Shown here: positions 1-64,000 of the stretch, piece after piece
How positions within the stretch are numbered: position 1 is the stretch's first letter
How the letters are laid out: each line of letters begins with the position of its first letter
Assembly: GCF_013410775.1 (NCBI RefSeq)
Contig: NZ_JACCFH010000001.1
Location: forward strand, 4,216,001-4,280,000
DNA: 64,000 nucleotides
Direction: 5' to 3'
Source of the DNA: Sphaerotilus montanus
Lineage (GTDB): Bacteria; Pseudomonadota; Gammaproteobacteria; Burkholderiales; Burkholderiaceae_C
The notes under the pieces: generated by a model
Told to the model about the DNA's origin: nothing
What the model saw: the letters and a program-made list of their open reading frames with translations, nothing else
Database searches by the model: none
Translations under genes and position numbers: made by a program

Positions 1-196
1 CGATCGCGAACAGGGCCAGCACCAGCACCATCGCCCAGAAGCCGAACACGATCTCGACTTCGCCCAGCAGGTGCCAGAGGCCCGCGTGTCGGGGCTGTGC
101 ATGGGCCAGGTGTTCGAACCACTTGGTCGAGAACGTGTGGACGATCGCCACGGCGAAGAGGGCTGCCGCGATGAGTTCGATGGGGGATGTCGTCAT
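1..196 (-). CDS. Putative Na+/H+ antiporter, N-terminal fragment
   Basis: This is the first 65 codons of a gene that runs off the window edge. The start is the ATG whose complement lies at 194-196. The visible part is hydrophobic: one membrane segment near residues 6-20, a histidine-rich loop with the pattern FEHLAHAQPRHAG, and a second segment from about residue 47. This resembles the small proteobacterial family annotated as putative Na+/H+ antiporter (DUF1504-like). The assignment is by remembered family resemblance only. It lies 52 bases downstream of the universal stress gene on the same strand and is probably its operon partner. Confidence 0.6.
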   Translation of the reverse strand, partial: MTTSPIELIAAALFAVAIVHTFSTKWFEHLAHAQPRHAGLWHLLGEVEIVFGFWAMVLVLALFAI

Positions 197-248
197 GGTC
201 ACTTCGTCTGCACCTCTTGGCTATTGTCTATCGGCTTGTGAATCTCGG

Positions 249-1100
249 TCATCGCAACACCAGCACCGGGATCTCGCTCACTCGGAGCAGCGCCGTGGTG
301 GTGCTGCCGACGATCCATTCCCGGATGCGTGTGTGGCCGTAGGCGCCGATGACCAGCAGCGACGCGCCGACCGCTTTCAGGTGGGCGGGCAACTGCTGCT
401 CGGGCTCGCCGTCAAGCAGCGTTGTGGATACCGTGAAGCCGGCGGCCTTCAGGTGCTGTTGGGCGGTGGCCAGCGCCTCGCGGTGCGCGGCCGTGTCGCG
501 TCCGGCCATGACCAGCTCGGCCGGGAGCCCTGCCAGCAGCGGACTCTGCGCCACCCGCTCCACCGCGCGCTGGGCGGTGGCGCTGCCGTCATAGGCGATG
601 GCAAAACGCTCGGGGACGGCAAAGGCCCCCGTGCTCACCAGCACCGGCCGCTGCACGGCGCGGATCAGGCGTTCCAGGTGGTGGTCGAGGTGCCGCCGCA
701 CCGGGCGCGGGTCGCGGTGGTGCTGGCCCAGCACGAACAGGCGCGCCTGCGGCTCGATCTCCAGCGCCGCGTCCACCAGCTCGCCGTGCCGCAGCCGGGT
801 GCTGCAGGCCGACACGCCAGCCGCCAGCGCGTGCGCCTGGCCAGCGGCCAGCATCTGCCGCCCGGCCTCCTGCGCCAACTGGCCGCGCGCCGCGTCGAGT
901 TCACCGAGCCGCTGCAGCAGGGCCTCCTGCGCCCCGAGACCGATGGCGCCGGTGTAGTCCGCGGTGGCGCTGTCGACCGCACGCTCCAGCACGTGCAGCA
1001 GCTCCAGCGGTGCGTCCAGACGCCGTGACGCCCAGGCAGACCAGTCGATCACCGACACGGCGCCGGCGTGTCCGTCGATACAGGCGTAGACCTTGTTCAC
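249..1100 (-). CDS. Universal stress protein, tandem UspA domains
   Basis: The 283-residue product has two Usp modules, about residues 1-140 and 150-283. The second ends with the nucleotide-binding pattern G-x2-G-x9-G-S ([17 protein letters not shown]). The first module has only a degenerate version, so probably only the C-terminal half binds ATP. Usp proteins are cytoplasmic stress or survival factors, often linked to membrane transporters. The start is a GTG that overlaps the SulP stop by four bases (GTGA), which indicates translational coupling. The gene sits between a SulP transporter and a putative Na+/H+ antiporter, so a role in ion or anion homeostasis is an inference. Confidence 0.9.
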
Positions 1101-2593
1101 GGCTTGTGTCCTTCCATGTGCATCAGGTGCTCCAGCGCACCGGGCTTGTGGTGCGTCGCGAAACGGTCCACCAGCGTGGCGCTGGCGTCATCCATGCCGA
1201 TGACCTCGACCTGGGTGCCCTCGCGCCGGAACTTCATCACCACCCGGTCCAGCGCGTTGATTGCGGTGATGTCCCAGAAGTGCCCGCGGCCCACGTCGAT
1301 GACCACCCGCGGCAGCACTTCCTTGAAGTCGAACGAGGCGATGAAGCGGTCGGCGGACGCGAAGAACACCTGCCCGACGACCTCGTAATGTCGCGCCTGG
1401 CCGTTCTCGACCAGGCGGCTGCCGACGCGCATCACCTGACCCACCTTGTGCGCAAAGAACACGCCCGACAGCAGCACGCCGACGAACACCCCCTTGGCCA
1501 GGTCGTGGCTGAAGACCGTCACGGCCACGGTGGCCAGCATCACGATGGACGAGCTGGGCGGGTGTTCGCGCAGCTTGCGGATCGAGTCCCAGCTGAAGGT
1601 GCCGATGCTGACCATGATCATCACGGCGACCAGCGCGGCCATCGGGATCTTCTCGACCCACGGCCCCAGGAACACGACCAGGATCAGCAGGAACAGGCCC
1701 GCCACGAAGGTGGACAGCCGGCCGCGACCGCCGGATTTCACGTTGATGACCGACTGGCCGATCATCGCGCAGCCCGCCATGCCGCCGATCAGCCCGGTGA
1801 CGAGGTTGGCCGCTCCCTGGCCCATGCACTCGCGGTTCTTGTCGCTGTCGGTGTCGGTCAGGTCGTCGACGATGGCCGCCGTCATCATCGACTCCAGCAG
1901 TCCGACCACCGCCAGCGTGAGCGAAAACGGCAGCACCAGCAGCAGCGTCTCCAGCGTCAGCGGCACCTCCGGCCACAGGAACATCGGCAGGCTGTCGGGC
2001 AGCGCGCCCATGTCGCCGACCCGGCGCACGTCCAGGTCCAGCGCCATCGCCACCGCCGTGAGCACCACGATCGTGACCAGCGGCGACGGCACCGCCTTGG
2101 TGAGGTACGGGAAGCCGTAGATGATCGCCAGCCCGGCGGCGGTCATGGCGTAGACGGTCCACGGCATGTCGGTCAGCTCGGGCAACTGCGCCATGAAGAT
2201 CAGGATCGCCAGCGCGTTGACGAAGCCGGTGACCACCGAGCGCGACACGAAGCGCATCAGGGCGCCCAGTTTCAGCACGCCCGCGAGGATCTGCAGCACG
2301 CCCGTCAGCAAGGTGGCCACCAGCAGGTACTGCAGGCCATGTTCCTTGACAAGGGTGACCATGACCAGTGCCATCGCGCCCGTGGCCGCCGAGATCATGC
2401 CCGGCCGGCCGCCCGCGATGGCGATGACCACGGCCATCGAGAACGAGGCGTACAGCCCGACCTTGGGGTCCACGCCCGCGATGATGGAAAACGCGATGGC
2501 TTCAGGAATCAGCGCCAAGGCCACGACGAGGCCGGCGAGCAGGTCACCGCGGACATGGCCTAGCCAGTCCTGGCGAAAAGAGGAACGTTGCAT
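1097..2593 (-). CDS. SulP-family anion permease with STAS domain
   Basis: This 498-residue transporter has about ten to twelve membrane segments in residues 15-390, including the family-typical [20 protein letters not shown] region. A cytoplasmic STAS domain (about 410-498) carries DITAINALD. SulP proteins move sulfate, bicarbonate or dicarboxylates, and the substrate cannot be read from the sequence. The ATG at 2591-2593 is preferred over an upstream TTG at 2615-2617, because the extra eight residues are not typical. Co-transcription with a Usp and a putative Na+/H+ antiporter resembles BicA-type Na+-dependent bicarbonate uptake loci, so bicarbonate is a reasonable but unproven guess. Confidence 0.9.
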
Positions 2594-2893
2594 GGGAATG
2601 GACAATGGAAAACGCAATGCGGCACGCGCAGTGCGGAATGGGGAACGCGGCGGCAGCTTCGCATCGCTGGAGGCGAAGAAACAGCAATCGACAAGGCAGG
2701 CGAGGGCGGCGGCAGGGCGCGACCGGAGTCAGCCGATCAGGGCGGCGTGACTGTGCAGAAATAGCCCCGCGGCAACCCGCACCCCGGGAAACTGGCCGGG
2801 GCTGCGAGACGTGTCGGGGTGCAAGAACGCATGCCCCATTGTAGAGGTGCGGTGCCAGCCCCATTCCCGGGCGGGCGGCATACTCGCGCCACC
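2594..2893. promoter_or_regulatory. Divergent intergenic region, sulP / lysR
   Basis: These 300 bases separate the divergent SulP and LysR genes and should hold both promoters. I see no convincing coding sequence. One GC-rich hairpin is visible, CCCCGG at 2782-2787 pairing with CCGGGG at 2796-2801. No clear T-N11-A LysR box was identified. Regulation of the transporter operon by the LysR protein is suggested only by the divergent arrangement. Confidence 0.45.
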
Positions 2894-3820
2894 ATGGACC
2901 TCAAGCAACTCGACTACTTCGTGCACGTCGCCGAACACCGCAGCTTCAGCAAGGCGGCGCTGGTGCTCGACATCGCCCAGTCCGCGCTGAGCCGGCAGGT
3001 GCGGGCGCTGGAGATCGAGCTGCGCGAGACGCTGCTGCTGCGCAACGGCCGCGGCGTGGTGCTGACCGAGGCGGGACAGCGGCTGTTCGCGCACAGCGTG
3101 GGCATCCTGCAGCGGGTGCAGCTGGCGCGCGACGAGATGGCTGCGACCCGCGACGAGCCGCTGGGCCGCATCACGGTCGGCCTGCCGCCCACCATCGGCC
3201 GCCAGCTCACGATGCCGCTGATCGACCACTTCCAGCGCCGCATGCCGCAGGCGCGGCTGGCGATCGTCGAAGGCCTGTCGACGCACATCACCGAGTGGAT
3301 CACCTCGGGCCGGGTCGATCTGGGCCTGCTCTACAACCCCGAGGCGCAGCCGGCGCTGGAGATCGCGCCGGTGCTGGAGGAGCCGCTGTGTCTGGTGCAG
3401 CGCCTGGAGCCGGGCGATGCGGTGGCGCGCGGGCCGGTGCCGCTGGCGCAGCTGGCGGCGGCGCGGCTGGTGCTGCCCGAGCGGGCGCACGTCATCCGGC
3501 GCCTGCTGGACACGCAGGCGATGCTGGCCGGCCTGACGCTGGACATCGCCTGGGAGGTGTCCAGCGTCGCGTCCATCATCGACCTCGTCTGTGCCCGCTA
3601 CGGGCAGGCGGTGCTCACGGCCAGTGCGGTCGCGGCATCAGGGCGGGCCGATGAACTCCTGGTGCGGCCGATCACGGCGCCGAGCCTGTCGAGCGTGCTG
3701 TGTCTGGCCGCGTCGTCGCGCCAGCGCAGCACGCCGCTGATCCGCCTCACCCGCCACTTGCTGGAAGAGCTGGCGCGGGGCTTGCCGCAGGCGGCGGCGG
3801 CGCAGTCGCTGCCGGGGTGA
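2894..3820 (+). CDS. LysR-family transcriptional regulator
   Basis: The 308-residue protein begins MDLKQLDYFVHVAEH and has a winged helix-turn-helix in residues 1-60 (FSKAALVLDIAQSALSRQVRALE). A periplasmic-binding-like effector domain follows, from about residue 90 to the end. The ATG at 2894 matches the usual LysR N-terminus; an in-frame ORF extends upstream but is not family-like. It is transcribed away from the SulP operon, the usual place for a regulator of that operon, but the ligand is unknown. Its last 74 bases overlap the tail of the opposite-strand GDYXXLXY gene. Confidence 0.93.
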   Translation: MDLKQLDYFVHVAEHRSFSKAALVLDIAQSALSRQVRALEIELRETLLLRNGRGVVLTEAGQRLFAHSVGILQRVQLARDEMAATRDEPLGRITVGLPPTIGRQLTMPLIDHFQRRMPQARLAIVEGLSTHITEWITSGRVDLGLLYNPEAQPALEIAPVLEEPLCLVQRLEPGDAVARGPVPLAQLAAARLVLPERAHVIRRLLDTQAMLAGLTLDIAWEVSSVASIIDLVCARYGQAVLTASAVAASGRADELLVRPITAPSLSSVLCLAASSRQRSTPLIRLTRHLLEELARGLPQAAAAQSLPG

Positions 3821-5333
3821 GCGGCAGGGGCCGGATCGGCTGCAGGTCGGCGTCCGCCAGCCCGACCAGCAGCGCGCGCCCATCCGGCTGCACCCGGAAT
3901 TCGCCGTAGCGCGCCGCCTGCCAGCGCTCGCCTTCACCTTCGCGGAAGAACCAGGCGTCGCTCACGACCACCCAGCGGCCTTTCCTGGGCGCCAGGCGGA
4001 TGTGCAGCCTGTCCGCGGACGGGGGCGCGTCGGTCGCCGTGTCGACCAGCTGCTCCAGCGTGGCCACCCCACGGGCGTCGAGGCGGGCGAGGGCCACCGG
4101 TTGCGTCAGGCGGTCGGCGTCGTCGAGCTGGTCGCGCAGCGTGTCCCCGAGCTGGTAGTTGAGCGCCATGTAGTCGCCCTGCATCAGCGAGCGCGGATCG
4201 ACCGGGGCCAGCGCGATGTAGACCGTCCGGCCGTGCGCGATCAGGTCTTCCTTCTGCCAGATGCCGACGTTGGCGACCGCCAGCACGGCCAGGGCGCTCA
4301 GCGCGATGCCCCGCCGCGCCCGGTCGGGCCCCGGCGCGGCGGCGGGTTCTGCGACGCCGGCCGTTGCGGTGCGACGGGTGTGCAGGCCCCACCAGGCCAG
4401 CAGCCCGAGCAGCGTGCCAGTGCCGGCGAGCACCGCGGCCTTGGTGGCCAGCGGCCAGTCGAGCGTGTAGTAGAACGCGCCGATGATCCACACCGCCGCC
4501 AGCGCTGCGGCGGCTGCGCGTCGGGGCTGGTGTGCGCTGAGGCAGCACGCGGCCAGCCACCACGCCGCGCCCAGCCACGGCATGAAACCGGCGAGCACCA
4601 GTGCCCCGGCCATCACGCCGATCCACCACGGGCGCCGAAGCGCTGGCAGGCGGTGCCAGAGCAGCGCCACGCCGGCTGCCGCCAGCGCCACCGACCCCCG
4701 CGCGGGCCAGGAGGTCCCTGCGAACTGCTCGACCAGAAAGGTCGTCCCCGAACTGAAGGCCAGCGCCGCGAGCGTCGCCAGCAGCCAGCCGGTGCCGATG
4801 GCGTCGAGGGTCGCGGCCGACGGGGTGAGCGGCCTGTCCGCAGAGCGCTGGCGCGTGCCTCCGGCCGCCAGCAAGGTCCAGAGCAGCACGGCGGCGTGGG
4901 TCGGCAGCCACAGACTCCACGTGCCGCGTGTGCCCAGCCCGACCATCAGCAGTCCGACGGCACACGCGCCCAGCAGCGCCTGCAGCCACGCGCCGCGGAC
5001 CATCAGCGCGGCCCCCAGCGCCACCACGGCCAGCACCAGCGAGGCCCCGAGCATGGACAGGTCCCGGTACAGCCCGAAGCCCAGCGCCACACCGCCCAGC
5101 AGCAGCAGGGGCACGGCCATCTGTTCGACGAAGGTCCCGACGCCCTGCGCGCGCAACACCACGCCCGCACCCACCAGCAACAGCGGCGCCACGACATACG
5201 GCCCGATGCCCGACACCAGCAGGTCGCCCAGCAGCAGCGCGACGACGCCCGCCAGCGGGATGGTGGCCAGCCAGGCGCCCAGCGCGGTCAGCAGGACGAC
5301 GGGCCAGGGGCGTTCCGACGTCGTGGTGGTCAT
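3747..5333 (-). CDS. Membrane protein, DUF4401 plus GDYXXLXY domain
   Basis: This is a 528-residue polytopic protein. Residues 1-340 are a run of hydrophobic segments resembling DUF4401. After one more membrane segment comes a soluble domain with the signature GDYMALNY at about 385-392, the hallmark of the GDYXXLXY family. In many bacteria these two modules are separate genes beside DUF2157; here they appear fused. The ATG at 5331-5333 overlaps the stop of the upstream DUF2157 gene by four bases. The C-terminus is a proline/alanine-rich tail whose coding sequence overlaps the convergent lysR gene by 74 bases. The biochemical function of the family is unknown. Confidence 0.85.
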   Translation of the reverse strand: MTTTTSERPWPVVLLTALGAWLATIPLAGVVALLLGDLLVSGIGPYVVAPLLLVGAGVVLRAQGVGTFVEQMAVPLLLLGGVALGFGLYRDLSMLGASLVLAVVALGAALMVRGAWLQALLGACAVGLLMVGLGTRGTWSLWLPTHAAVLLWTLLAAGGTRQRSADRPLTPSAATLDAIGTGWLLATLAALAFSSGTTFLVEQFAGTSWPARGSVALAAAGVALLWHRLPALRRPWWIGVMAGALVLAGFMPWLGAAWWLAACCLSAHQPRRAAAAALAAVWIIGAFYYTLDWPLATKAAVLAGTGTLLGLLAWWGLHTRRTATAGVAEPAAAPGPDRARRGIALSALAVLAVANVGIWQKEDLIAHGRTVYIALAPVDPRSLMQGDYMALNYQLGDTLRDQLDDADRLTQPVALARLDARGVATLEQLVDTATDAPPSADRLHIRLAPRKGRWVVVSDAWFFREGEGERWQAARYGEFRVQPDGRALLVGLADADLQPIRPLPLTPAATAPPPPAASPAPALPASGG

Positions 5334-6238
5334 GCCGAGGCTCCTGCAGGCGCCGAACGCCGGGCAAGCCGGAGGATGAGCGAGACGCTGTACGCCAGCA
5401 GCCCGGCGGCGCACACCCCGATCAGCAGCAGGCGCCCGATCGGATCACCACCGCCCCGTTCCCAATCGAACAGCAGCCGCGCCAGTCCGGCCACCAGCAG
5501 CGTGTCCAGCCCGAGGGCCACGGCACTGAGCGCGAACACGTCGAAGCGGCCGGGCTGACACAGCAGTGCCGCCGCGCCCGCCAGCAGGCCCAGGCCCAGC
5601 AGGTAATGCGGCGAGACCGTGCGGTCGAACAGTCCCCAGAGCGCTGCTGCGCTGACCATGACCACCGTCAGCGTCACGCTGCCGCGGAAGGCCCACGGAC
5701 CCGTGCCGAGCCTGGCGTGGAAGGGCGGGCTGGTCAGCACACACACGCCGGCCGCCAGGGTCCAGCCGGTCAGGTAGACGGGCAGGTCCCGCGGTTCGGT
5801 GCGCCAGCGGTGGCCCGTGTGCGCCTGCACCCACAGCGCCACCCCGGTCAATGCGACGAGCCCCCAGGGCGCCCACACCACGTCGCTGCGCACCCCGAGC
5901 GCCAGCGGCACCGCCAGCACCGCCCACAGCGCAAACAGCTGCCACGCGTCCGCGCCCGTCTGGTAGGTCTGCCCGAAATACGCGAACAGCCCGCCGATGC
6001 CCAGCAGGGCGAGCAGACCGGCCGCTGGCCGCGCGGCCCGCAGCCGCCAGGCCAGCGCACAGGCGCCGAGGACCGCCGCCTGCAGCAGGGTGAACTGGCC
6101 TGTGCGCCCGAGCGCGTCCCAGTTCGCGGCGATCCACAGCACCAGCCCGAAGCCGGTCAGTCCCGCCGATGCCGCGGCCAGTCCGCGCAGCGCGGGGGCA
6201 TCCAGGGCGACCGGCGCGTCGGGGTGGGTCTGGGGCAT
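5330..6238 (-). CDS. DUF2157 membrane protein
   Basis: A 302-residue protein with about eight hydrophobic segments. It carries DUF2157-type patterns: WIAANWDALGRTGQFTLLQA near residues 35-55 and AYFGQTYQTGADAWQLF near 95-112. The ATG at 6236-6238 is preferred; a GTG 14 codons upstream is possible. It is translationally coupled to the DUF4401-GDYXXLXY gene through an ATGA overlap, the usual conserved pairing. The role is unknown; a membrane complex made by the two products is an inference from gene order. Confidence 0.85.
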   Translation of the reverse strand: MPQTHPDAPVALDAPALRGLAAASAGLTGFGLVLWIAANWDALGRTGQFTLLQAAVLGACALAWRLRAARPAAGLLALLGIGGLFAYFGQTYQTGADAWQLFALWAVLAVPLALGVRSDVVWAPWGLVALTGVALWVQAHTGHRWRTEPRDLPVYLTGWTLAAGVCVLTSPPFHARLGTGPWAFRGSVTLTVVMVSAAALWGLFDRTVSPHYLLGLGLLAGAAALLCQPGRFDVFALSAVALGLDTLLVAGLARLLFDWERGGGDPIGRLLLIGVCAAGLLAYSVSLILRLARRSAPAGASA

Positions 6239-6314
6239 GCGGGGGCCTGTTCGGGGGTTCTGGTCTGTCCAGCGTAGCACTGCGCCATGGCACCCGCGCC
6301 CGGGTGGAAGCGAT

Positions 6315-6339
6315 ATGCTGGATCGACATAGCAGCTAGT
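6315..6339 (+). promoter_or_regulatory. 25-bp shared regulatory element, copy 1
   Basis: ATGCTG at 6315-6320, seven bases, then ATAGCAGCTAGT at 6328-6339. The same element with identical spacing lies at 15039-15063 in front of ligK; 20 of 25 positions match. The core TAGC-A-GCTA is an interrupted palindrome, so an operator is plausible. TATGCT at 6314-6319 could also act as a -10 hexamer. It precedes the substrate-binding-protein gene and ligJ, and so marks one of the two parts of the protocatechuate cluster. Confidence 0.6.
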
Positions 6340-6412
6340 GCTTGCGGCCACTGTCCGGCATGGATCAGGGTCGCCAGAATCCGGCCCATCCCCTTCAGCG
6401 CCGGCCTGTCCG

Positions 6413-7156
6413 ATGTCCTCCACCGTGACCCCCTCGACCCTCCCGATGAACTCGACAGCACCGATGCCGGCGATCCGCGGCATCTCCTCGATGGCCACGC
6501 GCCAGGTGCTGGCCGATCTGGTGGTCGCGTTCGCGCAGCAGGGCGGTCCGGCGGTGGCGATCGAGTCGGTCGGTGGCGTGGATGCCGCCAGACGCGTGCG
6601 GGCCGGCGAAGCCTTCGATGTGGTGATCCTGGCGGCCGACGCCATCGACCAGCTGATCGCCGCCGGCTGCGTGCTGGCGGACAGCCGGGTCGATCTGGTG
6701 CACTCCGGCGTGGCGGTGGCCGTGCGTGCCGGCGCGCCGCGGCCGGACATCGGCTCGGAAGCCGCCGTGCGCGCTGCGGTGCAGGCCGCCCGCACCATCG
6801 GCTATTCGACCGGGCCGAGCGGGGTCGCACTGGCGAAGCTGTTCGTGCGCTGGGGCCTCGCCGACGCCCTCGCCGACAAGCTGGTCACGCCGCCGCCTGG
6901 CGTGCCGGTCGGCTCGCTGGTGGAGAGCGGCTACGTCGAACTCGGTTTCCAGCAGTACAGCGAGCTGATCAACCTCGGTGGCATCGACGTGCTCGGCCCG
7001 CTGCCGCCCGCCATCCAGATCACCACCACCTTTTCCGCCGGCATCTGCGCCACCGCCACGCCGGGGCAGGCGGCGGCCGTGCGCGAGATGCTCGCCTTCA
7101 TGGCCTCGCCGGCCGCAGCCGATGCCAAGCGCCGCCAGGGCATGGATCCGGCCTGA
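6413..7156 (+). CDS. ModA-like substrate-binding-fold protein without signal peptide
   Basis: The 247-residue product matches the molybdate-type periplasmic-binding fold: early VLADLVVAFAQQGG, then ESVGGVDAARRVRAGEAFDVVILAADAIDQL, and a C-terminal MLAFMASPAAADAKRRQGM typical of ModA-like proteins. No candidate start gives a hydrophobic signal sequence, so it is probably cytoplasmic. The start is uncertain: ATGs at 6413, 6446, 6464 and 6491 all lack a clear ribosome site. It lies 30 bases before ligJ and downstream of the shared 25-bp element, which ties it to protocatechuate catabolism. It could be a ligand sensor or a recruited enzyme; no function is proved. Confidence 0.75.
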   Translation: MSSTVTPSTLPMNSTAPMPAIRGISSMATRQVLADLVVAFAQQGGPAVAIESVGGVDAARRVRAGEAFDVVILAADAIDQLIAAGCVLADSRVDLVHSGVAVAVRAGAPRPDIGSEAAVRAAVQAARTIGYSTGPSGVALAKLFVRWGLADALADKLVTPPPGVPVGSLVESGYVELGFQQYSELINLGGIDVLGPLPPAIQITTTFSAGICATATPGQAAAVREMLAFMASPAAADAKRRQGMDPA

Positions 7157-7186
7157 GCCGACCCACCGTTCACCAGGAAACTCCCC

Positions 7187-8215
7187 ATGATCATCGACGT
7201 CCACGGCCACTACACCACCGCGCCGGCCGCCCTCGGCCTCTGGCGCGATCTGCAGATCGCTGCGCTGAAAGACCCGTCCAGGGCACCGAGTCCCGCGGAC
7301 CTGAAGATCAGCGACGACGCGCTGCGCGAGTCGATCGAGACCAACCAGCTCAAGCTGATGAAGCAGCGCGGTTCGGACCTGACGATCTTCAGCCCGCGCG
7401 CCAGCTTCATGGCGCACCACATCGGCGACTTCCAGACGTCGAGCACCTGGGCGGCGATCTGCAACGAACTCTGTTTCCGCGTGTCCGAGCTGTTCCCGGA
7501 CCACTTCATCCCGGCCGCGATGCTGCCGCAGTCGCCCGGCGTCGACCCGGCCACCTGCCTCCCCGAGCTGGTCAAGTGCGTCGAGCAGTTCGGCAATGTC
7601 GGCCTCAACCTGAATCCGGACCCGTCGGGTGGCCACTGGACCTCGCCGCCGCTGTCGGACCGGTCGTGGTACCCGGTCTACGAGAAGATGGTCGAGTACG
7701 ACCTCCCCGCGATGATCCACGTCTCGACCAGCTGCAACAGCTGCTTCCACACCACCGGCGCGCACTACCTGAACGCGGACACGACGGCCTTCATGCAGTG
7801 CCTGACGAGCGACCTGTTCAAGGACTTCCCGACGCTGAAGTTCCTGATCCCGCACGGCGGCGGCGCGGTGCCTTACCACTGGGGCCGCTTCCGTGGCCTC
7901 GCGCAGGAGCTGAAGAAGCCGCTGCTGAGCGAGCACCTGCTGAACAACATCTACTTCGATACCTGCGTCTACCACCAGCCCGGCATCGACCTGCTGACCA
8001 AGGTGATCCCGGTGAAGAACATCCTGTTCGCCTCCGAGATGATCGGCGCCGTGCGCGGCATCGACCCGGAAACCGGCCACTACTACGACGACACGAAACG
8101 CTACATCGCCGCCACGGCCAACCTGACCGACGACGAACGCTTCCAGATCTACGAAGGCAATGCCCGCCGCGTCTTCTCGCGCCTGGACACGGCACTCAAG
8201 GCGAAGGGCCGCTGA
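7187..8215 (+). CDS. ligJ: 4-oxalomesaconate hydratase (LigJ)
   Basis: A 342-residue amidohydrolase-superfamily hydratase that converts 4-oxalomesaconate to 4-carboxy-4-hydroxy-2-oxoadipate in the protocatechuate 4,5-cleavage pathway. The N-terminal IIDVHGHY gives metal-ligand His6 and His8. Further motifs are MIHVSTSCN, HGGGAVPYHWGRFRGL and SEMIGAVRGIDP, which supplies the Glu ligand known in Sphingobium LigJ. Length and sequence resemble SYK-6 LigJ along the whole protein. An AGGAA site precedes the ATG. It is separated from the remaining pathway genes by the signalling block at 8.3-14.9 kb. Confidence 0.95.
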   Translation: MIIDVHGHYTTAPAALGLWRDLQIAALKDPSRAPSPADLKISDDALRESIETNQLKLMKQRGSDLTIFSPRASFMAHHIGDFQTSSTWAAICNELCFRVSELFPDHFIPAAMLPQSPGVDPATCLPELVKCVEQFGNVGLNLNPDPSGGHWTSPPLSDRSWYPVYEKMVEYDLPAMIHVSTSCNSCFHTTGAHYLNADTTAFMQCLTSDLFKDFPTLKFLIPHGGGAVPYHWGRFRGLAQELKKPLLSEHLLNNIYFDTCVYHQPGIDLLTKVIPVKNILFASEMIGAVRGIDPETGHYYDDTKRYIAATANLTDDERFQIYEGNARRVFSRLDTALKAKGR

Positions 8216-8303
8216 CCAGCGCAGGCCGCGCGCAGGCAGGGCTGCGCACAAGGCTAAACTCGGCGTCCGATTTCTTCATTGCCGTCCTGACCGACCCGCC
8301 TCC

Positions 8304-10007
8304 ATGCCGCCTCGTTCCTGGTCTTGCGTGCAGGTCTTCTCGCGGTCCCTGGCCCTCCTGGCAAGCGCCAGCGCAGTGGTCGCTGCGCCGCTGTCTGCAC
8401 CGGTCCCCCTGTCTGTCCCTGCGACGGAACTCAGCGTTCCCTACACCGTGACCGTCACCGGCCGCGACACCCTGATCGCCGTGGGCCGCCGCTTGCTGGC
8501 CGATCCGCGCCAGTGGCCCCAGTTGCAGTCGTTCAACCAGATTGCTGATCCCCGCCGCATCCCGGTGGGCACGGTGCTGCGGATCCCGCTGCGGCTCATG
8601 CCCGCGGAAGCCGTGTCCGCCACGGTGGTGGCGGTGTCGGGCGATGTGCGCGGTGCGGATGGCCGGGCGGTCGCCGAAGGGCAGACGATGCCGCAAGGCG
8701 GCCGCCTGCGCACCGGTGACGGTCAGGCCACCATCCGGCTGGTGGATGGCACCGTGCTCCGGCTGCGGCCCTCGACCGCCGTGCAGGTGGACGTGTCCCG
8801 GCGCCTGCCCCGCGTGGGCGGGGTGCTGTCCGGCGTGCAGGTGCAGGAAGGCCAGGTGGAGGTGAAGGCGCAGAAGGCCACCAACGGCGGGCTGCCAGGC
8901 TTTCGGGTCAGCACGCCGCAGGGGCTGCTGGGGGTGCGGGGCACGGAATTCCGTGTGGCCGTGGACGGCCGGGCCGAGGTGACCCGCGGCGAGGTGCTCG
9001 AAGGGCAGGTGGCGGTCGACGGCCTGCGCGGCAAGCCGGGTCAGCGGGTGAACGCCGGGTTTGGCGTCGTGGTGGACCGCACGGGCGACGTGCCGCCGCC
9101 GGTCCGCTTGCTGGCAGCGCCGGATCTCTCGGCCTTGCCGGTGCTGCAGGACCGCGTGCTGGTGCGCATGCCGCTGGCGCCGCAGCCGGGCGCCGTGGCC
9201 TATCTGGGGCAGATCGCGGCCGATGACCGCTTCGAACCCGTGCTGCAGACCGTGCGCACCGAAGTCAGCACCACCGGCACCGCGCTGCGGTTCGCGGATC
9301 TGCCGGACGGCCGCTATGTCCTGCGTGTCCGCGCGGAGGATGCGCAGGGGCTGCAGGGCCTGGATGCCCGGCACACCTTCACGCTGAAGGCGCGGCCCGA
9401 GCCTCCGCTGCCCACCAACCCCGCGCCAGGCGCCATCCTGTCGGCAGCGCCGCTGGAGTTCGCCTGGACCGCCGCGCCGGAGGCCGGCAGCTACCGCCTG
9501 CAACTGTCCCGGTCCGAGGACTTCCGCGCGCCGCTGCACGACCGGCGCGGCCTGGTGCCGACCGCGCTCCGGATCACCGATCTGCCGCCGGGGGTGTACC
9601 ACTGGCGCCTGGCCAGCGAGCGCAGTGCCACCGACCAGGGCCCGTTTGGTGCGGCGCAGCGGCTGGAACTGCGGGCGCTGCCTTCACCGCTGGCGCCACC
9701 CGTCGTCGGCACCGGCGGCATCCGGCTGGGCTGGGAAGGCCTGCCCGGCCAGACCTTCGAGGTCGAGTTCGCGCGCGAGGCCGCCTTCGCCACCGTGGAA
9801 CTGGCGCGCCGGACCGAGGCGCCCGCGCTGGAAGTGACGCTGCCGGGCACCGGCCGCTACTTCGTGCGGCTGCGGGCCCGCGACCCGGATGGCTACCTCG
9901 GCCCCTACACCGCGCCTCAGCAATTCAGCATCCCCCACTGCCTGCGCGACGGCCAGGGTCGCTGTGCCATGAGCAATGCGGGTCAATCGGTCCTGATCGG
10001 GCCATGA
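8304..10007 (+). CDS. Exported FecR-domain protein with LysM
   Basis: A 567-residue protein with an N-terminal hydrophobic stretch (about 12-29) that looks like a signal peptide. A LysM-like module follows at about 50-100 (DTLIAVGRRLLADPRQW..PVGTVLRIP). Next is a FecR domain at about 110-265 with LRTGDGQATIRLVDGTVLRL and VSTPQGLLGVRGTEF. The rest holds beta-sandwich or FN3-like repeats rich in WTAAPEAGSYRLQLS-type sequence. FecR/LysM proteins of this kind usually pair with CHASE2 sensors, as here, where the stop overlaps the kinase start by four bases. It probably acts in the envelope as part of the signal input. Confidence 0.85.
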   Translation: MPPRSWSCVQVFSRSLALLASASAVVAAPLSAPVPLSVPATELSVPYTVTVTGRDTLIAVGRRLLADPRQWPQLQSFNQIADPRRIPVGTVLRIPLRLMPAEAVSATVVAVSGDVRGADGRAVAEGQTMPQGGRLRTGDGQATIRLVDGTVLRLRPSTAVQVDVSRRLPRVGGVLSGVQVQEGQVEVKAQKATNGGLPGFRVSTPQGLLGVRGTEFRVAVDGRAEVTRGEVLEGQVAVDGLRGKPGQRVNAGFGVVVDRTGDVPPPVRLLAAPDLSALPVLQDRVLVRMPLAPQPGAVAYLGQIAADDRFEPVLQTVRTEVSTTGTALRFADLPDGRYVLRVRAEDAQGLQGLDARHTFTLKARPEPPLPTNPAPGAILSAAPLEFAWTAAPEAGSYRLQLSRSEDFRAPLHDRRGLVPTALRITDLPPGVYHWRLASERSATDQGPFGAAQRLELRALPSPLAPPVVGTGGIRLGWEGLPGQTFEVEFAREAAFATVELARRTEAPALEVTLPGTGRYFVRLRARDPDGYLGPYTAPQQFSIPHCLRDGQGRCAMSNAGQSVLIGP

Positions 10008-12343
10008 CGACCGGGGCGGGCCGCGCGCGCCTGCTGGGGGGCACGGCGGGTGTGGCCCTGGTACTGGCGGCGCTGGCCTTCGTCCTGCCGCTGAGCGGCT
10101 GGACGTGGCGGGCGGACCGGCTGGTCTACGACATCGGCCTGTCCACCTGGCGCCGCCCCGTGCCCGAGGGCATCACGGTCGTCGCGATCGACGACGCCAG
10201 CGTGGCCGCCATCGGCCGCTGGCCCTGGCCGCGTGCGGTGCACGCCACCTTGCTGTCCCGGCTGGCCGAGACCCATCCCAGGGCGATCGGCCTGGACGTG
10301 ACCTTCAGCGAGCCCGACCCCGATCCCGCGCAGGACGTGTTGCTGGCCGAGCAACTCGCCAGGGCGGCTCCCGTCGTGCTCTCGGTGGACTGGGTGGCCG
10401 CCGGACCGGGGCAGCCACCCCAGCTGCTGACCCCGGTCACGGGCCTGCCACCGGGGGTGCGCCTGGGCACGGCCGAGGCGTCGGTGGACGCCGACGGGGT
10501 GATGCGCCATGCCTTCCTCTCGGCGGGTTCGCTGCAGTCGCCGGTGCCCCACATGGCGGTGGCGCTGCTGCAGGCGGCCGGCGAAGCTCCTGCGCCGGAC
10601 CTGCCCGTGACGTCAGACGACGAGACGGACATCGCCACGGGGCCGTGGCACCGTGGCAGCCGCTTCCTGGTGCGCTATGCCGGCCCGCCGGGGCAGCTGG
10701 ACCGGGTGTCCTACGTCGATGTGCTGCGCGGCGCCGTCCCGCCGGAGCGGCTGGCGGGGCGCTACGTGCTGGTGGGCATGACCGCCACCGGGCTGGGCGA
10801 CACCGTGGCCACCCCGGTGAATCGCCAGCGCCATGCCATGCCTGGCGTCGAGGTCCTGGGCCACACGCTCTACACCTTGCGCAGCGGCGACACGGTGCGG
10901 GCCGTGTCGCCGCTGGCCAGTGCCGGGCTCTCGGCGCTGCTGGTGCTGGTCCTGATGGCCGGCATCCAGCGGCTCGGGGCGCGCTGGGCGCTGGCGCTGG
11001 CGGTGGGGGCGTGGCCATTGGTGATCGGGGCCAGCCTGGTCGCCCTGGGGTTCGGCCTGTGGTGGAGCCCGGTGTCCTGGGCCCTGGCCGCGGCACTGGC
11101 CTATCCCTTGTGGAGCTGGCGGCGCCTGGAGCAGGCGGTGGATGCGCTGGACGCCGAGATCGGCCGGCTGGTGCCGGAAGGCGGCCTGGACCTGGGGGTC
11201 GCGGCCCGACCCGCGGCGCGGCGGCGCGACATGCTGGCCTTGCGGCTCGACACGCTGTACACCGCCACCGACACCCTGCGCAGTGCACGTCGTTTCCTGT
11301 CGGACGCGCTGGCCGGCATGCCCACCGCGATGGCCGTCACCGACCCGCGGGGCCGCGTGCTGCTGGCCAACGCGCTGGCGGCGCAGCTGTTCGAGCTGGA
11401 CAAGGCCGAGGACATGCAGGGCATGGAGCTGCCGGGTCTGCTGGTGGAGTTCGTGCCGGCCAAAGGCGTGGACGTGGACCTGGAGGCGATCTTCCAGCCC
11501 GGCAGCGCGCCACCGGTGGGCTGGGCGATGGAGGCGCGGGCCGAACGCCTGGGGGACTTCCTGCTGCACTTCGCGCCGGTGCTGCTGCTGGACCAGCAGC
11601 GCTGGGTGGTGACGTTCTCGGACGTGAGCGCGATCCGGCAGGCGCAGCGCCGGCGCGACCGCGCCCTGGCCTTCGTCTCGCACGACCTGCGCTCGCCGGC
11701 CAGCACCATCGTGCTGCTGGCCGACCAGTACCAGCGCGGACGCGTCCAGATGCCGCTGGAGGCCTTCCTGGTCGAAATCCAGCGCCTGGGCGCGCGCACG
11801 CTGCAACTGGCCGATGACTTCGTCCGGGTGGCGCACGTGGAGTCGCGCCCGCTGCAGGTGTCGTCCGTGGCCGTGGCGGCACTGCTGGACGAGGTGGTCG
11901 CTGATTTCCGTCCCCAGGCGGTGGCGGCCGATGTGACGCTGGTGTGGCGCCATGACCCGGTCCATCCGCCAGTCTCGGTGGCACCCTGGCCCATGGACCG
12001 GATGCTGGTGCAGCGGGCGGCGGGGAATCTCGTCTCCAACGCGATCAAGCACAGCCCGGTCGGCGGGCAGGTCACGGTCCTGGTGCGTTTCGACGCCGGG
12101 CGGGACACGCTGAGCCTGACCGTGTGCGACCAGGGGCCGGGACTGTCGCCGGCACAACGCCAGCGCCTGAACCATGGCGACGACGGTCTGCCGACCGATG
12201 ATGTCGGTGGCGTCGGCCTCGGCCTGCAGTTCGTGCAGCGCGTGGCCGAGCGCCACCGGGGCCGGCTGCAGGCGCTGGAGGGCAGCGAGGAGGGGGGCGG
12301 GCGGTTCGCGCTGGTCCTGGGGCGCCTCGGGGGGGCTCTTTGA
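10004..12343 (+). CDS. CHASE2 sensor histidine kinase
   Basis: A 779-residue membrane sensor. It has an N-terminal membrane anchor (about 8-28), an extracytoplasmic CHASE2 domain (about 40-300, with ITVVAIDDASVAAIGRWPWPR), and three membrane segments (about 305-370). A PAS-like region follows at about 435-535, then HisKA with phosphoacceptor His560 in FVSHDLRSPAS. The HATPase carries N-box NLVSNAIKHS, G1 CDQGPGL and G2 GVGLGLQFV. The kinase motifs look intact. It is translationally coupled to the FecR protein. No response regulator is encoded nearby, so the output is unknown; the neighbouring GGDEF-EAL gene is convergent and three bases away. Confidence 0.93.
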   Translation: MTTGAGRARLLGGTAGVALVLAALAFVLPLSGWTWRADRLVYDIGLSTWRRPVPEGITVVAIDDASVAAIGRWPWPRAVHATLLSRLAETHPRAIGLDVTFSEPDPDPAQDVLLAEQLARAAPVVLSVDWVAAGPGQPPQLLTPVTGLPPGVRLGTAEASVDADGVMRHAFLSAGSLQSPVPHMAVALLQAAGEAPAPDLPVTSDDETDIATGPWHRGSRFLVRYAGPPGQLDRVSYVDVLRGAVPPERLAGRYVLVGMTATGLGDTVATPVNRQRHAMPGVEVLGHTLYTLRSGDTVRAVSPLASAGLSALLVLVLMAGIQRLGARWALALAVGAWPLVIGASLVALGFGLWWSPVSWALAAALAYPLWSWRRLEQAVDALDAEIGRLVPEGGLDLGVAARPAARRRDMLALRLDTLYTATDTLRSARRFLSDALAGMPTAMAVTDPRGRVLLANALAAQLFELDKAEDMQGMELPGLLVEFVPAKGVDVDLEAIFQPGSAPPVGWAMEARAERLGDFLLHFAPVLLLDQQRWVVTFSDVSAIRQAQRRRDRALAFVSHDLRSPASTIVLLADQYQRGRVQMPLEAFLVEIQRLGARTLQLADDFVRVAHVESRPLQVSSVAVAALLDEVVADFRPQAVAADVTLVWRHDPVHPPVSVAPWPMDRMLVQRAAGNLVSNAIKHSPVGGQVTVLVRFDAGRDTLSLTVCDQGPGLSPAQRQRLNHGDDGLPTDDVGGVGLGLQFVQRVAERHRGRLQALEGSEEGGGRFALVLGRLGGAL

Positions 12344-12346
12344 ACC

Positions 12347-14893
12347 TCAGACGGTGGCCTGCTGCAGAAATGCCTCTCGCCAGCGGTCCAGCGCAGGTGC
12401 GGGCAATGGCCGCGCGTAGTGGTAGCCCTGTGCCTCGTCACAGCCCATGGCTGTCAGCCGCGCCGCGGTGCTGGCGTTCTCGATGCCTTCGGCGGTGGTG
12501 CGCAGATTCAGGTGGCGTGCCATCTGCAGGACCGCATGCACGATCGCCGGCGCGTCCGTGCCCTGTTCCAGACCCAGGATGAACGAGCGGTCGATCTTGA
12601 GCCGGTCAAAGCGGAAGCGCTGCAGATAGGCCAGGTTGGAATAGCCGGTGCCGAAGTCGTCGATGGACAGGCTGATGCCCAGGTTCTTGAGGTCCCGGAC
12701 CGTGCAGATCGCTTCATCTTCCTTGCCCATCAGCACCGATTCGGTCAGCTCCAGCTCCAGGCAGTGCGGTGGCAGGCCGCTGTCTTCCAGTGCCGCGGCC
12801 ACGTCCTTCACCAGCCTGCCGGACTGGAACTGCAGCGGAGACACGTTGACGGCCATCCTGACCGTGTGCCAGCCGGTCCGGTGCCAGTGCGCGGCCTGTC
12901 GGCAGGCTTCGTGCAGCACCCAGGTGCCGATCGGCACGATCAGGCCGCTCTCTTCGGCCACGGCGATGAAGTCGCCGGGCTGGTGCAGAGGCTGTCCAGG
13001 GCGCCGCCAGCGGATCAAGGCCTCGACGCCGACCACGTCCGTGTCCTTCAGCCCGATCTGCGGCTGGTAGTGCAGCTCGAACTCCTTGCGCTCCAGCGCG
13101 ACGTGCAGCGCATTCCGGGTGCTGACATAGGCCATCAGGCGGGTGTTCATGTCCGGATGAAACACGCGGAAATGGCCCGGACCCGCACGCTTGGACTCGA
13201 ACAGCGCGGTGTCGGCGTTGCGCATGAGGATTTCGGCATCCAGGGCATGGTCGGGAAAGACGGCGGCACCGATCGAGAGCGACATGAAGAGCTGGTGTCC
13301 TTCGATGTCGAACGGGCGGCGGAACTCGGCCATGACCGTTTCGCATTGCCGAATCACCTGTTCCGGCGAGCGGACGTCGGGCAGGACCACCATGAATTCG
13401 TCACCGGCGAGACGGCATGCGGTGTTGCCGCTGCCAAGGCAGTGCTGCAGCCGTTCGGCCACGGTGCGCAGCAAGGCGTCTCCCACGGCGTGGCCATGGG
13501 TGTCGTTGACGTGCTTGAAACGGTCGAGGTCGAGGCAGAGCAGGCCCACACCTGCGCCGCCGTGCAGGGCTTCCGGACGGACGCTGGCCTGGCGCAATGC
13601 CTCGTCGAGCAGCCGATGGCCGCGCGGGCGGTTGGGTAACTGGGTCAGCGGGTCATGCCAGGCGAGGTGTTCGGTGGTCCGGCGCTCGCTGGCTTGCGCC
13701 GCAGCGCGCATGCGGCTGTAGACGCCCAGGATGCAGAGCATGGTGAGCCCCGTGAATTGCACAGGTCGGCCATGTCGGGCCGTCCAGATCGTCAGGCCCA
13801 GGCTGCACCAGCACAGGAAGAAGGCGATCTGCAGCGCGCGGGAGCCCGGTCTGGCCGGCAGCGGTGTTCTCCAGGCCGCCAGGGGCAAGACGGCGACGAT
13901 GGCCAGACCGAGCATGCTGACGACCATCCGGGGGAGCAGCGTCTGCTCGGAGAAGAGCGTGGCACCCGCGGCCAGCAAGGCCAGCACGTTGAGGCTCCCG
14001 AGGAGCCAGGCCCAGAGACCGGTTCGGCCAATGTCCAGCAAGGCCCTGGCGGACAGGGTGAACAGGGCGTAGCACGCTGCCCCCGAGACCGTGAAGACGG
14101 GAACGAGGTGTCCGGTGATCGCAGGCCAGAAATAGGGCAGCAGTTGTCCCTGGAAGGTGGCCTCGAAGCCTTTCGCGGTTGCCAGCCAGCCGGCCAGCAA
14201 CGCGCAGGCCGGGTCCCGGGTCCACAGCAGCAGTCCGATCACCATCAGACAGACCGTGAAGGTCACGGTCTCGTGCACCAGCAGCGAGACCAGCGCCTGC
14301 GTGTAGGCCTCTGGACGCCAGGCGTGAATCTCCACGGTGGGCACCGTCACGTCCTGCAGTCGCACCAGCAGGCGCACGGAGGCGCCAGGTGGAACCGTCA
14401 CGGGAAACACCGGCTCCACGTGTCGAATGGCCGCGCCGCTGACTGGCCAGGCGCTGCCCGCCTGCTGGTGGTCCAGGGCGCCCAGGCTCTCCGGCTGGAA
14501 GGTCTGGAGCTGCACATCCCTGATGCGCCAGGGCTTGACCACGATCCAGCGTGTCAGCGGCTGCGCGCTGCTGTTGTGCACCACGCCGGTCAGCCACACC
14601 GTGCCGGGAACCCAGGAGGCGTTGCGGTTGTCCTCGGTTGCAGGCAGCCAGCCGGACTGGTCCAGCGCCTCACGGCCGCTGGACGCGTGATCCGGCGCTT
14701 GCTTGAGCACCTGCATGGCGTCCACCAGCGCGATGGAGCCCGGTTCGGCCGCCAGCTCGACGGCGGGCGTGTTCGGCACGGCGACCGCCGGCAGCGACAA
14801 CCCGATCAGGAGGCAGCACCACGCCCAGCGCCAACAAGTCCATGCCCGTTCCCATGGCTTGCTGTCGGATCGGCGGAGTGCAATCAAATTCAT
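12347..14893 (-). CDS. 7TMR-DISM GGDEF-EAL c-di-GMP protein
   Basis: An 848-residue protein with a signal peptide, a 7TMR-DISM extracellular carbohydrate-like domain (about 40-200), seven membrane segments (about 205-405), a GGDEF domain (about 420-580) and an EAL domain (about 600-845). The diguanylate cyclase signature reads AGDEF near residue 495, with Ala replacing the first Gly, so cyclase activity may be reduced. The phosphodiesterase motif EALIRW near 622 and the later DDFGTGYSN region look intact. It probably turns over cyclic di-GMP in response to an envelope signal. It is transcribed divergently from ligK and ends three bases from the CHASE2 kinase. Confidence 0.92.
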   Translation of the reverse strand: MNLIALRRSDSKPWERAWTCWRWAWCCLLIGLSLPAVAVPNTPAVELAAEPGSIALVDAMQVLKQAPDHASSGREALDQSGWLPATEDNRNASWVPGTVWLTGVVHNSSAQPLTRWIVVKPWRIRDVQLQTFQPESLGALDHQQAGSAWPVSGAAIRHVEPVFPVTVPPGASVRLLVRLQDVTVPTVEIHAWRPEAYTQALVSLLVHETVTFTVCLMVIGLLLWTRDPACALLAGWLATAKGFEATFQGQLLPYFWPAITGHLVPVFTVSGAACYALFTLSARALLDIGRTGLWAWLLGSLNVLALLAAGATLFSEQTLLPRMVVSMLGLAIVAVLPLAAWRTPLPARPGSRALQIAFFLCWCSLGLTIWTARHGRPVQFTGLTMLCILGVYSRMRAAAQASERRTTEHLAWHDPLTQLPNRPRGHRLLDEALRQASVRPEALHGGAGVGLLCLDLDRFKHVNDTHGHAVGDALLRTVAERLQHCLGSGNTACRLAGDEFMVVLPDVRSPEQVIRQCETVMAEFRRPFDIEGHQLFMSLSIGAAVFPDHALDAEILMRNADTALFESKRAGPGHFRVFHPDMNTRLMAYVSTRNALHVALERKEFELHYQPQIGLKDTDVVGVEALIRWRRPGQPLHQPGDFIAVAEESGLIVPIGTWVLHEACRQAAHWHRTGWHTVRMAVNVSPLQFQSGRLVKDVAAALEDSGLPPHCLELELTESVLMGKEDEAICTVRDLKNLGISLSIDDFGTGYSNLAYLQRFRFDRLKIDRSFILGLEQGTDAPAIVHAVLQMARHLNLRTTAEGIENASTAARLTAMGCDEAQGYHYARPLPAPALDRWREAFLQQATV

Positions 14894-15137
14894 CGGAAGG
14901 TCTTCGGGCGGGGCGTACGGGGTGGCCGGGGACTGATGTTGCGAGATCGAGCCGGTATTTTCCCGTTCTTAAGTCGAGTTGGTTCCGTACCGTATCGTTG
15001 GTACTGCACGGTTTGTCTGGTTCCGATCACGGCATGCCATGCTGATCAGAGATAGCAGCTAGTCGATTTCTTGCCTAGTCGGCATGGTTTGCCAAGTCCA
15101 GAATCTGCGGCATTGCTGATCCTGGGACTTGTCCACC
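14894..15137. promoter_or_regulatory. Divergent control region, GGDEF-EAL gene / ligK
   Basis: This is a 244-base divergent spacer with no coding sequence. It contains the second copy of the shared element at 15039-15063 and an inverted repeat GTACC (14987-14991) N8 GGTAC (15000-15004). The spacer is less GC-rich than its surroundings, as expected for promoters. No Shine-Dalgarno sequence precedes ligK. Confidence 0.55.
15039..15063 (+). promoter_or_regulatory. 25-bp shared regulatory element, copy 2
   Basis: ATGCTG at 15039-15044, seven bases, then ATAGCAGCTAGT at 15052-15063. It has the same two blocks and spacing as 6315-6339. It lies 75 bases before the ligK start codon. The flanks of the two copies are not alike, which argues for selection on a site rather than a recent long duplication. 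Confidence 0.6.
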
Positions 15138-15821
15138 ATGTACGAACTCGGCGTTGTCTACCGCAACATCCCCCGCGCCAACCGCGAGGCCACCGACCGC
15201 CTGGCCGCCCTCGGCTCGGCCACCGTCCACGAGGCGATGGGCCGCGTCGGCCTGCTCAAGCCATACATGCGCCCGATCCAGGTCGGCACGCAGGTGTCGG
15301 GCACGGCTGTCACCGTGCTGCTGCAGCCCGGCGACAACTGGATGATGCACGTCGCCGCCGAGCAGATCCTGCCGGGCGACATCGTCATCGCGGCGGTCAC
15401 GGCCGACTGCACCGACGGCTACTTCGGCGACCTGCTGGCGACCTCGTTCCAGGCGCGTGGTGCGCGGGCGCTGGTCATCGACGCCGGCGTGCGCGACGTC
15501 AAGACGCTCAAGGAAATGGGCTTCCCGGTGTGGTCCAGGGCGATCAGCTCCAAGGGCACGATCAAGGCCACGCTGGGTTCGGTGAACATCCCCGTCGTCT
15601 GTGCCGGCATGCTGGTGCACCCTGGGGACGCGATCGTGGCCGACGACGACGGCGTGTGCTGCGTGCCGGCTGCCCGCGTGGTCGAGGTCGCGGATCTGGC
15701 GGCCAAGCGCGAGAGTTTCGAAGGCGAGAAGCGCGACAAGCTGGCCTCGGGCATCCTGGGGCTGGACATGTACAAGATGCGCGAGCCGCTGGCCAAGGCG
15801 GGACTGAAGTACATCGACTGA
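15138..15821 (+). CDS. ligK: 4-carboxy-4-hydroxy-2-oxoadipate aldolase (LigK/PmdF)
   Basis: A 227-residue class II aldolase of the RraA-like HMG/CHA family. It splits 4-carboxy-4-hydroxy-2-oxoadipate into pyruvate and oxaloacetate, the last step of protocatechuate 4,5-cleavage. The family-typical [15 protein letters not shown] is followed by DAGVRD with Arg119-Asp120, which bind substrate and metal. The N-terminus [11 protein letters not shown] fits the ATG at 15138 better than the TTG three codons earlier. It is the first gene of the long plus-strand operon running to the transporter at 23.7 kb and is preceded by the shared 25-bp element. Confidence 0.95.
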
Positions 15822-15849
15822 CCGCACAGACAACACCCGGAGACAAGAC

Positions 15850-16827
15850 ATGAACACTTCCAGCATCCTGGCCGCCTGCGTGCTGGCCTTTGGCGGCCTG
15901 ACGGCCACGCTGGCACAGGCCCAGGACTTTCCGACCAGGCCCGTCCGCATCCTGACGCCGTTCCCCGCAGGCGCCGGCCCGGAGGCCGTGGTGCGCGTGC
16001 TGGCCGAGAAGCTCCAGAAGAAGTGGGGCAAGCCGGTGATCGTCGAGAACAAGCCGGGCGCCAACGGCTTCCTCGCCATCGACGCCTTCAGGCGTGGCGC
16101 CACCGACGGCCACGACCTGATCCAGCTCGACAACGTCCACCTCGTCGCCTACCCGCACCTGTTCAAGAAGCTGCCCTACGACCCGGTCAAGGACTTCGAC
16201 CCGGTCACGCCGCTGTTCCGCACCTACTTCTTCGTGGGCGTCCCGGCCAACAGCCCGCACAAGACGGTCGGCGACATCCTGGCCGACGCGAAGGCCCACC
16301 CCGGCAAGCTGAACTATGGCTCCTGGTCGGTCGGCAACCCGGTGCACCTGGGCTCGGCGCTGCTGGAGTCGATGACCGGCACCGAGATGCAGCACATCAT
16401 CTACAAGGAAGTGTCGATGCTCTACACGGGTGTCGCCACGGGCGAGCTGCACTGGGCGCTGGGCTCGCTCGCCTCGGCCGGGCCGATGCAGCGCTCGGGC
16501 AAGATCAAGTTCATCGGCGTCACGGCGCCGAAGCGGCATGCGGCGTTCCCCGACGTGCCGACGGTCGCCGAATCGGGCGGCCCGGCGGGCTACGAGGTGA
16601 CGGGCTGGACGACCATCGCCGCACCCAAGGGGCTGCCGAAGGCCGTGGCCGAGAAGATCCAGAAGGACATCGAGGCCGCGCTGGCCGAGCCGGACATGAA
16701 GGAGCGCTACGCGGCGTTCGGTTACGAGCCGTTCCCGGCCACCCGGGACCAGTTCAACGCCTACATCGCGTCGGAGTCGACCAAGTACGCCGACGTGATC
16801 AAGCGCGCCAAGGCGTCGCTGGACTGA
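15850..16827 (+). CDS. Bug-type tripartite tricarboxylate transporter receptor
   Basis: A 325-residue periplasmic solute receptor of the TctC/Bug family. A signal peptide covers about residues 1-24 (cleavage after AQA). The mature protein starts QDFPTRPVRILTPFPAGAG, where family members carry the ligand-binding FPPGG-like loop. A GGAG ribosome site precedes the ATG, 28 bases after ligK. No TctA or TctB membrane partners are in the window, as is usual for Bug proteins in Burkholderiales. Within this operon the ligand is probably an aromatic acid or a pyrone/dicarboxylate intermediate, which is an inference from context. Confidence 0.9.
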   Translation: MNTSSILAACVLAFGGLTATLAQAQDFPTRPVRILTPFPAGAGPEAVVRVLAEKLQKKWGKPVIVENKPGANGFLAIDAFRRGATDGHDLIQLDNVHLVAYPHLFKKLPYDPVKDFDPVTPLFRTYFFVGVPANSPHKTVGDILADAKAHPGKLNYGSWSVGNPVHLGSALLESMTGTEMQHIIYKEVSMLYTGVATGELHWALGSLASAGPMQRSGKIKFIGVTAPKRHAAFPDVPTVAESGGPAGYEVTGWTTIAAPKGLPKAVAEKIQKDIEAALAEPDMKERYAAFGYEPFPATRDQFNAYIASESTKYADVIKRAKASLD

Positions 16828-16849
16828 CCCCAAGGACCGAGAGCTTTCC

Positions 16850-17791
16850 ATGAGCAAACCCACCACCGGTGATTTCACCAAGACCGCAGGCTGGATGGAC
16901 TGGTACACCGGCCCGAGCCAGCCGGCGTTCCAGCTGCCGGCCGGCGCGGTCGATGCGCACTGCCATGTCTTCGGCCCCGGCGCCGAGTTCCCCTACGCGC
17001 CGGAGCGCAAGTACACGCCCTGCGATGCCTCGAAGGCGCAGCTGTACGCGCTGCGCGACCACCTCGGCTTCGCCCGCAACGTCGTCGTGCAGGCGACCTG
17101 CCACGGCGCCGACAACCGCGCCATGGTCGATGCCTGCATGTCCTCCGGTGGCAAGGCGCGCGGCGTCGCCACGGTGCGCCGTTCGGTCACCGACGAGGCG
17201 TTGCAGGCGATGCACGCGGCCGGCGTGCGTGGCGTGCGCTTCAACTTCGTCAAGCGCCTGGTGGACTTCACGCCCAAGGACGAGCTGATGGAGATCGCCG
17301 GGCGCATCGCCAAGCTTGGCTGGCACGTCGTCATCTACTTCGAGGCGGTGGACCTGCCCGAACTGTGGGACTTCTTCACCGCGCTGCCGACGACGGTCGT
17401 CGTGGACCACATGGGCCGCCCGGACGTGTCGAAGCCGATCGACGGACCGGAGTTCACGCTGTTCCTGGAGTTCATGCGCCAGCACCCGAACGTCTGGAGC
17501 AAGGTGAGCTGCCCCGAGCGCCTGAGCGTCACGGGCCCGAAGGCGCTGAACGGCGAGCAGGCCGCTTACACGGATGTCGTGCCGTTCGCGCGCCGCGTGG
17601 TCGAGGAGTTCCCGGACCGCGTGCTCTGGGGCACCGACTGGCCGCACCCGAACCTGAAGGACCACATGCCCGACGACGGCCTGCTGGTCGATTTCATCCC
17701 GCACATCGCACCGACCGCCGAGCTGCAGCAGAAACTGCTGGTGGGCAACCCGATGCGGCTTTACTGGCCCGAAGAAGCCGGCAACGCCTGA
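16850..17791 (+). CDS. ligI: 2-pyrone-4,6-dicarboxylate hydrolase (LigI)
   Basis: A 313-residue amidohydrolase that opens 2-pyrone-4,6-dicarboxylate to 4-oxalomesaconate. VDAHCHVFGPG supplies His37 and His39. Other family motifs are VQATCHGADNRAMVD, GVRGVRFNFVKRL, VVVDHMGRPDVSK and LWGTDWPHPN, with the conserved late Asp. Length and motif order match Sphingobium LigI and Comamonas PmdD. It sits between the Bug receptor and the tannase-family gene in the operon and acts directly after LigC. Confidence 0.95.
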   Translation: MSKPTTGDFTKTAGWMDWYTGPSQPAFQLPAGAVDAHCHVFGPGAEFPYAPERKYTPCDASKAQLYALRDHLGFARNVVVQATCHGADNRAMVDACMSSGGKARGVATVRRSVTDEALQAMHAAGVRGVRFNFVKRLVDFTPKDELMEIAGRIAKLGWHVVIYFEAVDLPELWDFFTALPTTVVVDHMGRPDVSKPIDGPEFTLFLEFMRQHPNVWSKVSCPERLSVTGPKALNGEQAAYTDVVPFARRVVEEFPDRVLWGTDWPHPNLKDHMPDDGLLVDFIPHIAPTAELQQKLLVGNPMRLYWPEEAGNA

Positions 17792-17825
17792 ATCCGGACC
17801 CGCCAACCTGCGAGGAGACAAACAC

Positions 17826-19526
17826 ATGCACAAAAAGATTCCTGCCGCCCGCATCACGCTGACGCTGATCGCGGTAGCAACGCTGTCTGCCTGCGGCACC
17901 ACGGCGATGCGCAGCACGCCGGTCGCCTGTGCCGAGTTGCCGGCCGCGCTGGCGTCGTTGAAGAACGTCCGTGTCACTGCGTCGAAGGACGTTGCCGCCG
18001 ATGACAAGGGCACACCCGCGCACTGCCAGGTCACGGGAGTCGCCCACGAACGCACCGGCGTGGATGGCAACGCCTATGCCATCGCCTTCGAGATGCGGCT
18101 GCCACAGGCCTGGAACAAGGGCTTCCTGCACCAGGTCAACGGTGGCAACGACGGCAAGGTGGTGCCGGCCACGGGGGCGCTGGGTGTGCTGGCGGTCAAC
18201 GGGCTGCAGCGCGGCTTCGCGGTCATCAGCTCCGACTCGGGCCACGCCGAAGCCGATCCTGCCAACAAGCACTTCGGGCTGGCGCAGGGCAACGCCTTCG
18301 GCATCGACCCGCAGGCGCGCCGCGACTATGGCTACACCGCCAACGACACCCTGTTCACGGTCGCCCAGTCGCTCATCCAGCGCCACTACGGCCAGCCGCC
18401 GGCGCGCAACTACATGGCCGGCTGCTCCAACGGCGGCCGCCATGCGCTGGTCGCGGCGACGCGCTACGCGGACCGCTACGACGGCATCCTCGCTGGTGCG
18501 CCGGGCCTGAACCTGCCCAAGGCCGCCGTGCAGCACGCCTGGGACGTCCAGAGCTGGCAGATGGTCCACCCGGCCGATCCCGACATCCGCAAGGCCTTCA
18601 GCCCGGACGACATGAAGCTGGTCGCCGCCAAGGTGCTGCAACAGTGCGACGCGCTCGACGGCGCCGCGGACGGGCTGGTGAACGACCTCGGACGCTGCCA
18701 GTCGGTGTTCAAGCTGGCGGACCTGCAGTGCGCCGGCGACAAGACTGCGCAGTGCCTGAGCGCCACGCAGGTCACCGCGCTCGACCGTGCCTTCGCCGGT
18801 CCGCGCAACAGCAAGGGCGAGGCGCTCTACAGCGACTGGTCCTTCGACGCCGGCATGGGCGCGGGCAACTGGCGCTTCTGGAAGCTGGAGAGCCAGATCC
18901 CGCCCTGGGACAAGCTGCCGCTGATCGCCACCATGGGCGCCGGCTCGCTGTCCTATGTCTTCACGACCCCGCCGACGATGACCAATGGCACGCCGGCCGC
19001 GCTGCTGAACTTCCTGACGAAGTTCAACTTCGACACCGATGCCCCGCGCATCTTTGCCCGCAACGACCTGCACACCGAATCGGCGATGCAGTTCATGACG
19101 CCGCCGGACGTGGACGACCCGAAGCTTTCCGCCTTCCGCCAGCGCGGCGGCAAGCTGATCGTTTACCACGGCAACAGCGACGCCGTGTTCTCGGTCAACG
19201 ACACGCAGCGCTGGTTCGGCCAGCTGCAGACCAACGCTGGCGCGGATGGCGCGGCGTTCTCGCGCCTGTACAGCGTGCCCGGCATGGCGCACTGCAGCGG
19301 CGGCCCGGCCACCGACCAGTTCGACGCGCTCGGCGCGCTGGTGGACTGGGTCGAGAAGGGCCAGGCACCGCAGGCCCTGACCGCCAGCCTCAACCCGGCC
19401 AACAAGGAAGTCCCCGCCAACTGGTCCGCCTCCCGCACCCGCCCGCTCTGCGCGTGGCCGCAGGTGGCGCGCTACCAGGGCGGTGACCTCGAATCGGCGT
19501 CCAGCTTCCGCTGTGTCGCGCCCTGA
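17826..19526 (+). CDS. Tannase/feruloyl esterase family lipoprotein
   Basis: A 566-residue alpha/beta hydrolase. The N-terminus has a lipoprotein signal ending LSAC with Cys23, so it should be anchored to a membrane facing the periplasm or outside. The catalytic CS-D-HC arrangement of the tannase family is visible: GCSNGG with Ser201, the Asp in HGNSDAVFSVNDTQRW, and the His in PGMAHCSGGP. The family hydrolyses esters of gallic, ferulic or protocatechuic acid, and the exact substrate is not readable. Placed between ligI and ligA, it probably feeds phenolic acids into the pathway. A GAGGAG site precedes the ATG. Confidence 0.92.
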   Translation: MHKKIPAARITLTLIAVATLSACGTTAMRSTPVACAELPAALASLKNVRVTASKDVAADDKGTPAHCQVTGVAHERTGVDGNAYAIAFEMRLPQAWNKGFLHQVNGGNDGKVVPATGALGVLAVNGLQRGFAVISSDSGHAEADPANKHFGLAQGNAFGIDPQARRDYGYTANDTLFTVAQSLIQRHYGQPPARNYMAGCSNGGRHALVAATRYADRYDGILAGAPGLNLPKAAVQHAWDVQSWQMVHPADPDIRKAFSPDDMKLVAAKVLQQCDALDGAADGLVNDLGRCQSVFKLADLQCAGDKTAQCLSATQVTALDRAFAGPRNSKGEALYSDWSFDAGMGAGNWRFWKLESQIPPWDKLPLIATMGAGSLSYVFTTPPTMTNGTPAALLNFLTKFNFDTDAPRIFARNDLHTESAMQFMTPPDVDDPKLSAFRQRGGKLIVYHGNSDAVFSVNDTQRWFGQLQTNAGADGAAFSRLYSVPGMAHCSGGPATDQFDALGALVDWVEKGQAPQALTASLNPANKEVPANWSASRTRPLCAWPQVARYQGGDLESASSFRCVAP

Positions 19527-19539
19527 AAGGAAATTCTCC

Positions 19540-20821
<1,282 letters not shown>

Positions 20822-20822
20822 C

Positions 20823-21794
20823 ATGAGCAAACCCCATCAAGGCCCGATCCGGGTCGCCCTGGCCGGCGCCGGCGCCTTCGGCATCAAGCACCTCGACGGC
20901 ATCAAGAACATCGACGGCGTCGAAGTCGTCTCGCTGATCAGCCGTGACCTGGAGAAGACGAAGGAAGTCGCCGCCCAGTACGGCATCGGCCATGTCACGA
21001 CCGACCTGGCCGACGCGCTGGCGCTGCCCGAGGTGGACGCCGTCATCCTCTGCACGCCGACGCAGATGCACGCCTCGCAGACGCTGTCGTGCCTGCAGGC
21101 GGGCAAGCATGTGCAGGTGGAGATTCCGCTGTGCGACGTGCTGGCCGAGGGCGAGGAAGTGGTTCGCGTGGCGAAGGAGTCGGGTCTCGTCGCGATGTGC
21201 GGCCATACCCGCCGCTTCAACCCGAGCCACCAGTACGTCCACAACAAGATCACCGCTGGGGAATTCAACATCCAGCAGATGGATGTGCAGACGTATTTCT
21301 TCCGCCGCAGCAACATGAACGCGCTCGGCCAGCCGCGTTCGTGGACCGACCACCTGCTGTGGCACCACGCCGCGCACACGGTCGACCTGTTCGCCTACCA
21401 GTGCGGCTCGCCGATCGTGAAGGCCAACGCCATCCAGGGCCCGACCCACCCGACGCTGGGCATCGCGATGGACATGAGCATCCAGCTCAAGGCCGCCAAC
21501 GGCGCGATCTGCACGCTGAGCTTGTCCTTCAACAACAACGGCCCGCTCGGCACCTTCTTCCGCTACATCGGCGACAGCGCGACCTACATCGCCCGCTACG
21601 ACGACCTGTTCAGCGGCAAGGAAGAGAAGATCGACGTGTCGAACGTGGCGGTGTCGATGAACGGCATCGAGCTGCAGGACCGCGAGTTCTTCGCCGCGAT
21701 CCGCGAAGGGCGGCAGCCGAACGCGAGCGTGGAGGGCGTGCTGGCCTGCTACCAGGTGCTGCACGATCTGGAGCAGCAGCTCCACGCCGGCTGA
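20823..21794 (+). CDS. ligC: 4-carboxy-2-hydroxymuconate-6-semialdehyde dehydrogenase (LigC)
   Basis: A 323-residue Gfo/Idh/MocA-type NADP-dependent oxidoreductase. It oxidises the hemiacetal of the ring-cleavage product to 2-pyrone-4,6-dicarboxylate. The Rossmann motif is VALAGAGAFGIKH near residue 14. The VQVEIPLCD region and HTRRFNPSHQYVH are family-typical. It starts one base after the ligB stop and completes the order ligI-ligA-ligB-ligC seen in pmd clusters. Confidence 0.95.
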   Translation: MSKPHQGPIRVALAGAGAFGIKHLDGIKNIDGVEVVSLISRDLEKTKEVAAQYGIGHVTTDLADALALPEVDAVILCTPTQMHASQTLSCLQAGKHVQVEIPLCDVLAEGEEVVRVAKESGLVAMCGHTRRFNPSHQYVHNKITAGEFNIQQMDVQTYFFRRSNMNALGQPRSWTDHLLWHHAAHTVDLFAYQCGSPIVKANAIQGPTHPTLGIAMDMSIQLKAANGAICTLSLSFNNNGPLGTFFRYIGDSATYIARYDDLFSGKEEKIDVSNVAVSMNGIELQDREFFAAIREGRQPNASVEGVLACYQVLHDLEQQLHAG

Positions 21795-21824
21795 TCGGCT
21801 GGTTCACGCACCCAGGAGCCGTTC

Positions 21825-22814
21825 ATGTCGCCCACCCGTTCCCTTGGTCCCTTCCAGGTCAGCCCGATCGGCCTGGGCTGCATGAACCTCAGCCACGCCT
21901 ACGGCGTGCCGCCATCGCCCGACGACGCGGCCAGTCTGCTGTTGCGGGCGCTCGAACTCGGCGTGACGCACTTCGACACGGCAGCGCTCTACGGCTTCGG
22001 TGCCAACGAGGCGCTGGTCGGCCGCGTCCTCGCGCCGCACCGCCACCGCTTCACGCTGGCGAGCAAGTGCGGCATGACGGGTGTCGATGGCCAGCGGGTC
22101 ATCGACGGCCGCCCGAAGACGCTCAAGGCCACCTGCGAGGCCGCGCTGAAGCGTCTGCGCACGGACGTGATCGACCTGTACTACCTGCACCGCTGGGACC
22201 AGTCGGTGCCGATCGAGGATTCGGTCGGTGCGCTCGGCGAGCTGGTGGAAGCGGGCAAGATCCGCGCGGTCGGCCTGTCGGAAGTCTCGGCGGCGACGCT
22301 GCGGCGCGCGCACGCGGTCTTCCCGATCACGGCGCTGCAGACCGAGTATTCGCTGTGGACGCGCAACCCGGAGATCGCCGTGCTCGACACCTGCCGGGAA
22401 CTGGGCACGGCGTTCGTCGCGTTCAGCCCGGTCGCGCGCGGCTTCCTGCCCGGCACGCTGCGGGACGTCTCGGCCTTTGACGCCAAGGACATCCGCCGCG
22501 CCATGCCGCGCTTCGCGCCGGCCAACTATGCGGAGAACCTGCGCCTGCTGGACGGCGTGGCCGAGGTCGCCCGCGAGGCGGGCTGCACCTTGGCGCAGCT
22601 GTCGCTGGCCTGGCTGCTGCACCGCGGCGAGCACATCCTGCCGATTCCGGGCACGACCTCGGTGGCGCATCTCGAAGAGAATCTGGCCGCGACGCGGGTC
22701 ACGCTGACCCCGGCGCAACTGCAGCGGCTGAACACCCTGGTCCACCACGACACCGTGCGTGGCGCCCGCTACAACGCCGCGACGCAGACCGAAATCGACA
22801 CCGAGGAATTCTGA
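21825..22814 (+). CDS. Aldo/keto reductase
   Basis: A 329-residue NADPH-dependent oxidoreductase of the AKR13-like group. Catalytic-tetrad context is visible: THFDTAALYGFGANEALVG (Asp and Tyr), FTLASKCGM (Lys) and DLYYLHRWDQ (His). The C-terminal IPGTTSVAHLEENL binds cofactor. It has an AGGAG site and follows ligC by 30 bases, so it is probably co-transcribed. In this setting it could reduce an aromatic aldehyde or ketone upstream of protocatechuate; the substrate is unknown. Confidence 0.93.
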   Translation: MSPTRSLGPFQVSPIGLGCMNLSHAYGVPPSPDDAASLLLRALELGVTHFDTAALYGFGANEALVGRVLAPHRHRFTLASKCGMTGVDGQRVIDGRPKTLKATCEAALKRLRTDVIDLYYLHRWDQSVPIEDSVGALGELVEAGKIRAVGLSEVSAATLRRAHAVFPITALQTEYSLWTRNPEIAVLDTCRELGTAFVAFSPVARGFLPGTLRDVSAFDAKDIRRAMPRFAPANYAENLRLLDGVAEVAREAGCTLAQLSLAWLLHRGEHILPIPGTTSVAHLEENLAATRVTLTPAQLQRLNTLVHHDTVRGARYNAATQTEIDTEEF

Positions 22815-22815
22815 C

Positions 22816-23700
22816 TTGACCGCGCTGGTGCCTGCCGGCAAGCCCGCCGCGATCGCCTGCACGCTGGCGGCACTGGTCTGTTTCGTCGCCCTCGACACGA
22901 GCACCAAGGTGCTGGCCTCGGCCGTGCCGGTGGTGATGGTGGTGTGGTTCCGCTACCTGTTCCAGGTGCTGCTCACCGTCGCGACGGCCACACCGGCGCG
23001 CCGCCGCACGCTGCACCACAGCCGCCGACCGGGCCTGCAGGTGCTGCGTGGACTCCTGCTGATCGCGGCCACGGTCCTGGCCTTCTACAGCCTGCAGGTG
23101 TTGCCGGTTGCCGAATTCACTGCCGTGGTGACCCTCACCCCGCTGTGCATCACGCTGCTGGCTGTCTGGCGCCTGGGCGAGCGGGTGACGCGGCTGGAGT
23201 GGCTGCTGGTGCTGGGCGGCATGGTGGGCGCGCTGGTCGTGGTCCGGCCGACGCGGGACCTGTTCCACTGGGCAACCGTGCTGCCGCTGGTGCTCGTGCT
23301 GGACAACGCCTTGTTCCAGATGCTGACGCGCCGGCTTGCCGAGGAGGACGACGCGACGACCACGCAGTTCTACACCGGCTGCGTGGGCGTGGTGACGGCG
23401 TCCCTGCTGCTGCCCTGGACCTGGCAGGTGCCCCAGGGCGTGCATGTCTGGGGCCTGCTGATGCTGCTGTGCGTGTTCGGCTCGATCGGGCACCTGCTGC
23501 TGATCATGGCCTACGCCCGCGCACCCGCGGCCACGCTGACGCCGTTTCTCTATTTCCAGATCGTGTTCGCCGTCGTTTCGGGCTGGCTGGTGTTCGGTCA
23601 TGTGCCGGACCTGGCGTCCTTCGCCGGCATCGCGCTGATCGGGCTGTGTGGCAGCGCCGGCACCTGGCTGGCCTCGCGCATGGCGCATCCGCCCCGATGA
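22816..23700 (+). CDS. DMT-superfamily (EamA) transporter
   Basis: About 294 residues with ten hydrophobic segments in two EamA repeats, including FYSLQVLPVAEFTAVVTLTPL and AYARAPAATLTPFLYFQIVFA. The start is most likely the TTG at 22816-22818, one base after the aldo/keto reductase stop; a GTG at 22828 is an alternative. The longer upstream frame lies inside the reductase gene and is not credible. DMT proteins export or import small metabolites. Here an aromatic intermediate is possible but unproven. Its end overlaps the start of the HAD remnant by four bases (ATGA). Confidence 0.88.
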   Translation: MTALVPAGKPAAIACTLAALVCFVALDTSTKVLASAVPVVMVVWFRYLFQVLLTVATATPARRRTLHHSRRPGLQVLRGLLLIAATVLAFYSLQVLPVAEFTAVVTLTPLCITLLAVWRLGERVTRLEWLLVLGGMVGALVVVRPTRDLFHWATVLPLVLVLDNALFQMLTRRLAEEDDATTTQFYTGCVGVVTASLLLPWTWQVPQGVHVWGLLMLLCVFGSIGHLLLIMAYARAPAATLTPFLYFQIVFAVVSGWLVFGHVPDLASFAGIALIGLCGSAGTWLASRMAHPPR

Positions 23701-23972
23701 CGAGTTGCCTGCCCCTGCGCGCCGTGCTGTTCGATTGCGACGGCACCGTGCTGCGTGGCCTCCAACGGGCCGCGGTCGAAGATCGAACTCCTGCTGCGGC
23801 TCACCGGGCTGGATGCTTTCGTGCCGGCGTCGCGCGTGTTCAGCGCGGTGGAGCTGGGCCGCTACAAGCCCGATCCGGCGCTGTTCCTGCACGCGGCGGC
23901 GGCGATGGGCGGGTCCACCGGCTGACGCACCTGTCCGAGCTGCTGGATCAGCCCTGGGGCCTGCCGGGCTGA
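23697..23972 (+). pseudogene. HAD-family phosphatase remnant with internal deletions
   Basis: Three pieces of one HAD hydrolase survive in two frames. Piece one, from the ATG at 23697, carries motif I (AVLFDCDGTV). Piece two, from about 23761 in another frame, begins SNGPRSKIELLLRLTGLDAF (motif II) and continues to GRYKPDPALFLHAAAAMG. Piece three, back in the first frame from about 23920, is the tail THLSELLDQPWG ending at 23972. The cap-domain region between motifs I and II and the motif III region are gone. A full gene would be about 650-700 bases. It was once coupled to the transporter gene by ATGA and cannot make an active enzyme. Confidence 0.85.
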
Positions 23973-24871
23973 GCACTGACGGTCGACGCGACCTCGACCA
24001 GCGTCTGGCGCAGCCAGCGGTGCAGCGGGTCCTGCTGGTGGCGCAGGTGCCAGACCATGAACATCGCCAGCGGCGGCAGCGGTGCGGACACCGGCACCGG
24101 CGCATCGGCCAGTCCGCGCAGCACGCCGTCGCGCAGCCGCCCGGGCGCGGTCACCAGCCAGGGGCCGCCCCGCACGAATCCGGCCACACCAGCGAACGCC
24201 GGCACACTGGCCACGACGCGCCGCCGCAGGCCCTGTGCGAGCAGCCAGTCGTCGACGTCGAGCGTGCGCCGCGGGGCGTCGTGCACGACGGTGACATGGT
24301 CGCTGGCGAGGTAGTCGGCCTCGGTCTGCGGTGCCGCGCAGCACTCGGGATCGTGGAAAACGCGGTACTGGTCGTCGAACAGGCGCCGCTGCAGGATGTC
24401 GGTGGCCTCGGGCGGGCGCGGCGTGAGCACGAGCGCGCAGGTCTCGTCGCGCAGCAGGGCCGCCTGCGGCGCGCCGGACGGAATCACCCGCAGCGCCAGG
24501 CCCGGCGCTTCGGCCCGCAGGCGGCGCAACAGCGGCGGCAGCAGCACGTCGCGCTGCAGGTCGTTCGCGGCAATGGTGAGCGTGGTGTCCAGCCGTGCCG
24601 GATCGAAGGCACCCGCGGTGCGGAAGGCGTGCAGCTGGTCGAGCAGGCGCCGCGCCCGTTCGACCAGCAGATCGGCATGCACGGTTGGCGCGATGCCGCG
24701 GCCACTCTTGACGAACAGCGGGTCGCCGACGATGGCGCGCAGCTTGTCGAGCAGGTGGCTCACGGCCGACTGCGTCACGCCGAGCCGCGCCGCGGCCCGG
24801 GTGACCGAGCCTTCTTCATGCACGGCCACCAGCAGGCGGAGCAACTGGCCGTCGAGATCGTGGTGGTCCAT
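23948..24871 (-). CDS. LysR-family transcriptional regulator (NodD-like)
   Basis: A 307-residue regulator with an N-terminal helix-turn-helix (GSVTRAAARLGVTQSAVSHLLDKLRAI) followed by DPLFVKSGRGIAPT, typical of the NodD/NahR subgroup that senses aromatic effectors. The ATG at 24869-24871 is chosen; an ATG eight codons upstream is possible. It is divergent from the second LigAB-type pair at 24989 and probably controls it. Its 3' end overlaps the HAD remnant by 25 bases in convergent orientation. Confidence 0.92.
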   Translation of the reverse strand: MDHHDLDGQLLRLLVAVHEEGSVTRAAARLGVTQSAVSHLLDKLRAIVGDPLFVKSGRGIAPTVHADLLVERARRLLDQLHAFRTAGAFDPARLDTTLTIAANDLQRDVLLPPLLRRLRAEAPGLALRVIPSGAPQAALLRDETCALVLTPRPPEATDILQRRLFDDQYRVFHDPECCAAPQTEADYLASDHVTVVHDAPRRTLDVDDWLLAQGLRRRVVASVPAFAGVAGFVRGGPWLVTAPGRLRDGVLRGLADAPVPVSAPLPPLAMFMVWHLRHQQDPLHRWLRQTLVEVASTVSAQPGRPQG

Positions 24872-24887
24872 GGGGGTGTCATTCCTT

Positions 24888-24914
24888 CGATGCATCGATT
24901 TCACGCATGAATGC
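24888..24914. promoter_or_regulatory. Candidate LysR operator between lysR and ligA2
   Basis: Two short palindromes lie in the 117-base divergent spacer: CGATGCATCG at 24888-24897, and GCAT-GA-ATGC at 24905-24914. They sit where a LysR activator would bind to control both directions. This is a visual call only. Confidence 0.35.
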
Positions 24915-24988
24915 AATGAGTATCCGCTGCTTTATCGATCCATCCGGTCCCGGAATACTGCAGGCACTGCATTCCAAGGAGACCGACG

Positions 24989-25339
24989 ATGACGACCCCC
25001 GAGATCCCCGGCATCCCCGGCACCACGCTGTTCGATGGCCGCCTGGCCCGCAAGGGTTATGCGCTCAACCGCATGTGCTACTCGTTCAACGACGCGGCCA
25101 ACCGCGCGGCGTTCCAGCAGGACGAGGCGGGCTACTGCGACCGCTTCGGCCTCGACGACGAACAGCGCGCCGCCATCCGCGCCCGCAACGTGCTGCAGCT
25201 CATCGCGGCGGGCGGCAATGTCTACTACCTGGCCAAGTTCGCCGGCATCTTCGGGCTGGACGTGCAGGACCTCGGCGCCCAGCAGACGGGCATGAGCAAG
25301 GACGCGTTCAAGGCCAGGCTGGCCGCGTACGCCCACTGA
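24989..25339 (+). CDS. LigA-like extradiol dioxygenase small subunit (second copy)
   Basis: 116 residues with the same family signature as LigA (PGTTLFDGRLARKGYALNRMCYSFNDAANRAAF). It is 25 residues shorter, lacking the C-terminal extension of the copy at 19540. An AAGGAG site precedes the ATG. It is followed 28 bases later by a LigB-like gene and preceded by a divergent LysR gene. It is probably the small subunit of a second protocatechuate 4,5-dioxygenase or of a related enzyme for gallate or a substituted catechol; the substrate cannot be read. Confidence 0.9.
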   Translation: MTTPEIPGIPGTTLFDGRLARKGYALNRMCYSFNDAANRAAFQQDEAGYCDRFGLDDEQRAAIRARNVLQLIAAGGNVYYLAKFAGIFGLDVQDLGAQQTGMSKDAFKARLAAYAH

Positions 25340-25367
25340 TGTTGCGGGACCCGCAGGAGACACTTCC

Positions 25368-26207
25368 ATGGCACAACTTCTCGGCGGCGTGCTCACGTCG
25401 CATGTTCCGGCCATCGGCCGCGCGATCCACCAGGGCCTGCAGGACGACCCGTACTGGAAACCGTTCTTCGCTGGTTTTCCGCCCGTGCGCCAGTGGCTGG
25501 CACAGGCGCGGCCCGACGTGGTCGTCGTGTTCTACAACGACCACGGGCTGAACTTCTTCCTCGACAAGATGCCGACGTTCTCGGTCGGCGCTGCGCCCGC
25601 GTACCGCAACGCCGACGAAGGCTGGGGCATCCCGCAGGTGCCCGCCTTCACGGGCGAGCAGGACCTGTCCTGGCACCTCATCGAGCGCCTGATCGACGAC
25701 GAGTTCGACATCACCACCTGCCAGGAGATGCTGGTGGACCACGCCTTCACGCTGCCGATGGCGCTGCTGTGGCCGGACCAGGCCTGGCCGGTGAAGGTGG
25801 TGCCGGTGTGCATCAACACGGTGCAGTTTCCGCTGCCAACGGCCGCGCGCTGCTGGAAGCTCGGGCAGGCGGTGGGCCGCGCCATCCGTGCCTGGGACAG
25901 CGCCGCCCGCGTGGTGGTGCTCGGCACCGGCGGCCTGTCGCACCAGCTCGACGGCGAACGGGCCGGCTTCATCAACAAGGACTTCGATCTGCGCTTCATG
26001 GACAGCCTGGTGAGCGACCAGCCGGACTGGGCGACGCAGTTCAGCATCCCGCAGCTGGTCGAGCAGGCCGGCACGCAGGGCATCGAGCTGCTGATGTGGC
26101 TGGCCACGCGGGCGGCGCTGGGCGAGCGGGTCGAGGAGGTGCACCGCAATTACCACATCCCGATCTCGAACACCGCCGCCGGGCTGATGGTGCTGCAGTC
26201 AGTCTGA
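25368..26207 (+). CDS. LigB-like class III extradiol dioxygenase (second copy)
   Basis: A 279-residue catalytic subunit with the same Fe(II)-ligand frame as LigB: His12 ([11 protein letters not shown]), His59 (FYNDHGLNF) and the Glu in TQGIELLMW. GGLSHQLDG carries the catalytic His. An AGGAG site precedes the ATG. Residues around the active site differ from the first copy (for example YNDHGLNFF against YNDHATAFS), so substrate preference may differ. No LigC homologue accompanies this pair, so its product would rely on the ligC at 20823 or on another enzyme. Confidence 0.93.
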   Translation: MAQLLGGVLTSHVPAIGRAIHQGLQDDPYWKPFFAGFPPVRQWLAQARPDVVVVFYNDHGLNFFLDKMPTFSVGAAPAYRNADEGWGIPQVPAFTGEQDLSWHLIERLIDDEFDITTCQEMLVDHAFTLPMALLWPDQAWPVKVVPVCINTVQFPLPTAARCWKLGQAVGRAIRAWDSAARVVVLGTGGLSHQLDGERAGFINKDFDLRFMDSLVSDQPDWATQFSIPQLVEQAGTQGIELLMWLATRAALGERVEEVHRNYHIPISNTAAGLMVLQSV

Positions 26208-26239
26208 GCAGTCGCGGGGCCGCTATGCTTGCGGCCCAT

Positions 26240-26953
26240 ATGAACGACGCTGCTCCTGACAAGGCCCCGGCTCCGGCCCGCCGCCCCCGCAAGGCCAAGA
26301 CCAACGGCACCCCCGTCGCGCTGGAACCCGGTCGCACCAACGACCCGGAGGCGACGATGGCCAACATCCTCGAAGTGGCGACCACCGAGTTCGCCGAGAA
26401 GGGGCTGGCCGGTGCCCGCATCGACGAGATCGCCGCGCTGACGCGCACCAGCAAGCGGATGATCTATTACTACTTCGGCAGCAAGGAAGGGCTCTACATC
26501 GCCGTGCTGGAGGAGGCCTACCGCCGCATCCGCCACATCGAGACCGACCTGCACCTCGAAGACCTCGACCCCGAGGCGGCGCTGCGCAAGCTGGTGGCCT
26601 TCACCTGCGACTACCAGCGCGCCAATCCCGAGTTCATCCGCCTCGTGATGAACGAGAACATGCACCGCGGCGAATTCCTGGCGCGGTCCGAGTCGATCCA
26701 GAAGCTCAATGTGCCGGCCATCGACGGGCTGCGCTCGGTCTACGAGCGGGGAGTGGCCGAGGGCGTGTTCCGGCCGGACATCGACCCGGTGGACCTGCAC
26801 ATGTCGATCTCGGCGCTGTCGGTCTTCAACGTGGCCAACCGCCACACCTTCGCGCTCATCTTCAAGCACGATTTCGACGACCCCGCCTGCATCGCCGTGC
26901 GGCGCGACAGCATCGTCGAGATGATCGTGCGCTTCGTCCGCGTCGCGGGCTGA
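26240..26953 (+). CDS. TetR-family transcriptional regulator
   Basis: A 237-residue protein with a basic, proline-rich N-terminal tail (about 1-35). A TetR helix-turn-helix follows at about 40-85 (GARIDEIAALTRTSKRMIYYYFGSKEGLY), then a helical ligand domain with FTCDYQRANPEFIRLVMNEN. The start could be 26225 or 26240. The latter is chosen; neither has a strong ribosome site, and a hairpin at 26217-26237 lies just upstream. It is placed between the second dioxygenase and the TRAP transporter operon on the same strand, so it probably controls the transporter genes. Confidence 0.88.
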   Translation: MNDAAPDKAPAPARRPRKAKTNGTPVALEPGRTNDPEATMANILEVATTEFAEKGLAGARIDEIAALTRTSKRMIYYYFGSKEGLYIAVLEEAYRRIRHIETDLHLEDLDPEAALRKLVAFTCDYQRANPEFIRLVMNENMHRGEFLARSESIQKLNVPAIDGLRSVYERGVAEGVFRPDIDPVDLHMSISALSVFNVANRHTFALIFKHDFDDPACIAVRRDSIVEMIVRFVRVAG

Positions 26954-26975
26954 ACCGGTCTCGCACCGCGCTCAG

Positions 26976-27011
26976 GGTTAGTCCGTATTTTTGAAAACTA
27001 ACCAGTTCGTA
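26976..27011. promoter_or_regulatory. Candidate TetR operator before the TRAP operon
   Basis: The inverted repeat GGTTAGT (26976-26982) N14 ACTAACC (26997-27003) overlaps a direct repeat, AGTCCGTA at 26980 and AGTTCGTA at 27004. The spacer is AT-rich compared with the surrounding DNA. It lies 40-75 bases before the DctQ start and just after the TetR gene, a natural position for repressor control of the transporter operon. Confidence 0.45.
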
Positions 27012-27050
27012 CATTACATCCTCAAGACGACATTCCCTGAGGAGACCCTG

Positions 27051-27635
27051 ATGTCCGGACCCGTGCAGTGGTTCAGTCGCACCATCGAAGCCCTGATCGC
27101 CCTGCTGCTGGCGGTCATGGTGGTGCTGGTGTTCGGCAATGTGGTGATGCGCTATGCCTTCAACTCGGGCATCACGGTCAGCGAGGAGCTGTCGCGCTGG
27201 CTGTTCGTGTGGATGACCTTCCTGGGTGCGATCGTCGCGCTGAAGGACAACGGCCACCTGGGCACCGACATGCTGGTGTCGCGCTTCGGGCGCACAGGCA
27301 AGCGGGTGTGCCTGGCGCTGGCGCAGGCGGCGATGCTGTACGTGACGTACCTGCTGTACGCGGGCAGCCTGGCGCAGGTGCGCATCAACTGGGACGTGGA
27401 GGCGCCGGTCAGCACGCTGTCGATGGCGTGGTTCTACAGCGCGGGTCTGGTGTTCGCGGTCTGCTCGGCGCTGATCCTGGTGTGGCAGCTCTGGCGCACG
27501 CTGAGCGGGGCGGTCGGCGACGACGATCTGGTGCTGGTGCAGGAGTCGGAAGACCTGGCGCAGGTGCAGGAGCTGCACATGGACCAGACGCCGCCGCTGG
27601 GCCAGGGGCCGCACTCGATGCCGTTCCGCAAGTAG
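27051..27635 (+). CDS. TRAP transporter small permease (DctQ)
   Basis: A 194-residue membrane protein with four hydrophobic segments (about 10-32, 45-65, 85-110, 125-150). It has the DctQ pattern NVVMRYAFNSGITVSEELSRWLFVWMTFLGA. The ATG at 27051 follows a GAGGAG site; the upstream ATG-like extension is not family-like. The C-terminal 40 residues are a charged, glutamine-rich tail. It is the first gene of a DctQ-DctM-DctP set, which moves organic acids using a sodium or proton gradient. Confidence 0.93.
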   Translation: MSGPVQWFSRTIEALIALLLAVMVVLVFGNVVMRYAFNSGITVSEELSRWLFVWMTFLGAIVALKDNGHLGTDMLVSRFGRTGKRVCLALAQAAMLYVTYLLYAGSLAQVRINWDVEAPVSTLSMAWFYSAGLVFAVCSALILVWQLWRTLSGAVGDDDLVLVQESEDLAQVQELHMDQTPPLGQGPHSMPFRK

Positions 27636-27681
27636 GCCCGCCGCCCGGCCTGACCTCCCCATTTTCTGGAAAGTCTTCCCC

Positions 27682-28962
27682 ATGACCGTTTTCATTTTCC
27701 TGGGCTCGCTGCTGGGCGCGATGGCCCTGGGCATCCCGATCGCGTACTCGCTGCTGGTGTGCGGTGTCGCGCTGATGTGGCACATGGACCTGTTCGATGC
27801 GCAGATCCTGGCGCAGAACGTGATCAACGGGGCGGACTCGTTCCCGCTGCTGGCGGTGCCGTTCTTCATGCTGGCCGGCGAGGTCATGAACGTCGGGGGC
27901 TTGAGCCGGCGCATCGTCAAGCTGGCGATGACGCTGGTGGGGCATGTGCGCGGCGGGCTGGGCTACGTGGCGATCCTGGCGGCGGTGCTGATGGCAGCGC
28001 TGTCGGGCTCGGCGGTGGCGGACACGGCGGCCTTGGCGGCACTGCTGCTGCCGATGATGGCGGCGGCCGGGCATGACAAGGCGCGTGCCGGCGGCCTGCT
28101 GGCCTCGGCCGGCATCATCGCGCCGATCATCCCGCCGTCGATCGGCTTCGTGATCTTCGGGGTGGCGGCGAACGTCTCGATCGGCAAGCTGTTCCTGGCG
28201 GGCATCGTGCCGGGGCTGCTGATGGGCGTGTCGATCGCGCTCACATGGTGGTACGTGGCGCGCAAGGAGAACGTGACGCCGCCGCCCAAGGCGACGCGTG
28301 CCGAGAAGATGAAGGCGCTGCGCGAGTCGACCTGGGCGCTGGTGCTGCCGGTGATCGTGCTGGTGGGGCTGAAGTTCGGCGTGTTCACGCCGACGGAGGC
28401 GGCGGTGGTCGCGGCGGTGTACGCGCTGTTCGTGTCGACCGTGGTCTACCGCGAGATGGGCGTCAAGGAGGTCTACGAGGTGTTCGTGGCGGCGGCCAGG
28501 ACGACGGCGGTGATCATGTTCCTGGTGGCCGCGGCGATGGTGAGCGCGTGGCTGATCACGGTGGCGGACATCCCGAGCCAGATGATCGGCCTGCTGCAGC
28601 CCTTCATGGACAGCCCGACGCTGCTGCTGGTGATGATCATGCTGCTGGTGATGGCGGTGGGCACGGCCATGGACATGACGCCGACCATCCTGATCATGAC
28701 GCCGGTGCTGATGCCGGTGGTGAAGGCGGCGGGGATCGACCCGGTGTACTTCGGGGTGCTGTTCATCATGAACAACGCCATCGGGCTGGTGACGCCGCCG
28801 GTGGGCACGGTGCTGAACGTGGTGGCGGGCGTGGGCAAGATGAAGATGGATGCGGTCACCCGCGGCGTCATCCCGTTCATGCTGGCCGAGTTCGCCGTGA
28901 TGTTCCTGCTCGTGCTGTTCCCCTCCATCGTCACCGGGCCGGCACGCTGGCTGGCCAACTGA
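27682..28962 (+). CDS. TRAP transporter large permease (DctM)
   Basis: A 426-residue, roughly twelve-segment membrane subunit. Family patterns include VPFFMLAGEVMNVGGLSRRIVKLA, LSGSAVADTAALAALLLPMM, IIAPIIPPSIGFVIFG and a late NNAIGLVTPPVGTVLNV. It forms the transport channel together with DctQ. It follows dctQ by 46 bases and precedes dctP by 46 bases. The substrate is not readable; the shikimate-related genes downstream point to a hydroaromatic or aromatic acid. Confidence 0.95.
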   Translation: MTVFIFLGSLLGAMALGIPIAYSLLVCGVALMWHMDLFDAQILAQNVINGADSFPLLAVPFFMLAGEVMNVGGLSRRIVKLAMTLVGHVRGGLGYVAILAAVLMAALSGSAVADTAALAALLLPMMAAAGHDKARAGGLLASAGIIAPIIPPSIGFVIFGVAANVSIGKLFLAGIVPGLLMGVSIALTWWYVARKENVTPPPKATRAEKMKALRESTWALVLPVIVLVGLKFGVFTPTEAAVVAAVYALFVSTVVYREMGVKEVYEVFVAAARTTAVIMFLVAAAMVSAWLITVADIPSQMIGLLQPFMDSPTLLLVMIMLLVMAVGTAMDMTPTILIMTPVLMPVVKAAGIDPVYFGVLFIMNNAIGLVTPPVGTVLNVVAGVGKMKMDAVTRGVIPFMLAEFAVMFLLVLFPSIVTGPARWLAN

Positions 28963-29008
28963 TCCCGATCGATTCCCCCCCGTGTTCCATACCTTTCAGG
29001 AGACTTCG

Positions 29009-30004
29009 ATGAAACGTCTGATGATCAAGACCCTGGTTGCTGCTGCAGCCCTCGCCATCGCCGGTGTTGCTGCCGCGCAGGAAAAGACCTTCAAGTTCGG
29101 TCTGCAGAACCCCAAGGGCCACCCGCTGGAAATGGGCGCCGTGAAGTTTGCCGAACTGGTCGCGGCCAAGACGGGCGGCCGCATCAAGGTCAATGTCTTC
29201 GCGGGGGGCGTGCTGGGTGGTGACGCGGCCAATGTGTCGGCGCTGCAGGGCGGCACCATCGAGGTGCTGATGCTGAACTCCGGCATCCTGGCGTCCCAGA
29301 TCAAGGACTTCGAGGTCTATGACTTCCCCTTCATGTTCGCCGGCGCCAGGGAAGCCGATGCCATCGTCGACGGTCCTTTCGGCCAGAAGCTGCACGCCCG
29401 GCTGGCCGACAAGGGCATCGTCGGCCTGGCCTACACCGAGCTGGGCTTTCGCAACATCACCAACAGCCGCAAGCCGATCAACACCGTCGACGACATCGCC
29501 GGGCTGAAGCTGCGCGTGATCCCGAACGCCATCAACGTCGACTGGGTCAAGGCCCTGGGCGCCAACCCGACCCCGATGGCCTTCCCCGAGGTCTACGCCG
29601 GTCTGGAGCAGAAGGCCATCGACGGTCAGGAAAACCCGCTGTCGGTGATCCTCGCCAACAAGTTCTACGAAGTGCAGAAGCACCTGGCGGTCACCAACCA
29701 CCAGTACAACCCGCAGTCGCTCATCTTCTCGAAGAAGGTGTGGGACACGCTGGGCGACGCCGACCGGAAGGCGCTGCAGGACGCCGCCAACGAGGCCAGC
29801 AAGTACCAGCGCCAGGTGAACCGATCCAAGTCGGCCGACGATCTGGACGAGCTGAAGAAGGCCGGCATGCAGGTGACCGAGCTGTCGCCGGCCGAGCAGG
29901 CCAGGCTGCGCGACAAGCTGAAGCCGGTGATCGAGAAGCACGGCACCGCCATCGCCGGCACCGTGGCCGAGCTGCAGGCCGAGCTGGCGAAGCTGCGCAA
30001 GTAA
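29009..30004 (+). CDS. TRAP transporter solute-binding protein (DctP)
   Basis: A 331-residue periplasmic receptor. The signal peptide covers about 1-23 (cleavage after VAAA). The conserved Arg that binds substrate carboxylate is in GLKLRVIPN near residue 170, and DGQENPLSVI is also family-typical. The ATG at 29009 has an AGGAG site. It is the third gene of the TRAP operon and is followed after 13 bases by the AroE-like gene, which suggests that the imported acid is the substrate of that enzyme or of the following dehydratase. Confidence 0.93.
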   Translation: MKRLMIKTLVAAAALAIAGVAAAQEKTFKFGLQNPKGHPLEMGAVKFAELVAAKTGGRIKVNVFAGGVLGGDAANVSALQGGTIEVLMLNSGILASQIKDFEVYDFPFMFAGAREADAIVDGPFGQKLHARLADKGIVGLAYTELGFRNITNSRKPINTVDDIAGLKLRVIPNAINVDWVKALGANPTPMAFPEVYAGLEQKAIDGQENPLSVILANKFYEVQKHLAVTNHQYNPQSLIFSKKVWDTLGDADRKALQDAANEASKYQRQVNRSKSADDLDELKKAGMQVTELSPAEQARLRDKLKPVIEKHGTAIAGTVAELQAELAKLRK

Positions 30005-30017
30005 GGACGAGGGACCC

Positions 30018-30851
30018 ATGATCCGCGGCACCACCTCGCTCATCGCCCACATCGGCTTCCCGACCTTCGCCTTCAAGGCGCCGATGATCTACAACCCGTA
30101 CTTCGAGCAGGCGGGCATCGACGCCGTCGTGGTGCCGATGGGCTGCCAGACCGCGGATTACCCGGGCTTCCTGCGTGCGGTGTTCACCCTGACGAACATC
30201 CGTGGTGCGCTGATCACCATGCCGCACAAGGTGACGACCACCGGGCTGGTGGATGCCGTCTCGCCCACCGCGCGCATTGCCGGCGCCTGCAACGCCGTGC
30301 GGCTGGGCGCGGACGGCCGCCTCGAAGGCGACATGTTCGACGGTGAAGGCTTCGTGCGCGGCGTGCTGCGCAAGGGCTTCGCGCTGCAGGGGCGGCGTGC
30401 GCTGGTGGTCGGCAGCGGCGGCGTGGGCTGCGCGATCGCGGCGTCGCTGGCGGCGGCCGGCATCGGCGCGATCTCGCTGTTCGATCGCCACGCCGAGTCC
30501 GCCGAGGCACTCGGTGCACGGCTGCGCACCCATTACCCGGCGCTGGAGGTGTACACCGGCTCGAACGACCCGGCCGGCCACGATCTGGTCGTCAACGCCA
30601 CGCCGATGGGCATGGACGAGGGCGATCCGCTGCCGCTCGACATCGCGCGCCTGTCGCCCGACACCTTCGTCGGCGAGGTGGTGATGAAGACCGAGATGAC
30701 GGCCTTCCTGCGCGCGGCCGCCGCGCGTGGCTGCCGGGTGCAGGTGGGCTCGGACATGCTGTTCGAGCAGATCCCGGCCTACCTCGAATACTTCGGCCTG
30801 CCGACCACGACCGCGGACGTGCTGCGTTCGGTGGCGCGGCTGCATTATTGA
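30018..30851 (+). CDS. AroE-like shikimate/quinate dehydrogenase homologue
   Basis: A 277-residue NAD(P)-dependent oxidoreductase. Catalytic Lys71 (MPHKVT) and Asp108 (GDMFDGEGF) match the AroE Lys-Asp pair, and GSGGVGC near 132-138 is the cofactor loop. Two differences stand out. The Ser-x-Ser that holds the shikimate carboxylate in AroE is replaced by Phe19 and Ala21 (GFPTFAFKAP), and GYNTD is replaced by GDMFD. It is therefore a catabolic AroE-like variant rather than the biosynthetic enzyme. Between a TRAP transporter and a dehydroshikimate dehydratase, it probably oxidises a shikimate-like acid to a 3-keto product. Confidence 0.85.
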   Translation: MIRGTTSLIAHIGFPTFAFKAPMIYNPYFEQAGIDAVVVPMGCQTADYPGFLRAVFTLTNIRGALITMPHKVTTTGLVDAVSPTARIAGACNAVRLGADGRLEGDMFDGEGFVRGVLRKGFALQGRRALVVGSGGVGCAIAASLAAAGIGAISLFDRHAESAEALGARLRTHYPALEVYTGSNDPAGHDLVVNATPMGMDEGDPLPLDIARLSPDTFVGEVVMKTEMTAFLRAAAARGCRVQVGSDMLFEQIPAYLEYFGLPTTTADVLRSVARLHY

Positions 30852-30885
30852 AACCGTCGGGACCTTCCGACCACAAGGACCTGCC

Positions 30886-31776
30886 ATGACCCTGGCCTCT
30901 GTTGTCGCCGACCGCGAAGCCATCGGCGTGCTGCCCAATCCGCTGGGATTGCTCGGCATCGAGTTCATCGAATACGCCACCAGCCGTCCGCAGGCGCTGG
31001 GGCAGGTGCTGGAGCGGCTGGGCTTCGTGCCCGTGGCGCGCCACCGCTCGCGCGAGGTGCAGCTCTACCGCCAGGGCGACATGCACATCATCGTCAACGC
31101 CCACCAGGGCGGCCTGAGCGGGCAGGCGGCGCCGAGCGAGACGCCGGTGATCTCCGCCGTGGCCTTCCGCGTGCGCGATGCCGCATCGGCCTACCGGCGC
31201 GTGCTCGAACTCGGCGCCTGGGCGGTGCCGACGCAGGTCGAGGTGATGGAGCTGAACATCCCGGCCATCCACGGCGTCGGCGCCAGCCGCATCTACTTCG
31301 TGGACCGGCACCGCGAGTTCTCGATCTACGACGTCGACTTCGTGCCGATCCCCGGCGTCGAGCAGCGCCCGCCCGCCCGGCATGGCCTGCACCTGTTCGG
31401 CGTGGTGCAGTACATCGGCCTGGACCGGGCCGACGACTGGACGGCCTTCTACGGCGCGCTGTTCGGCTTCGCGGAGCTGCCGCGCGAGCAGAGCTTCGGC
31501 GTGCTCACCAGCGGGCGCATCCTGGCCAGCCCGTGCGGCCAGTTCCACTGGCAGCTCATCGAGCCCGATCCGGACGCCGCCACCTTCGAGCACGACGAGC
31601 TGCTGCAGCGCGTCGCCTTTGGCTGTGACGATGTGCTGGCCACGGCCGCGGTGCTGCGCGAGCGGGGGGTGGAGTTCGTCGAATCGGTGCACGGCGTGCG
31701 CACCGACGAGCGCGGCGCGCTGACCCGGCCGCTGCTGGGCGGGCTGGTGTTCGAGCTGGTCCGTGACAAGCGCTGA
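30886..31776 (+). CDS. HPPD-like VOC protein, separated half of a QuiC-type enzyme
   Basis: 296 residues clearly related to the 4-hydroxyphenylpyruvate dioxygenase at 44398: both have NPLGLLGIEFIEYA / [14 protein letters not shown] and VARHRSREVQLYRQG / [15 protein letters not shown]. Against the three iron ligands of that enzyme (His173, His252, Glu334), this protein has Val173 and Arg242 but keeps Glu290, so dioxygenase activity is unlikely. In Pseudomonas QuiC such a domain is fused to the C-terminus of 3-dehydroshikimate dehydratase. Here it is a separate gene placed before the dehydratase, seven bases apart. Assembly with that enzyme is an inference. Confidence 0.85.
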   Translation: MTLASVVADREAIGVLPNPLGLLGIEFIEYATSRPQALGQVLERLGFVPVARHRSREVQLYRQGDMHIIVNAHQGGLSGQAAPSETPVISAVAFRVRDAASAYRRVLELGAWAVPTQVEVMELNIPAIHGVGASRIYFVDRHREFSIYDVDFVPIPGVEQRPPARHGLHLFGVVQYIGLDRADDWTAFYGALFGFAELPREQSFGVLTSGRILASPCGQFHWQLIEPDPDAATFEHDELLQRVAFGCDDVLATAAVLRERGVEFVESVHGVRTDERGALTRPLLGGLVFELVRDKR

Positions 31777-31783
31777 GGTCGGC

Positions 31784-32683
31784 ATGCACCCGCAGATTGC
31801 CCGCAACGTCGCCGATTTCGGCATGGACACCATCACGCTGGCCGGTCCGCTCGAAGCCAAGCTCCAGGCGGTGCGGGCGGCCGGCTTCACCCAGATCATG
31901 CTGGCCGCCCGCGACATCGTCGGCCATCCGGGTGGCATGGAGGTCGCAGTGCAGGCGGTGCGCGACAGCGGCCTGCGGGTCACCGGCTTCCAGGTGCTGC
32001 GCGATTTCGAGGGGCTGTCGGGCCACCTGCACAGCTACAAGGTCGAGATCGCCAAGCAGATGGTCCTGATGGCGCACGCGCTTGGCGCCAAGGTGCTGCT
32101 GGCCTGCTCCTCCACCTCGCAGCACGCCACCGGCGACGTCGACGCCATCGCCCGCGACCTGCGCAAGCTGGCGATGCTGGCGATTCCCTACGGCATCCGC
32201 GTGGCCTTTGAGGGCCTGTCCTGGGGGCGCCACATCAATGAATACCACCAGTCCTGGGACGTGGTGCAGCGCGCCGATTGTCCGAATCTCGGCATCGGCA
32301 TCGACTCGTACCACATCGTCGCCACGCAGACGCCGCTGGACGCACTCGACGACATCGACCCGGCGAAGATCTACCTCGTCCAGCTGGCCGACTTCATGTG
32401 GAACGAGGTCCGCACCGCGCAGGAGCGCATGGAGACGGCGCGGCATTTCCGCGTCTTCCCCGGCGAAGGGGTGCATTCGGCCGAGCTGACGGCGCTGGTG
32501 CTGAAGCTGGACGCGCTGGGCTACCGCGGTGACTACAGCTTCGAGGTCTTCAACGACGACTACCAGCAGTTGCCGCTGCCGTTCGTGGCGGGACGGGCCT
32601 GGGACTCGGCGGTGTGGCTGGCCGAAGGGGTGCTGCGCCGCTCGGTGCCGCTGCCGGGCCAGATGCGGCTGCGGCGTACCTGA
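31784..32683 (+). CDS. quiC: 3-dehydroshikimate dehydratase, TIM-barrel (QuiC N-half type)
   Basis: A 299-residue xylose-isomerase-like TIM barrel. Four acidic or amide metal ligands match those known in AsbF/QuiC enzymes: Glu143 (FEGLSWGRH), Asp174 (GIDSYHI), Gln200 (VQLADFMW) and Glu254 (FEVFNDD). It should dehydrate 3-dehydroshikimate to protocatechuate, the substrate of LigAB. The ATG at 31784 with GAGGT upstream is preferred to a GTG at 31763 that would overlap the VOC gene. It is the last gene of the TRAP operon and is followed by a strong hairpin. Confidence 0.88.
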   Translation: MHPQIARNVADFGMDTITLAGPLEAKLQAVRAAGFTQIMLAARDIVGHPGGMEVAVQAVRDSGLRVTGFQVLRDFEGLSGHLHSYKVEIAKQMVLMAHALGAKVLLACSSTSQHATGDVDAIARDLRKLAMLAIPYGIRVAFEGLSWGRHINEYHQSWDVVQRADCPNLGIGIDSYHIVATQTPLDALDDIDPAKIYLVQLADFMWNEVRTAQERMETARHFRVFPGEGVHSAELTALVLKLDALGYRGDYSFEVFNDDYQQLPLPFVAGRAWDSAVWLAEGVLRRSVPLPGQMRLRRT

Positions 32684-32695
32684 AGCGCAGCTGAA

Positions 32696-32738
32696 CACCC
32701 GACCGGCGGACAGGGCCCGCCTGTCCGCCGGTCGGGTG
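32696..32738 (+). terminator. Perfect 19-bp hairpin after the dehydratase gene
   Basis: The arms 32696-32714 and 32720-32738 pair perfectly around a five-base GCCCG loop; the arm begins CACCCGACCGG and ends GGACAGG. No T-run follows, so it may act as a Rho-linked or RNA-stabilising end rather than a classical terminator. It sits 13 bases after the stop and 46 bases before the next start. Confidence 0.65.
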
Positions 32739-32784
32739 GCCGGCGCGTTGCTGGAGCACACGAGTTCTCCAGAAGGAAACGCCC

Positions 32785-33129
32785 ATGGTCCCGTTCTTGA
32801 CTTCCATCCCGCGCCGCGTGCTGCTTCCCATGCTGCTGGCAGCGGGTGCGCTGTGTGCCGGGGGTGCGCAGGCCGGCGGCGTGCAGTGGTCGATCGGCAT
32901 CCAGTTGCCGCCGCCGCCCGTGGTCTATTACCCCGCGCCGCCGCAACGCGTCTACGCGCCAGCACCGGTGTATGTGCAACCGGCGCCGCGGGTCATCTAC
33001 GTCGAGCCGCAGCGGCCCTGGCCGCGGCACCACCACCACCGCCACCACTGGCGCGACGACGACCGCTGGGACCGCGGCGGGAACGATCGCTGGAACGACG
33101 GTGGCGGTGACTGGCGCCACGGGCGCTGA
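32785..33129 (+). CDS. Small exported Pro/His/Trp-rich protein
   Basis: 114 residues with a signal peptide (about 1-30, cleavage near AQA). The mature part has a proline/tyrosine-rich middle (PPPPVVYYPAPPQRVYAPAP) and a histidine-, tryptophan- and aspartate-rich tail. An AGAAGGAAA site precedes the ATG. Similar low-complexity exported proteins are common in Burkholderiales and have no assigned role; metal binding by the histidine cluster is possible. The stop abuts the end of the convergent fumarylacetoacetase gene. Confidence 0.75.
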   Translation: MVPFLTSIPRRVLLPMLLAAGALCAGGAQAGGVQWSIGIQLPPPPVVYYPAPPQRVYAPAPVYVQPAPRVIYVEPQRPWPRHHHHRHHWRDDDRWDRGGNDRWNDGGGDWRHGR

Positions 33130-34449
33130 TCACGCCACGATCCGCCCGCTGCATTCCCCGAATCCCAGGCTGACCGCCCCCGGTGCCGAGCAGCGCCCGC
33201 GCAGCACGACCCGGTCGCCATCGGCCAGGAAAGTCCGCTGCTCGCCGTTCGGCAGCGTGATCGGTGCCTTGCCGCCCATCGACAGCTCCAGCAGCGATCC
33301 CGCCTGATCCGGCGTCGGGCCCGACAGCGTGCCGGTGCCCAGCAGATCGCCCGGCTGCAGGTTGCAGCCACCCACCGTGTGGTGCGTGACGAGCTGCGCG
33401 GCGGTCCAGTACCCGGCATCCGGCCAGCGGCTGCTGCTGAGCGTGACCGGCGGCGCACCCGCGCTGGCCATCGCGGCCGTTTCGAGCTGCACGTGCAGCG
33501 CGATGTCGATCGCGCCGGCTGCTCGGTTGGCCGTGCTGTCGAGGTAGGGCAGCGGCTGCGGCTCACCCTCGGGCCGCGTGAACGGCGCCCGGAACGGTGC
33601 CAGCGCCGCCATCGTCACCACCCACGGCGAGAGGGTGGACGCGAAGTTCTTCGACAGGAATGGCCCGAGCGGCTGGTATTCCCAGGCCTGGATGTCGCGC
33701 GCCGACCAGTCGTTGAGCAGCACGACGCCGAACAGGTGCGCGTCCGCCTGGCCGATGGACACCGGCTCGCCCTGCGCATTGCCGGTGCCGACGATCAGAC
33801 CGAGTTCCAGCTCGTAGTCCAGCCGCTTGCACGGGCCGAACTGCGGCACCTCGTGGCCGGGCGGCAAGGTCTGGCCGGTCGGTCGGCGCACGTCCTGGCC
33901 ACTGACGACGAGCGATGATGCACGCCCGTGGTAGCCGATCGGCACCCAGCGGTAGTTCGGCAGCATCGGGTTGTCGGGCCTGAACATGCGGCCGATGGTC
34001 GTGGCGTGGTGCAGGCTGGTGTAGAAGTCGGTGTAGTCGCCGACCCTGCAGGGCAGCGAGAACTCCAGCGCCGATTGCGCGACCAGGCATGGCGCCAGCG
34101 CAGCCTCGGCTGGGCTGCCCGCGGCCAACGCCCGCGACAGCGAGGCCCGCACCAGTTGCCAGTCGGCCGGCCCGCGGGCCATGAAGGCATTCAGATCTCC
34201 GCAGGCCAGCGGTGCGAGCGCGGCGGCCTGTGCCTCGGTGTGCTCGGCGGCTCGGATCGCTGCCGCGAGGTCCAGCGCCTGATCGCCGATCGCGACGACG
34301 ATCCGCCACGGCTCGCCCGTCCCGGCGCGGCGGGCGCGGGCGTAGGGCAGGTTCTGGATCGGGAAATCGGTCGCCCCGTCGTTGGCGGAAGCGACCCAGC
34401 TGCGCAGGGCCGGATCGTGGGTGGCGTCAAGTTGAGCGTGCGGATTCAT
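33130..34449 (-). CDS. Fumarylacetoacetase
   Basis: A 439-residue hydrolase of the FAH family. It carries VGDYTDFYTSLHHATTIG (metal Asp and catalytic His), KRLDYELELGLIVG (metal Glu pair) and LLNDWSARDIQAWE (metal Asp). HTVGGCNLQPGDLLGTGTLSGP is also typical. Full-length FAH cleaves fumarylacetoacetate to fumarate and acetoacetate at the end of the homogentisate route. Its start overlaps the DUF2783 stop (ATGA), and it is the last gene of a five-gene minus-strand unit. No homogentisate dioxygenase is visible, so the natural substrate may be a related 3,5-diketo acid. Confidence 0.92.
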   Translation of the reverse strand: MNPHAQLDATHDPALRSWVASANDGATDFPIQNLPYARARRAGTGEPWRIVVAIGDQALDLAAAIRAAEHTEAQAAALAPLACGDLNAFMARGPADWQLVRASLSRALAAGSPAEAALAPCLVAQSALEFSLPCRVGDYTDFYTSLHHATTIGRMFRPDNPMLPNYRWVPIGYHGRASSLVVSGQDVRRPTGQTLPPGHEVPQFGPCKRLDYELELGLIVGTGNAQGEPVSIGQADAHLFGVVLLNDWSARDIQAWEYQPLGPFLSKNFASTLSPWVVTMAALAPFRAPFTRPEGEPQPLPYLDSTANRAAGAIDIALHVQLETAAMASAGAPPVTLSSSRWPDAGYWTAAQLVTHHTVGGCNLQPGDLLGTGTLSGPTPDQAGSLLELSMGGKAPITLPNGEQRTFLADGDRVVLRGRCSAPGAVSLGFGECSGRIVA

Positions 34450-34694
34450 GGGGTGGTGGTGTCCGGGGTGATGCCGTGGCGCGCAGCGGCCATCGCCTCG
34501 CGCAGCACGGCCATGTCGCCGATGTGGTTGGCCAGCAGCAGGATCAGCCGGGCGTTGACGAGGCGGCTCGTGTCGTCGTCCAGGCCGCGGTGGGTGTCGA
34601 TCAGCAGGTCGTAGAAATCGTCGCCGGGGGTGTAGGCCCGCAGCGGGGCCGGCTGGCCGGCGCCGAAGTTGGGCTGGGTCTGGAGGTGCGGCAT
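34446..34694 (-). CDS. DUF2783 small protein
   Basis: About 82 residues, with the DUF2783 pattern YTPGDDFYDLLIDTHRGLDDDTSRLVNARLILLLANHIGD. The start at 34694 has GAGG upstream; an ATG at 34710-34712 would overlap the monooxygenase stop and is also possible. DUF2783 genes typically accompany FAD monooxygenases and fumarylacetoacetase in aromatic degradation clusters. The function is unknown; an accessory or subunit role is suggested by translational coupling on both sides. Confidence 0.85.
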   Translation of the reverse strand: MPHLQTQPNFGAGQPAPLRAYTPGDDFYDLLIDTHRGLDDDTSRLVNARLILLLANHIGDMAVLREAMAAARHGITPDTTTP

Positions 34695-34704
34695 GGCGGA
34701 GGCC

Positions 34705-36318
34705 TCAGGCATTGCAGGTCGCGCGCCGCACGGCAGCGCGCACGGCGTCGGGTTCGGGCTGGCGCCAGCGGGCGGCGACGATCTGGTCCGGGCGGATCAG
34801 GTAGGCGGTGCCGGGCTGGGCGTCGTAGCGCTGCGCCGCGACACCGTCGGCGGGCAGGCGCAGCGTGCGCACCGGGATGGCATCGCCGGTCAGCGAAGCG
34901 AATGCCGGGGTGTCGGCGTCACCGAAGACGAGCAGCACGAAGCCGTTGCCGGTGTGTTCCAGCAGCCAGCCGTCGCGGCCGTCCACCGCCACGGGCGCGT
35001 CGTCCATGGGTGCTCCCGGCGTCATCCGGCCGCTGAAGACCTCGCCCTCGGCGTCCGGCGTCGACAGGGGCGAGCCGCGGTGGTGCGTCGGCACCGACAG
35101 CCGACCCGAGTTGACCAGCGCGCGCGCAAAGGCATGGTCGTTCGCCAGCGTCAGCACCGCGTCGCGGAAGTCGCGCGAGGCCTGGCTCTTGGGCGTCATG
35201 AAGTCGGTCGAGCGCGTCGAGTTGAGCAGGTTTTCATCGGCCGCTTCGCCGCGCTCGGTGTTGTAGCTGTCCAGCAGCGCGGCGGGCGCCCGGCCGTCGA
35301 TCACCAGCTTCAGCTTCCACGCGAGGTTGTCCGTGTCCTGGATGCCCGAGTTCGCGCCGCGTGCGCCGAAGGGCGAGACCTGGTGCGCCGCATCGCCGAC
35401 GAACAGCAGCCGCCCGTGCCGGAAATCCGCCATGCGCCGGCACTGGAAGGTGTAGACGCTGACCCACTCCAGCGAGAACTCGCGGTCCGGCCCGAGCATG
35501 GCGCGGATGCGCGGGATGACCTGCTCGGGCTTTTTCTCATGTTCGGGATCGGCGTCCCAGCCAAGCTGGAAGTCGATGCGCCAGACGTTGTCCGCCTCGC
35601 GGTGCAGCAGCACGCTCTGGTTGGGGTGGAACGGCGGATCGAACCAGAACCAGCGCTCGGCGGGGAAGTCCGCCTTCATCACCACGTCGGCGATCAGGAA
35701 GCGGTCCTGGAAGACCTTGCCCTCGATGTCGAGGCCGAGCTGGCGCCGGATCGGGCTGCGGGCGCCGTCGGCGACGACCAGCCAGTCGGCGTGCAGGCGG
35801 TAGGCGCCCTCGGCAGTCTCCACGTCGATCAGCGCGCCGTCGTCCTGCGGGGTCACCCGCGCGACCTTGCTCAGCCAGCGCAGATCGAGGTTCGGCAACG
35901 CCATCGCGCGGCGGACGAGGTATTCCTCCAGGTAGTACTGCTGCAGGTTGACCATGCCGGGGCGGCGGTGGTTCGGCTCAGGCAGCAGGTTGAAATGGAA
36001 GACCTCGGCATCGCGGTGGAAGGTGCGCCCGACGTTCCAGGTCACGCCCTTGTCCACGACGGCCTGCCCGCAGCCGAGCCGGTCGAGGATCTCCAGCGTG
36101 CGCTTGGCGTAGCACAGGCCGCGCGAGCCGACGCTGACGGTGTGGTCATCGTCGAGCAGCACGACCGGCAGGCCCTGCTGCGCCAGGTCGATCGCCGCGC
36201 TCAGCCCGACCGGGCCGGCGCCGACGACGACCACCGGGTGACGCGCCACGGTGTCCGGCGTGTCCAGCGCAGCCGGACGGCGGAAGGCGTAGCGGGGATA
36301 GGTGTAGGTGCTCAGCAC
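34705..36318 (-). CDS. FAD-dependent aromatic monooxygenase (MhpA-like)
   Basis: A 537-residue group A flavoprotein hydroxylase. It has the FAD Rossmann motif VVVVGAGPVGLSAAIDLAQQG near residue 30, the middle DG motif in VVADGARSPIRRQLG, and the second FAD motif GRLLFVGDAAHQVSPFGARGANSGIQD near 300. A thioredoxin-like C-terminal region follows, as in MhpA/PheA relatives. The start is a GTG at 36316-36318 with AAGG upstream, six bases after the VOC gene stop. It should hydroxylate a phenolic acid to a dihydroxy compound, but the substrate is not readable. Confidence 0.9.
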   Translation of the reverse strand: MLSTYTYPRYAFRRPAALDTPDTVARHPVVVVGAGPVGLSAAIDLAQQGLPVVLLDDDHTVSVGSRGLCYAKRTLEILDRLGCGQAVVDKGVTWNVGRTFHRDAEVFHFNLLPEPNHRRPGMVNLQQYYLEEYLVRRAMALPNLDLRWLSKVARVTPQDDGALIDVETAEGAYRLHADWLVVADGARSPIRRQLGLDIEGKVFQDRFLIADVVMKADFPAERWFWFDPPFHPNQSVLLHREADNVWRIDFQLGWDADPEHEKKPEQVIPRIRAMLGPDREFSLEWVSVYTFQCRRMADFRHGRLLFVGDAAHQVSPFGARGANSGIQDTDNLAWKLKLVIDGRAPAALLDSYNTERGEAADENLLNSTRSTDFMTPKSQASRDFRDAVLTLANDHAFARALVNSGRLSVPTHHRGSPLSTPDAEGEVFSGRMTPGAPMDDAPVAVDGRDGWLLEHTGNGFVLLVFGDADTPAFASLTGDAIPVRTLRLPADGVAAQRYDAQPGTAYLIRPDQIVAARWRQPEPDAVRAAVRRATCNA

Positions 36319-36324
36319 AGCGGT

Positions 36325-36852
36325 TCAGCCTTCGTGCATCCAGGCGGCGTGGCGCGGCGCCTTCTTTGTCTGCGACCACTCTTCGAGCATGTCCCACTTG
36401 CACGCGTCGAGCTTGCGCATCATCTCGGGCGTGCCGATGTCCGCGGCCAGTTCGAGCCGGTGGCCGTTCGGGTCGAAGAAGTAGATCGACTTGAAGATGG
36501 TGTGGTTGACCGGCCCGAGCACGTCGATCCCGGCCGCGACCAGCTTGGCCTTCGTCGCCTCCAGCACGTCCATCGACGCGACCTTGAACGCGATGTGCTG
36601 CACCCAGCCGGGCGTGTTCTCGTCGCGGCCCATGGCGGGCGAGTTCGGCAGCTCGAAGAAGGCCAGCACATTGCCGTTGCCCGCGTCGAGGAAGATGTGC
36701 ATGTACGGATCCGGCGCCTTGGTGGACGGCACCTCGTTTTCGGCGATGGCCAGCACGAAGTCCATGCCGAGGTGGTCGCGGTACCACTCGACGGTCTGCT
36801 TGGCGTCCTTGCAGCGGTAGGCGACGTGGTGCACGCCGTGGGTGATGCTCAT
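36325..36852 (-). CDS. VOC-family dioxygenase/glyoxalase-like protein
   Basis: A 175-residue vicinal-oxygen-chelate protein with two beta-alpha-beta-beta-beta modules. The metal ligands are visible as His in HHVAYRCKD, His in VQHIAFKVAS and Glu in GHRLELAAD, so the metal site looks intact. An AGGAG site precedes the ATG at 36850-36852. Between a monooxygenase and a metallo-beta-lactamase protein it is the best candidate for ring cleavage in this cluster; a glyoxalase or isomerase role is the alternative. Confidence 0.85.
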   Translation of the reverse strand: MSITHGVHHVAYRCKDAKQTVEWYRDHLGMDFVLAIAENEVPSTKAPDPYMHIFLDAGNGNVLAFFELPNSPAMGRDENTPGWVQHIAFKVASMDVLEATKAKLVAAGIDVLGPVNHTIFKSIYFFDPNGHRLELAADIGTPEMMRKLDACKWDMLEEWSQTKKAPRHAAWMHEG

Positions 36853-36887
36853 GGGGGTACTCCTGCGCAGTGGAACAGCCGAATCGA

Positions 36888-37847
36888 TCAGCCTTCGAGT
36901 GCTTGCCACATGGCGACATCGCGCTCGGCGGTCCAGATGCGCGGGTCGCGGTGGCCGGTCGCTTCGTCATAGGCGCGGGTCACGTCGAAGGGCATGCAGT
37001 GGTTGAAGATCACCCAGTGGCCGAACTTCGGCTTCAGCGCGGCGAAGGTCTCCTCGTACACCTTGCGCAGATCGCGCCCCTCGGCGGCACCTGCCTTCAC
37101 GCTCGCGTACAGCTCGCTCACGAACGCCCGCGTGCCGGCCAGACCCGCCTGCACCTGCTCCGGCGTCTGCAGCGCGGCGCCGCGGCCGGGCACCAGCTTC
37201 TCGGGGTTCAGCGCGGCGATGTTGTCCAGCGTCTGCGGCCAGTCCTGGAAATAGGCGTCGCCCGCATACGGCGTCGCGTCGAACTCGACCAGGTCGCCCG
37301 AGAACAGGATCTTTTCCTTCGGCAGCCACGCGACGGTGTCGCCCTTGGTGTGGCCGCGGCCCAGTTGCAGGATCTGCACTTCCACCGAGCCCAGCCAGAT
37401 CGTCATCTTCCCGGTGAAGGTGATCGTCGGCCACGTCAGGCCCGCCGGCACCGACTCGACGTTCTGGAACAGCCGGGGGAAGCGGCCGATCTCGCTGGCC
37501 TTGTCGAACTCGCCGCGCTCGACGATCAGGTCGTAGGTGTCCTGGCTGGCGATGATCTGCTCGGGCTCATACGCCGTCGCGCCCAGCACGCGCACCGCGT
37601 GGTAGTGGCTCAGCAGCACGTACTTGATCGGCTTGTCCGTCACTTCGCGGATGCGGCGGATCACGTCCTGCGCCATCACCGGCGTGGCCTGCGTGTCGAT
37701 GACCATCACGGCGTCGTCGCCGATGATGATGCCGGTGTTCGGGTCGCCCTCGGCGGTGTAGGCGTAGGCGTGGTCGGACAGCTTGTCGAAGCTGACCTTC
37801 TTTTCTTCCAGGTCGGCGGCGGAGGCGAAGGTCTTGGTCTGCGTCAT
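36888..37847 (-). CDS. Metallo-beta-lactamase-fold hydrolase with altered HxHxDH
   Basis: A 319-residue MBL-fold protein. The first metal motif reads His81-Tyr-His83-Ala-Val85-Arg86, so the Asp and third His of HxHxDH are Val and Arg. Later ligands remain: His in GRGHTKGDT, Asp in FSGDLVEF and His in FNHCMPF. This would allow one metal site but not the usual pair. It is the first gene of the minus-strand unit, divergent from the IclR regulator 117 bases away. The substrate is unknown; hydrolysis or isomerisation of a ring-cleavage product is an inference. Confidence 0.85.
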   Translation of the reverse strand: MTQTKTFASAADLEEKKVSFDKLSDHAYAYTAEGDPNTGIIIGDDAVMVIDTQATPVMAQDVIRRIREVTDKPIKYVLLSHYHAVRVLGATAYEPEQIIASQDTYDLIVERGEFDKASEIGRFPRLFQNVESVPAGLTWPTITFTGKMTIWLGSVEVQILQLGRGHTKGDTVAWLPKEKILFSGDLVEFDATPYAGDAYFQDWPQTLDNIAALNPEKLVPGRGAALQTPEQVQAGLAGTRAFVSELYASVKAGAAEGRDLRKVYEETFAALKPKFGHWVIFNHCMPFDVTRAYDEATGHRDPRIWTAERDVAMWQALEG

Positions 37848-37963
37848 GGGGAGGCTTCCGAGGTTTGTTTCTGTCGAACGAGTTCGTCTAATCCGAACGA
37901 TGGATTGATCTTAGTCACGCCGTTTGTTAATGTCTAATGCATTCGTATTGGTAGAAACCCGCA
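37848..37963. promoter_or_regulatory. IclR control region with repeated half-sites
   Basis: This divergent spacer between the MBL gene and the iclR gene holds three 5-base half-sites in a row: CGAAC (37875-37879), GTTCG (37882-37886) and CGAAC (37894-37898). The middle and right ones form GTTCG-N7-CGAAC. The direct repeat GTCTAAT occurs at 37886 and 37932. Palindrome-plus-direct-repeat layouts are known for IclR-family aromatic regulators such as PcaU. Confidence 0.5.
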
Positions 37964-38728
37964 ATGAATGAAGAATCCACGCCCCGCGGCTCGCGCGGCA
38001 TCCAGAGCATCGAGGTCGGCGGCCAGTTGCTGCACGCACTCGCCCACGCCGGCCGCCCGCTGGCGCTGAAAGACCTCGCGCGCGAGGCCGACATGACGCC
38101 CGCGAAGGCGCACCCCTACCTCGTCAGCTTCGGCGCGGTCGGGCTGGTCGAGCAGGAGGCGGACACCGGCCGCTACGGGTTGGGGCCGCTGGCGCTGCAG
38201 TTGGGGCTGATCGCGTTGCAGCAGGTCGATCCGGTGCGGCTCGCGTCCGCGGAGTTGCCAGCGCTGGCGCGCGAGGTCGGGCACACGGTGGCGATCGCCG
38301 TGTGGGGCAACCGGGGGCCGACCATCGTGCGGCTGGAGGAAGGGCCGCAGGCGGTCCACGTCAACATGCGGCACGGCACGGTGGTGTCGGTCGATGGAAC
38401 GGCGTCCGGGCTGCTGTTCGCGGCGCATCGGCCGGCGGCGGAGGTCGAGGCGATCCTGAAAGCCGAAGGGGCGGGGCGCACGCTGGCGGATCTGGCGCCA
38501 CAGCTTGAACGGGTGCGCGCGCAGGGCTGGAGCGGCGCGGTCGATGGCTCGGTGCGGGGGGTCAGCGCGGTGGCGGCGCCGGTGTTCGACGGCTTCGGGC
38601 AGATGGTGCTGGCGCTGACGGCGATCGGGCCGAGTGCGACGCTGGAGGTGCGGGGGGAGGCGGAGGTGGTGCGGGTGTTGCGGGAGCGGGGGCGGGGGGT
38701 GTCGGGGCGCCTGGGATGGCGGGGGTGA
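37964..38728 (+). CDS. IclR-family transcriptional regulator
   Basis: 254 residues with an N-terminal winged helix (LALKDLAREADMTPAKAHPYLVSFGAVGLVEQ, about 40-72) and an IclR effector domain (about 80-254). The latter contains RLEEGPQAVHVNMRHGTVVSVDGTASGLLFAA and GVSAVAAPVFDGFGQMVLALTAIG. It is transcribed divergently from the fumarylacetoacetase/monooxygenase unit and is the probable regulator of that unit and of itself. The ligand is unknown. Confidence 0.92.
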   Translation: MNEESTPRGSRGIQSIEVGGQLLHALAHAGRPLALKDLAREADMTPAKAHPYLVSFGAVGLVEQEADTGRYGLGPLALQLGLIALQQVDPVRLASAELPALAREVGHTVAIAVWGNRGPTIVRLEEGPQAVHVNMRHGTVVSVDGTASGLLFAAHRPAAEVEAILKAEGAGRTLADLAPQLERVRAQGWSGAVDGSVRGVSAVAAPVFDGFGQMVLALTAIGPSATLEVRGEAEVVRVLRERGRGVSGRLGWRG

Positions 38729-38838
38729 GGGCCCGTCCAGCGGGCCATGTCGTCAACTTTGAGGATGCCGGCCACGGTGACACCGGCTAACTTCAGCCGA
38801 GACCGGACGTATTTCCCCATGCCGCGGAGGTTTGCACC

Positions 38839-39636
38839 ATGCCCGTCACGCTGGACAGCCTGTCGAAAGTCGTCACCATCGTGTCGGCCGGGATCGCGGT
38901 GTTCGCGGCATGGATCGCCTTGCCGCTGGATGCCGAACTCAAGCGGCTTCAGACGCAGACCCAGAAACTCGACATCGACCTGAAGGCCGCCGAGGGTCGC
39001 CTGAAGGAGACCGAGGCCCGACTCAAGGAAACCGAGTCCGGACGCAAGCTGTCCTTCGACCTTTACAAGGAAGTTCGCAATATTCTCGAGAGAAAGGACA
39101 AGACGCCCAAGGACGAGGAGGCGCTTCGGGTGCTCATCGAGTCGCTGGCGGACGATCCCTTCCGGTACAAGCTGCTGGGCGTGCTGGCGGTCAGTGCGAG
39201 CACACCGGAGGTCAAGCGAGCGGCCACTGAAAGCTCCTCGTTTTTCCGGGAGGAAGCACAGGTTGTTGCCCAGAAGGCGCCGGTGCCCCCGGTACCGGGC
39301 GAACTGGCTGTCCGGTCCACGGCAGTGGGCAGCATGGACGTCGACGTGTTCTATTGCGCTGCGAGACAGGCCACGTCCGAGCCGGTCGCCAGGAGCGTTC
39401 TGGCGCTCAGGCAGTCAGGCGAGTCGGGGCGGTGGCGTCTGCGGTTCCTGCCGGACAGCGTCAACCAGCAGCCTGGCTATGGCATCACGTCCAACGAGAT
39501 CCGGTACAACGTGCCGGACGAAACGGAGGCAGCGAAGCTGCTGGCCGAAAGAATCGGCAAGACCGGACTCAAGATGGCCTTGCGAGAGTCGCAGCAACCA
39601 ACCCGGTGGTACATCAGTGTGTTCATCTGCCAGTGA
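38839..39636 (+). CDS. Membrane-anchored coiled-coil protein, unknown function
   Basis: 265 residues. A single hydrophobic segment (about 8-28) would anchor it in the membrane. It is followed by a coiled coil (about 30-75) containing near-repeats GRLKETE / ARLKETE. The C-terminal 50 residues (NEIRYNVPDETEAAKLLAERIGKTG..WYISVFIC) look like a small alpha/beta domain of the LytR_C or SPOR type, often linked to the cell wall. A GGAGG site precedes the ATG. Base composition is less GC-rich than its neighbours, which hints at acquisition. I do not recognise a named family. Confidence 0.75.
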   Translation: MPVTLDSLSKVVTIVSAGIAVFAAWIALPLDAELKRLQTQTQKLDIDLKAAEGRLKETEARLKETESGRKLSFDLYKEVRNILERKDKTPKDEEALRVLIESLADDPFRYKLLGVLAVSASTPEVKRAATESSSFFREEAQVVAQKAPVPPVPGELAVRSTAVGSMDVDVFYCAARQATSEPVARSVLALRQSGESGRWRLRFLPDSVNQQPGYGITSNEIRYNVPDETEAAKLLAERIGKTGLKMALRESQQPTRWYISVFICQ

Positions 39637-39668
39637 GGCTGGTGTCGCCGATTCGAATCAATTGCATT

Positions 39669-40976
39669 TCAGCGCAACAAATGGGACCGCTGCGCATCCA
39701 GCCTCAGCACCAGCTCCCCGAACAACGAGTTCGCCCAGGCAAACCAAGGCCGCGTGAACCTGCGTACATCGTCCTGGTGAAACGACTCGTGCATGAACCC
39801 GGTCCCGGCATGGCTCGCCTTGAGCATCGCCAGGCACCGCAGGATCTCGGCGTCGTCCGTGCTGGTCATCGCCTGCATCGTCAGCGCGATCGGCCAGATC
39901 ATCCCCAGCCCGCAATGCGGCCCGCCGATCCCGCAGCCCGCCCGGCCGCGGAAGAAAAACGGGTTGTCCTCGCTCAGCACGAAGGCGCGGGTGGCGCGGT
40001 AGCGCGGGTCGTCCACGGACAGGCAGCCCAGGTAGGGCAGCGACAGCAGGCTCGGCACGTTCGCGTCGTCCATGTAGAGCGCATTGCCGTAGCCGTCGGT
40101 TTCATAGGGCAGCACCCCTTCGGTCGGCAGCGCCACCGCCACTTCATCCGCCAACCCCCGCGCCGACTCGGCCAGCGCCACCCGCCCGAGCGCCGTGGCC
40201 AGCGCATCGAGCTGGCGCAGCGCGGTCACGGCCATGAAGTTGGCGGGAATCAGGTAGGGGTACTGGCAGGCGTCGTCCGACGGCCGGAACCCGGAGCGGA
40301 TCAGCCCGTTCGGCCGCGCCGGCCAGCCCTCGCCGTCGAAGGGCAGCGTGTCCGTCGGGCTGAGCGCCAGGCGCTGGAAGCGGTAGGGGCCGGGGCCGTC
40401 GCGGCGCTGCTGCGCGCGCATCGTCTGCAGCACCAGCGCCATCGCCCGCGCCCAGTGGTCGTCGAACGGTGACGTGTCGCCACACGCCTGCCAGTAACCG
40501 TGGCCGAGCCGGATCACGCTGCACAGCGAGTCCAGCTCCCACTTGCGCTCGTGCAGCTCGGGGCGCATCGCCGTGCGGTCGTCGGCCCACTGGCTGCCTT
40601 CCTGGCCCTTGTTGAAGGCGTTCGCGTACGGGTCGATCAGCACGCAGTCCACCTGCCGGTTCACGACCCCGGCCAGCATCCGCTGCAGCCGCGGCTCGGT
40701 TGGTGCCAGCGCGAGGTAAGGCCACACCTGCGCGGTCGAGTCGCGCAGCCACATCGCGGGGATGTCGCCGGTGATGACGAAGGTGTCGGGGCGCGCGCCG
40801 TCCGTGAAATCAACCGTCGTGTCGAGCGTGTTCGGCAGCGCGTTGGCAAAAAGCTGGCCCAACTCGGCGTCGGCCATGCGGGTGCGCACGCGGTCGATCG
40901 TGGCTTCGACCGCCTCGCTGGTGAAGCAGCGCTGGGGCAGGAGTGGGCGTCCGGTCTCGATGGTCATGGCGGTCAC
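39669..40976 (-). CDS. GH125 exo-alpha-1,6-mannosidase-like protein
   Basis: A 435-residue metal-independent glycoside hydrolase of family 125. Signature blocks are TGDIPAMWLRDSTAQVWPYL (about 68-87), RPNGLIRSGFRPSDDACQYPYLIPANFMA (about 222-250) and the late GTGFMHESFHQDD..FTRPWFAWANSLFGEL. GH125 enzymes remove alpha-1,6-mannose. There is no signal peptide, so it acts in the cytoplasm. The GTG at 40974-40976 has GGAG six bases upstream and is preferred to the ATG three codons later. No other carbohydrate gene is adjacent. Confidence 0.93.
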   Translation of the reverse strand: MTAMTIETGRPLLPQRCFTSEAVEATIDRVRTRMADAELGQLFANALPNTLDTTVDFTDGARPDTFVITGDIPAMWLRDSTAQVWPYLALAPTEPRLQRMLAGVVNRQVDCVLIDPYANAFNKGQEGSQWADDRTAMRPELHERKWELDSLCSVIRLGHGYWQACGDTSPFDDHWARAMALVLQTMRAQQRRDGPGPYRFQRLALSPTDTLPFDGEGWPARPNGLIRSGFRPSDDACQYPYLIPANFMAVTALRQLDALATALGRVALAESARGLADEVAVALPTEGVLPYETDGYGNALYMDDANVPSLLSLPYLGCLSVDDPRYRATRAFVLSEDNPFFFRGRAGCGIGGPHCGLGMIWPIALTMQAMTSTDDAEILRCLAMLKASHAGTGFMHESFHQDDVRRFTRPWFAWANSLFGELVLRLDAQRSHLLR

Positions 40977-41089
40977 GAGAGGCTCCGTTCTGTGGTGTTC
41001 ACACGCCGCGCGAGGTCGCGAGGGTTGACGACAGTTGTGTTGCGCTGCAGCATAGGGTTATCCCGTATATGGCAAGGCCAGAGATTCCC

Positions 41090-41419
41090 ATGCGCAAGAC
41101 CCGACTCTGTATTCTCGCCGCGCTGGCGACCGTGTTTTCGTCCGCCGCGCTGACCGCCCACGCCGAGCCGGCGGCGCCGTTCAGCGGCATCGATCCCAAC
41201 ACCTTCATCCTGGGTCACCCGGCCAGCCCGCGCTGGAAGGTGGTTCACAGCAATGGTGAACACCCGGCGGTGCTGGTGGCGCGTCGCGCGCAGCAATCGA
41301 CGCAACTGTCGTCGATCGACCCGAACCAGTTCATCGTGCAGCCGCCGGCCAGCGTGCGCTGGCTGGTTCGTGGCGACAGCGAGGTGACCACGGCTGCGGC
41401 CACCTCCGTCACGCGCTGA
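41090..41419 (+). CDS. Small exported protein with internal duplication
   Basis: 109 residues starting MRKTRLCILAALATVFSSAALTAHA, a clear signal peptide (cleavage near AHA). The mature part holds two copies of a short motif: GIDPNTFILGHPASPRWKV at about 30-48 and SIDPNQFIVQPPASVRWLV at about 73-91. An in-frame ATG at 41069 would add seven residues before the signal and is less likely. It is an unknown family, divergent from the GH125 gene. It ends before a bidirectional hairpin. Confidence 0.75.
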   Translation: MRKTRLCILAALATVFSSAALTAHAEPAAPFSGIDPNTFILGHPASPRWKVVHSNGEHPAVLVARRAQQSTQLSSIDPNQFIVQPPASVRWLVRGDSEVTTAAATSVTR

Positions 41420-41426
41420 GCGCGCG

Positions 41427-41452
41427 CGTTCCGGGGTCTGCGCCCCGGAACG
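41427..41452. terminator. Bidirectional hairpin between convergent genes
   Basis: CGTTCCGGGG at 41427-41436 pairs perfectly with CCCCGGAACG at 41443-41452 around the loop TCTGCG. It lies in the 40-base gap between the convergent exported-protein and TerB-like genes. There is no T-run on either side, as is common in high-GC genomes. Confidence 0.65.
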
Positions 41453-41459
41453 ATCCAGA

Positions 41460-41969
41460 TCAGTTCAGCGAGAGCTTGACCTGATGCCCGGGCTGGTTCT
41501 TCGGGTGGTTCTGGTTGGTGAACACCGTGCGGTCCGCCTTGAGCATGATCACTTCGAAGAAGGGCTGGAAGCGCGCTTCGGTGATGCCGAAGGCTTTCAG
41601 GAACTTGGCGAACATTTCCTGCTCTTCGCGCTCCGGCTGGCCATCGGCCAGGGACGAATCGATCAGGTTGATCATGATGCACATCTTCTGGGCATCGGTG
41701 AGCAGCGGCGCGGCTTCGGCCAGGAAGGTGTCCAGCGAGTTCTTGCGGCGGTACTTCATCGACGCGTCCAGCAGCGCCTGGTTCTGTGCGCCGACGCCGA
41801 TCGTGCCCTTGCCGTCGTCCTGGCCGCCCAGCACGGACAGCAGGTGGCCCACTTCTTCGCTGTCCATCTCGCCGTCGGCGGACATCATGTAGATCAGCGA
41901 GGTGGTGAACGCCAGGTGCGGCGTCATCTTGTCGCCGGTGTCGGTCTTGAACATGTCGAACAGGCCCAT
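41460..41969 (-). CDS. TerB-family protein
   Basis: A 169-residue helical protein starting MGLFDMFKTDTGDKMTPHLAFTTSLIYMMSADGEMDSEE. It has the TerB-type acidic ADGEMDSEE motif and a second ADGQPEREEQEMFAKFLKAFGI copy, which suggests a divalent-cation site. An AAGGAG site precedes the ATG at 41967-41969; the ORF extends upstream but that part is not family-like. TerB homologues are linked to tellurite resistance and membrane stress, but stand-alone copies have no clear role. Confidence 0.85.
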   Translation of the reverse strand: MGLFDMFKTDTGDKMTPHLAFTTSLIYMMSADGEMDSEEVGHLLSVLGGQDDGKGTIGVGAQNQALLDASMKYRRKNSLDTFLAEAAPLLTDAQKMCIMINLIDSSLADGQPEREEQEMFAKFLKAFGITEARFQPFFEVIMLKADRTVFTNQNHPKNQPGHQVKLSLN

Positions 41970-42136
41970 GCGGGAAGCTCCTTCAAAGGGGGTTGAGGTG
42001 AAAGGGTGCAATTCGAAGCCGTCTGACCGGGATGCTGGTCCGAAGTTCCCATCGGGCCGGACGACTTTTCGAATCTGGGGCGTGGCCGCCGTAATGCAAG
42101 AGCGGCGCGGACCGTTTCGTTCGATACAGTCCGCCC

Positions 42137-42871
42137 ATGGCATATGAACTTCATTACTGGCCGACCATTCAGGGTCGCGGCGAATTTGTGCGACTGGCGC
42201 TGGAGGCGGCGGGTGCGCCGTACATCGACGTCGCGCGGGGCGACGAAGCTGCGGGGCAGGGCGTGCCCGCGCTGATGCGCCAACTGAAGGATCCCAAGGC
42301 GGTCCAGCCACCGTTTGCACCGCCGTTCCTCAAGGATGGCGCGGTCGTGATCGGGCAGACCGCGGTGATCCTGCACTACGTGGCGCTGGAGTGGAAGCTG
42401 GTCGGGCGCAGCGAGCAGTCGCGCACCTGGACCCAGCAGATCCAGCTCACCATCGCCGACATGGTCAACGAGGCACACGACACCCACCACCCGATCGGCA
42501 TCGATCTGTACTACGAGGACCAGAAGCCCGAGGCATTGCGCCGTGCACAGGCGTTCTGCACCACGCGCATGCCGAAGTACCTGCAGTGGTTCGAGCAGAT
42601 CGTCGCCCGCAATCCGGCGGGCACGCGCTTTCTGGTGGGCGGCAAGATGAGCTATGCGGACCTGTCGCTGTTTCAGCTGATCGAGGGGCTGCGCTACGCC
42701 TTCCCGAAGGCAGCGGCCAGCGCGCTGGCCCGCACGCCGCTGATCGTGGACCTGCATGACCGCGTGGCCGAGGTGCCGCGCGTGGCGGCGTATCTCGCGA
42801 GCCCGCGGCGCATCCCGTTCAACGAGCAGGGCCTCTTCCGCTGCTATCCGGAGCTGGATCTGGTCACCTAG
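42137..42871 (+). CDS. Glutathione S-transferase-like protein
   Basis: 244 residues with an N-terminal thioredoxin-fold domain ([27 protein letters not shown]) and an all-helical C-terminal domain (about 90-220, ending with the [21 protein letters not shown] cap). The Tyr near the N-terminus resembles sigma/alpha-type GSTs. It lacks the zeta-class SSCxWRVRIAL motif, so it is not a maleylacetoacetate isomerase. It is divergent from the TerB gene and 70 bases upstream of the acyl-CoA dehydrogenase. The substrate is unknown. Confidence 0.88.
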
Positions 42872-42941
42872 GCGACCTCGGGGGCGCGGTGGCGGTGCTT
42901 CAATCACCAGCATCCCACCGCAGACCCGCAGGAGCCAGAGC

Positions 42942-44183
<1,242 letters not shown>

Positions 44184-44397
44184 ACTGCGCGAAGTTTCAG
44201 CGACTCGCCCCACTCGTCCCCACTCCTTGCCTCCATGACCACCGGCTTCCAGCTCGTTTACGGCGACCACCTCGCACGCAGTGTGCGGGGGGTGCCGTGT
44301 GCGCCGCCGGTGGGGTGCTGACCGCGTTTCCCCCGAACCGTTTGTCCGCATTTGATTCATGGCGCGGCTGCCCGTGTGCAGCCGCCAAGGAGTTTTC
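44184..44397. promoter_or_regulatory. Intergenic region before hpd
   Basis: A 214-base spacer between the acyl-CoA dehydrogenase and the 4-hydroxyphenylpyruvate dioxygenase gene. It holds no convincing coding sequence or clear -35/-10 pair. The last 60 bases are somewhat less GC-rich and probably include the hpd promoter. An AAGGAG site lies seven bases before the hpd ATG. Confidence 0.4.
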
Positions 44398-45504
44398 ATG
44401 TCCGCTTCCGCTGTCTCCGCCGCTTCGGCCTCCTCCGACCTGTTCGACAACCCGATGGGCCTGATGGGCTTCGAGTTCGTCGAGTTCGCGTCACCCACCC
44501 CCAACGTCCTGGAGCCGCTGTTCGAGCAGATGGGTTTCTCGCTCGTTGCGCGCCACCGCTCCAAGGACGTGGTGCTGTACCGCCAGGGGGAGATCAACTT
44601 CATCGTCAACCGCGAACCGCGCAGCGCCGCCGGGTATTTCGCGGCCGAGCACGGGCCGTCCGCCTGCGGGCTGGCGTTCCGGGTGAAGGATTCCCACAAG
44701 GCCTACGCCCGTGCGCTGGAACTGGGCGCGCAGCCGATCGAGATCCCGACCGGCCCGATGGAGCTGCGCCTGCCGGCGATCAAGGGCATTGGCGGCGCGC
44801 CGCTCTACCTGATCGACCGCTTCGAGGATGGCAAGTCGATCTATGACATCGATTTCGAGTTTCTCGATGGCGTGGACCGCCGCCCGGTCGGCCACGGCCT
44901 GCGCCTCATCGACCACCTGACGCACAACGTCTACCGCGGCCGCATGGCGTTCTGGTCCGGTTTCTATGAGCGCTTGTTCAACTTCCGCGAGCTGCGCTAT
45001 TTCGACATCCAGGGCGAGTACACCGGCCTGACCTCCAAGGCCATGACCGCGCCGGACGGCAAGATCCGCATCCCGCTGAACGAGGAGTCCTCGCGCGGCG
45101 CCGGGCAGATCGAGGAATTCCTGATGCAGTTCAACGGCGAGGGCATCCAGCACGTCGCGCTGCTCACCGACAACCTGATCGACACGGTGGACCGGCTGGC
45201 GCTGGCCGGCGTGCCGCTGATGAGCGCGCCCAACGACGTGTACTACGAGATGCTCGGCGAGCGCCTGCCTGGCCACGGCCAGCCGGTGGCCGAGTTGCAG
45301 ACCCGCGGCATCCTGCTCGACGGATCGACGGCGGGCGAGCGACCGCGGCTGCTGCTGCAGATCTTCTCGCGCACGCTGCTCGGCCCGGTGTTCTTCGAGT
45401 TCATCCAGCGCAGCGGCGACGACGGCTTTGGCGAGGGCAACTTCAAGGCGCTGTTCGAGTCGCTGGAGCGGGACCAGGTGCGCCGCGGTGCCCTGAAGGT
45501 GTGA
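44398..45504 (+). CDS. hpd: 4-hydroxyphenylpyruvate dioxygenase
   Basis: A 368-residue Fe(II) enzyme that converts 4-hydroxyphenylpyruvate to homogentisate in tyrosine degradation. The metal triad is His173 (IDHLTHNV), His252 (QHVALLTDN) and Glu334 (VFFEFIQR). The C-terminal [21 protein letters not shown] is the conserved gate helix. An AAGGAG site precedes the ATG at 44398. The downstream homogentisate dioxygenase is not in the window, though a fumarylacetoacetase is at 33130. It is a paralogue of the metal-ligand-depleted VOC protein at 30886. Confidence 0.96.
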
Positions 45505-45565
45505 CCAGGACGGCGTGGCCGCGTGCGCGACTGCACGGAACGGGGCATCCGGCGACAATGTCGGG

Positions 45566-46159
45566 ATGACTGACATCGACAAGGGCACCAGCGCGCGCCT
45601 GCCCACGCCGCACGGCGAGTTCACGATCACCGCGTATTTCGACCGCAGCACCGGCATCGAGCACCTGGCGCTGCACTGCGGCGACGTGGCTGGCGAGGAG
45701 GTGCTGGTGCGCGTGCACTCCGAGTGCCTGACCGGCGACATCTTCGGCTCGCTGCGCTGCGACTGCGGCCCGCAACTGCAACTCGCCCTGGCGCGCATCG
45801 CCGCGCTGGGACGCGGCATGGTGATCTACATGCGCGGCCATGAGGGGCGCGGCATCGGCATCGAGCAGAAACTGCGCGCCTACAACCTGCAGGACCAGGG
45901 CATGGACACCGTGGAGGCCAATCTGGCACTCGGCCATCCGGCCGACAGTCGCCGCTTCGAGGCGGCTGCGCAGATCCTGCAGGACCTGGGCGTGCGCTCG
46001 GTCTGCCTGATGAGCAACAACCCGCTGAAGGTGCTGGCGCTGGAGGCGCAGGGCATCCGCATCGTGCAGCGCGAGCCGCACGAGATCGACGCCAATCCCG
46101 AAAACGCCGCTTACCTCGGCACCAAGCGCGACAAGCTCGGGCATTTCCTGCGCGGCTGA
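45566..46159 (+). CDS. ribA: GTP cyclohydrolase II
   Basis: A 197-residue riboflavin-pathway enzyme that opens GTP to a diaminopyrimidine, releasing formate and pyrophosphate. The zinc ligands Cys54, Cys65 and Cys67 (HSECLTGDIFGSLRCDCG) match the Escherichia coli positions, and MRGHEGRGIG is the catalytic GTP loop. It is the stand-alone form without a RibB domain. The ATG at 45566 is chosen over an upstream start that would add 17 non-conserved residues. It lies 61 bases after hpd. Confidence 0.96.
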   Translation: MTDIDKGTSARLPTPHGEFTITAYFDRSTGIEHLALHCGDVAGEEVLVRVHSECLTGDIFGSLRCDCGPQLQLALARIAALGRGMVIYMRGHEGRGIGIEQKLRAYNLQDQGMDTVEANLALGHPADSRRFEAAAQILQDLGVRSVCLMSNNPLKVLALEAQGIRIVQREPHEIDANPENAAYLGTKRDKLGHFLRG

Positions 46160-46182
46160 CGAGGCCACGCAGTCGCTGCCTG

Positions 46183-47295
46183 CTAGCGTTGCAGGCGGCG
46201 GTAGAGCGTCGTGCGGCTGATGCCCAGGCGCCGGGCCGCTTCGGACAGGTTGCCCTTGCACTCGGCCACCACACGTTCTGTCTCGTCGGGCAGTGCGGTG
46301 GCGGTGTCCGGTGCGGCTGGCTCCGGCGTGACATCGATGCCACCCCGGCCGGCTTCCACCTGCACCCACAGGAGCGATCCATCGGGCAGGCGCAGCTCGA
46401 ACGGCCAGCCATGGCCGACCTGGCTGCGTTCGTGCAGCGCCTCCACGGAGGTGTCGAACACCGCGTCGATGCACAGCCCTGCGATGTCCTGCCGTGCCAG
46501 CCCGAGCAGATGCAGGCCTGCCATGTTCGCCCCGATCAGCCAGCCGTCTTCGGACAGGGCCAGCAGGCCTTCGGTCAGTCCGGCGATGCCTTCGCGGTAC
46601 TTGTGGATGCGCAGGCGCAGGCTGTCGCGGTGGCGCGTCTCGAACAGGCGGTGCTCGATCATCCGGGCTGCCGACCGGACGAGGCCCAGCGTGTGGCGGT
46701 GGAACTGGCGGTGGTCGCTGGAGATGTCGATCGCGCCCAGCAGCACACCGGCCGGATCGATGATGGGTGCTGCGGCACAGGTCAGGAAGCCGTTGCGCTC
46801 CAGATAGTGCTCGCTGCCGTGGATCACCACCGGACGCTGCTCGGCCAGCGCGGTGCCGATCGCATTGGTGCCTCGCCACTGTTCGTGCCAGTTGGCCCCC
46901 GCGCGCAAGGCCACCCGCTCCGCCCGGTTGGCAAAGCTGGCGTCGCCGAGCGTGTCCAGCAGCAGGCCCTGCGCGTCGGAGAGCAGCACGATGCTGTCGG
47001 TGTCCCGGGTCTGCTCGTAGACGAATTCCATCGCCGGCCGGGCGTGGGCGATCAGTTCATGCTGCTGTTCGCGGGCCTGGGCCAGTTGCAGGGCCGAGGC
47101 ATGCGGGGTGCCGGACGCCCGGCCGACGGGGGACAGCCCGGCGGCCTGGCTGCGCGCCCAGGAGCGGATGAGCGCGGGGTCACAGGCCGCCAGATCCACG
47201 CTGCCCGCCTCGCCTTCGACCATCGCGCGCCGTGCTTCCCGCAGGCGGGCAGGGGTCATTTGCGGGGATGCATTCGGTTTGGTGAGCTTGCTCAT
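46183..47295 (-). CDS. AcoR-like GAF/PAS regulator lacking the AAA+ domain
   Basis: 370 residues: an N-terminal AcoR-type region (ALIRSWARSQAAGLSPVGRA), a GAF domain (about 75-215, with RGTNAIGTALAEQRPVVIHGSEHYL), a PAS-like part (about 235-310) and a Fis-type helix-turn-helix at the C-terminus (ECKGNLSEAARRLGISRTTLYRRL). AcoR itself has a sigma-54 AAA+ domain between PAS and HTH; here no Walker A or GAFTGA is present, and the two domains are only about 30 residues apart. It is divergent from the aldehyde dehydrogenase gene and probably controls it, but how it would drive a sigma-54 promoter is unclear. Confidence 0.88.
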   Translation of the reverse strand: MSKLTKPNASPQMTPARLREARRAMVEGEAGSVDLAACDPALIRSWARSQAAGLSPVGRASGTPHASALQLAQAREQQHELIAHARPAMEFVYEQTRDTDSIVLLSDAQGLLLDTLGDASFANRAERVALRAGANWHEQWRGTNAIGTALAEQRPVVIHGSEHYLERNGFLTCAAAPIIDPAGVLLGAIDISSDHRQFHRHTLGLVRSAARMIEHRLFETRHRDSLRLRIHKYREGIAGLTEGLLALSEDGWLIGANMAGLHLLGLARQDIAGLCIDAVFDTSVEALHERSQVGHGWPFELRLPDGSLLWVQVEAGRGGIDVTPEPAAPDTATALPDETERVVAECKGNLSEAARRLGISRTTLYRRLQR

Positions 47296-47423
47296 TCAGT
47301 AGTTACCCTTATGTCGGTGGGTTCCAATCGTCTCTGCATGGACCATTTCAAATTCGACCAATTCGCGGCTCTGGCTTGACGATATTCAAGCTGCCTGCGG
47401 CTTACCCTGATTTGCTGCTGTGT

Positions 47424-47462
47424 CAGGTGCTCCACCTGTTCAGCTTGTTCGATGGGTTGAAC
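47424..47462. promoter_or_regulatory. Candidate AcoR-type upstream activating sites
   Basis: Two inverted repeats lie 70-110 bases upstream of the sigma-54-type promoter. One is CAGGTG-CTC-CACCTG at 47424-47438. The other is TGTTCA (from 47437) with TGAACA (from 47457), which overlap the first by two bases. Enhancer sites of sigma-54 activators are usually placed at this distance. Confidence 0.5.
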
Positions 47463-47528
47463 AGGGTTCATGCAGGAATCGGGCCATTCCTGGGCAAACA
47501 TGCGTTGGAGTGTTCAGGGCGTGCTGGC

Positions 47529-47543
47529 TGGCACGACCTTCGC
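47529..47543 (+). promoter_or_regulatory. Sigma-54-type -24/-12 promoter
   Basis: TGGCACG at 47529-47535 is followed by a -12 element ending GC at 47542-47543. GG and GC are separated by exactly ten bases, as sigma-54 promoters require. The -12 block reads TTCGC instead of TTGCA, a one-base departure. The aldehyde dehydrogenase ATG is 50 bases downstream of the GC. Confidence 0.65.
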
Positions 47544-47593
47544 GTAGAGAGGGGTGTTCGCAACCTTTTCCGTCACACCGCAGGAGACATCCC

Positions 47594-49113
<1,520 letters not shown>

Positions 49114-49114
<1 letters not shown>

Positions 49115-49473
49115 TGCCCGGGGACACGACGCTTGCCGTGTCCACCCGCGTGTCGGCCACCGATGCTGCGCTGGCCCACCTGGCCACGCTGCATCGGCGG
49201 CATCCCGGGATGCTGCTGTACCAGTCGGGGGGCTGCTGTGACGGCAGCAACCCGCTGGCGCTGAATCCCGGCGACCTGTCGCTCACCGTGACCGACCAGT
49301 GTGTCGGGACGGTGGGCGCCGTGCCGTTCTACATCGACACGCGCCAGTGCGGCTACCTGCTGGGGCAGGAGTTGACCATCGATCTGCGGCCCGGCAACCT
49401 CGGCTCGTATTCGCTGGAAGACGGCACCGGCTGGTACTTCGTGACGCTCACGCCGACCTGTCCGGTCGTGTGA
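49114..49473 (+). CDS. DUF779 protein
   Basis: 119 residues. Cysteine-bearing motifs QSGGCCDGSNPLAL and TDQCVGTVGAVPFYIDTRQCGY are characteristic of DUF779, which is found beside AcoD/ExaC-type aldehyde dehydrogenases. The ATG overlaps the dehydrogenase stop by one base (TGATG). The several conserved cysteines suggest metal or redox chemistry, but no activity is established. Confidence 0.92.
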
Positions 49474-49490
49474 GCTGAAACGGTTTCACA

Positions 49491-50348
49491 TCACTTCACG
49501 ATCTTCATCGTGATGTCCACCGCGCGCAGGTGCTTGGTGACCGAGCCCACTGCGACGCGGTCCACCCCCGTCTCCGCCAGCGAGCGCACGTTCTCCAGCG
49601 ATGCACCGCCGGAATACTCGACCAGCGTGCGCCCGCCGCAGTCGCGGTGCTCGTGCACCATGCGTGCCACCGTCTTCACCAGCTCCAGCGGCAGACTCTC
49701 CACCAGCAGCAGGTCGATGTCCTCGTCCAGCGCGATGCGGGTCTCTTCGCGGGTGCGGATCTCCGCCATGATCGGCACGCTCAGGCCCATCGCCCGCGCG
49801 TAGTGGATGGCCTCGCGCAGCCCGCCTGCGGCGGCGCTGTGCACGTCCTCGATCAGGAAACCGTCGTACAGCCCCAGCCGGTGGTTGAGCCCGCCGCCGA
49901 CCAGCACAGCATATTTCTGTGCGCTGCGCAGGCCGGGCAGGGTCTGGCGGGTGTCGACGATGCGCGCGCCCGTGCCGGCCACGGCGTCCACATAGCGGCG
50001 CACCGAGGTGGCCGTGCCGCTGAGCGTCTGCAGGAAGTTCAGTGCCGTGCGCTCGCCGGTGAAGATCGCGCGCGCGCAGCCGGTCACCGTGCACAGCAGG
50101 TCATCGGGCTGCACGCGGCTGCCTTCCGGCACCGCCCAGGTCACCGACACGGTTGGATCAATCATCTGGAACGCCGCCGCGAACCACGGCTGACCGCAGA
50201 GCACCGCCGCCTCGCGGGTCGTCACACGGGCGGTCACGATCTGTCCGCGCGGCAGCAGCACGGAGGTGACGTCGCCGGGGCCGATGTCCTCGGACAGGGC
50301 TTGCTCCACGCACAGGTTCAGGTCGGCGGGCGGGGGGGTGGTGTTCAT
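49491..50348 (-). CDS. nadC: Nicotinate-nucleotide pyrophosphorylase (quinolinate PRTase)
   Basis: A 285-residue enzyme of de novo NAD synthesis, joining quinolinate and PRPP with loss of CO2. Typical blocks are EDIGPGDVTSVLLP, ERTALNFLQTLSGTAT, DTRQTLPGLRSAQKYAVLVGGGLNHRLGLYDGFLIEDVH and the C-terminal LVEYSGGASLENVRSLAETGVDRVAVGS. The ATG at 50346-50348 is preferred to a TTG eight codons upstream. It is convergent with the DUF779 gene and divergent from rubrerythrin. Confidence 0.96.
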   Translation of the reverse strand: MNTTPPPADLNLCVEQALSEDIGPGDVTSVLLPRGQIVTARVTTREAAVLCGQPWFAAAFQMIDPTVSVTWAVPEGSRVQPDDLLCTVTGCARAIFTGERTALNFLQTLSGTATSVRRYVDAVAGTGARIVDTRQTLPGLRSAQKYAVLVGGGLNHRLGLYDGFLIEDVHSAAAGGLREAIHYARAMGLSVPIMAEIRTREETRIALDEDIDLLLVESLPLELVKTVARMVHEHRDCGGRTLVEYSGGASLENVRSLAETGVDRVAVGSVTKHLRAVDITMKIVK

Positions 50349-50509
50349 CAGGACAGGTTCCGGCAAGGACAAACGGGCATGGGCTGATTTTCGCCGCAGT
50401 CGGCATGCCTCATAAGATAGAACCTATCAATCGATTTGACAAACACAATTGGTCTGTCACACCTGCGGGGTCTACGATTCATCCATCGACCACCCGCCAG
50501 GAGCCGCAC

Positions 50510-51007
50510 ATGACCACCCACCGCCCCGAGATCAAGACCATGGCCAACCTCGAAGCCGCGTTCGCCGGCGAATCGATGGCCCACATCAAGTACCGCTACT
50601 TCGCCAAGCTGGCCCGCGCCATGGGGGACGAAGACACCGCGCGCACCTTCGAGGCCACCGCCGACCAGGAAATCATGCATGCCTTCGGCCACCTCGACCT
50701 GCTCTACCCGAAGGCGGACATGACGCCGGCCCGCGCACTGGAAATCGCCATCGCCGGCGAGACCTACGAATACACCGAGATGTACCCCGGCTTCCGCGCC
50801 ACCGCCGAAGCGGAAGGGCAGGCCGCTGCCGTCGCCGAGATCGACGAGCAGATCAACGAGAGCCGCGAACACGCCGAGCAGTTCCAGCGGGCGCTGCAGG
50901 ACACGCTCGCCAAGGCCCAGAAGCGTTTCGCCGCGCTGGCCCGGGTCGAGGAGCGCCATGCCGCGCACTACCAGGCCCAGCTCGACAAGGTCCGCGCGTT
51001 GGGCTGA
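50510..51007 (+). CDS. Rubrerythrin-like diiron protein
   Basis: 165 residues forming a ferritin-like four-helix bundle. Diiron ligands are visible in [46 protein letters not shown] and [11 protein letters not shown]. It lacks the C-terminal rubredoxin domain of classical rubrerythrin, but a separate rubredoxin gene follows 58 bases later. It should reduce hydrogen peroxide using electrons from that rubredoxin. An AGGAG site precedes the ATG at 50510. It is first in a peroxide-defence operon. Confidence 0.93.
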
Positions 51008-51065
51008 GTTCATCTGTCCCCTCCAGAATCCACCCCACAGCAACATTCAAAGGAATCCTCGCACC

Positions 51066-51251
51066 ATGGCTACCACGGCAACCCTCCACACCACCTACGT
51101 CTGCGTCGTCTGCGGTTTTGTCTATGACGAGGCCGCCGGTCGCCCCGAAGACGGCATTGCACCGGGCACCCTCTGGGCCGATGTGCCGGACGACTGGTGC
51201 TGCCCGGACTGCGGCGTCGGCAAGGCCGACTTCGAGATGGTGCAGATCTGA
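51066..51251 (+). CDS. Rubredoxin
   Basis: 61 residues with the two iron-binding CxxC loops [13 protein letters not shown] and CCPDCGVGK and the aromatic core [11 protein letters not shown]. It is a one-iron electron carrier, here linking the FAD reductase that follows to the rubrerythrin that precedes. An AAGGA site precedes the ATG at 51066. Its stop overlaps the reductase start by one base (TGATG). Confidence 0.96.
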
Positions 51252-52393
51252 TGGCGGCGCCGGTCGTCATCGTCGGCTCCGGGCTGGCCGGCTGGACGGT
51301 CGCCCGCGAACTGCGCAAGCTCGACGCGGCGGTGCCGATCGTGCTGGTCACCGCCAGCCCCGGTCATTTCTACGCCAAGCCGACGTTGTCCAATGCGCTC
51401 GCGCTGGCCCGCACGCCGGCGCAGATCGTCACCACGCCTGCGGAGCAGATGGCAACCGCCTCCGGCGTCACGCTGCTGGCTGAAACGACGGTGACGGGCA
51501 TCGACGCTGTCGCGCACACCCTGTCCTTGTCCGATGGACAGACGCTGGCCTACCGCGATCTGGTGCTGGCCAACGGTGCACAGCCCATCGTCCTGCCGAT
51601 GGCCGGCAACGCGGCGCAGCGGGTGTACCGCGTCAACCATCTCGAAGACTACGCCGGCTTCCACGCCGCACTGGGCGAGGCGCCCAAGCGGGTGCTGGTG
51701 ATCGGGGCGGGTCTGATCGGCTGCGAGTTCGCCAACGATCTCGTGACTGGCGGCCACCAGGTCAGCGTGGTGGACCCTGCGCCGCGTCCGCTGGCCAGCT
51801 TGCTGCCGCCCGAAGCGGGTGCCGGCCTGCAGACGGCGCTGGCCGAGGCGGGTGTTGTCTGGCGCTTCGGCACCTCGGTGGTCTCGCTGGATCAGACCGA
51901 CAGCGGCAGCCTGCTGGCCACGCTGGCGGACGGACAGGCGATCGAGGCCGATCTCGTGCTGAGCGCGGTGGGTCTGCGCGCCGATGTGCGTCTGGCACAG
52001 GCGGCCGGCGCGGTGTGCGAGCGGGGCATCGTCGTGGACGAGCGACTCGGCACCACGCTGCCCGGGGTGTGGGCGCTGGGTGACAACGCGCAATACCCGG
52101 GGGGGCGCATCCTGCCCTTCGTGATGCCGATCATGGCGGCGGCCAAGGTGCTGGCGGCGAACCTCGCCGGACAGCCCGCGACGCTGGTGTTCCCGGTGAT
52201 GCCGGTGGCGATCAAGACGCCGGCGTGGCCCGTGCTGGTGGTGCCACCGCGGTTGGGGCTGGTCGGTGCCTGGCAGGCCGCAGGGGAGCTGCGCTGGGAG
52301 TTTCGGGATGCGGAGGGCACCTTGCGCGGGTTCGTCCTGGCCGCCGCGCAGCGCAGCCAGCGGGCTGCCTTGATGGCGTCGCTGGTGGCCTGA
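51251..52393 (+). CDS. Rubredoxin reductase, FAD/NAD(P)-binding
   Basis: A 380-residue pyridine-nucleotide oxidoreductase. The FAD motif is VVIVGSGLAGWTVARELRKLD at the N-terminus, the NAD motif is VLVIGAGLIGCEFANDL near 150, and GVWALGDNAQY near 275 is the second FAD contact. The C-terminal 60 residues form the interface domain typical of rubredoxin reductases. It is translationally coupled to rubredoxin. It passes NAD(P)H electrons to rubredoxin and then to rubrerythrin. Confidence 0.94.
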   Translation: MAAPVVIVGSGLAGWTVARELRKLDAAVPIVLVTASPGHFYAKPTLSNALALARTPAQIVTTPAEQMATASGVTLLAETTVTGIDAVAHTLSLSDGQTLAYRDLVLANGAQPIVLPMAGNAAQRVYRVNHLEDYAGFHAALGEAPKRVLVIGAGLIGCEFANDLVTGGHQVSVVDPAPRPLASLLPPEAGAGLQTALAEAGVVWRFGTSVVSLDQTDSGSLLATLADGQAIEADLVLSAVGLRADVRLAQAAGAVCERGIVVDERLGTTLPGVWALGDNAQYPGGRILPFVMPIMAAAKVLAANLAGQPATLVFPVMPVAIKTPAWPVLVVPPRLGLVGAWQAAGELRWEFRDAEGTLRGFVLAAAQRSQRAALMASLVA

Positions 52394-52418
52394 TGCCGAT
52401 GGGGCCTAGGATGGCAGG

Positions 52419-53111
52419 ATGCTGCCGTCCGAACTGTCCTCCATCATCGACCAATCCACCTGGGGCCGCGCCCTGAGCCCTGCCGAACGCGCCCAGGTCA
52501 TGGCCGCCACGACCGAACGCCGCATCAGCGCAGGGCAGGGCATCGTCAGCATCGGGGATTCCGCCTCGCACTGGTTCGGCCTGATCGACGGCCTGGCCAA
52601 GATGTCGGTCACCGCCGCCGATGGCCGCATCACCACGCTCACCGGGGCCTCCCGCGGGGCCTGGTTCGGCGAGGGCTCCCTGCTGCGGCGCGAGCCGTTC
52701 CGGTACGACGTCATCGCCTTGCGCGACTGCCACATCGCCGAGCTTCCCCGGGCCACCTTCGAGGCGCTGCGGCAGGGCAGCCTGCCGTTCAACCACTGTC
52801 TGCAGCACCTGATGAATGCCCGGCTCGGCCTGTTCATCGGCATGCTGCGCAATGACCGCTTGCTGGCACCCGATGCCCGGGTCGCGGCCTGCCTGGCCAG
52901 TCTGTACAACCCGGATCTGGCCTTCGATCCGGGTCCGCGCCTGGATCTGACGCAGGCCGAGATGGCGCTGCTGGCCGGGGTTTCCCGGCAGCGGGCGAAC
53001 CAGGCGCTGCAGCGCCTGCATGAGCGGGGACTGGTCTGTCTCGGCAGCAGGGGACTGCAGATTCCGGATGTAGAGGCGTTGCAGGCCTACGCCTTTGAGC
53101 CAAGTAAATAA
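52419..53111 (+). CDS. Crp/Fnr-family transcriptional regulator
   Basis: 230 residues: a cyclic-nucleotide-binding-like barrel (about 30-140, with GRITTLTGASRGAWFGEGSLL) and a C-terminal HTH_Crp domain (LTQAEMALLAGVSRQRANQALQRLHERGLV). No N-terminal cysteine cluster is present, so it is not an oxygen-sensing Fnr. The FGEG block departs from the cAMP-binding pattern, so the effector is unknown. It lies 25 bases after the rubredoxin reductase and may control that operon or itself. Confidence 0.92.
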   Translation: MLPSELSSIIDQSTWGRALSPAERAQVMAATTERRISAGQGIVSIGDSASHWFGLIDGLAKMSVTAADGRITTLTGASRGAWFGEGSLLRREPFRYDVIALRDCHIAELPRATFEALRQGSLPFNHCLQHLMNARLGLFIGMLRNDRLLAPDARVAACLASLYNPDLAFDPGPRLDLTQAEMALLAGVSRQRANQALQRLHERGLVCLGSRGLQIPDVEALQAYAFEPSK

Positions 53112-53113
53112 AA

Positions 53114-53213
53114 ATACTAACGGCTAAGCGGTTGCAAGGAAGGGGAGCCCCGCAAGGCCAAGCAATGGTGCAACTCGATTTTGATTGTGAATCACAGATA
53201 TTTTCGTTAGTAT
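53114..53213. repeat. Inverted repeat upstream of the recombinase gene
   Basis: ATACTAACG at 53114-53122 and its exact reverse complement CGTTAGTAT at 53205-53213 flank 82 bases. A-rich and T-rich neighbours extend the likeness to about 13 positions with one mismatch. The right arm ends six bases before the recombinase ATG. It could be a recombinase core or arm site, or an autoregulatory operator. Confidence 0.5.
53182..53194. promoter_or_regulatory. Crp/Fnr-like palindrome
   Basis: TGATT-GTG-AATCA is a perfect palindrome with a three-base centre, resembling Crp/Fnr half-sites (TTGAT/TGTGA). It lies 26 bases before the recombinase start and 71 bases after the Crp/Fnr gene, inside the inverted repeat above. 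Confidence 0.4.
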
Positions 53214-53219
53214 CTTTTC

Positions 53220-54305
53220 ATGCTCGATGAGAAGACCCTCTCCCTGTTTTCGAGTTCGGATGGAGACGCACTGGCCGAGGCGCTGAATCTCCAGTTCGAT
53301 ACTTGGCTGTCGTCGTCCCCGGCCCGCGGGCCGCGCCAGCAGGGCGCGCTGCGCGAAGAGTCCGCCCAGATCTACGCCGACATGTGGCAGGCCTTCATCG
53401 CCTACTGCGCGCCGTTCGACCAGGACTCGGGCACACGCCGTGTTGGCCTCGATCCGCGTGACACGGTCACCCGCGAGGATCTCGTCCGGTTTCTGGCGTT
53501 CGCTGCCATCCGTCCGCAAAGGCAGAGCCGTACCGGGCGCGTGCACGCGGAACTGACACCGCGGTACGCCTGGCGCCTGCTTCACCTGATCGACCGCGTA
53601 CTCAACCATGGCCGCGACGAGCAGGGCCTGGAGCCTGTCGAGGCACCACTGCAGCTGATGCAGGAGGCGCCATACCGCTACGCCAACGCCTCCGCACTGA
53701 CACCGGTGCCGGACGTGCTCCCCGAGGTCCAGGCGGCTGCTCTGATCGCGCATTGCACGGCGCTGTCCCAGGGCACTGACGGACTGGGCGCGCAGTGGAA
53801 AACCGTCCGGGACCGTGTCGCGGTGGCACTGATGCTTGGTGCCGGTCTGGCCCCCGGACAGGTGCGTGTGCTGACCCTGGACGACGTGACCATCCACGGA
53901 GGCGCAGAGCCCGGTGTGCCCTGGCGGCTCTCCGTGGCCGCCGATGGCAGTTCCGCGGCCCACCAGGTGCCGATCGCTCCCTGGGCGGCGCGGGAGTTGC
54001 GGTTCTGGCTGGAGGTGCGCGCCAGGCAGGGCGGCGGCATGCAGCAGTCCCCGTGGGTGTTTCCGTCCACGACCACCGGCAAGGCGTGGTCGCATCCGGC
54101 CTGCCACCGGGCGGCCGTGGCCGTGATGGAGGAAGCAGGCGTCGAAGGCGGCTCGCCGTTCCGGCTGCGGCACACCTTCGCCGTGCGCCAGCTGCTGAAC
54201 GGCCATGCGGAAGAAGAGGTGGCGCGCTGGATGGGGTACGCCGACACCGGACCGATGAAGCGCTACCGGCACGTGCTGGCCGCACCAGCTGCCCGCATCG
54301 TCTGA
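53220..54305 (+). CDS. Tyrosine-recombinase-like integrase with substituted catalytic residues
   Basis: 361 residues. Residues 1-170 look like an SAM-like core-binding region, and 180-361 match the tyrosine recombinase fold. The late Arg and Tyr are present: RLRHTFAV near 314-321, and Tyr348 in MKRYRHV. The first catalytic Arg is Ala (GLAPGQ where GLRxxE is usual, about 207-212), the His of HxxR is Phe (FRLR), and the third-box His is Tyr (WMGYAD). It may be a specialised or inactive recombinase. No cargo, tRNA or paired attachment site was found beside it other than the upstream inverted repeat. Confidence 0.8.
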   Translation: MLDEKTLSLFSSSDGDALAEALNLQFDTWLSSSPARGPRQQGALREESAQIYADMWQAFIAYCAPFDQDSGTRRVGLDPRDTVTREDLVRFLAFAAIRPQRQSRTGRVHAELTPRYAWRLLHLIDRVLNHGRDEQGLEPVEAPLQLMQEAPYRYANASALTPVPDVLPEVQAAALIAHCTALSQGTDGLGAQWKTVRDRVAVALMLGAGLAPGQVRVLTLDDVTIHGGAEPGVPWRLSVAADGSSAAHQVPIAPWAARELRFWLEVRARQGGGMQQSPWVFPSTTTGKAWSHPACHRAAVAVMEEAGVEGGSPFRLRHTFAVRQLLNGHAEEEVARWMGYADTGPMKRYRHVLAAPAARIV

Positions 54306-54337
54306 AGAACCCTGCCGCCGCCAGCCAGGCCGATGGC

Positions 54338-55855
54338 TCAGAGCGGCGTGTGTTCGCAGCTGGCCAGCCGCGCGTGGTCCTGCCGGGCCTGTGCGCTGGC
54401 ATGCTGCTCGAACTGGGCCTGCACCCGCGCCAGATGCCGCATCCGCATCAGCTTGTCCAGCTGCGTCAGGCTGCGCTCCAGTGCCTGCCGTTCCAGGGCT
54501 ATTTGGGCGAGACGGTCCTGTTTCGCCACCAGTGCAGGGTAGGTGGTGGTCTGTGCCTGCAGAAAATTCTGTGCAGCAGCAACGTCGTTCGCAAGAAACC
54601 GGGCATACCCTGCCGTGTGCGGATGGGCCGCAGCAGGCCAGCGCTGGGTCAGGCTGCGACGCAGCGTGGCCTGCAACCGGTCGGTCTCGGCACCGACGCG
54701 CCGGGACTCTTCTGCCAGCCGGTCCAGTCGCCCCGCCATGTCCTTCTGGCGTGTTTCCAGGGCATCGACCAGCGCACGTCCACGCAGCGGCAGCCGCAGG
54801 CGCTCCGCCAGGACCCTGGCGACCTGCCCGTATTCGTTGTCTGGTTCGCTGACGGTATCCAGGTAACGCAGCCACACGGGCTGCCAGCGTTCGAGATAGG
54901 TTTCGGTCGATGCGCGGGGCAGTTCGGCGCCGTCGCCTTCGATCACCGCGTACAGGTGTGCCTCGTGCAGGGTGATGACACGGTTGCCGTCCAGGTCGGC
55001 CGATCGTGGCAGAGCCGCCCCAGTCCGCGTGCGACCGGAAAGCGCCGAGAAAAACTGGGCGGCGTAATCCCTGTTGCCTTCGCTGCCAGCGTCCGCAGAG
55101 CCGGACGAGCACCGCGGCACCGATCCGGCACGGTCGACCGGCTCTGCGGTGAAGACACAGCGGTTGTGGCGGCCCAGGCTGCGCTGGTCCCGGGCGCCAG
55201 ACCGGATGAGGCGCTGGAAACCGCTGGAATGGCACTGGGTGAGGACAAAGCGCATCGGCGCGTTCACCGGCACGTGGCGGGCCAGGGTGTCCAGCTCCCG
55301 CACGGCGAGTCCCGTGTTGTCCCACAGGCGCAGGGTGTTGCCTGCGGCATCGGTGGTGTCGGGTGCCCCCGGGCCCGCATAGAAGAACAGCCCCCGATCG
55401 GCCGGACCCATCGCACCAAAGTCCTTGTCCAGCGCCGCCGACAGCATGTCCGCCCGCGCACCAGCCAGCGTGCTGCTGACCCGGTAGCGCCAGACCGGCA
55501 CGGCGTTGAAGGCTTGCTGGCCGAACACCCGTGCCAGGGGCTGCAGCGTGGTCGGACTGTCGGCTCCATTCGGCCCGGAGCGGATTTCGAGCACGTCCGG
55601 CGTCGGATCGGCCAGGAACGTCTGCGTGATCGCGCTGGCGCGCAGTGTGTCGGCCACCCACAAAGTGGTCGCCGTGCTGCGGCTGTCCGCGATTCGCGCG
55701 TCGGGTTCACCCGCCACCAGCCAGGCCCGCGTGGCACCAGACGCTGCATCCAGCCCGCCCGTCAGGACCAGCGCCACCAGCAGGCCGCAGCAGCGGCTGG
55801 CACGCCCCCGCCCGGACACCTCAGTATTCGACGGGCTGCGTGGTTGGTGGTTCAT
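54338..55855 (-). CDS. Exported caspase-like (C14-type) protein
   Basis: 505 residues. An N-terminal hydrophobic segment (about 25-42) suggests export. A caspase-like block follows: LFFYAGPG near 153-160, where active enzymes have YxGHG, and FVLTQCHSSGFQRL near 203-215 with the presumed nucleophile Cys. Thus Cys is kept and the catalytic His appears to be Pro. DLDGNRVITLHEAHLY near 286-301 is an EF-hand-like loop often found in this group. The last 150 residues are a long helical or coiled-coil tail. It is co-transcribed with the small membrane gene upstream (35-base overlap) and convergent with the recombinase. Confidence 0.72.
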   Translation of the reverse strand: MNHQPRSPSNTEVSGRGRASRCCGLLVALVLTGGLDAASGATRAWLVAGEPDARIADSRSTATTLWVADTLRASAITQTFLADPTPDVLEIRSGPNGADSPTTLQPLARVFGQQAFNAVPVWRYRVSSTLAGARADMLSAALDKDFGAMGPADRGLFFYAGPGAPDTTDAAGNTLRLWDNTGLAVRELDTLARHVPVNAPMRFVLTQCHSSGFQRLIRSGARDQRSLGRHNRCVFTAEPVDRAGSVPRCSSGSADAGSEGNRDYAAQFFSALSGRTRTGAALPRSADLDGNRVITLHEAHLYAVIEGDGAELPRASTETYLERWQPVWLRYLDTVSEPDNEYGQVARVLAERLRLPLRGRALVDALETRQKDMAGRLDRLAEESRRVGAETDRLQATLRRSLTQRWPAAAHPHTAGYARFLANDVAAAQNFLQAQTTTYPALVAKQDRLAQIALERQALERSLTQLDKLMRMRHLARVQAQFEQHASAQARQDHARLASCEHTPL

Positions 55856-56387
55856 GGCGGATCAGGGTTGGAACAGGCCGTGCGGCAGGCGGTCGTGCGG
55901 GTGCAACGGGTGCGGGTGGCGGAGCGGGCGGGGGAGGCGTCCAGGTCGGTCGACGCTGCACGCGTGGCCGGGGACGGTGGGTGAGCGCGGCATACAACCC
56001 GCCAGTGACCAGCGCCACACCGCCCAGTACCAGCGAGGCCGGCCGGTGCCAGGCCAGCCCGACCAGCCCGCCGAGCAGCACGCCTCCCGCACCGCAGAGC
56101 AGACCCAGCACCAGCGATACGCGCCGCGCAGAGCGGCCACCCATCAGGATGCCCAGTGCCCAGGCGATGCTGCCACAGGCATAGAGCCCGGCCATCAGAA
56201 GCGGCAGATCAGCGAGTCCCTGCCACAGCCATTCGCTGCGAACGCGCAGGATCCAGTCCTGGGCCAGGACACGGTCGCCCAGTGTCAGGTCGATCACGAT
56301 CAGGCTGGTCGCGGCCAGCAGCAAGGCCAGCCAGGGCAGCAGCAGCCAGGCCAGCACGGCACGGCGGTGTATCCAGCGGTGGATCAA
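55821..56387 (-). CDS. Small membrane protein with proline-rich tail
   Basis: 188 residues with four hydrophobic segments (about 12-33, 60-82, 88-110, 115-135). A cytoplasmic or periplasmic tail rich in Pro, Arg and Thr (TPPPPAPPPAPVAPARPP) follows. The start is a TTG at 56385-56387 with GGAG upstream. The 3' end overlaps the caspase-like gene by 35 bases, so the two are probably expressed together. I do not recognise the family. Confidence 0.68.
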   Translation of the reverse strand: MIHRWIHRRAVLAWLLLPWLALLLAATSLIVIDLTLGDRVLAQDWILRVRSEWLWQGLADLPLLMAGLYACGSIAWALGILMGGRSARRVSLVLGLLCGAGGVLLGGLVGLAWHRPASLVLGGVALVTGGLYAALTHRPRPRVQRRPTWTPPPPAPPPAPVAPARPPAARPVPTLIRHEPPTTQPVEY

Positions 56388-56529
56388 CGGAAAAACTCCA
56401 GTGCCATGCGCGGCCTCGAAACCTCGAACAAGACGCCAATATTCTCACATCAGGCCGGTACCGAGGCGTTTGTCGCGGAAGAGGGACCATACGGTATCGT
56501 GTGCGCATTGCCCTGATCAATGACACACC

Positions 56530-57066
56530 ATGCCTGTACGAGACATCCTGAAGATGGGAGATCTGCGCCTGCTGCGGGTTGCCCGCCGGGTCGAAGCATT
56601 CGACACCCACGAATTGCACGCACTGGTCGCCGACCTCCTCGAGACCATGCAGGCGGTGAACGGCGCCGGCCTGGCTGCGCCGCAGATCGGCATCGATCTC
56701 GCGGTCGTGGTCTTCGGCTTCGGACAGAACCAGCGCTATCCGGACGCACCGCCGGTGCCACGCACCGTGCTGATCAACCCGACGGTCACGGCGCTGTCCG
56801 ACGAGGAAGAAGAGGGCTGGGAGGGCTGCCTGTCCGTGCCGGGCCTGCGCGGCGTGGTGCCACGCTGGTCCCGCATCCGCTACGCCGGCTGGGACGCGGC
56901 CGGCGAGCGCATCGAGCGGGAGGTCACCGGATTCCACGCGCGGGTGGTCCAGCACGAGTGCGACCACCTGATCGGCACGCTCTACCCGATGCGCATCCGG
57001 GACTTCAGCCGATTCGGCTTCACCGAGGTGCTGTTCCCCGGGCTGGATGCTCAGGACGACGACTGA
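56530..57066 (+). CDS. def: Peptide deformylase
   Basis: A 178-residue metalloenzyme that removes the N-formyl group from new proteins. The three deformylase motifs are present: [18 protein letters not shown] with metal Cys, and QHECDHLIG with two metal His and catalytic Glu. It carries an acidic DEEEEGWEG loop. Its last 16 bases overlap the end of the convergent paraslipin gene. It is probably a second deformylase copy rather than the fmt-linked one, since no fmt is adjacent. Confidence 0.95.
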
Positions 57067-57992
57067 TCGTGGTCCTTGCCGCCCGCAGGCGGCTTGCGCA
57101 TCAGCGCCATCGCGGTGCCGATGAGCCCGGCGACCTCGCTCATGTTGCCGGGCACGATCATCGTGTTGTTCTTCTGCGCGAGCTGCGCGTAGGCCTCCAC
57201 CGCCTTTTCCGCGACCTTCAGTTGCACGGCCTCCGCGCCGCCGGGCTGCTGGATGGCGCTGGCGATCTTGCGGATGGCGTCCGCGGTGGCGTCGGCCACC
57301 AGCGTGATCGCGGCGGCTTCGCCGTTGGCCTTGTTGATCTCGGCCTGCTTCTCGCCTTCGGACCGGGCAATGAACGATTCGCGCTGGCCCACCGCGATGT
57401 TGATCTGCTCCTGCTTGCGGCCTTCGGAGGCTGCGATCAGCCCGCGCTTCTCGCGCTCGGCGGTGATCTGCTGCTGCATGGCGTGCAGGATCTCGCTGGG
57501 CGGCGTCAGGTCCTTGATCTCGTAGCGCAGCACCTTGACGCCCCAGTTCAGCGCCGCTTCGTCGAGCGAGGCGACCACCGACGCGTTGATGATCTCGCGC
57601 TCCTCGAAGGTGCGGTCCAGCTCCATCTTGCCGATCACCGAGCGCAGCGTCGTCTGCGAGAGCTGGGTGATGGCGCTCACGTAGTCGGAGGAGCCATAGC
57701 TGGCACGCATCGGGTCGGTGACCTGGAAGTAGAGGATGCCGTCGACCTTGAGCTGCGTGTTGTCCCGCGTGATGCAGACCTGGCTGGGCACATCGAGCGG
57801 GATTTCCTTCAGCGAATGGCGGTAGGCCACGCGGTCGACGAAGGGAATCAGGAAGTTCAGCCCGGGCAACAGGGTGCCGTGGAACTTGCCGAGCCGCTCG
57901 ATCACCCAGGCATGCTGCTGGGGCACGACCTTGAGCGAGCGGGAAACGAAGAGGATCGCCACGATCAGCACGACCAGCGCAAACATGTCCAT
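57051..57992 (-). CDS. qmcA: Paraslipin, SPFH/Band-7 protein (QmcA-like)
   Basis: 313 residues. One N-terminal membrane segment (about 3-18) is followed by an SPFH domain ([32 protein letters not shown]) and a coiled-coil region with [24 protein letters not shown]. It forms oligomers at the inner membrane. The ATG at 57990-57992 is chosen; a longer upstream frame is not conserved. It follows nfeD by 28 bases, the standard NfeD-stomatin operon. Confidence 0.95.
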
Positions 57993-58020
57993 GGTGGGTC
58001 TTTCAAGGCGCCGAGGGCGC

Positions 58021-58458
58021 TCAGGGCGTTCGGGTGGAGGAGAGGGGACCCAGCACCAGCCGGGCACCATCGACAGCAACGATGGCGTATTCACCGGGGC
58101 CAGGTGGTGGCACCTCGCCAGTCCAGCGCGCTTGCCACGGTGCGCCGCGGTAATGCACGGTGGTCAGGCCATCCGGCTGCCAGCGGGCGACATGGACGCG
58201 GTGCCCGATGTCCAGATCGAACTCGGCGGCTGGCCGACTGCGGGAGGTCCGCAGTCGCCACCACCACAGCAGCGCCATCGCCACACCGCCCACCACGGCA
58301 CAGACCAGCATCTGAGTGGGGAGCGGGGCGCCCATCCATGCGCTCAGGCCGGCGACCACCATGCCGATCGACAGCAGCAGCAGGTAGACCGTGCCGGTCA
58401 GCAGTTCGGCGCCGACAACGAAACCCGAGGCGATCCACCACAGCATTGATTCGCTCAT
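58021..58458 (-). CDS. NfeD-family protein
   Basis: 145 residues with three membrane segments (about 5-75) and a C-terminal OB-fold (about 85-145, DIGHRVHVARWQPDGLTTVHYRGAPWQARW). It is the short NfeD form without the ClpP-like protease domain. NfeD partners with SPFH proteins in membrane organisation. It starts with the ATG at 58456-58458 and is the first gene of the pair. Confidence 0.93.
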   Translation of the reverse strand: MSESMLWWIASGFVVGAELLTGTVYLLLLSIGMVVAGLSAWMGAPLPTQMLVCAVVGGVAMALLWWWRLRTSRSRPAAEFDLDIGHRVHVARWQPDGLTTVHYRGAPWQARWTGEVPPPGPGEYAIVAVDGARLVLGPLSSTRTP

Positions 58459-58494
58459 GCACCCAGTGTAGGCCGCGACCGCGTCAATCCGGTG

Positions 58495-59235
58495 TCAACC
58501 GCGGCGATGCCACGTTCCCGCGGTCAGGACCTCGTTCGGTCGGTACTGTTCCTTGTAGACCATCTTGCGGCTGTTCTCGATCCAGTAGCCCAGGTAGACA
58601 AACGGCAGGTTCAGCGCGCGGGCCTGCTCGATCTGCCACAGCACGTTGAAGGTGCCGTAGCTGGCCTCGTCGTCGGGCTCGTAGAAGGTGTAGACCGCCG
58701 AGAGGCCGTCGTTGAGCACGTCCAGGATCGACACCATCTTGAGCGCACCCGGCGAGCCATCTGCCTGTGCCGGCGCCCGGAACTCCACCAGCCGCGAGTT
58801 CACCCGGCTCTGCAGCAGGAACTGGGTGTACTGGTCGACGGAATCCTGGTCCATGCCGCCGCCGCTGTGGCGTGCGGTCTGGTACTTCAGGTACAGCCCG
58901 TAGTGGTCCGGCACGAAGCGCAGACGGGTCACGCTGACCTGCAGACCGTGGTGGTCACGCCAGGCGCGGCGCTGGCTGCGATTGGGTTTGAAGTCGTTGA
59001 CCGGCACGCGCAGTGGCTGGCAGGCCTGGCAGCCGTCGCAGTACGGCCGGTAGGTGAACAGCCCGCTGCGGCGGAACCCCGCGGAGACCAGCTCCGAATA
59101 GGTATCCGCGTTGATCAGGTGCGAGGGGGTGGCGACCTGCGACCTCGCCAGGCGCCCGTCCAGATAGCTGCACGCGTACGGTGCCGTGGCGTAGAACTGC
59201 AACTCGACGAGCGGGAGGTCCTGGGGGTGCGTCAC
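58495..59235 (-). CDS. bpt: Aspartate/glutamate leucyltransferase (Bpt)
   Basis: A 246-residue aminoacyl-tRNA-protein transferase that adds Leu to N-terminal Asp or Glu and so marks proteins for ClpAP degradation. The N-terminus reads [25 protein letters not shown] from a GTG start. The Cys pair in [16 protein letters not shown] and [12 protein letters not shown] are typical. The GTG overlaps the aat stop by four bases. Its presence beside aat gives the cell both N-degron transferases. Confidence 0.94.
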
Positions 59236-60005
59236 GCGGGTTCGCTGGTGGGTGAATCGGAGTCGAGCGGCAACTGCCGCCACAGCGCCACATCATAGGT
59301 CCAGCGCTGCGACGCAGGCAGTGCGGTCGCGTGGGCAATGTGGGCCTCGAAGGCCGCCCGATCGACCGGCGCCGCCCCCAGCGAGGCCAGGTGCCGGGTC
59401 TGCTGCTGGCAGTCGATCCACGCGATGCCCTCGGCGCGGCAGAAGGCCACCAGCGCGGACAGGGCGATCTTCGAGGCATCGGTCTGCAGCGCGAACATCG
59501 ACTCGCCGTAGAACATGCGCCCGATGCAGACGCCGTAGAGGCCACCGACCAGGCGCCCGTCGATCCAGGTCTCGAAGGAATGGACTCCGCCCGCGGCATG
59601 CCAGCGGCGGTAGGCCTGCTGCAGTTCGGGCACGATCCAGGTGCCGTTCTGGCCTTCGCGGGCCACGCTGGCGCAGTGGCCGATGACCCGCTCGAAGGCG
59701 CCGTCGATGCGCACCTCGCAGCCCGGTGTGGCCACGAAGCGCCGCAGCACCTTCTTCAGCGAGCGGTGCAGCCTGAACTGCGCCGTCTGCAGCACCATGC
59801 GCGGGGCCGTGCTCCACCACAGGATCGGCTCGCCCGGGCTGTACCACGGAAAGATGCCGCGCCGGTAGGCCTGCTCCAGCCGCCGCAGGCTGAGCTGACC
59901 ACCCGCACAGAGCAGGCCCGGAGCCTCCGTGTCCGGCCCGAGCGCACGACTGGTCGGCGGAAACGGCGCTTGTCCGTCGTCGTTGTCCGGGAGCCAGTCG
60001 ATCAT
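59232..60005 (-). CDS. aat: Leucyl/phenylalanyl-tRNA-protein transferase
   Basis: A 257-residue enzyme that adds Leu or Phe to N-terminal Arg or Lys of substrates of the N-degron pathway. The family block [26 protein letters not shown] is near residue 47, and [20 protein letters not shown] near 163. The ATG is at 60003-60005, 21 bases after purM. It is translationally coupled to bpt. Confidence 0.96.
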
Positions 60006-60026
60006 GTGCGGGGCCCGGAGGTGAGG

Positions 60027-61169
60027 TCAGCGCAGTTGCAGGTCGTCGTTGGTGTACGCGATGTCCAGCGGCTCGATCAGCACCTGCTTCGGACCGGCCT
60101 CGACCACGCCGGCGTTCCACGCGGCGATGCCCTGGGCGCGGGCGATCTCGACCGTGCGCTCGGCGTCCTCGGCCTTGACGAAGATCGCGAAACCGGCGCC
60201 CATGTTCAGCGTCGAGTAGGCCTCGCGGTCGTCCTGCTTCGCCTGTTCCTGGATGAACTTCAGCACCGGCGTGACCGGCGGCACCGTGTGGATGCGGTAG
60301 GTCAGCGCGCTCGGGTGGCGCAGCAGCTTGCGCCAGCCGTGGCCGGTGATGTTGGCGCAGTAGTGCGGCGTGATGCCGGCTTTCCAGAGCGCCTCGGTGA
60401 CCGGCGAATACAGCACGGTCGGGGCCAGCAGCGCCTCGCCGTAGGTGACGCCCGGGGAGATTTCCGTCAGGTAGCCGTTCGGCAGGCGCTCGACCAGCTT
60501 GCGCGCCAGGCTCAGGCCGTTGGCGTGGATGCCGCTGGAGGCCAGCAGGATGATCGCGTCGCCCGCGCCCAGCTTGTCACCGACCGAGAGGCGCTCCTTC
60601 GGGTTGATCAGGCCGGTGCAGGACGCGGCCAGGTCGATGCGGCCTTCCTCGACGATCCCTGCCAGCGCCGGCGTTTCGCCACCACCCCAGGCCACGCTGC
60701 AGACCTCGCAGGCGCGCTTCCAGCCGGCGACCAGAGCTTGCGCGCGCTGGTGGTCGCCGAACCAGTCCGAGCCACCGGCGGCCCAGTAGGCCTGCACCAC
60801 CAGCGGCGTGGCGCCGACGGTGATCAGGTCGTTGATCGCCATGGCGATGGTGTCCTGGGCAATGCCGTCGTAGTAGCTCTTGCCGGTGAGGGTGGCCATC
60901 TCGTCGGCCACCAGCGTCTTGGTGCCCAGGCACTCGACGATGGATGCCAGGTAGAACGGACCGACATCGACCACATAGGCCGACTCGCCGCGCGAGGCAG
61001 CCACTTCGGTGAAGCCGTGGCCCGCCAGATGGACGGCGGTGGACGCGGCGGCGCGCTGGGCCGTGACCTTCAGCGGGTCGATCAGGTCGTAGTTGACGCC
61101 GGCCTGCTCGTAGCTGAGGGTGCCGGTCTGGTCGGTGGAGTGGTCGGAGGGCGGGGCAGATTGATTCAT
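60027..61169 (-). CDS. purM: Phosphoribosylformylglycinamidine cyclo-ligase
   Basis: A 380-residue ATP-dependent enzyme that closes the imidazole ring in purine synthesis. Typical blocks are LSYEQAGVNYDLIDPLK, VDVGPFYLASIVECLGTKTLVADEM, DLITVGATPLVVQAYWA, GGGETPALAGI and GHGWRKLLRH. It is slightly longer than usual through an N-terminal extension rich in Ser and Asp. It is divergent from dnaX, with 45 bases between the start codons. Confidence 0.96.
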   Translation of the reverse strand: MNQSAPPSDHSTDQTGTLSYEQAGVNYDLIDPLKVTAQRAAASTAVHLAGHGFTEVAASRGESAYVVDVGPFYLASIVECLGTKTLVADEMATLTGKSYYDGIAQDTIAMAINDLITVGATPLVVQAYWAAGGSDWFGDHQRAQALVAGWKRACEVCSVAWGGGETPALAGIVEEGRIDLAASCTGLINPKERLSVGDKLGAGDAIILLASSGIHANGLSLARKLVERLPNGYLTEISPGVTYGEALLAPTVLYSPVTEALWKAGITPHYCANITGHGWRKLLRHPSALTYRIHTVPPVTPVLKFIQEQAKQDDREAYSTLNMGAGFAIFVKAEDAERTVEIARAQGIAAWNAGVVEAGPKQVLIEPLDIAYTNDDLQLR

Positions 61170-61214
61170 GGGGCCGGATTATCGACCAGCCCGGCCCGCC
61201 TACAATCCGCCCCC

Positions 61215-63128
61215 ATGTCGTATATCGTCCTCGCCCGCAAGTACCGGCCCCGCAGCTTCACCGAAATGGTGGGCCAGGAGCACGTCGTGCAGGCCCTGAG
61301 CAACGCGCTCACGCGCCAGCGCCTGCACCATGCCTACCTCTTCACGGGGACCCGCGGCGTCGGCAAGACCACCGTCTCGCGCATCCTCGCCAAGAGCCTG
61401 AACTGCGTCGGCCCGGACGGCACCGGCGGCATCACCGCCCAGCCCTGCGGCGTCTGCAACGCCTGCCGCGACATCGACGCGGGCCGCTATGTCGATTACG
61501 TCGAACTCGACGCCGCCTCGAACCGCGGCGTGGACGAGATCAGCCAGTTGCTGGACCAGTCGGTCTACAAGCCGGTGGTGGGGCGCTTCAAGGTCTACAT
61601 GATCGACGAAGTCCACATGCTGACGATGACCGCGTTCAACGCGATGCTCAAGACGCTGGAGGAGCCGCCCGAGTACCTGAAATTCGTGCTCGCGACGACC
61701 GATCCGCAGAAGGTGCCGGTCACCGTGCTGAGCCGCTGCCTGCAGTTCAACCTGCGGCCGATGGCGCCGCAGACGGTGCAGGCGCATCTGGAGCAGGTGC
61801 TGCAGGCCGAATCCGTGCCGGCCGAGGTCGGTGCGCTGCGGCTGCTGTCGCGCGCAGCCCGTGGCTCGATGCGAGACGCGCTGTCGCTGGCCGATCAGGC
61901 GATCGCGTTCGGGGGCGGAACGCTGGATGAAGCGGGCGTGCGGCAGATGCTGGGCGCCGTGGACCGTGGCCACGTGGTGCGCATCGTCGAGGCGCTGGCC
62001 GCCAGTGACGGCGCGGCGCTGGTGCGCACGGTCGATGAACTGCGTGGCCTGGGCCTGTCCGCTGCGGGCACGCTCGAAGAACTGGCGACCTTCGCGCAGC
62101 AGATGGCGCTGGTGCAGGCCGTGCCGGACGCCGCCGATCCGACCGACCCGGACACGCCTGCCGTGCGCGCGCTCGCGCCGCTGCTGGCGCCGGACGAGAC
62201 GCAGGTGCTGTACAGCATCGCGCTGCACGGCCGTGCCGAACTCGCGCTGGCGCCGGACGAATACAGCGGGCTGATGATGGTGCTGCTGCGCCTGCTGGCC
62301 TTCCGGCCGCAGGGGGCGGCGGTGGTCGCTGCGCCGCCGGTGGCAGCTCCCGTGGCATCGGTGGCGGCACCTCGGTCGGCCCCGCCCGCTCCTGTTGCAG
62401 CGAAACCGGCGCCCGCGGTGGTGTCGTCCCGCGAACTGCTGCGACCGGTCGTGGCGAGCGCGCGGGTGGCGGTGGCGCCGTTGCAGGAGGCGGCTCCGAC
62501 GCCAGTTCCGGCACGCCCGGTGTCACCTGTGCGGCCACCCGAACGGCCGGCACCGGCCGTCCAGGCCAGCAAGCCGCGCACGGTCGCGCCTTGGGAAGAA
62601 GGCCCGCCCGCCGACTGGGACGAGATTCCACTGGAGGGTGATCCCGCGCCGATGCCCGCACGCGCGGTGGCGCCCGTTGCAGCCGCTCCCGCCACCGAGC
62701 CGGACGCGCTGAACGCGCTGGACGATCCCCTCGTGACCCGCTGGTCGGCGCTGTTCACCGAACTGGCGGGCCGCGGCGGCATGAACGGCCTCGTGCGTGA
62801 GCTGGCATGGCAGGCGCAGTGCCTGTCCATCGACGAGCAGGCCACCCCCAGGCGGATCGTGCTGCGCGTCGAGCGCGAATCGCTGCGCCAGCCCGGTCAC
62901 CGGGATCGCCTGCAGACGGCGTTGGGCGAGTTGCTGGGCGATGCTGTCGTGCTGGAAGTCGTGGCCGGCGCGGTGACCGACAGCGCCGCTCGCCGCGATG
63001 CCGCCCGCCGCCTGCAAGCCCAGAACGACGCCGAAGCGGCCATCACGCAAGATCCGATGGTGATCGACCTGCTCGCGCGCTACCAGGGCGCGCGGATCGT
63101 GCACGGCTCGATCCGCCCGGTCGCCTGA
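61215..63128 (+). CDS. dnaX: DNA polymerase III subunits gamma/tau
   Basis: A 637-residue clamp-loader ATPase. Walker A is GTRGVGKTT near 45-53. The zinc cysteines are Cys64, 78, 81 and 84, the Walker B-like IDEVHML is near 135, and the SRC sensor is in [11 protein letters not shown] long Pro/Ala-rich linker (about 370-500) precedes the polymerase-binding domain. I see no A6G slippery run, so a frameshifted gamma form is not evident. The ATG at 61215 lies far downstream of the in-frame ORF start, which is a shadow of the opposite genes. Confidence 0.97.
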
Positions 63129-63181
63129 ACCGCATCCTCCGAATTTTCTCTCCGCAAGACCGCTCCCAGAAAGGACACCCC

Positions 63182-63508
63182 ATGCTCAAAGGACAGCTCG
63201 CCGGCCTGATGAAACAGGCCCAGGCCATGCAGGACAACCTGAAGAAGGCCCAGGACGAACTCGGCCTGATCGAGGTCGAAGGCCAGTCCGGCGCCGGTCT
63301 GGTCAAGGTCGTGATGACCTGCAAGCACGACGTCAAGCGCGTCACCATCGATCCCAGCCTGCTCGCCGACGACAAGGACATGCTCGAAGACCTGGTTGCC
63401 GCCGCGTTCAACGACGGCATCCGCCGCGCCGAAGCCCTCAGCGCCGAGAAGATGGGCAAGCTGACGGCCGGGATGCCGCTGCCGGGTGGCATGAAGTTCC
63501 CGTTCTGA
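63182..63508 (+). CDS. ybaB: YbaB/EbfC nucleoid-associated protein
   Basis: 108 residues beginning [28 protein letters not shown], the typical YbaB N-terminal helix. [21 protein letters not shown] and the Met/Gly-rich end [15 protein letters not shown] follow. It is a small dimeric DNA-binding protein. The gene lies between dnaX and recR, the conserved order in most proteobacteria. An AAAGGA site precedes the ATG at 63182. Confidence 0.96.
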
Positions 63509-63545
63509 TGCGGCGGCTGGCGTTGGTTCCAGGGCGAGGCCGCGC

Positions 63546-64000
63546 GTGAGTGCGCCGGACGCACTGGCCACGCTGGTCGAGGCCCTGCGCCGCCTGCCCG
63601 GCGTGGGCGTCAAGTCGGCGCAGCGGATGGCCTACCACCTGCTGCAGCACGACCGCGATGCAGCGATGCAGTTGTCGTACGCGCTGGACCACGCGGTCCA
63701 CAGCATCCGGCACTGCGCGCGCTGCCACACCTTCACCGAGCAGCCGGTGTGCCTCACCTGCCTCGACCCGATGCGCGACGAGCACACGCTGTGTGTCGTG
63801 GAAACGCCCGCCGACCAGGCCGCGATCGAGCGCACGGGCAGCTACAAGGGCCTGTACTTCGTGCTGATGGGCAAGCTGAGCCCGCTCGACGGCGTCGGCG
63901 CCCATGACATCGGGCTGCCGGAACTGCTGGAGCGGGTGGGCGACGGGGTGGTGCAGGAGTTGATCATCGCGACCAGCTTCACCGCCGAGGGCGAGGTCAC
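63546..64000 (+). CDS. recR: Recombination protein RecR, 5' part
   Basis: The first 151 codons are visible; the gene runs off the window. A helix-hairpin-helix ([20 protein letters not shown]) is followed by a zinc finger with Cys57, Cys60, Cys69 and Cys72, and the Toprim start [16 protein letters not shown]. RecR acts with RecO and RecF in gap repair. The start is a GTG at 63546 with GAGG upstream. It follows ybaB, as in most proteobacteria. Confidence 0.95.

Follow-up and report, generated by a model that had tools for sequence, protein, structure and literature searches.

The lig genes of Sphaerotilus montanus, which serve the breakdown of the lignin-derived compound protocatechuate, lie in two separate groups, and the same short sequence precedes each of them, which raises the question of what this sequence does and which regulator, if any, acts on it. 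The window, that is the whole stretch of DNA analysed, comprises 64,000 nt (GCF_013410775.1, NZ_JACCFH010000001.1, positions 4,216,001-4,280,000, forward strand). A preliminary description reported one 25-bp element before both halves of the cluster, and this was confirmed. The sequence ATGCTG-N7-ATAGCAGCTAGT is found at 6315-6339 and 15039-15063 (+), with 20 of 25 positions identical, and its core TAGC-A-GCTA is palindromic around one base, as claimed. The elements and the genes around them are the following.

2894-3820, plus strand: LysR-type regulator, predicted binder of both elements (Pfam HTH_1 and LysR_substrate; homologues beside the element)
3747-6280, minus strand: DUF4401/GDYXXLXY and DUF2157 genes, separating the LysR gene from element 1
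6315-6339, plus strand: element 1, predicted site of the LysR regulator for the modA-like/ligJ transcript
6446-7156, plus strand: ModA-like solute-binding-fold protein, first gene of transcript 1
7187-8215, plus strand: ligJ, 4-oxalomesaconate hydratase (amidohydrolase), named by homology and context
8304-14893: three-gene block splitting the cluster, FecR-like (plus), CHASE2/histidine-kinase-like (plus) and GGDEF/EAL-like (minus), labelled by eye
15039-15063, plus strand: element 2, predicted site of the LysR regulator for the ligK...ligC transcript
15138-15821, plus strand: ligK, CHA aldolase (NCBIfam TIGR02798)
15850-17791, plus strand: TctC-type receptor and ligI, the latter by homology and context
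17826-19526, plus strand: tannase/feruloyl esterase family gene
19540-21794, plus strand: ligA, ligB and ligC, the last by family and context
21825-22814, plus strand: aldo/keto reductase

Only the two elements match in the window at up to three mismatches (0.03 expected), and none of 100 shuffled windows gave two matches. Many unrelated copies across the genome were also looked for, and at up to two mismatches the 5.07 Mb contain the two elements only. With three mismatches allowed there are three matches in the genome against three for a reversed control pattern, and a degenerate consensus at the same tolerance gave 10 against 14 for its control. The pair of elements is far above the chance expectation, while weaker matches are at control level. 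Chance or repeat origin of the pair was rejected on these genome-wide counts.

The similarity of the two promoters continues downstream of the element. The preliminary description stated that the flanks differ, which holds for the 80 bases upstream, where no obvious kinship is seen, but not for the downstream side, where CGGCATGG (positions 42-49) and CCAGAATC (positions 60-67) occur at equal offsets in both promoters. Of the 50 bases that follow the element, 24 agree between the promoters, a level reached by 0.55% of window pairs drawn at random; 1 of 100,000 random pairs showed two identical stretches of 7 or more bases in the same register. The predicted parts of the promoters are as follows.

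6352-6357, plus strand: -35 register of promoter 1, TGTCCG, weak (logo positions 38-43)
6356-6363, plus strand: CGGCATGG of promoter 1, in the predicted -35/-10 spacer, with an inverted ATGCCG half-site inside
6375-6380, plus strand: CAGAAT, predicted -10 of promoter 1 from the family logo register, start predicted near 6387
15076-15081, plus strand: -35 register of promoter 2, TAGTCG, weak (logo positions 38-43)
15080-15087, plus strand: CGGCATGG of promoter 2, offset identical to promoter 1
15099-15104, plus strand: CAGAAT, predicted -10 of promoter 2 from the family logo register, start predicted near 15111

The CGGCATGG sequence is also found in relatives within the genus. The parts common to both promoters within the genus, CGGCATGG and CAGAAT, would be in keeping with the two copies being a functionless relic of a recent duplication or of a mobile repeat. 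This origin is given almost no credence, since the element is not repeated elsewhere in the genome, since beside LysR homologues ranging from about 40 to 90% identity the dyads persist although the spacer bases vary, and since the element and the -10 are conserved but most of the DNA between them is not. Conservation across genera likewise speaks against a neutral relic.

The family logo was built from 59 LysR-anchored sites, picked with a matrix favouring the letters T2, A14 and T15/A16, so the values at these positions (T2 100%, A14 85%, T15/A16 100%) concern letters that were selected for. Outside the matrix the same sites gave T38 in 88% (-35) and A64/A65 in 90/88% (-10), and the register to the -35/-10-like boxes is fixed in the logo, the starts being predicted. 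T2 and A14 occur in each of the two window elements, i.e. the T-N11-A interrupted dyad. Dyad symmetry was 59% about position 8 and reached 85% about position 19. A T-N11-A dyad is predicted near -65, with a TAGCWGCTA dyad 11 bp downstream and a fixed distance to a sigma-70-like promoter. The element would then combine two dyads that overlap and are offset by one helical turn: ATGCYG-N3-CRGCAT, near -65, has the T-N11-A frame, and TAGCWGCTA lies near -54. The fixed spacing to the -35/-10-like boxes could also be explained by a conserved core promoter with polymerase contacts or an UP-like element and no dedicated regulator. That explanation is regarded as extremely improbable, as there are two copies only in 5 Mb, the information peak lies upstream of the -35 (predicted -72 to -49) and the copies track one LysR gene.

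The link to this LysR gene was seen in a comparison across genomes. An exact scan with ATGCYG-N7-ATAGCWGCTAGT, covering 84,980 species with one genome each, gave 94 stretches, of which 80 were examined and hold 82 sites. Downstream of 71 of these sites there are lig or modA-like genes, and a homologue of LysR 2894-3820, 30-79% identical, lies within 1.5 kb of 63; at the other 19 no LysR was detected within that distance. Neither LysR nor lig/modA-like genes are present at eight sites, four of them before a Liv-type ABC operon, one before a TRAP operon and three in records labelled as from outside Burkholderiales, the last three probably due to chance. In many Burkholderiales the element is kept before ligJ, ligK and modA-like genes. 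This conservation, together with its presence in two copies only in this genome, supports the proposal of the preliminary description of an operator or promoter element that would co-ordinate the two pathway transcripts. An earlier scan of relatives at up to two mismatches gave a match in 28 of 149 genomes, and among 29 loci examined from it a pathway gene follows the site in 18 and is lacking in 11. The reversed control pattern also matches in many relatives' genomes at this tolerance, so such matches are partly noise, and the case is therefore built on exact and one-mismatch sites and on LysR-anchored loci.

In the LysR-anchored search 56 of 70 loci had a site above the 99% simulation threshold, compared with about 0.7 expected. 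Of these loci, 30 came from the search and 40 were picked by hand, non-randomly, from the remainder of its list. The matrix had been built from 53 distinct exact-scan sites, and since some of these are also among the 70 loci the test falls short of full independence. Half of the 14 loci below the threshold have lig genes, and in four of these seven (L179, L197, L236, L238) a degenerate site is in place just under it. Plasmid loci with a LysR homologue have a site above all 100 simulations in five of seven cases. The site of an Acidovorax locus (L254) is marginal, with 1 of 100 simulations as good, and at the locus of a Sodalis LysR homologue (L261) no match stands out from simulation, where 8 of 100 were equally good. 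Among 250 genomes of the family the LysR is present in 40 of 41 with a site (at most one mismatch, among the matches listed) and in 100 of the 209 others (Fisher 1e-10, kinship ignored). The recognition-helix residues Q29, L32, S33, R34, R37, L39 and E40 are identical in all 77 LysR homologues. The idea that the site follows the LysR at loci without a pathway gene was dropped, as the site in L262, L263 and L264 is accompanied by a LigI-like gene, whose identity to the window LigI is 50%, 33% and 70%, respectively.

Linkage alone is not fully decisive because site and LysR share the pathway context, and it cannot fully separate LysR 2894-3820 from other regulators of lig genes. The element could instead be the site of a second LysR (23948-24916), an IclR (37964-38728) or a TetR protein; two of these, the second LysR and IclR, are encoded in the window, and IclR regulators are often used in aromatic pathways. 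Such an assignment appears very improbable. Homologues of LysR 2894-3820 adjoin the element in most loci, the T-N11-A frame suits a LysR-type protein, and none of five lig loci without a homologue of this LysR (L253, L255, L256, L257, L259) has the site. The second LysR was rejected as the regulator, as among the loci compared none other than that of the window itself (L052) contains it. The preliminary description named LysR among the classes for gel-shift, which agrees with these results, and called the regulator unknown, which does not, as LysR 2894-3820 is the most likely one.

It is therefore considered very probable that the element is an activator site of LysR 2894-3820, which would couple the modA-like/ligJ and ligK...ligC transcripts after the operon was split. 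The LysR protein would bind two sigma-70-like promoters with weak -35 boxes, at about -72 to -48 relative to the start, sense a pathway compound (candidates are protocatechuate, gallate or 4-oxalomesaconate) and recruit RNA polymerase, and the modA-like/ligJ and ligK-tctC-ligI-esterase-ligABC-AKR transcripts would be switched on together. The extra CGGCAT half-site after the -35 in this genus may be the activation site. The activating role is an assumption taken from the position of the site alone, and some LysR-type proteins repress. That site and regulator are right but the LysR is mainly a repressor, or is ligand-independent, is held to be very unlikely: weak -35 boxes and a site centre near -65 are reminiscent of class I activation, and LigR and GalR of parallel pathways are described as activators in the accessible parts of the reports (PMC12710314, PMC12314914).

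These known systems share some features with the element. LigR of Sphingobium SYK-6 and Novosphingobium aromaticivorans is, in the accessible text, a LysR-type activator with sites at about -48 to -85 overlapping T-N11-A (PMC12710314, PMC6888825), and, as in the window, two transcripts of one pathway are each preceded by a site. In contrast, the LigR boxes given there share TT-N-GC-N6-TTAT, which at up to one mismatch is absent from both elements and has three one-mismatch matches elsewhere in the window, against 5.4 expected. The window LysR is only 28% identical over 139 aa to FldY, a regulator of a sphingomonad lig cluster (Sphingobium TomTYG74). GalR of Pseudomonas (gallate) is a LysR-type activator of the same lower pathway, and its predicted site ATAAANAAANNGNAT is also AT-N11-AT, but the arms differ and the accessible text does not mention a TAGCWGCTA dyad (PMC12314914). 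At up to two mismatches ATAAANAAANNGNAT has three matches in the window, each with two mismatches and none at the elements. The LigR and GalR boxes, considered as candidates for the element, were not found there. PcaR of Pseudarthrobacter phenanthrenivorans Sphe3 (PMC8431788) is similar in that its LysR gene is divergent from a ligJ-ligK-ligI-ligAB-ligC cluster, but it is 28% identical to the window LysR over 158 aa, and the element was not found at its locus, the best score there being equalled in 7 of 100 simulations. The best NCBIfam model for the window LysR is NAC (LysR family, NF008410) with 169 bits, far below the cut-off of 309 bits, and the protein was rejected as a NAC. The NAC site, ATA-N9-TAT, is in the same T-N11-A frame as the element.

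The pmd operon of Comamonas encodes the same pathway. On aromatics, transcripts as well as transcriptional regulators increase more than 18-fold, and the regulatory mechanisms are called unknown in the accessible text (PMC10154247); the word LysR does not occur in the main text of that paper. Studies of regulation of the 4,5-cleavage route are called scarce in the accessible part of another report (PMC8431788). In many Burkholderiales this route feeds aromatics from lignin and plastic into central metabolism. No description of the element or the regulon was found in the literature searched, and an earlier account may exist in the likeliest papers. A named regulator with a precise site in many genera would make the regulon predictable from sequence, and the pair would supply an inducible promoter part.

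The ancestral layout was likely LysR, one element and one operon, and in Sphaerotilus and Leptothrix genomes the operon would have been split with an own copy of the element before each part, a clean case of co-regulation surviving operon break-up. A wider proposal, put forward tentatively and with some doubt, is that this LysR subfamily is widespread in Burkholderiales, with a site unlike those of LigR and GalR and an unusual composite operator in which a T-N11-A dyad is fused one helical turn upstream of a stronger 9-bp TAGCWGCTA dyad, and that the whole 65-bp promoter module was re-created before each fragment when the operon broke. If true, the composite operator is a DNA-binding mode not described for the LysR family and the re-created modules are natural replicates of regulon rewiring.

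The position of the LysR gene relative to the element varies among relatives. In the window 2.5 kb separate it from element 1 and no site precedes the LysR gene itself, which counts against the assignment. The reading frame 2914-3303 (-) was rejected as a conserved neighbour, as it is antisense to the LysR gene. The separation of LysR and element by the DUF4401/DUF2157 genes is also found in relative G004 (LysR 92% identical, L047), while in relative G005 (79% identical, L048) the LysR adjoins the element. The counterpart of the aldo/keto reductase in relative G007 is encoded on a contig that lacks lig genes, with a site of its own.

Two copies of the 25-bp element (ATGCTG-N7 and downstream bases) are present in the window, at the coordinates of the preliminary description. 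They are also the only two in the genome at up to two mismatches, so that unrelated copies are not in excess. The features concerned are as follows.

2894-3820, + strand: LysR-type regulator gene, predicted binder of both elements
3747-6280, strand opposite to the LysR gene: membrane-protein genes (DUF4401/GDYXXLXY, DUF2157), between the LysR gene and the target promoter
6315-6339: element before the modA-like gene and ligJ
6446-7156: modA-like gene
15039-15063: element before ligK
23948-32683: further pair of extradiol dioxygenase genes (ligA2/ligB2-like), accompanied by a divergent LysR gene of their own

Besides the 25-mer, and in one register with it, both promoters carry CGGCATGG at positions 42-49 and CCAGAATC at 60-67 from the element start, and what is common to both is therefore a promoter module, not merely the 25-mer. 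The matrix scores of the two sites are 29.2 and 26.9, with 14.6 for the next best in the window and 18.6 for the highest in 60 simulated windows. An inverted half-site, CGGCAT at 42-47, is an addition seen in the genus.

The element is found before lig or modA-like genes in many loci of related genomes. A loose search of 149 relatives (up to two mismatches) gave a match in 28 genomes, and pathway genes follow the site in 18 of the 29 loci returned. Layouts were compared in 20 regions, mostly around these matches. A single site precedes a run with adjacent ligJ and ligK in L034, L041-L044 and L046; three sites are found in L040 (genome G046), and the match in L045 is without lig genes. In the genus of the window, a cut between ligJ and ligK is the usual state of the lig run. 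Both parts are visible in six genomes (G000, G001, G004, G006 on two contigs, G011 and G012), each part with its own site at 0-2 mismatches from the consensus. G002 is unsplit, with ligJ adjoining ligK and one site, and in G007 an aldo/keto reductase gene has its own site on a contig without lig genes. In each of two loci from records not labelled as this genus (L129, L157), one exact site precedes the modA-like gene and another, about 0.8-0.9 kb away, precedes ligK; the second site was perhaps gained independently.

An exact scan for ATGCYG-N7-ATAGCWGCTAGT over 84,980 species, each represented by a single genome, matched 94 stretches, and the 80 of these that were annotated hold 82 sites. Lig or modA-like genes lie within 4 kb downstream of 71 of the 82, a homologue of the window LysR (30-79% identity) lies within 1.5 kb of 63, and eight have neither. 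Four of the eight precede a Liv-type periplasmic-binding-protein/permease operon (L106, L119 and L155 in Piscinibacter records, L151 in Pelomonas), in L106 with a vanillate O-demethylase-like (VanA-like) gene ahead of it, and one precedes TRAP genes (L142); proteins of L106, L151 and L142 were annotated with Pfam, while L119, L155 and the permeases were assigned by eye. The Liv-type ABC transporter operons are a probable addition of aromatic-acid uptake to the regulon. The remaining three sites (L097, L112, L148; records titled Bacteroidetes, Gracilibacillus and Alphaproteobacteria) are probably chance matches.

The recurrent neighbour of the site is the LysR-type gene. Its homologues, from 92% to about 40% identity, adjoin the site in most loci holding them, divergently or upstream in the same direction. 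The orientation of the site to the lig genes is constant whichever way the LysR gene points (L048, L088, L113 and L147 versus L042, L044 and L046). In the window and in G004 the LysR gene is displaced from the site by the opposite-strand membrane-protein genes. The region upstream of the window LysR gene has no site, and autoregulation through it may therefore have been lost here.

A LysR homologue (E <= 1e-50) was found in 140 of 250 family genomes. With kinship ignored, it is present in 40 of the 41 genomes with a site at up to one mismatch among the sites listed (G000, G001 and G011 added from separate searches) versus 100 of the 209 others. Of the 140 matches, 70 formed a LysR-anchored test set, 30 as returned and 40 hand-picked, and in 56 of these loci a site scores higher than the 99% threshold set by simulated sequences, mostly beside the LysR gene or the first pathway gene. 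The loci below it are that of the window's own displaced LysR (L175), six others without nearby lig genes, and seven where lig genes are present; four of the latter have a degenerate site in place. The recognition helix is nearly invariant among 77 homologues.

Thirteen named plasmid loci (L253-L265) were scored with the matrix from the LysR-anchored sites and checked for gene content. Seven hold a close homologue of the window LysR (41-45% identity over most of the length), and in five of them (L260, L262-L265) the site beats all 100 simulations. L254 has a marginal site between the LysR and modA-like genes (1 of 100 simulations as good), and in L261 (Sodalis) the best site is not above simulation (8 of 100). 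No site above simulation was found in the five lig loci without such a LysR (L253, Pseudarthrobacter; L255, Cupriavidus metallidurans; L256, Caballeronia gallate cluster; L257, Sphingobium; L259, Variovorax); thus, where the regulator is absent, so is the site. The thirteenth locus, L258 (Sphaerotilus sulfidivorans), has the site, the modA-like gene and ligJ, with no LysR gene within the stretch. None of the 13 combines regulator and site with a complete lack of pathway-like genes. In L264 the site lies 1 kb before the LysR gene, adjoining ligI (70%), and in L262 and L263 a LigI-like amidohydrolase (50% and 33%) is the sole lig-like gene found. These three homologues (42-43%) have their sites away from a full cluster, with the amidohydrolase beside, and the LysR family may serve related hydrolase pathways.

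The core of 59 non-redundant LysR-anchored sites is AT-N11-ATA-N-C-W-G-N-TAG, letters favoured by the very matrix that found them. It contains a T-N11-A dyad whose axis is at position 8 (symmetry 59%) and, 11 bp away, a TAGCWGCTA dyad at 19 (85%). Beyond the matrix, conservation peaks in cTTGG at 37-41, resembling a -35 box, and in cAnAAT at 61-66, resembling a -10 box, with a spacer of 17 bp. Counted from the start so predicted, the first dyad lies near -65 and the second near -54. This placement, together with the dyads themselves and the weakness of the -35 boxes, points to a LysR-type activator of class I, by analogy with LigR. The window LysR would bind the element and activate both promoters; we infer the starts, inducer, binding and activation.

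The LigR site lies at -51 to -85 (PMC12710314), and LigR responds to protocatechuate or gallate (PMC6888825), GalR to 4-oxalomesaconate (PMC12314914). The window LysR would share its working mode with LigR, but LigR's box is absent from both window elements, and the sphingomonad counterpart FldY (L257, Sphingobium) is only 28% identical. Within the literature covered, no description of the site or of a Betaproteobacteria LysR regulon for the pathway was found, and priority is uncertain. None of pmd, ligJ and ligK is mentioned in a survey of regulons in 32 Betaproteobacteria published in 2019 (PMC6449761). In a Delftia genome paper a LysR gene beside pobA is called ligR by annotation (PMC13141888).

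Region 23948-32683, in which the element was looked for and not found, also holds TRAP transporter, AroE-like, HPPD-like and TIM-barrel genes, and is perhaps a quinate/shikimate-to-protocatechuate branch. Judged by eye, the ModA-like protein lacks an obvious signal peptide, and its gene fills the operon slot of the 4-oxalomesaconate tautomerase in Paraburkholderia caribensis (L260). Among 90 lig-bearing loci, from overlapping sets, 63 have the modA-like gene only, nine a PrpF-type tautomerase only, none both, and 18 neither in the stretch. The modA-like gene is also found in an actinobacterial cluster and in the Caballeronia gallate cluster. The protein is a candidate non-orthologous 4-oxalomesaconate isomerase; against this role, a PrpF-like gene 48% identical to that of P. 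caribensis is present elsewhere in the genome.
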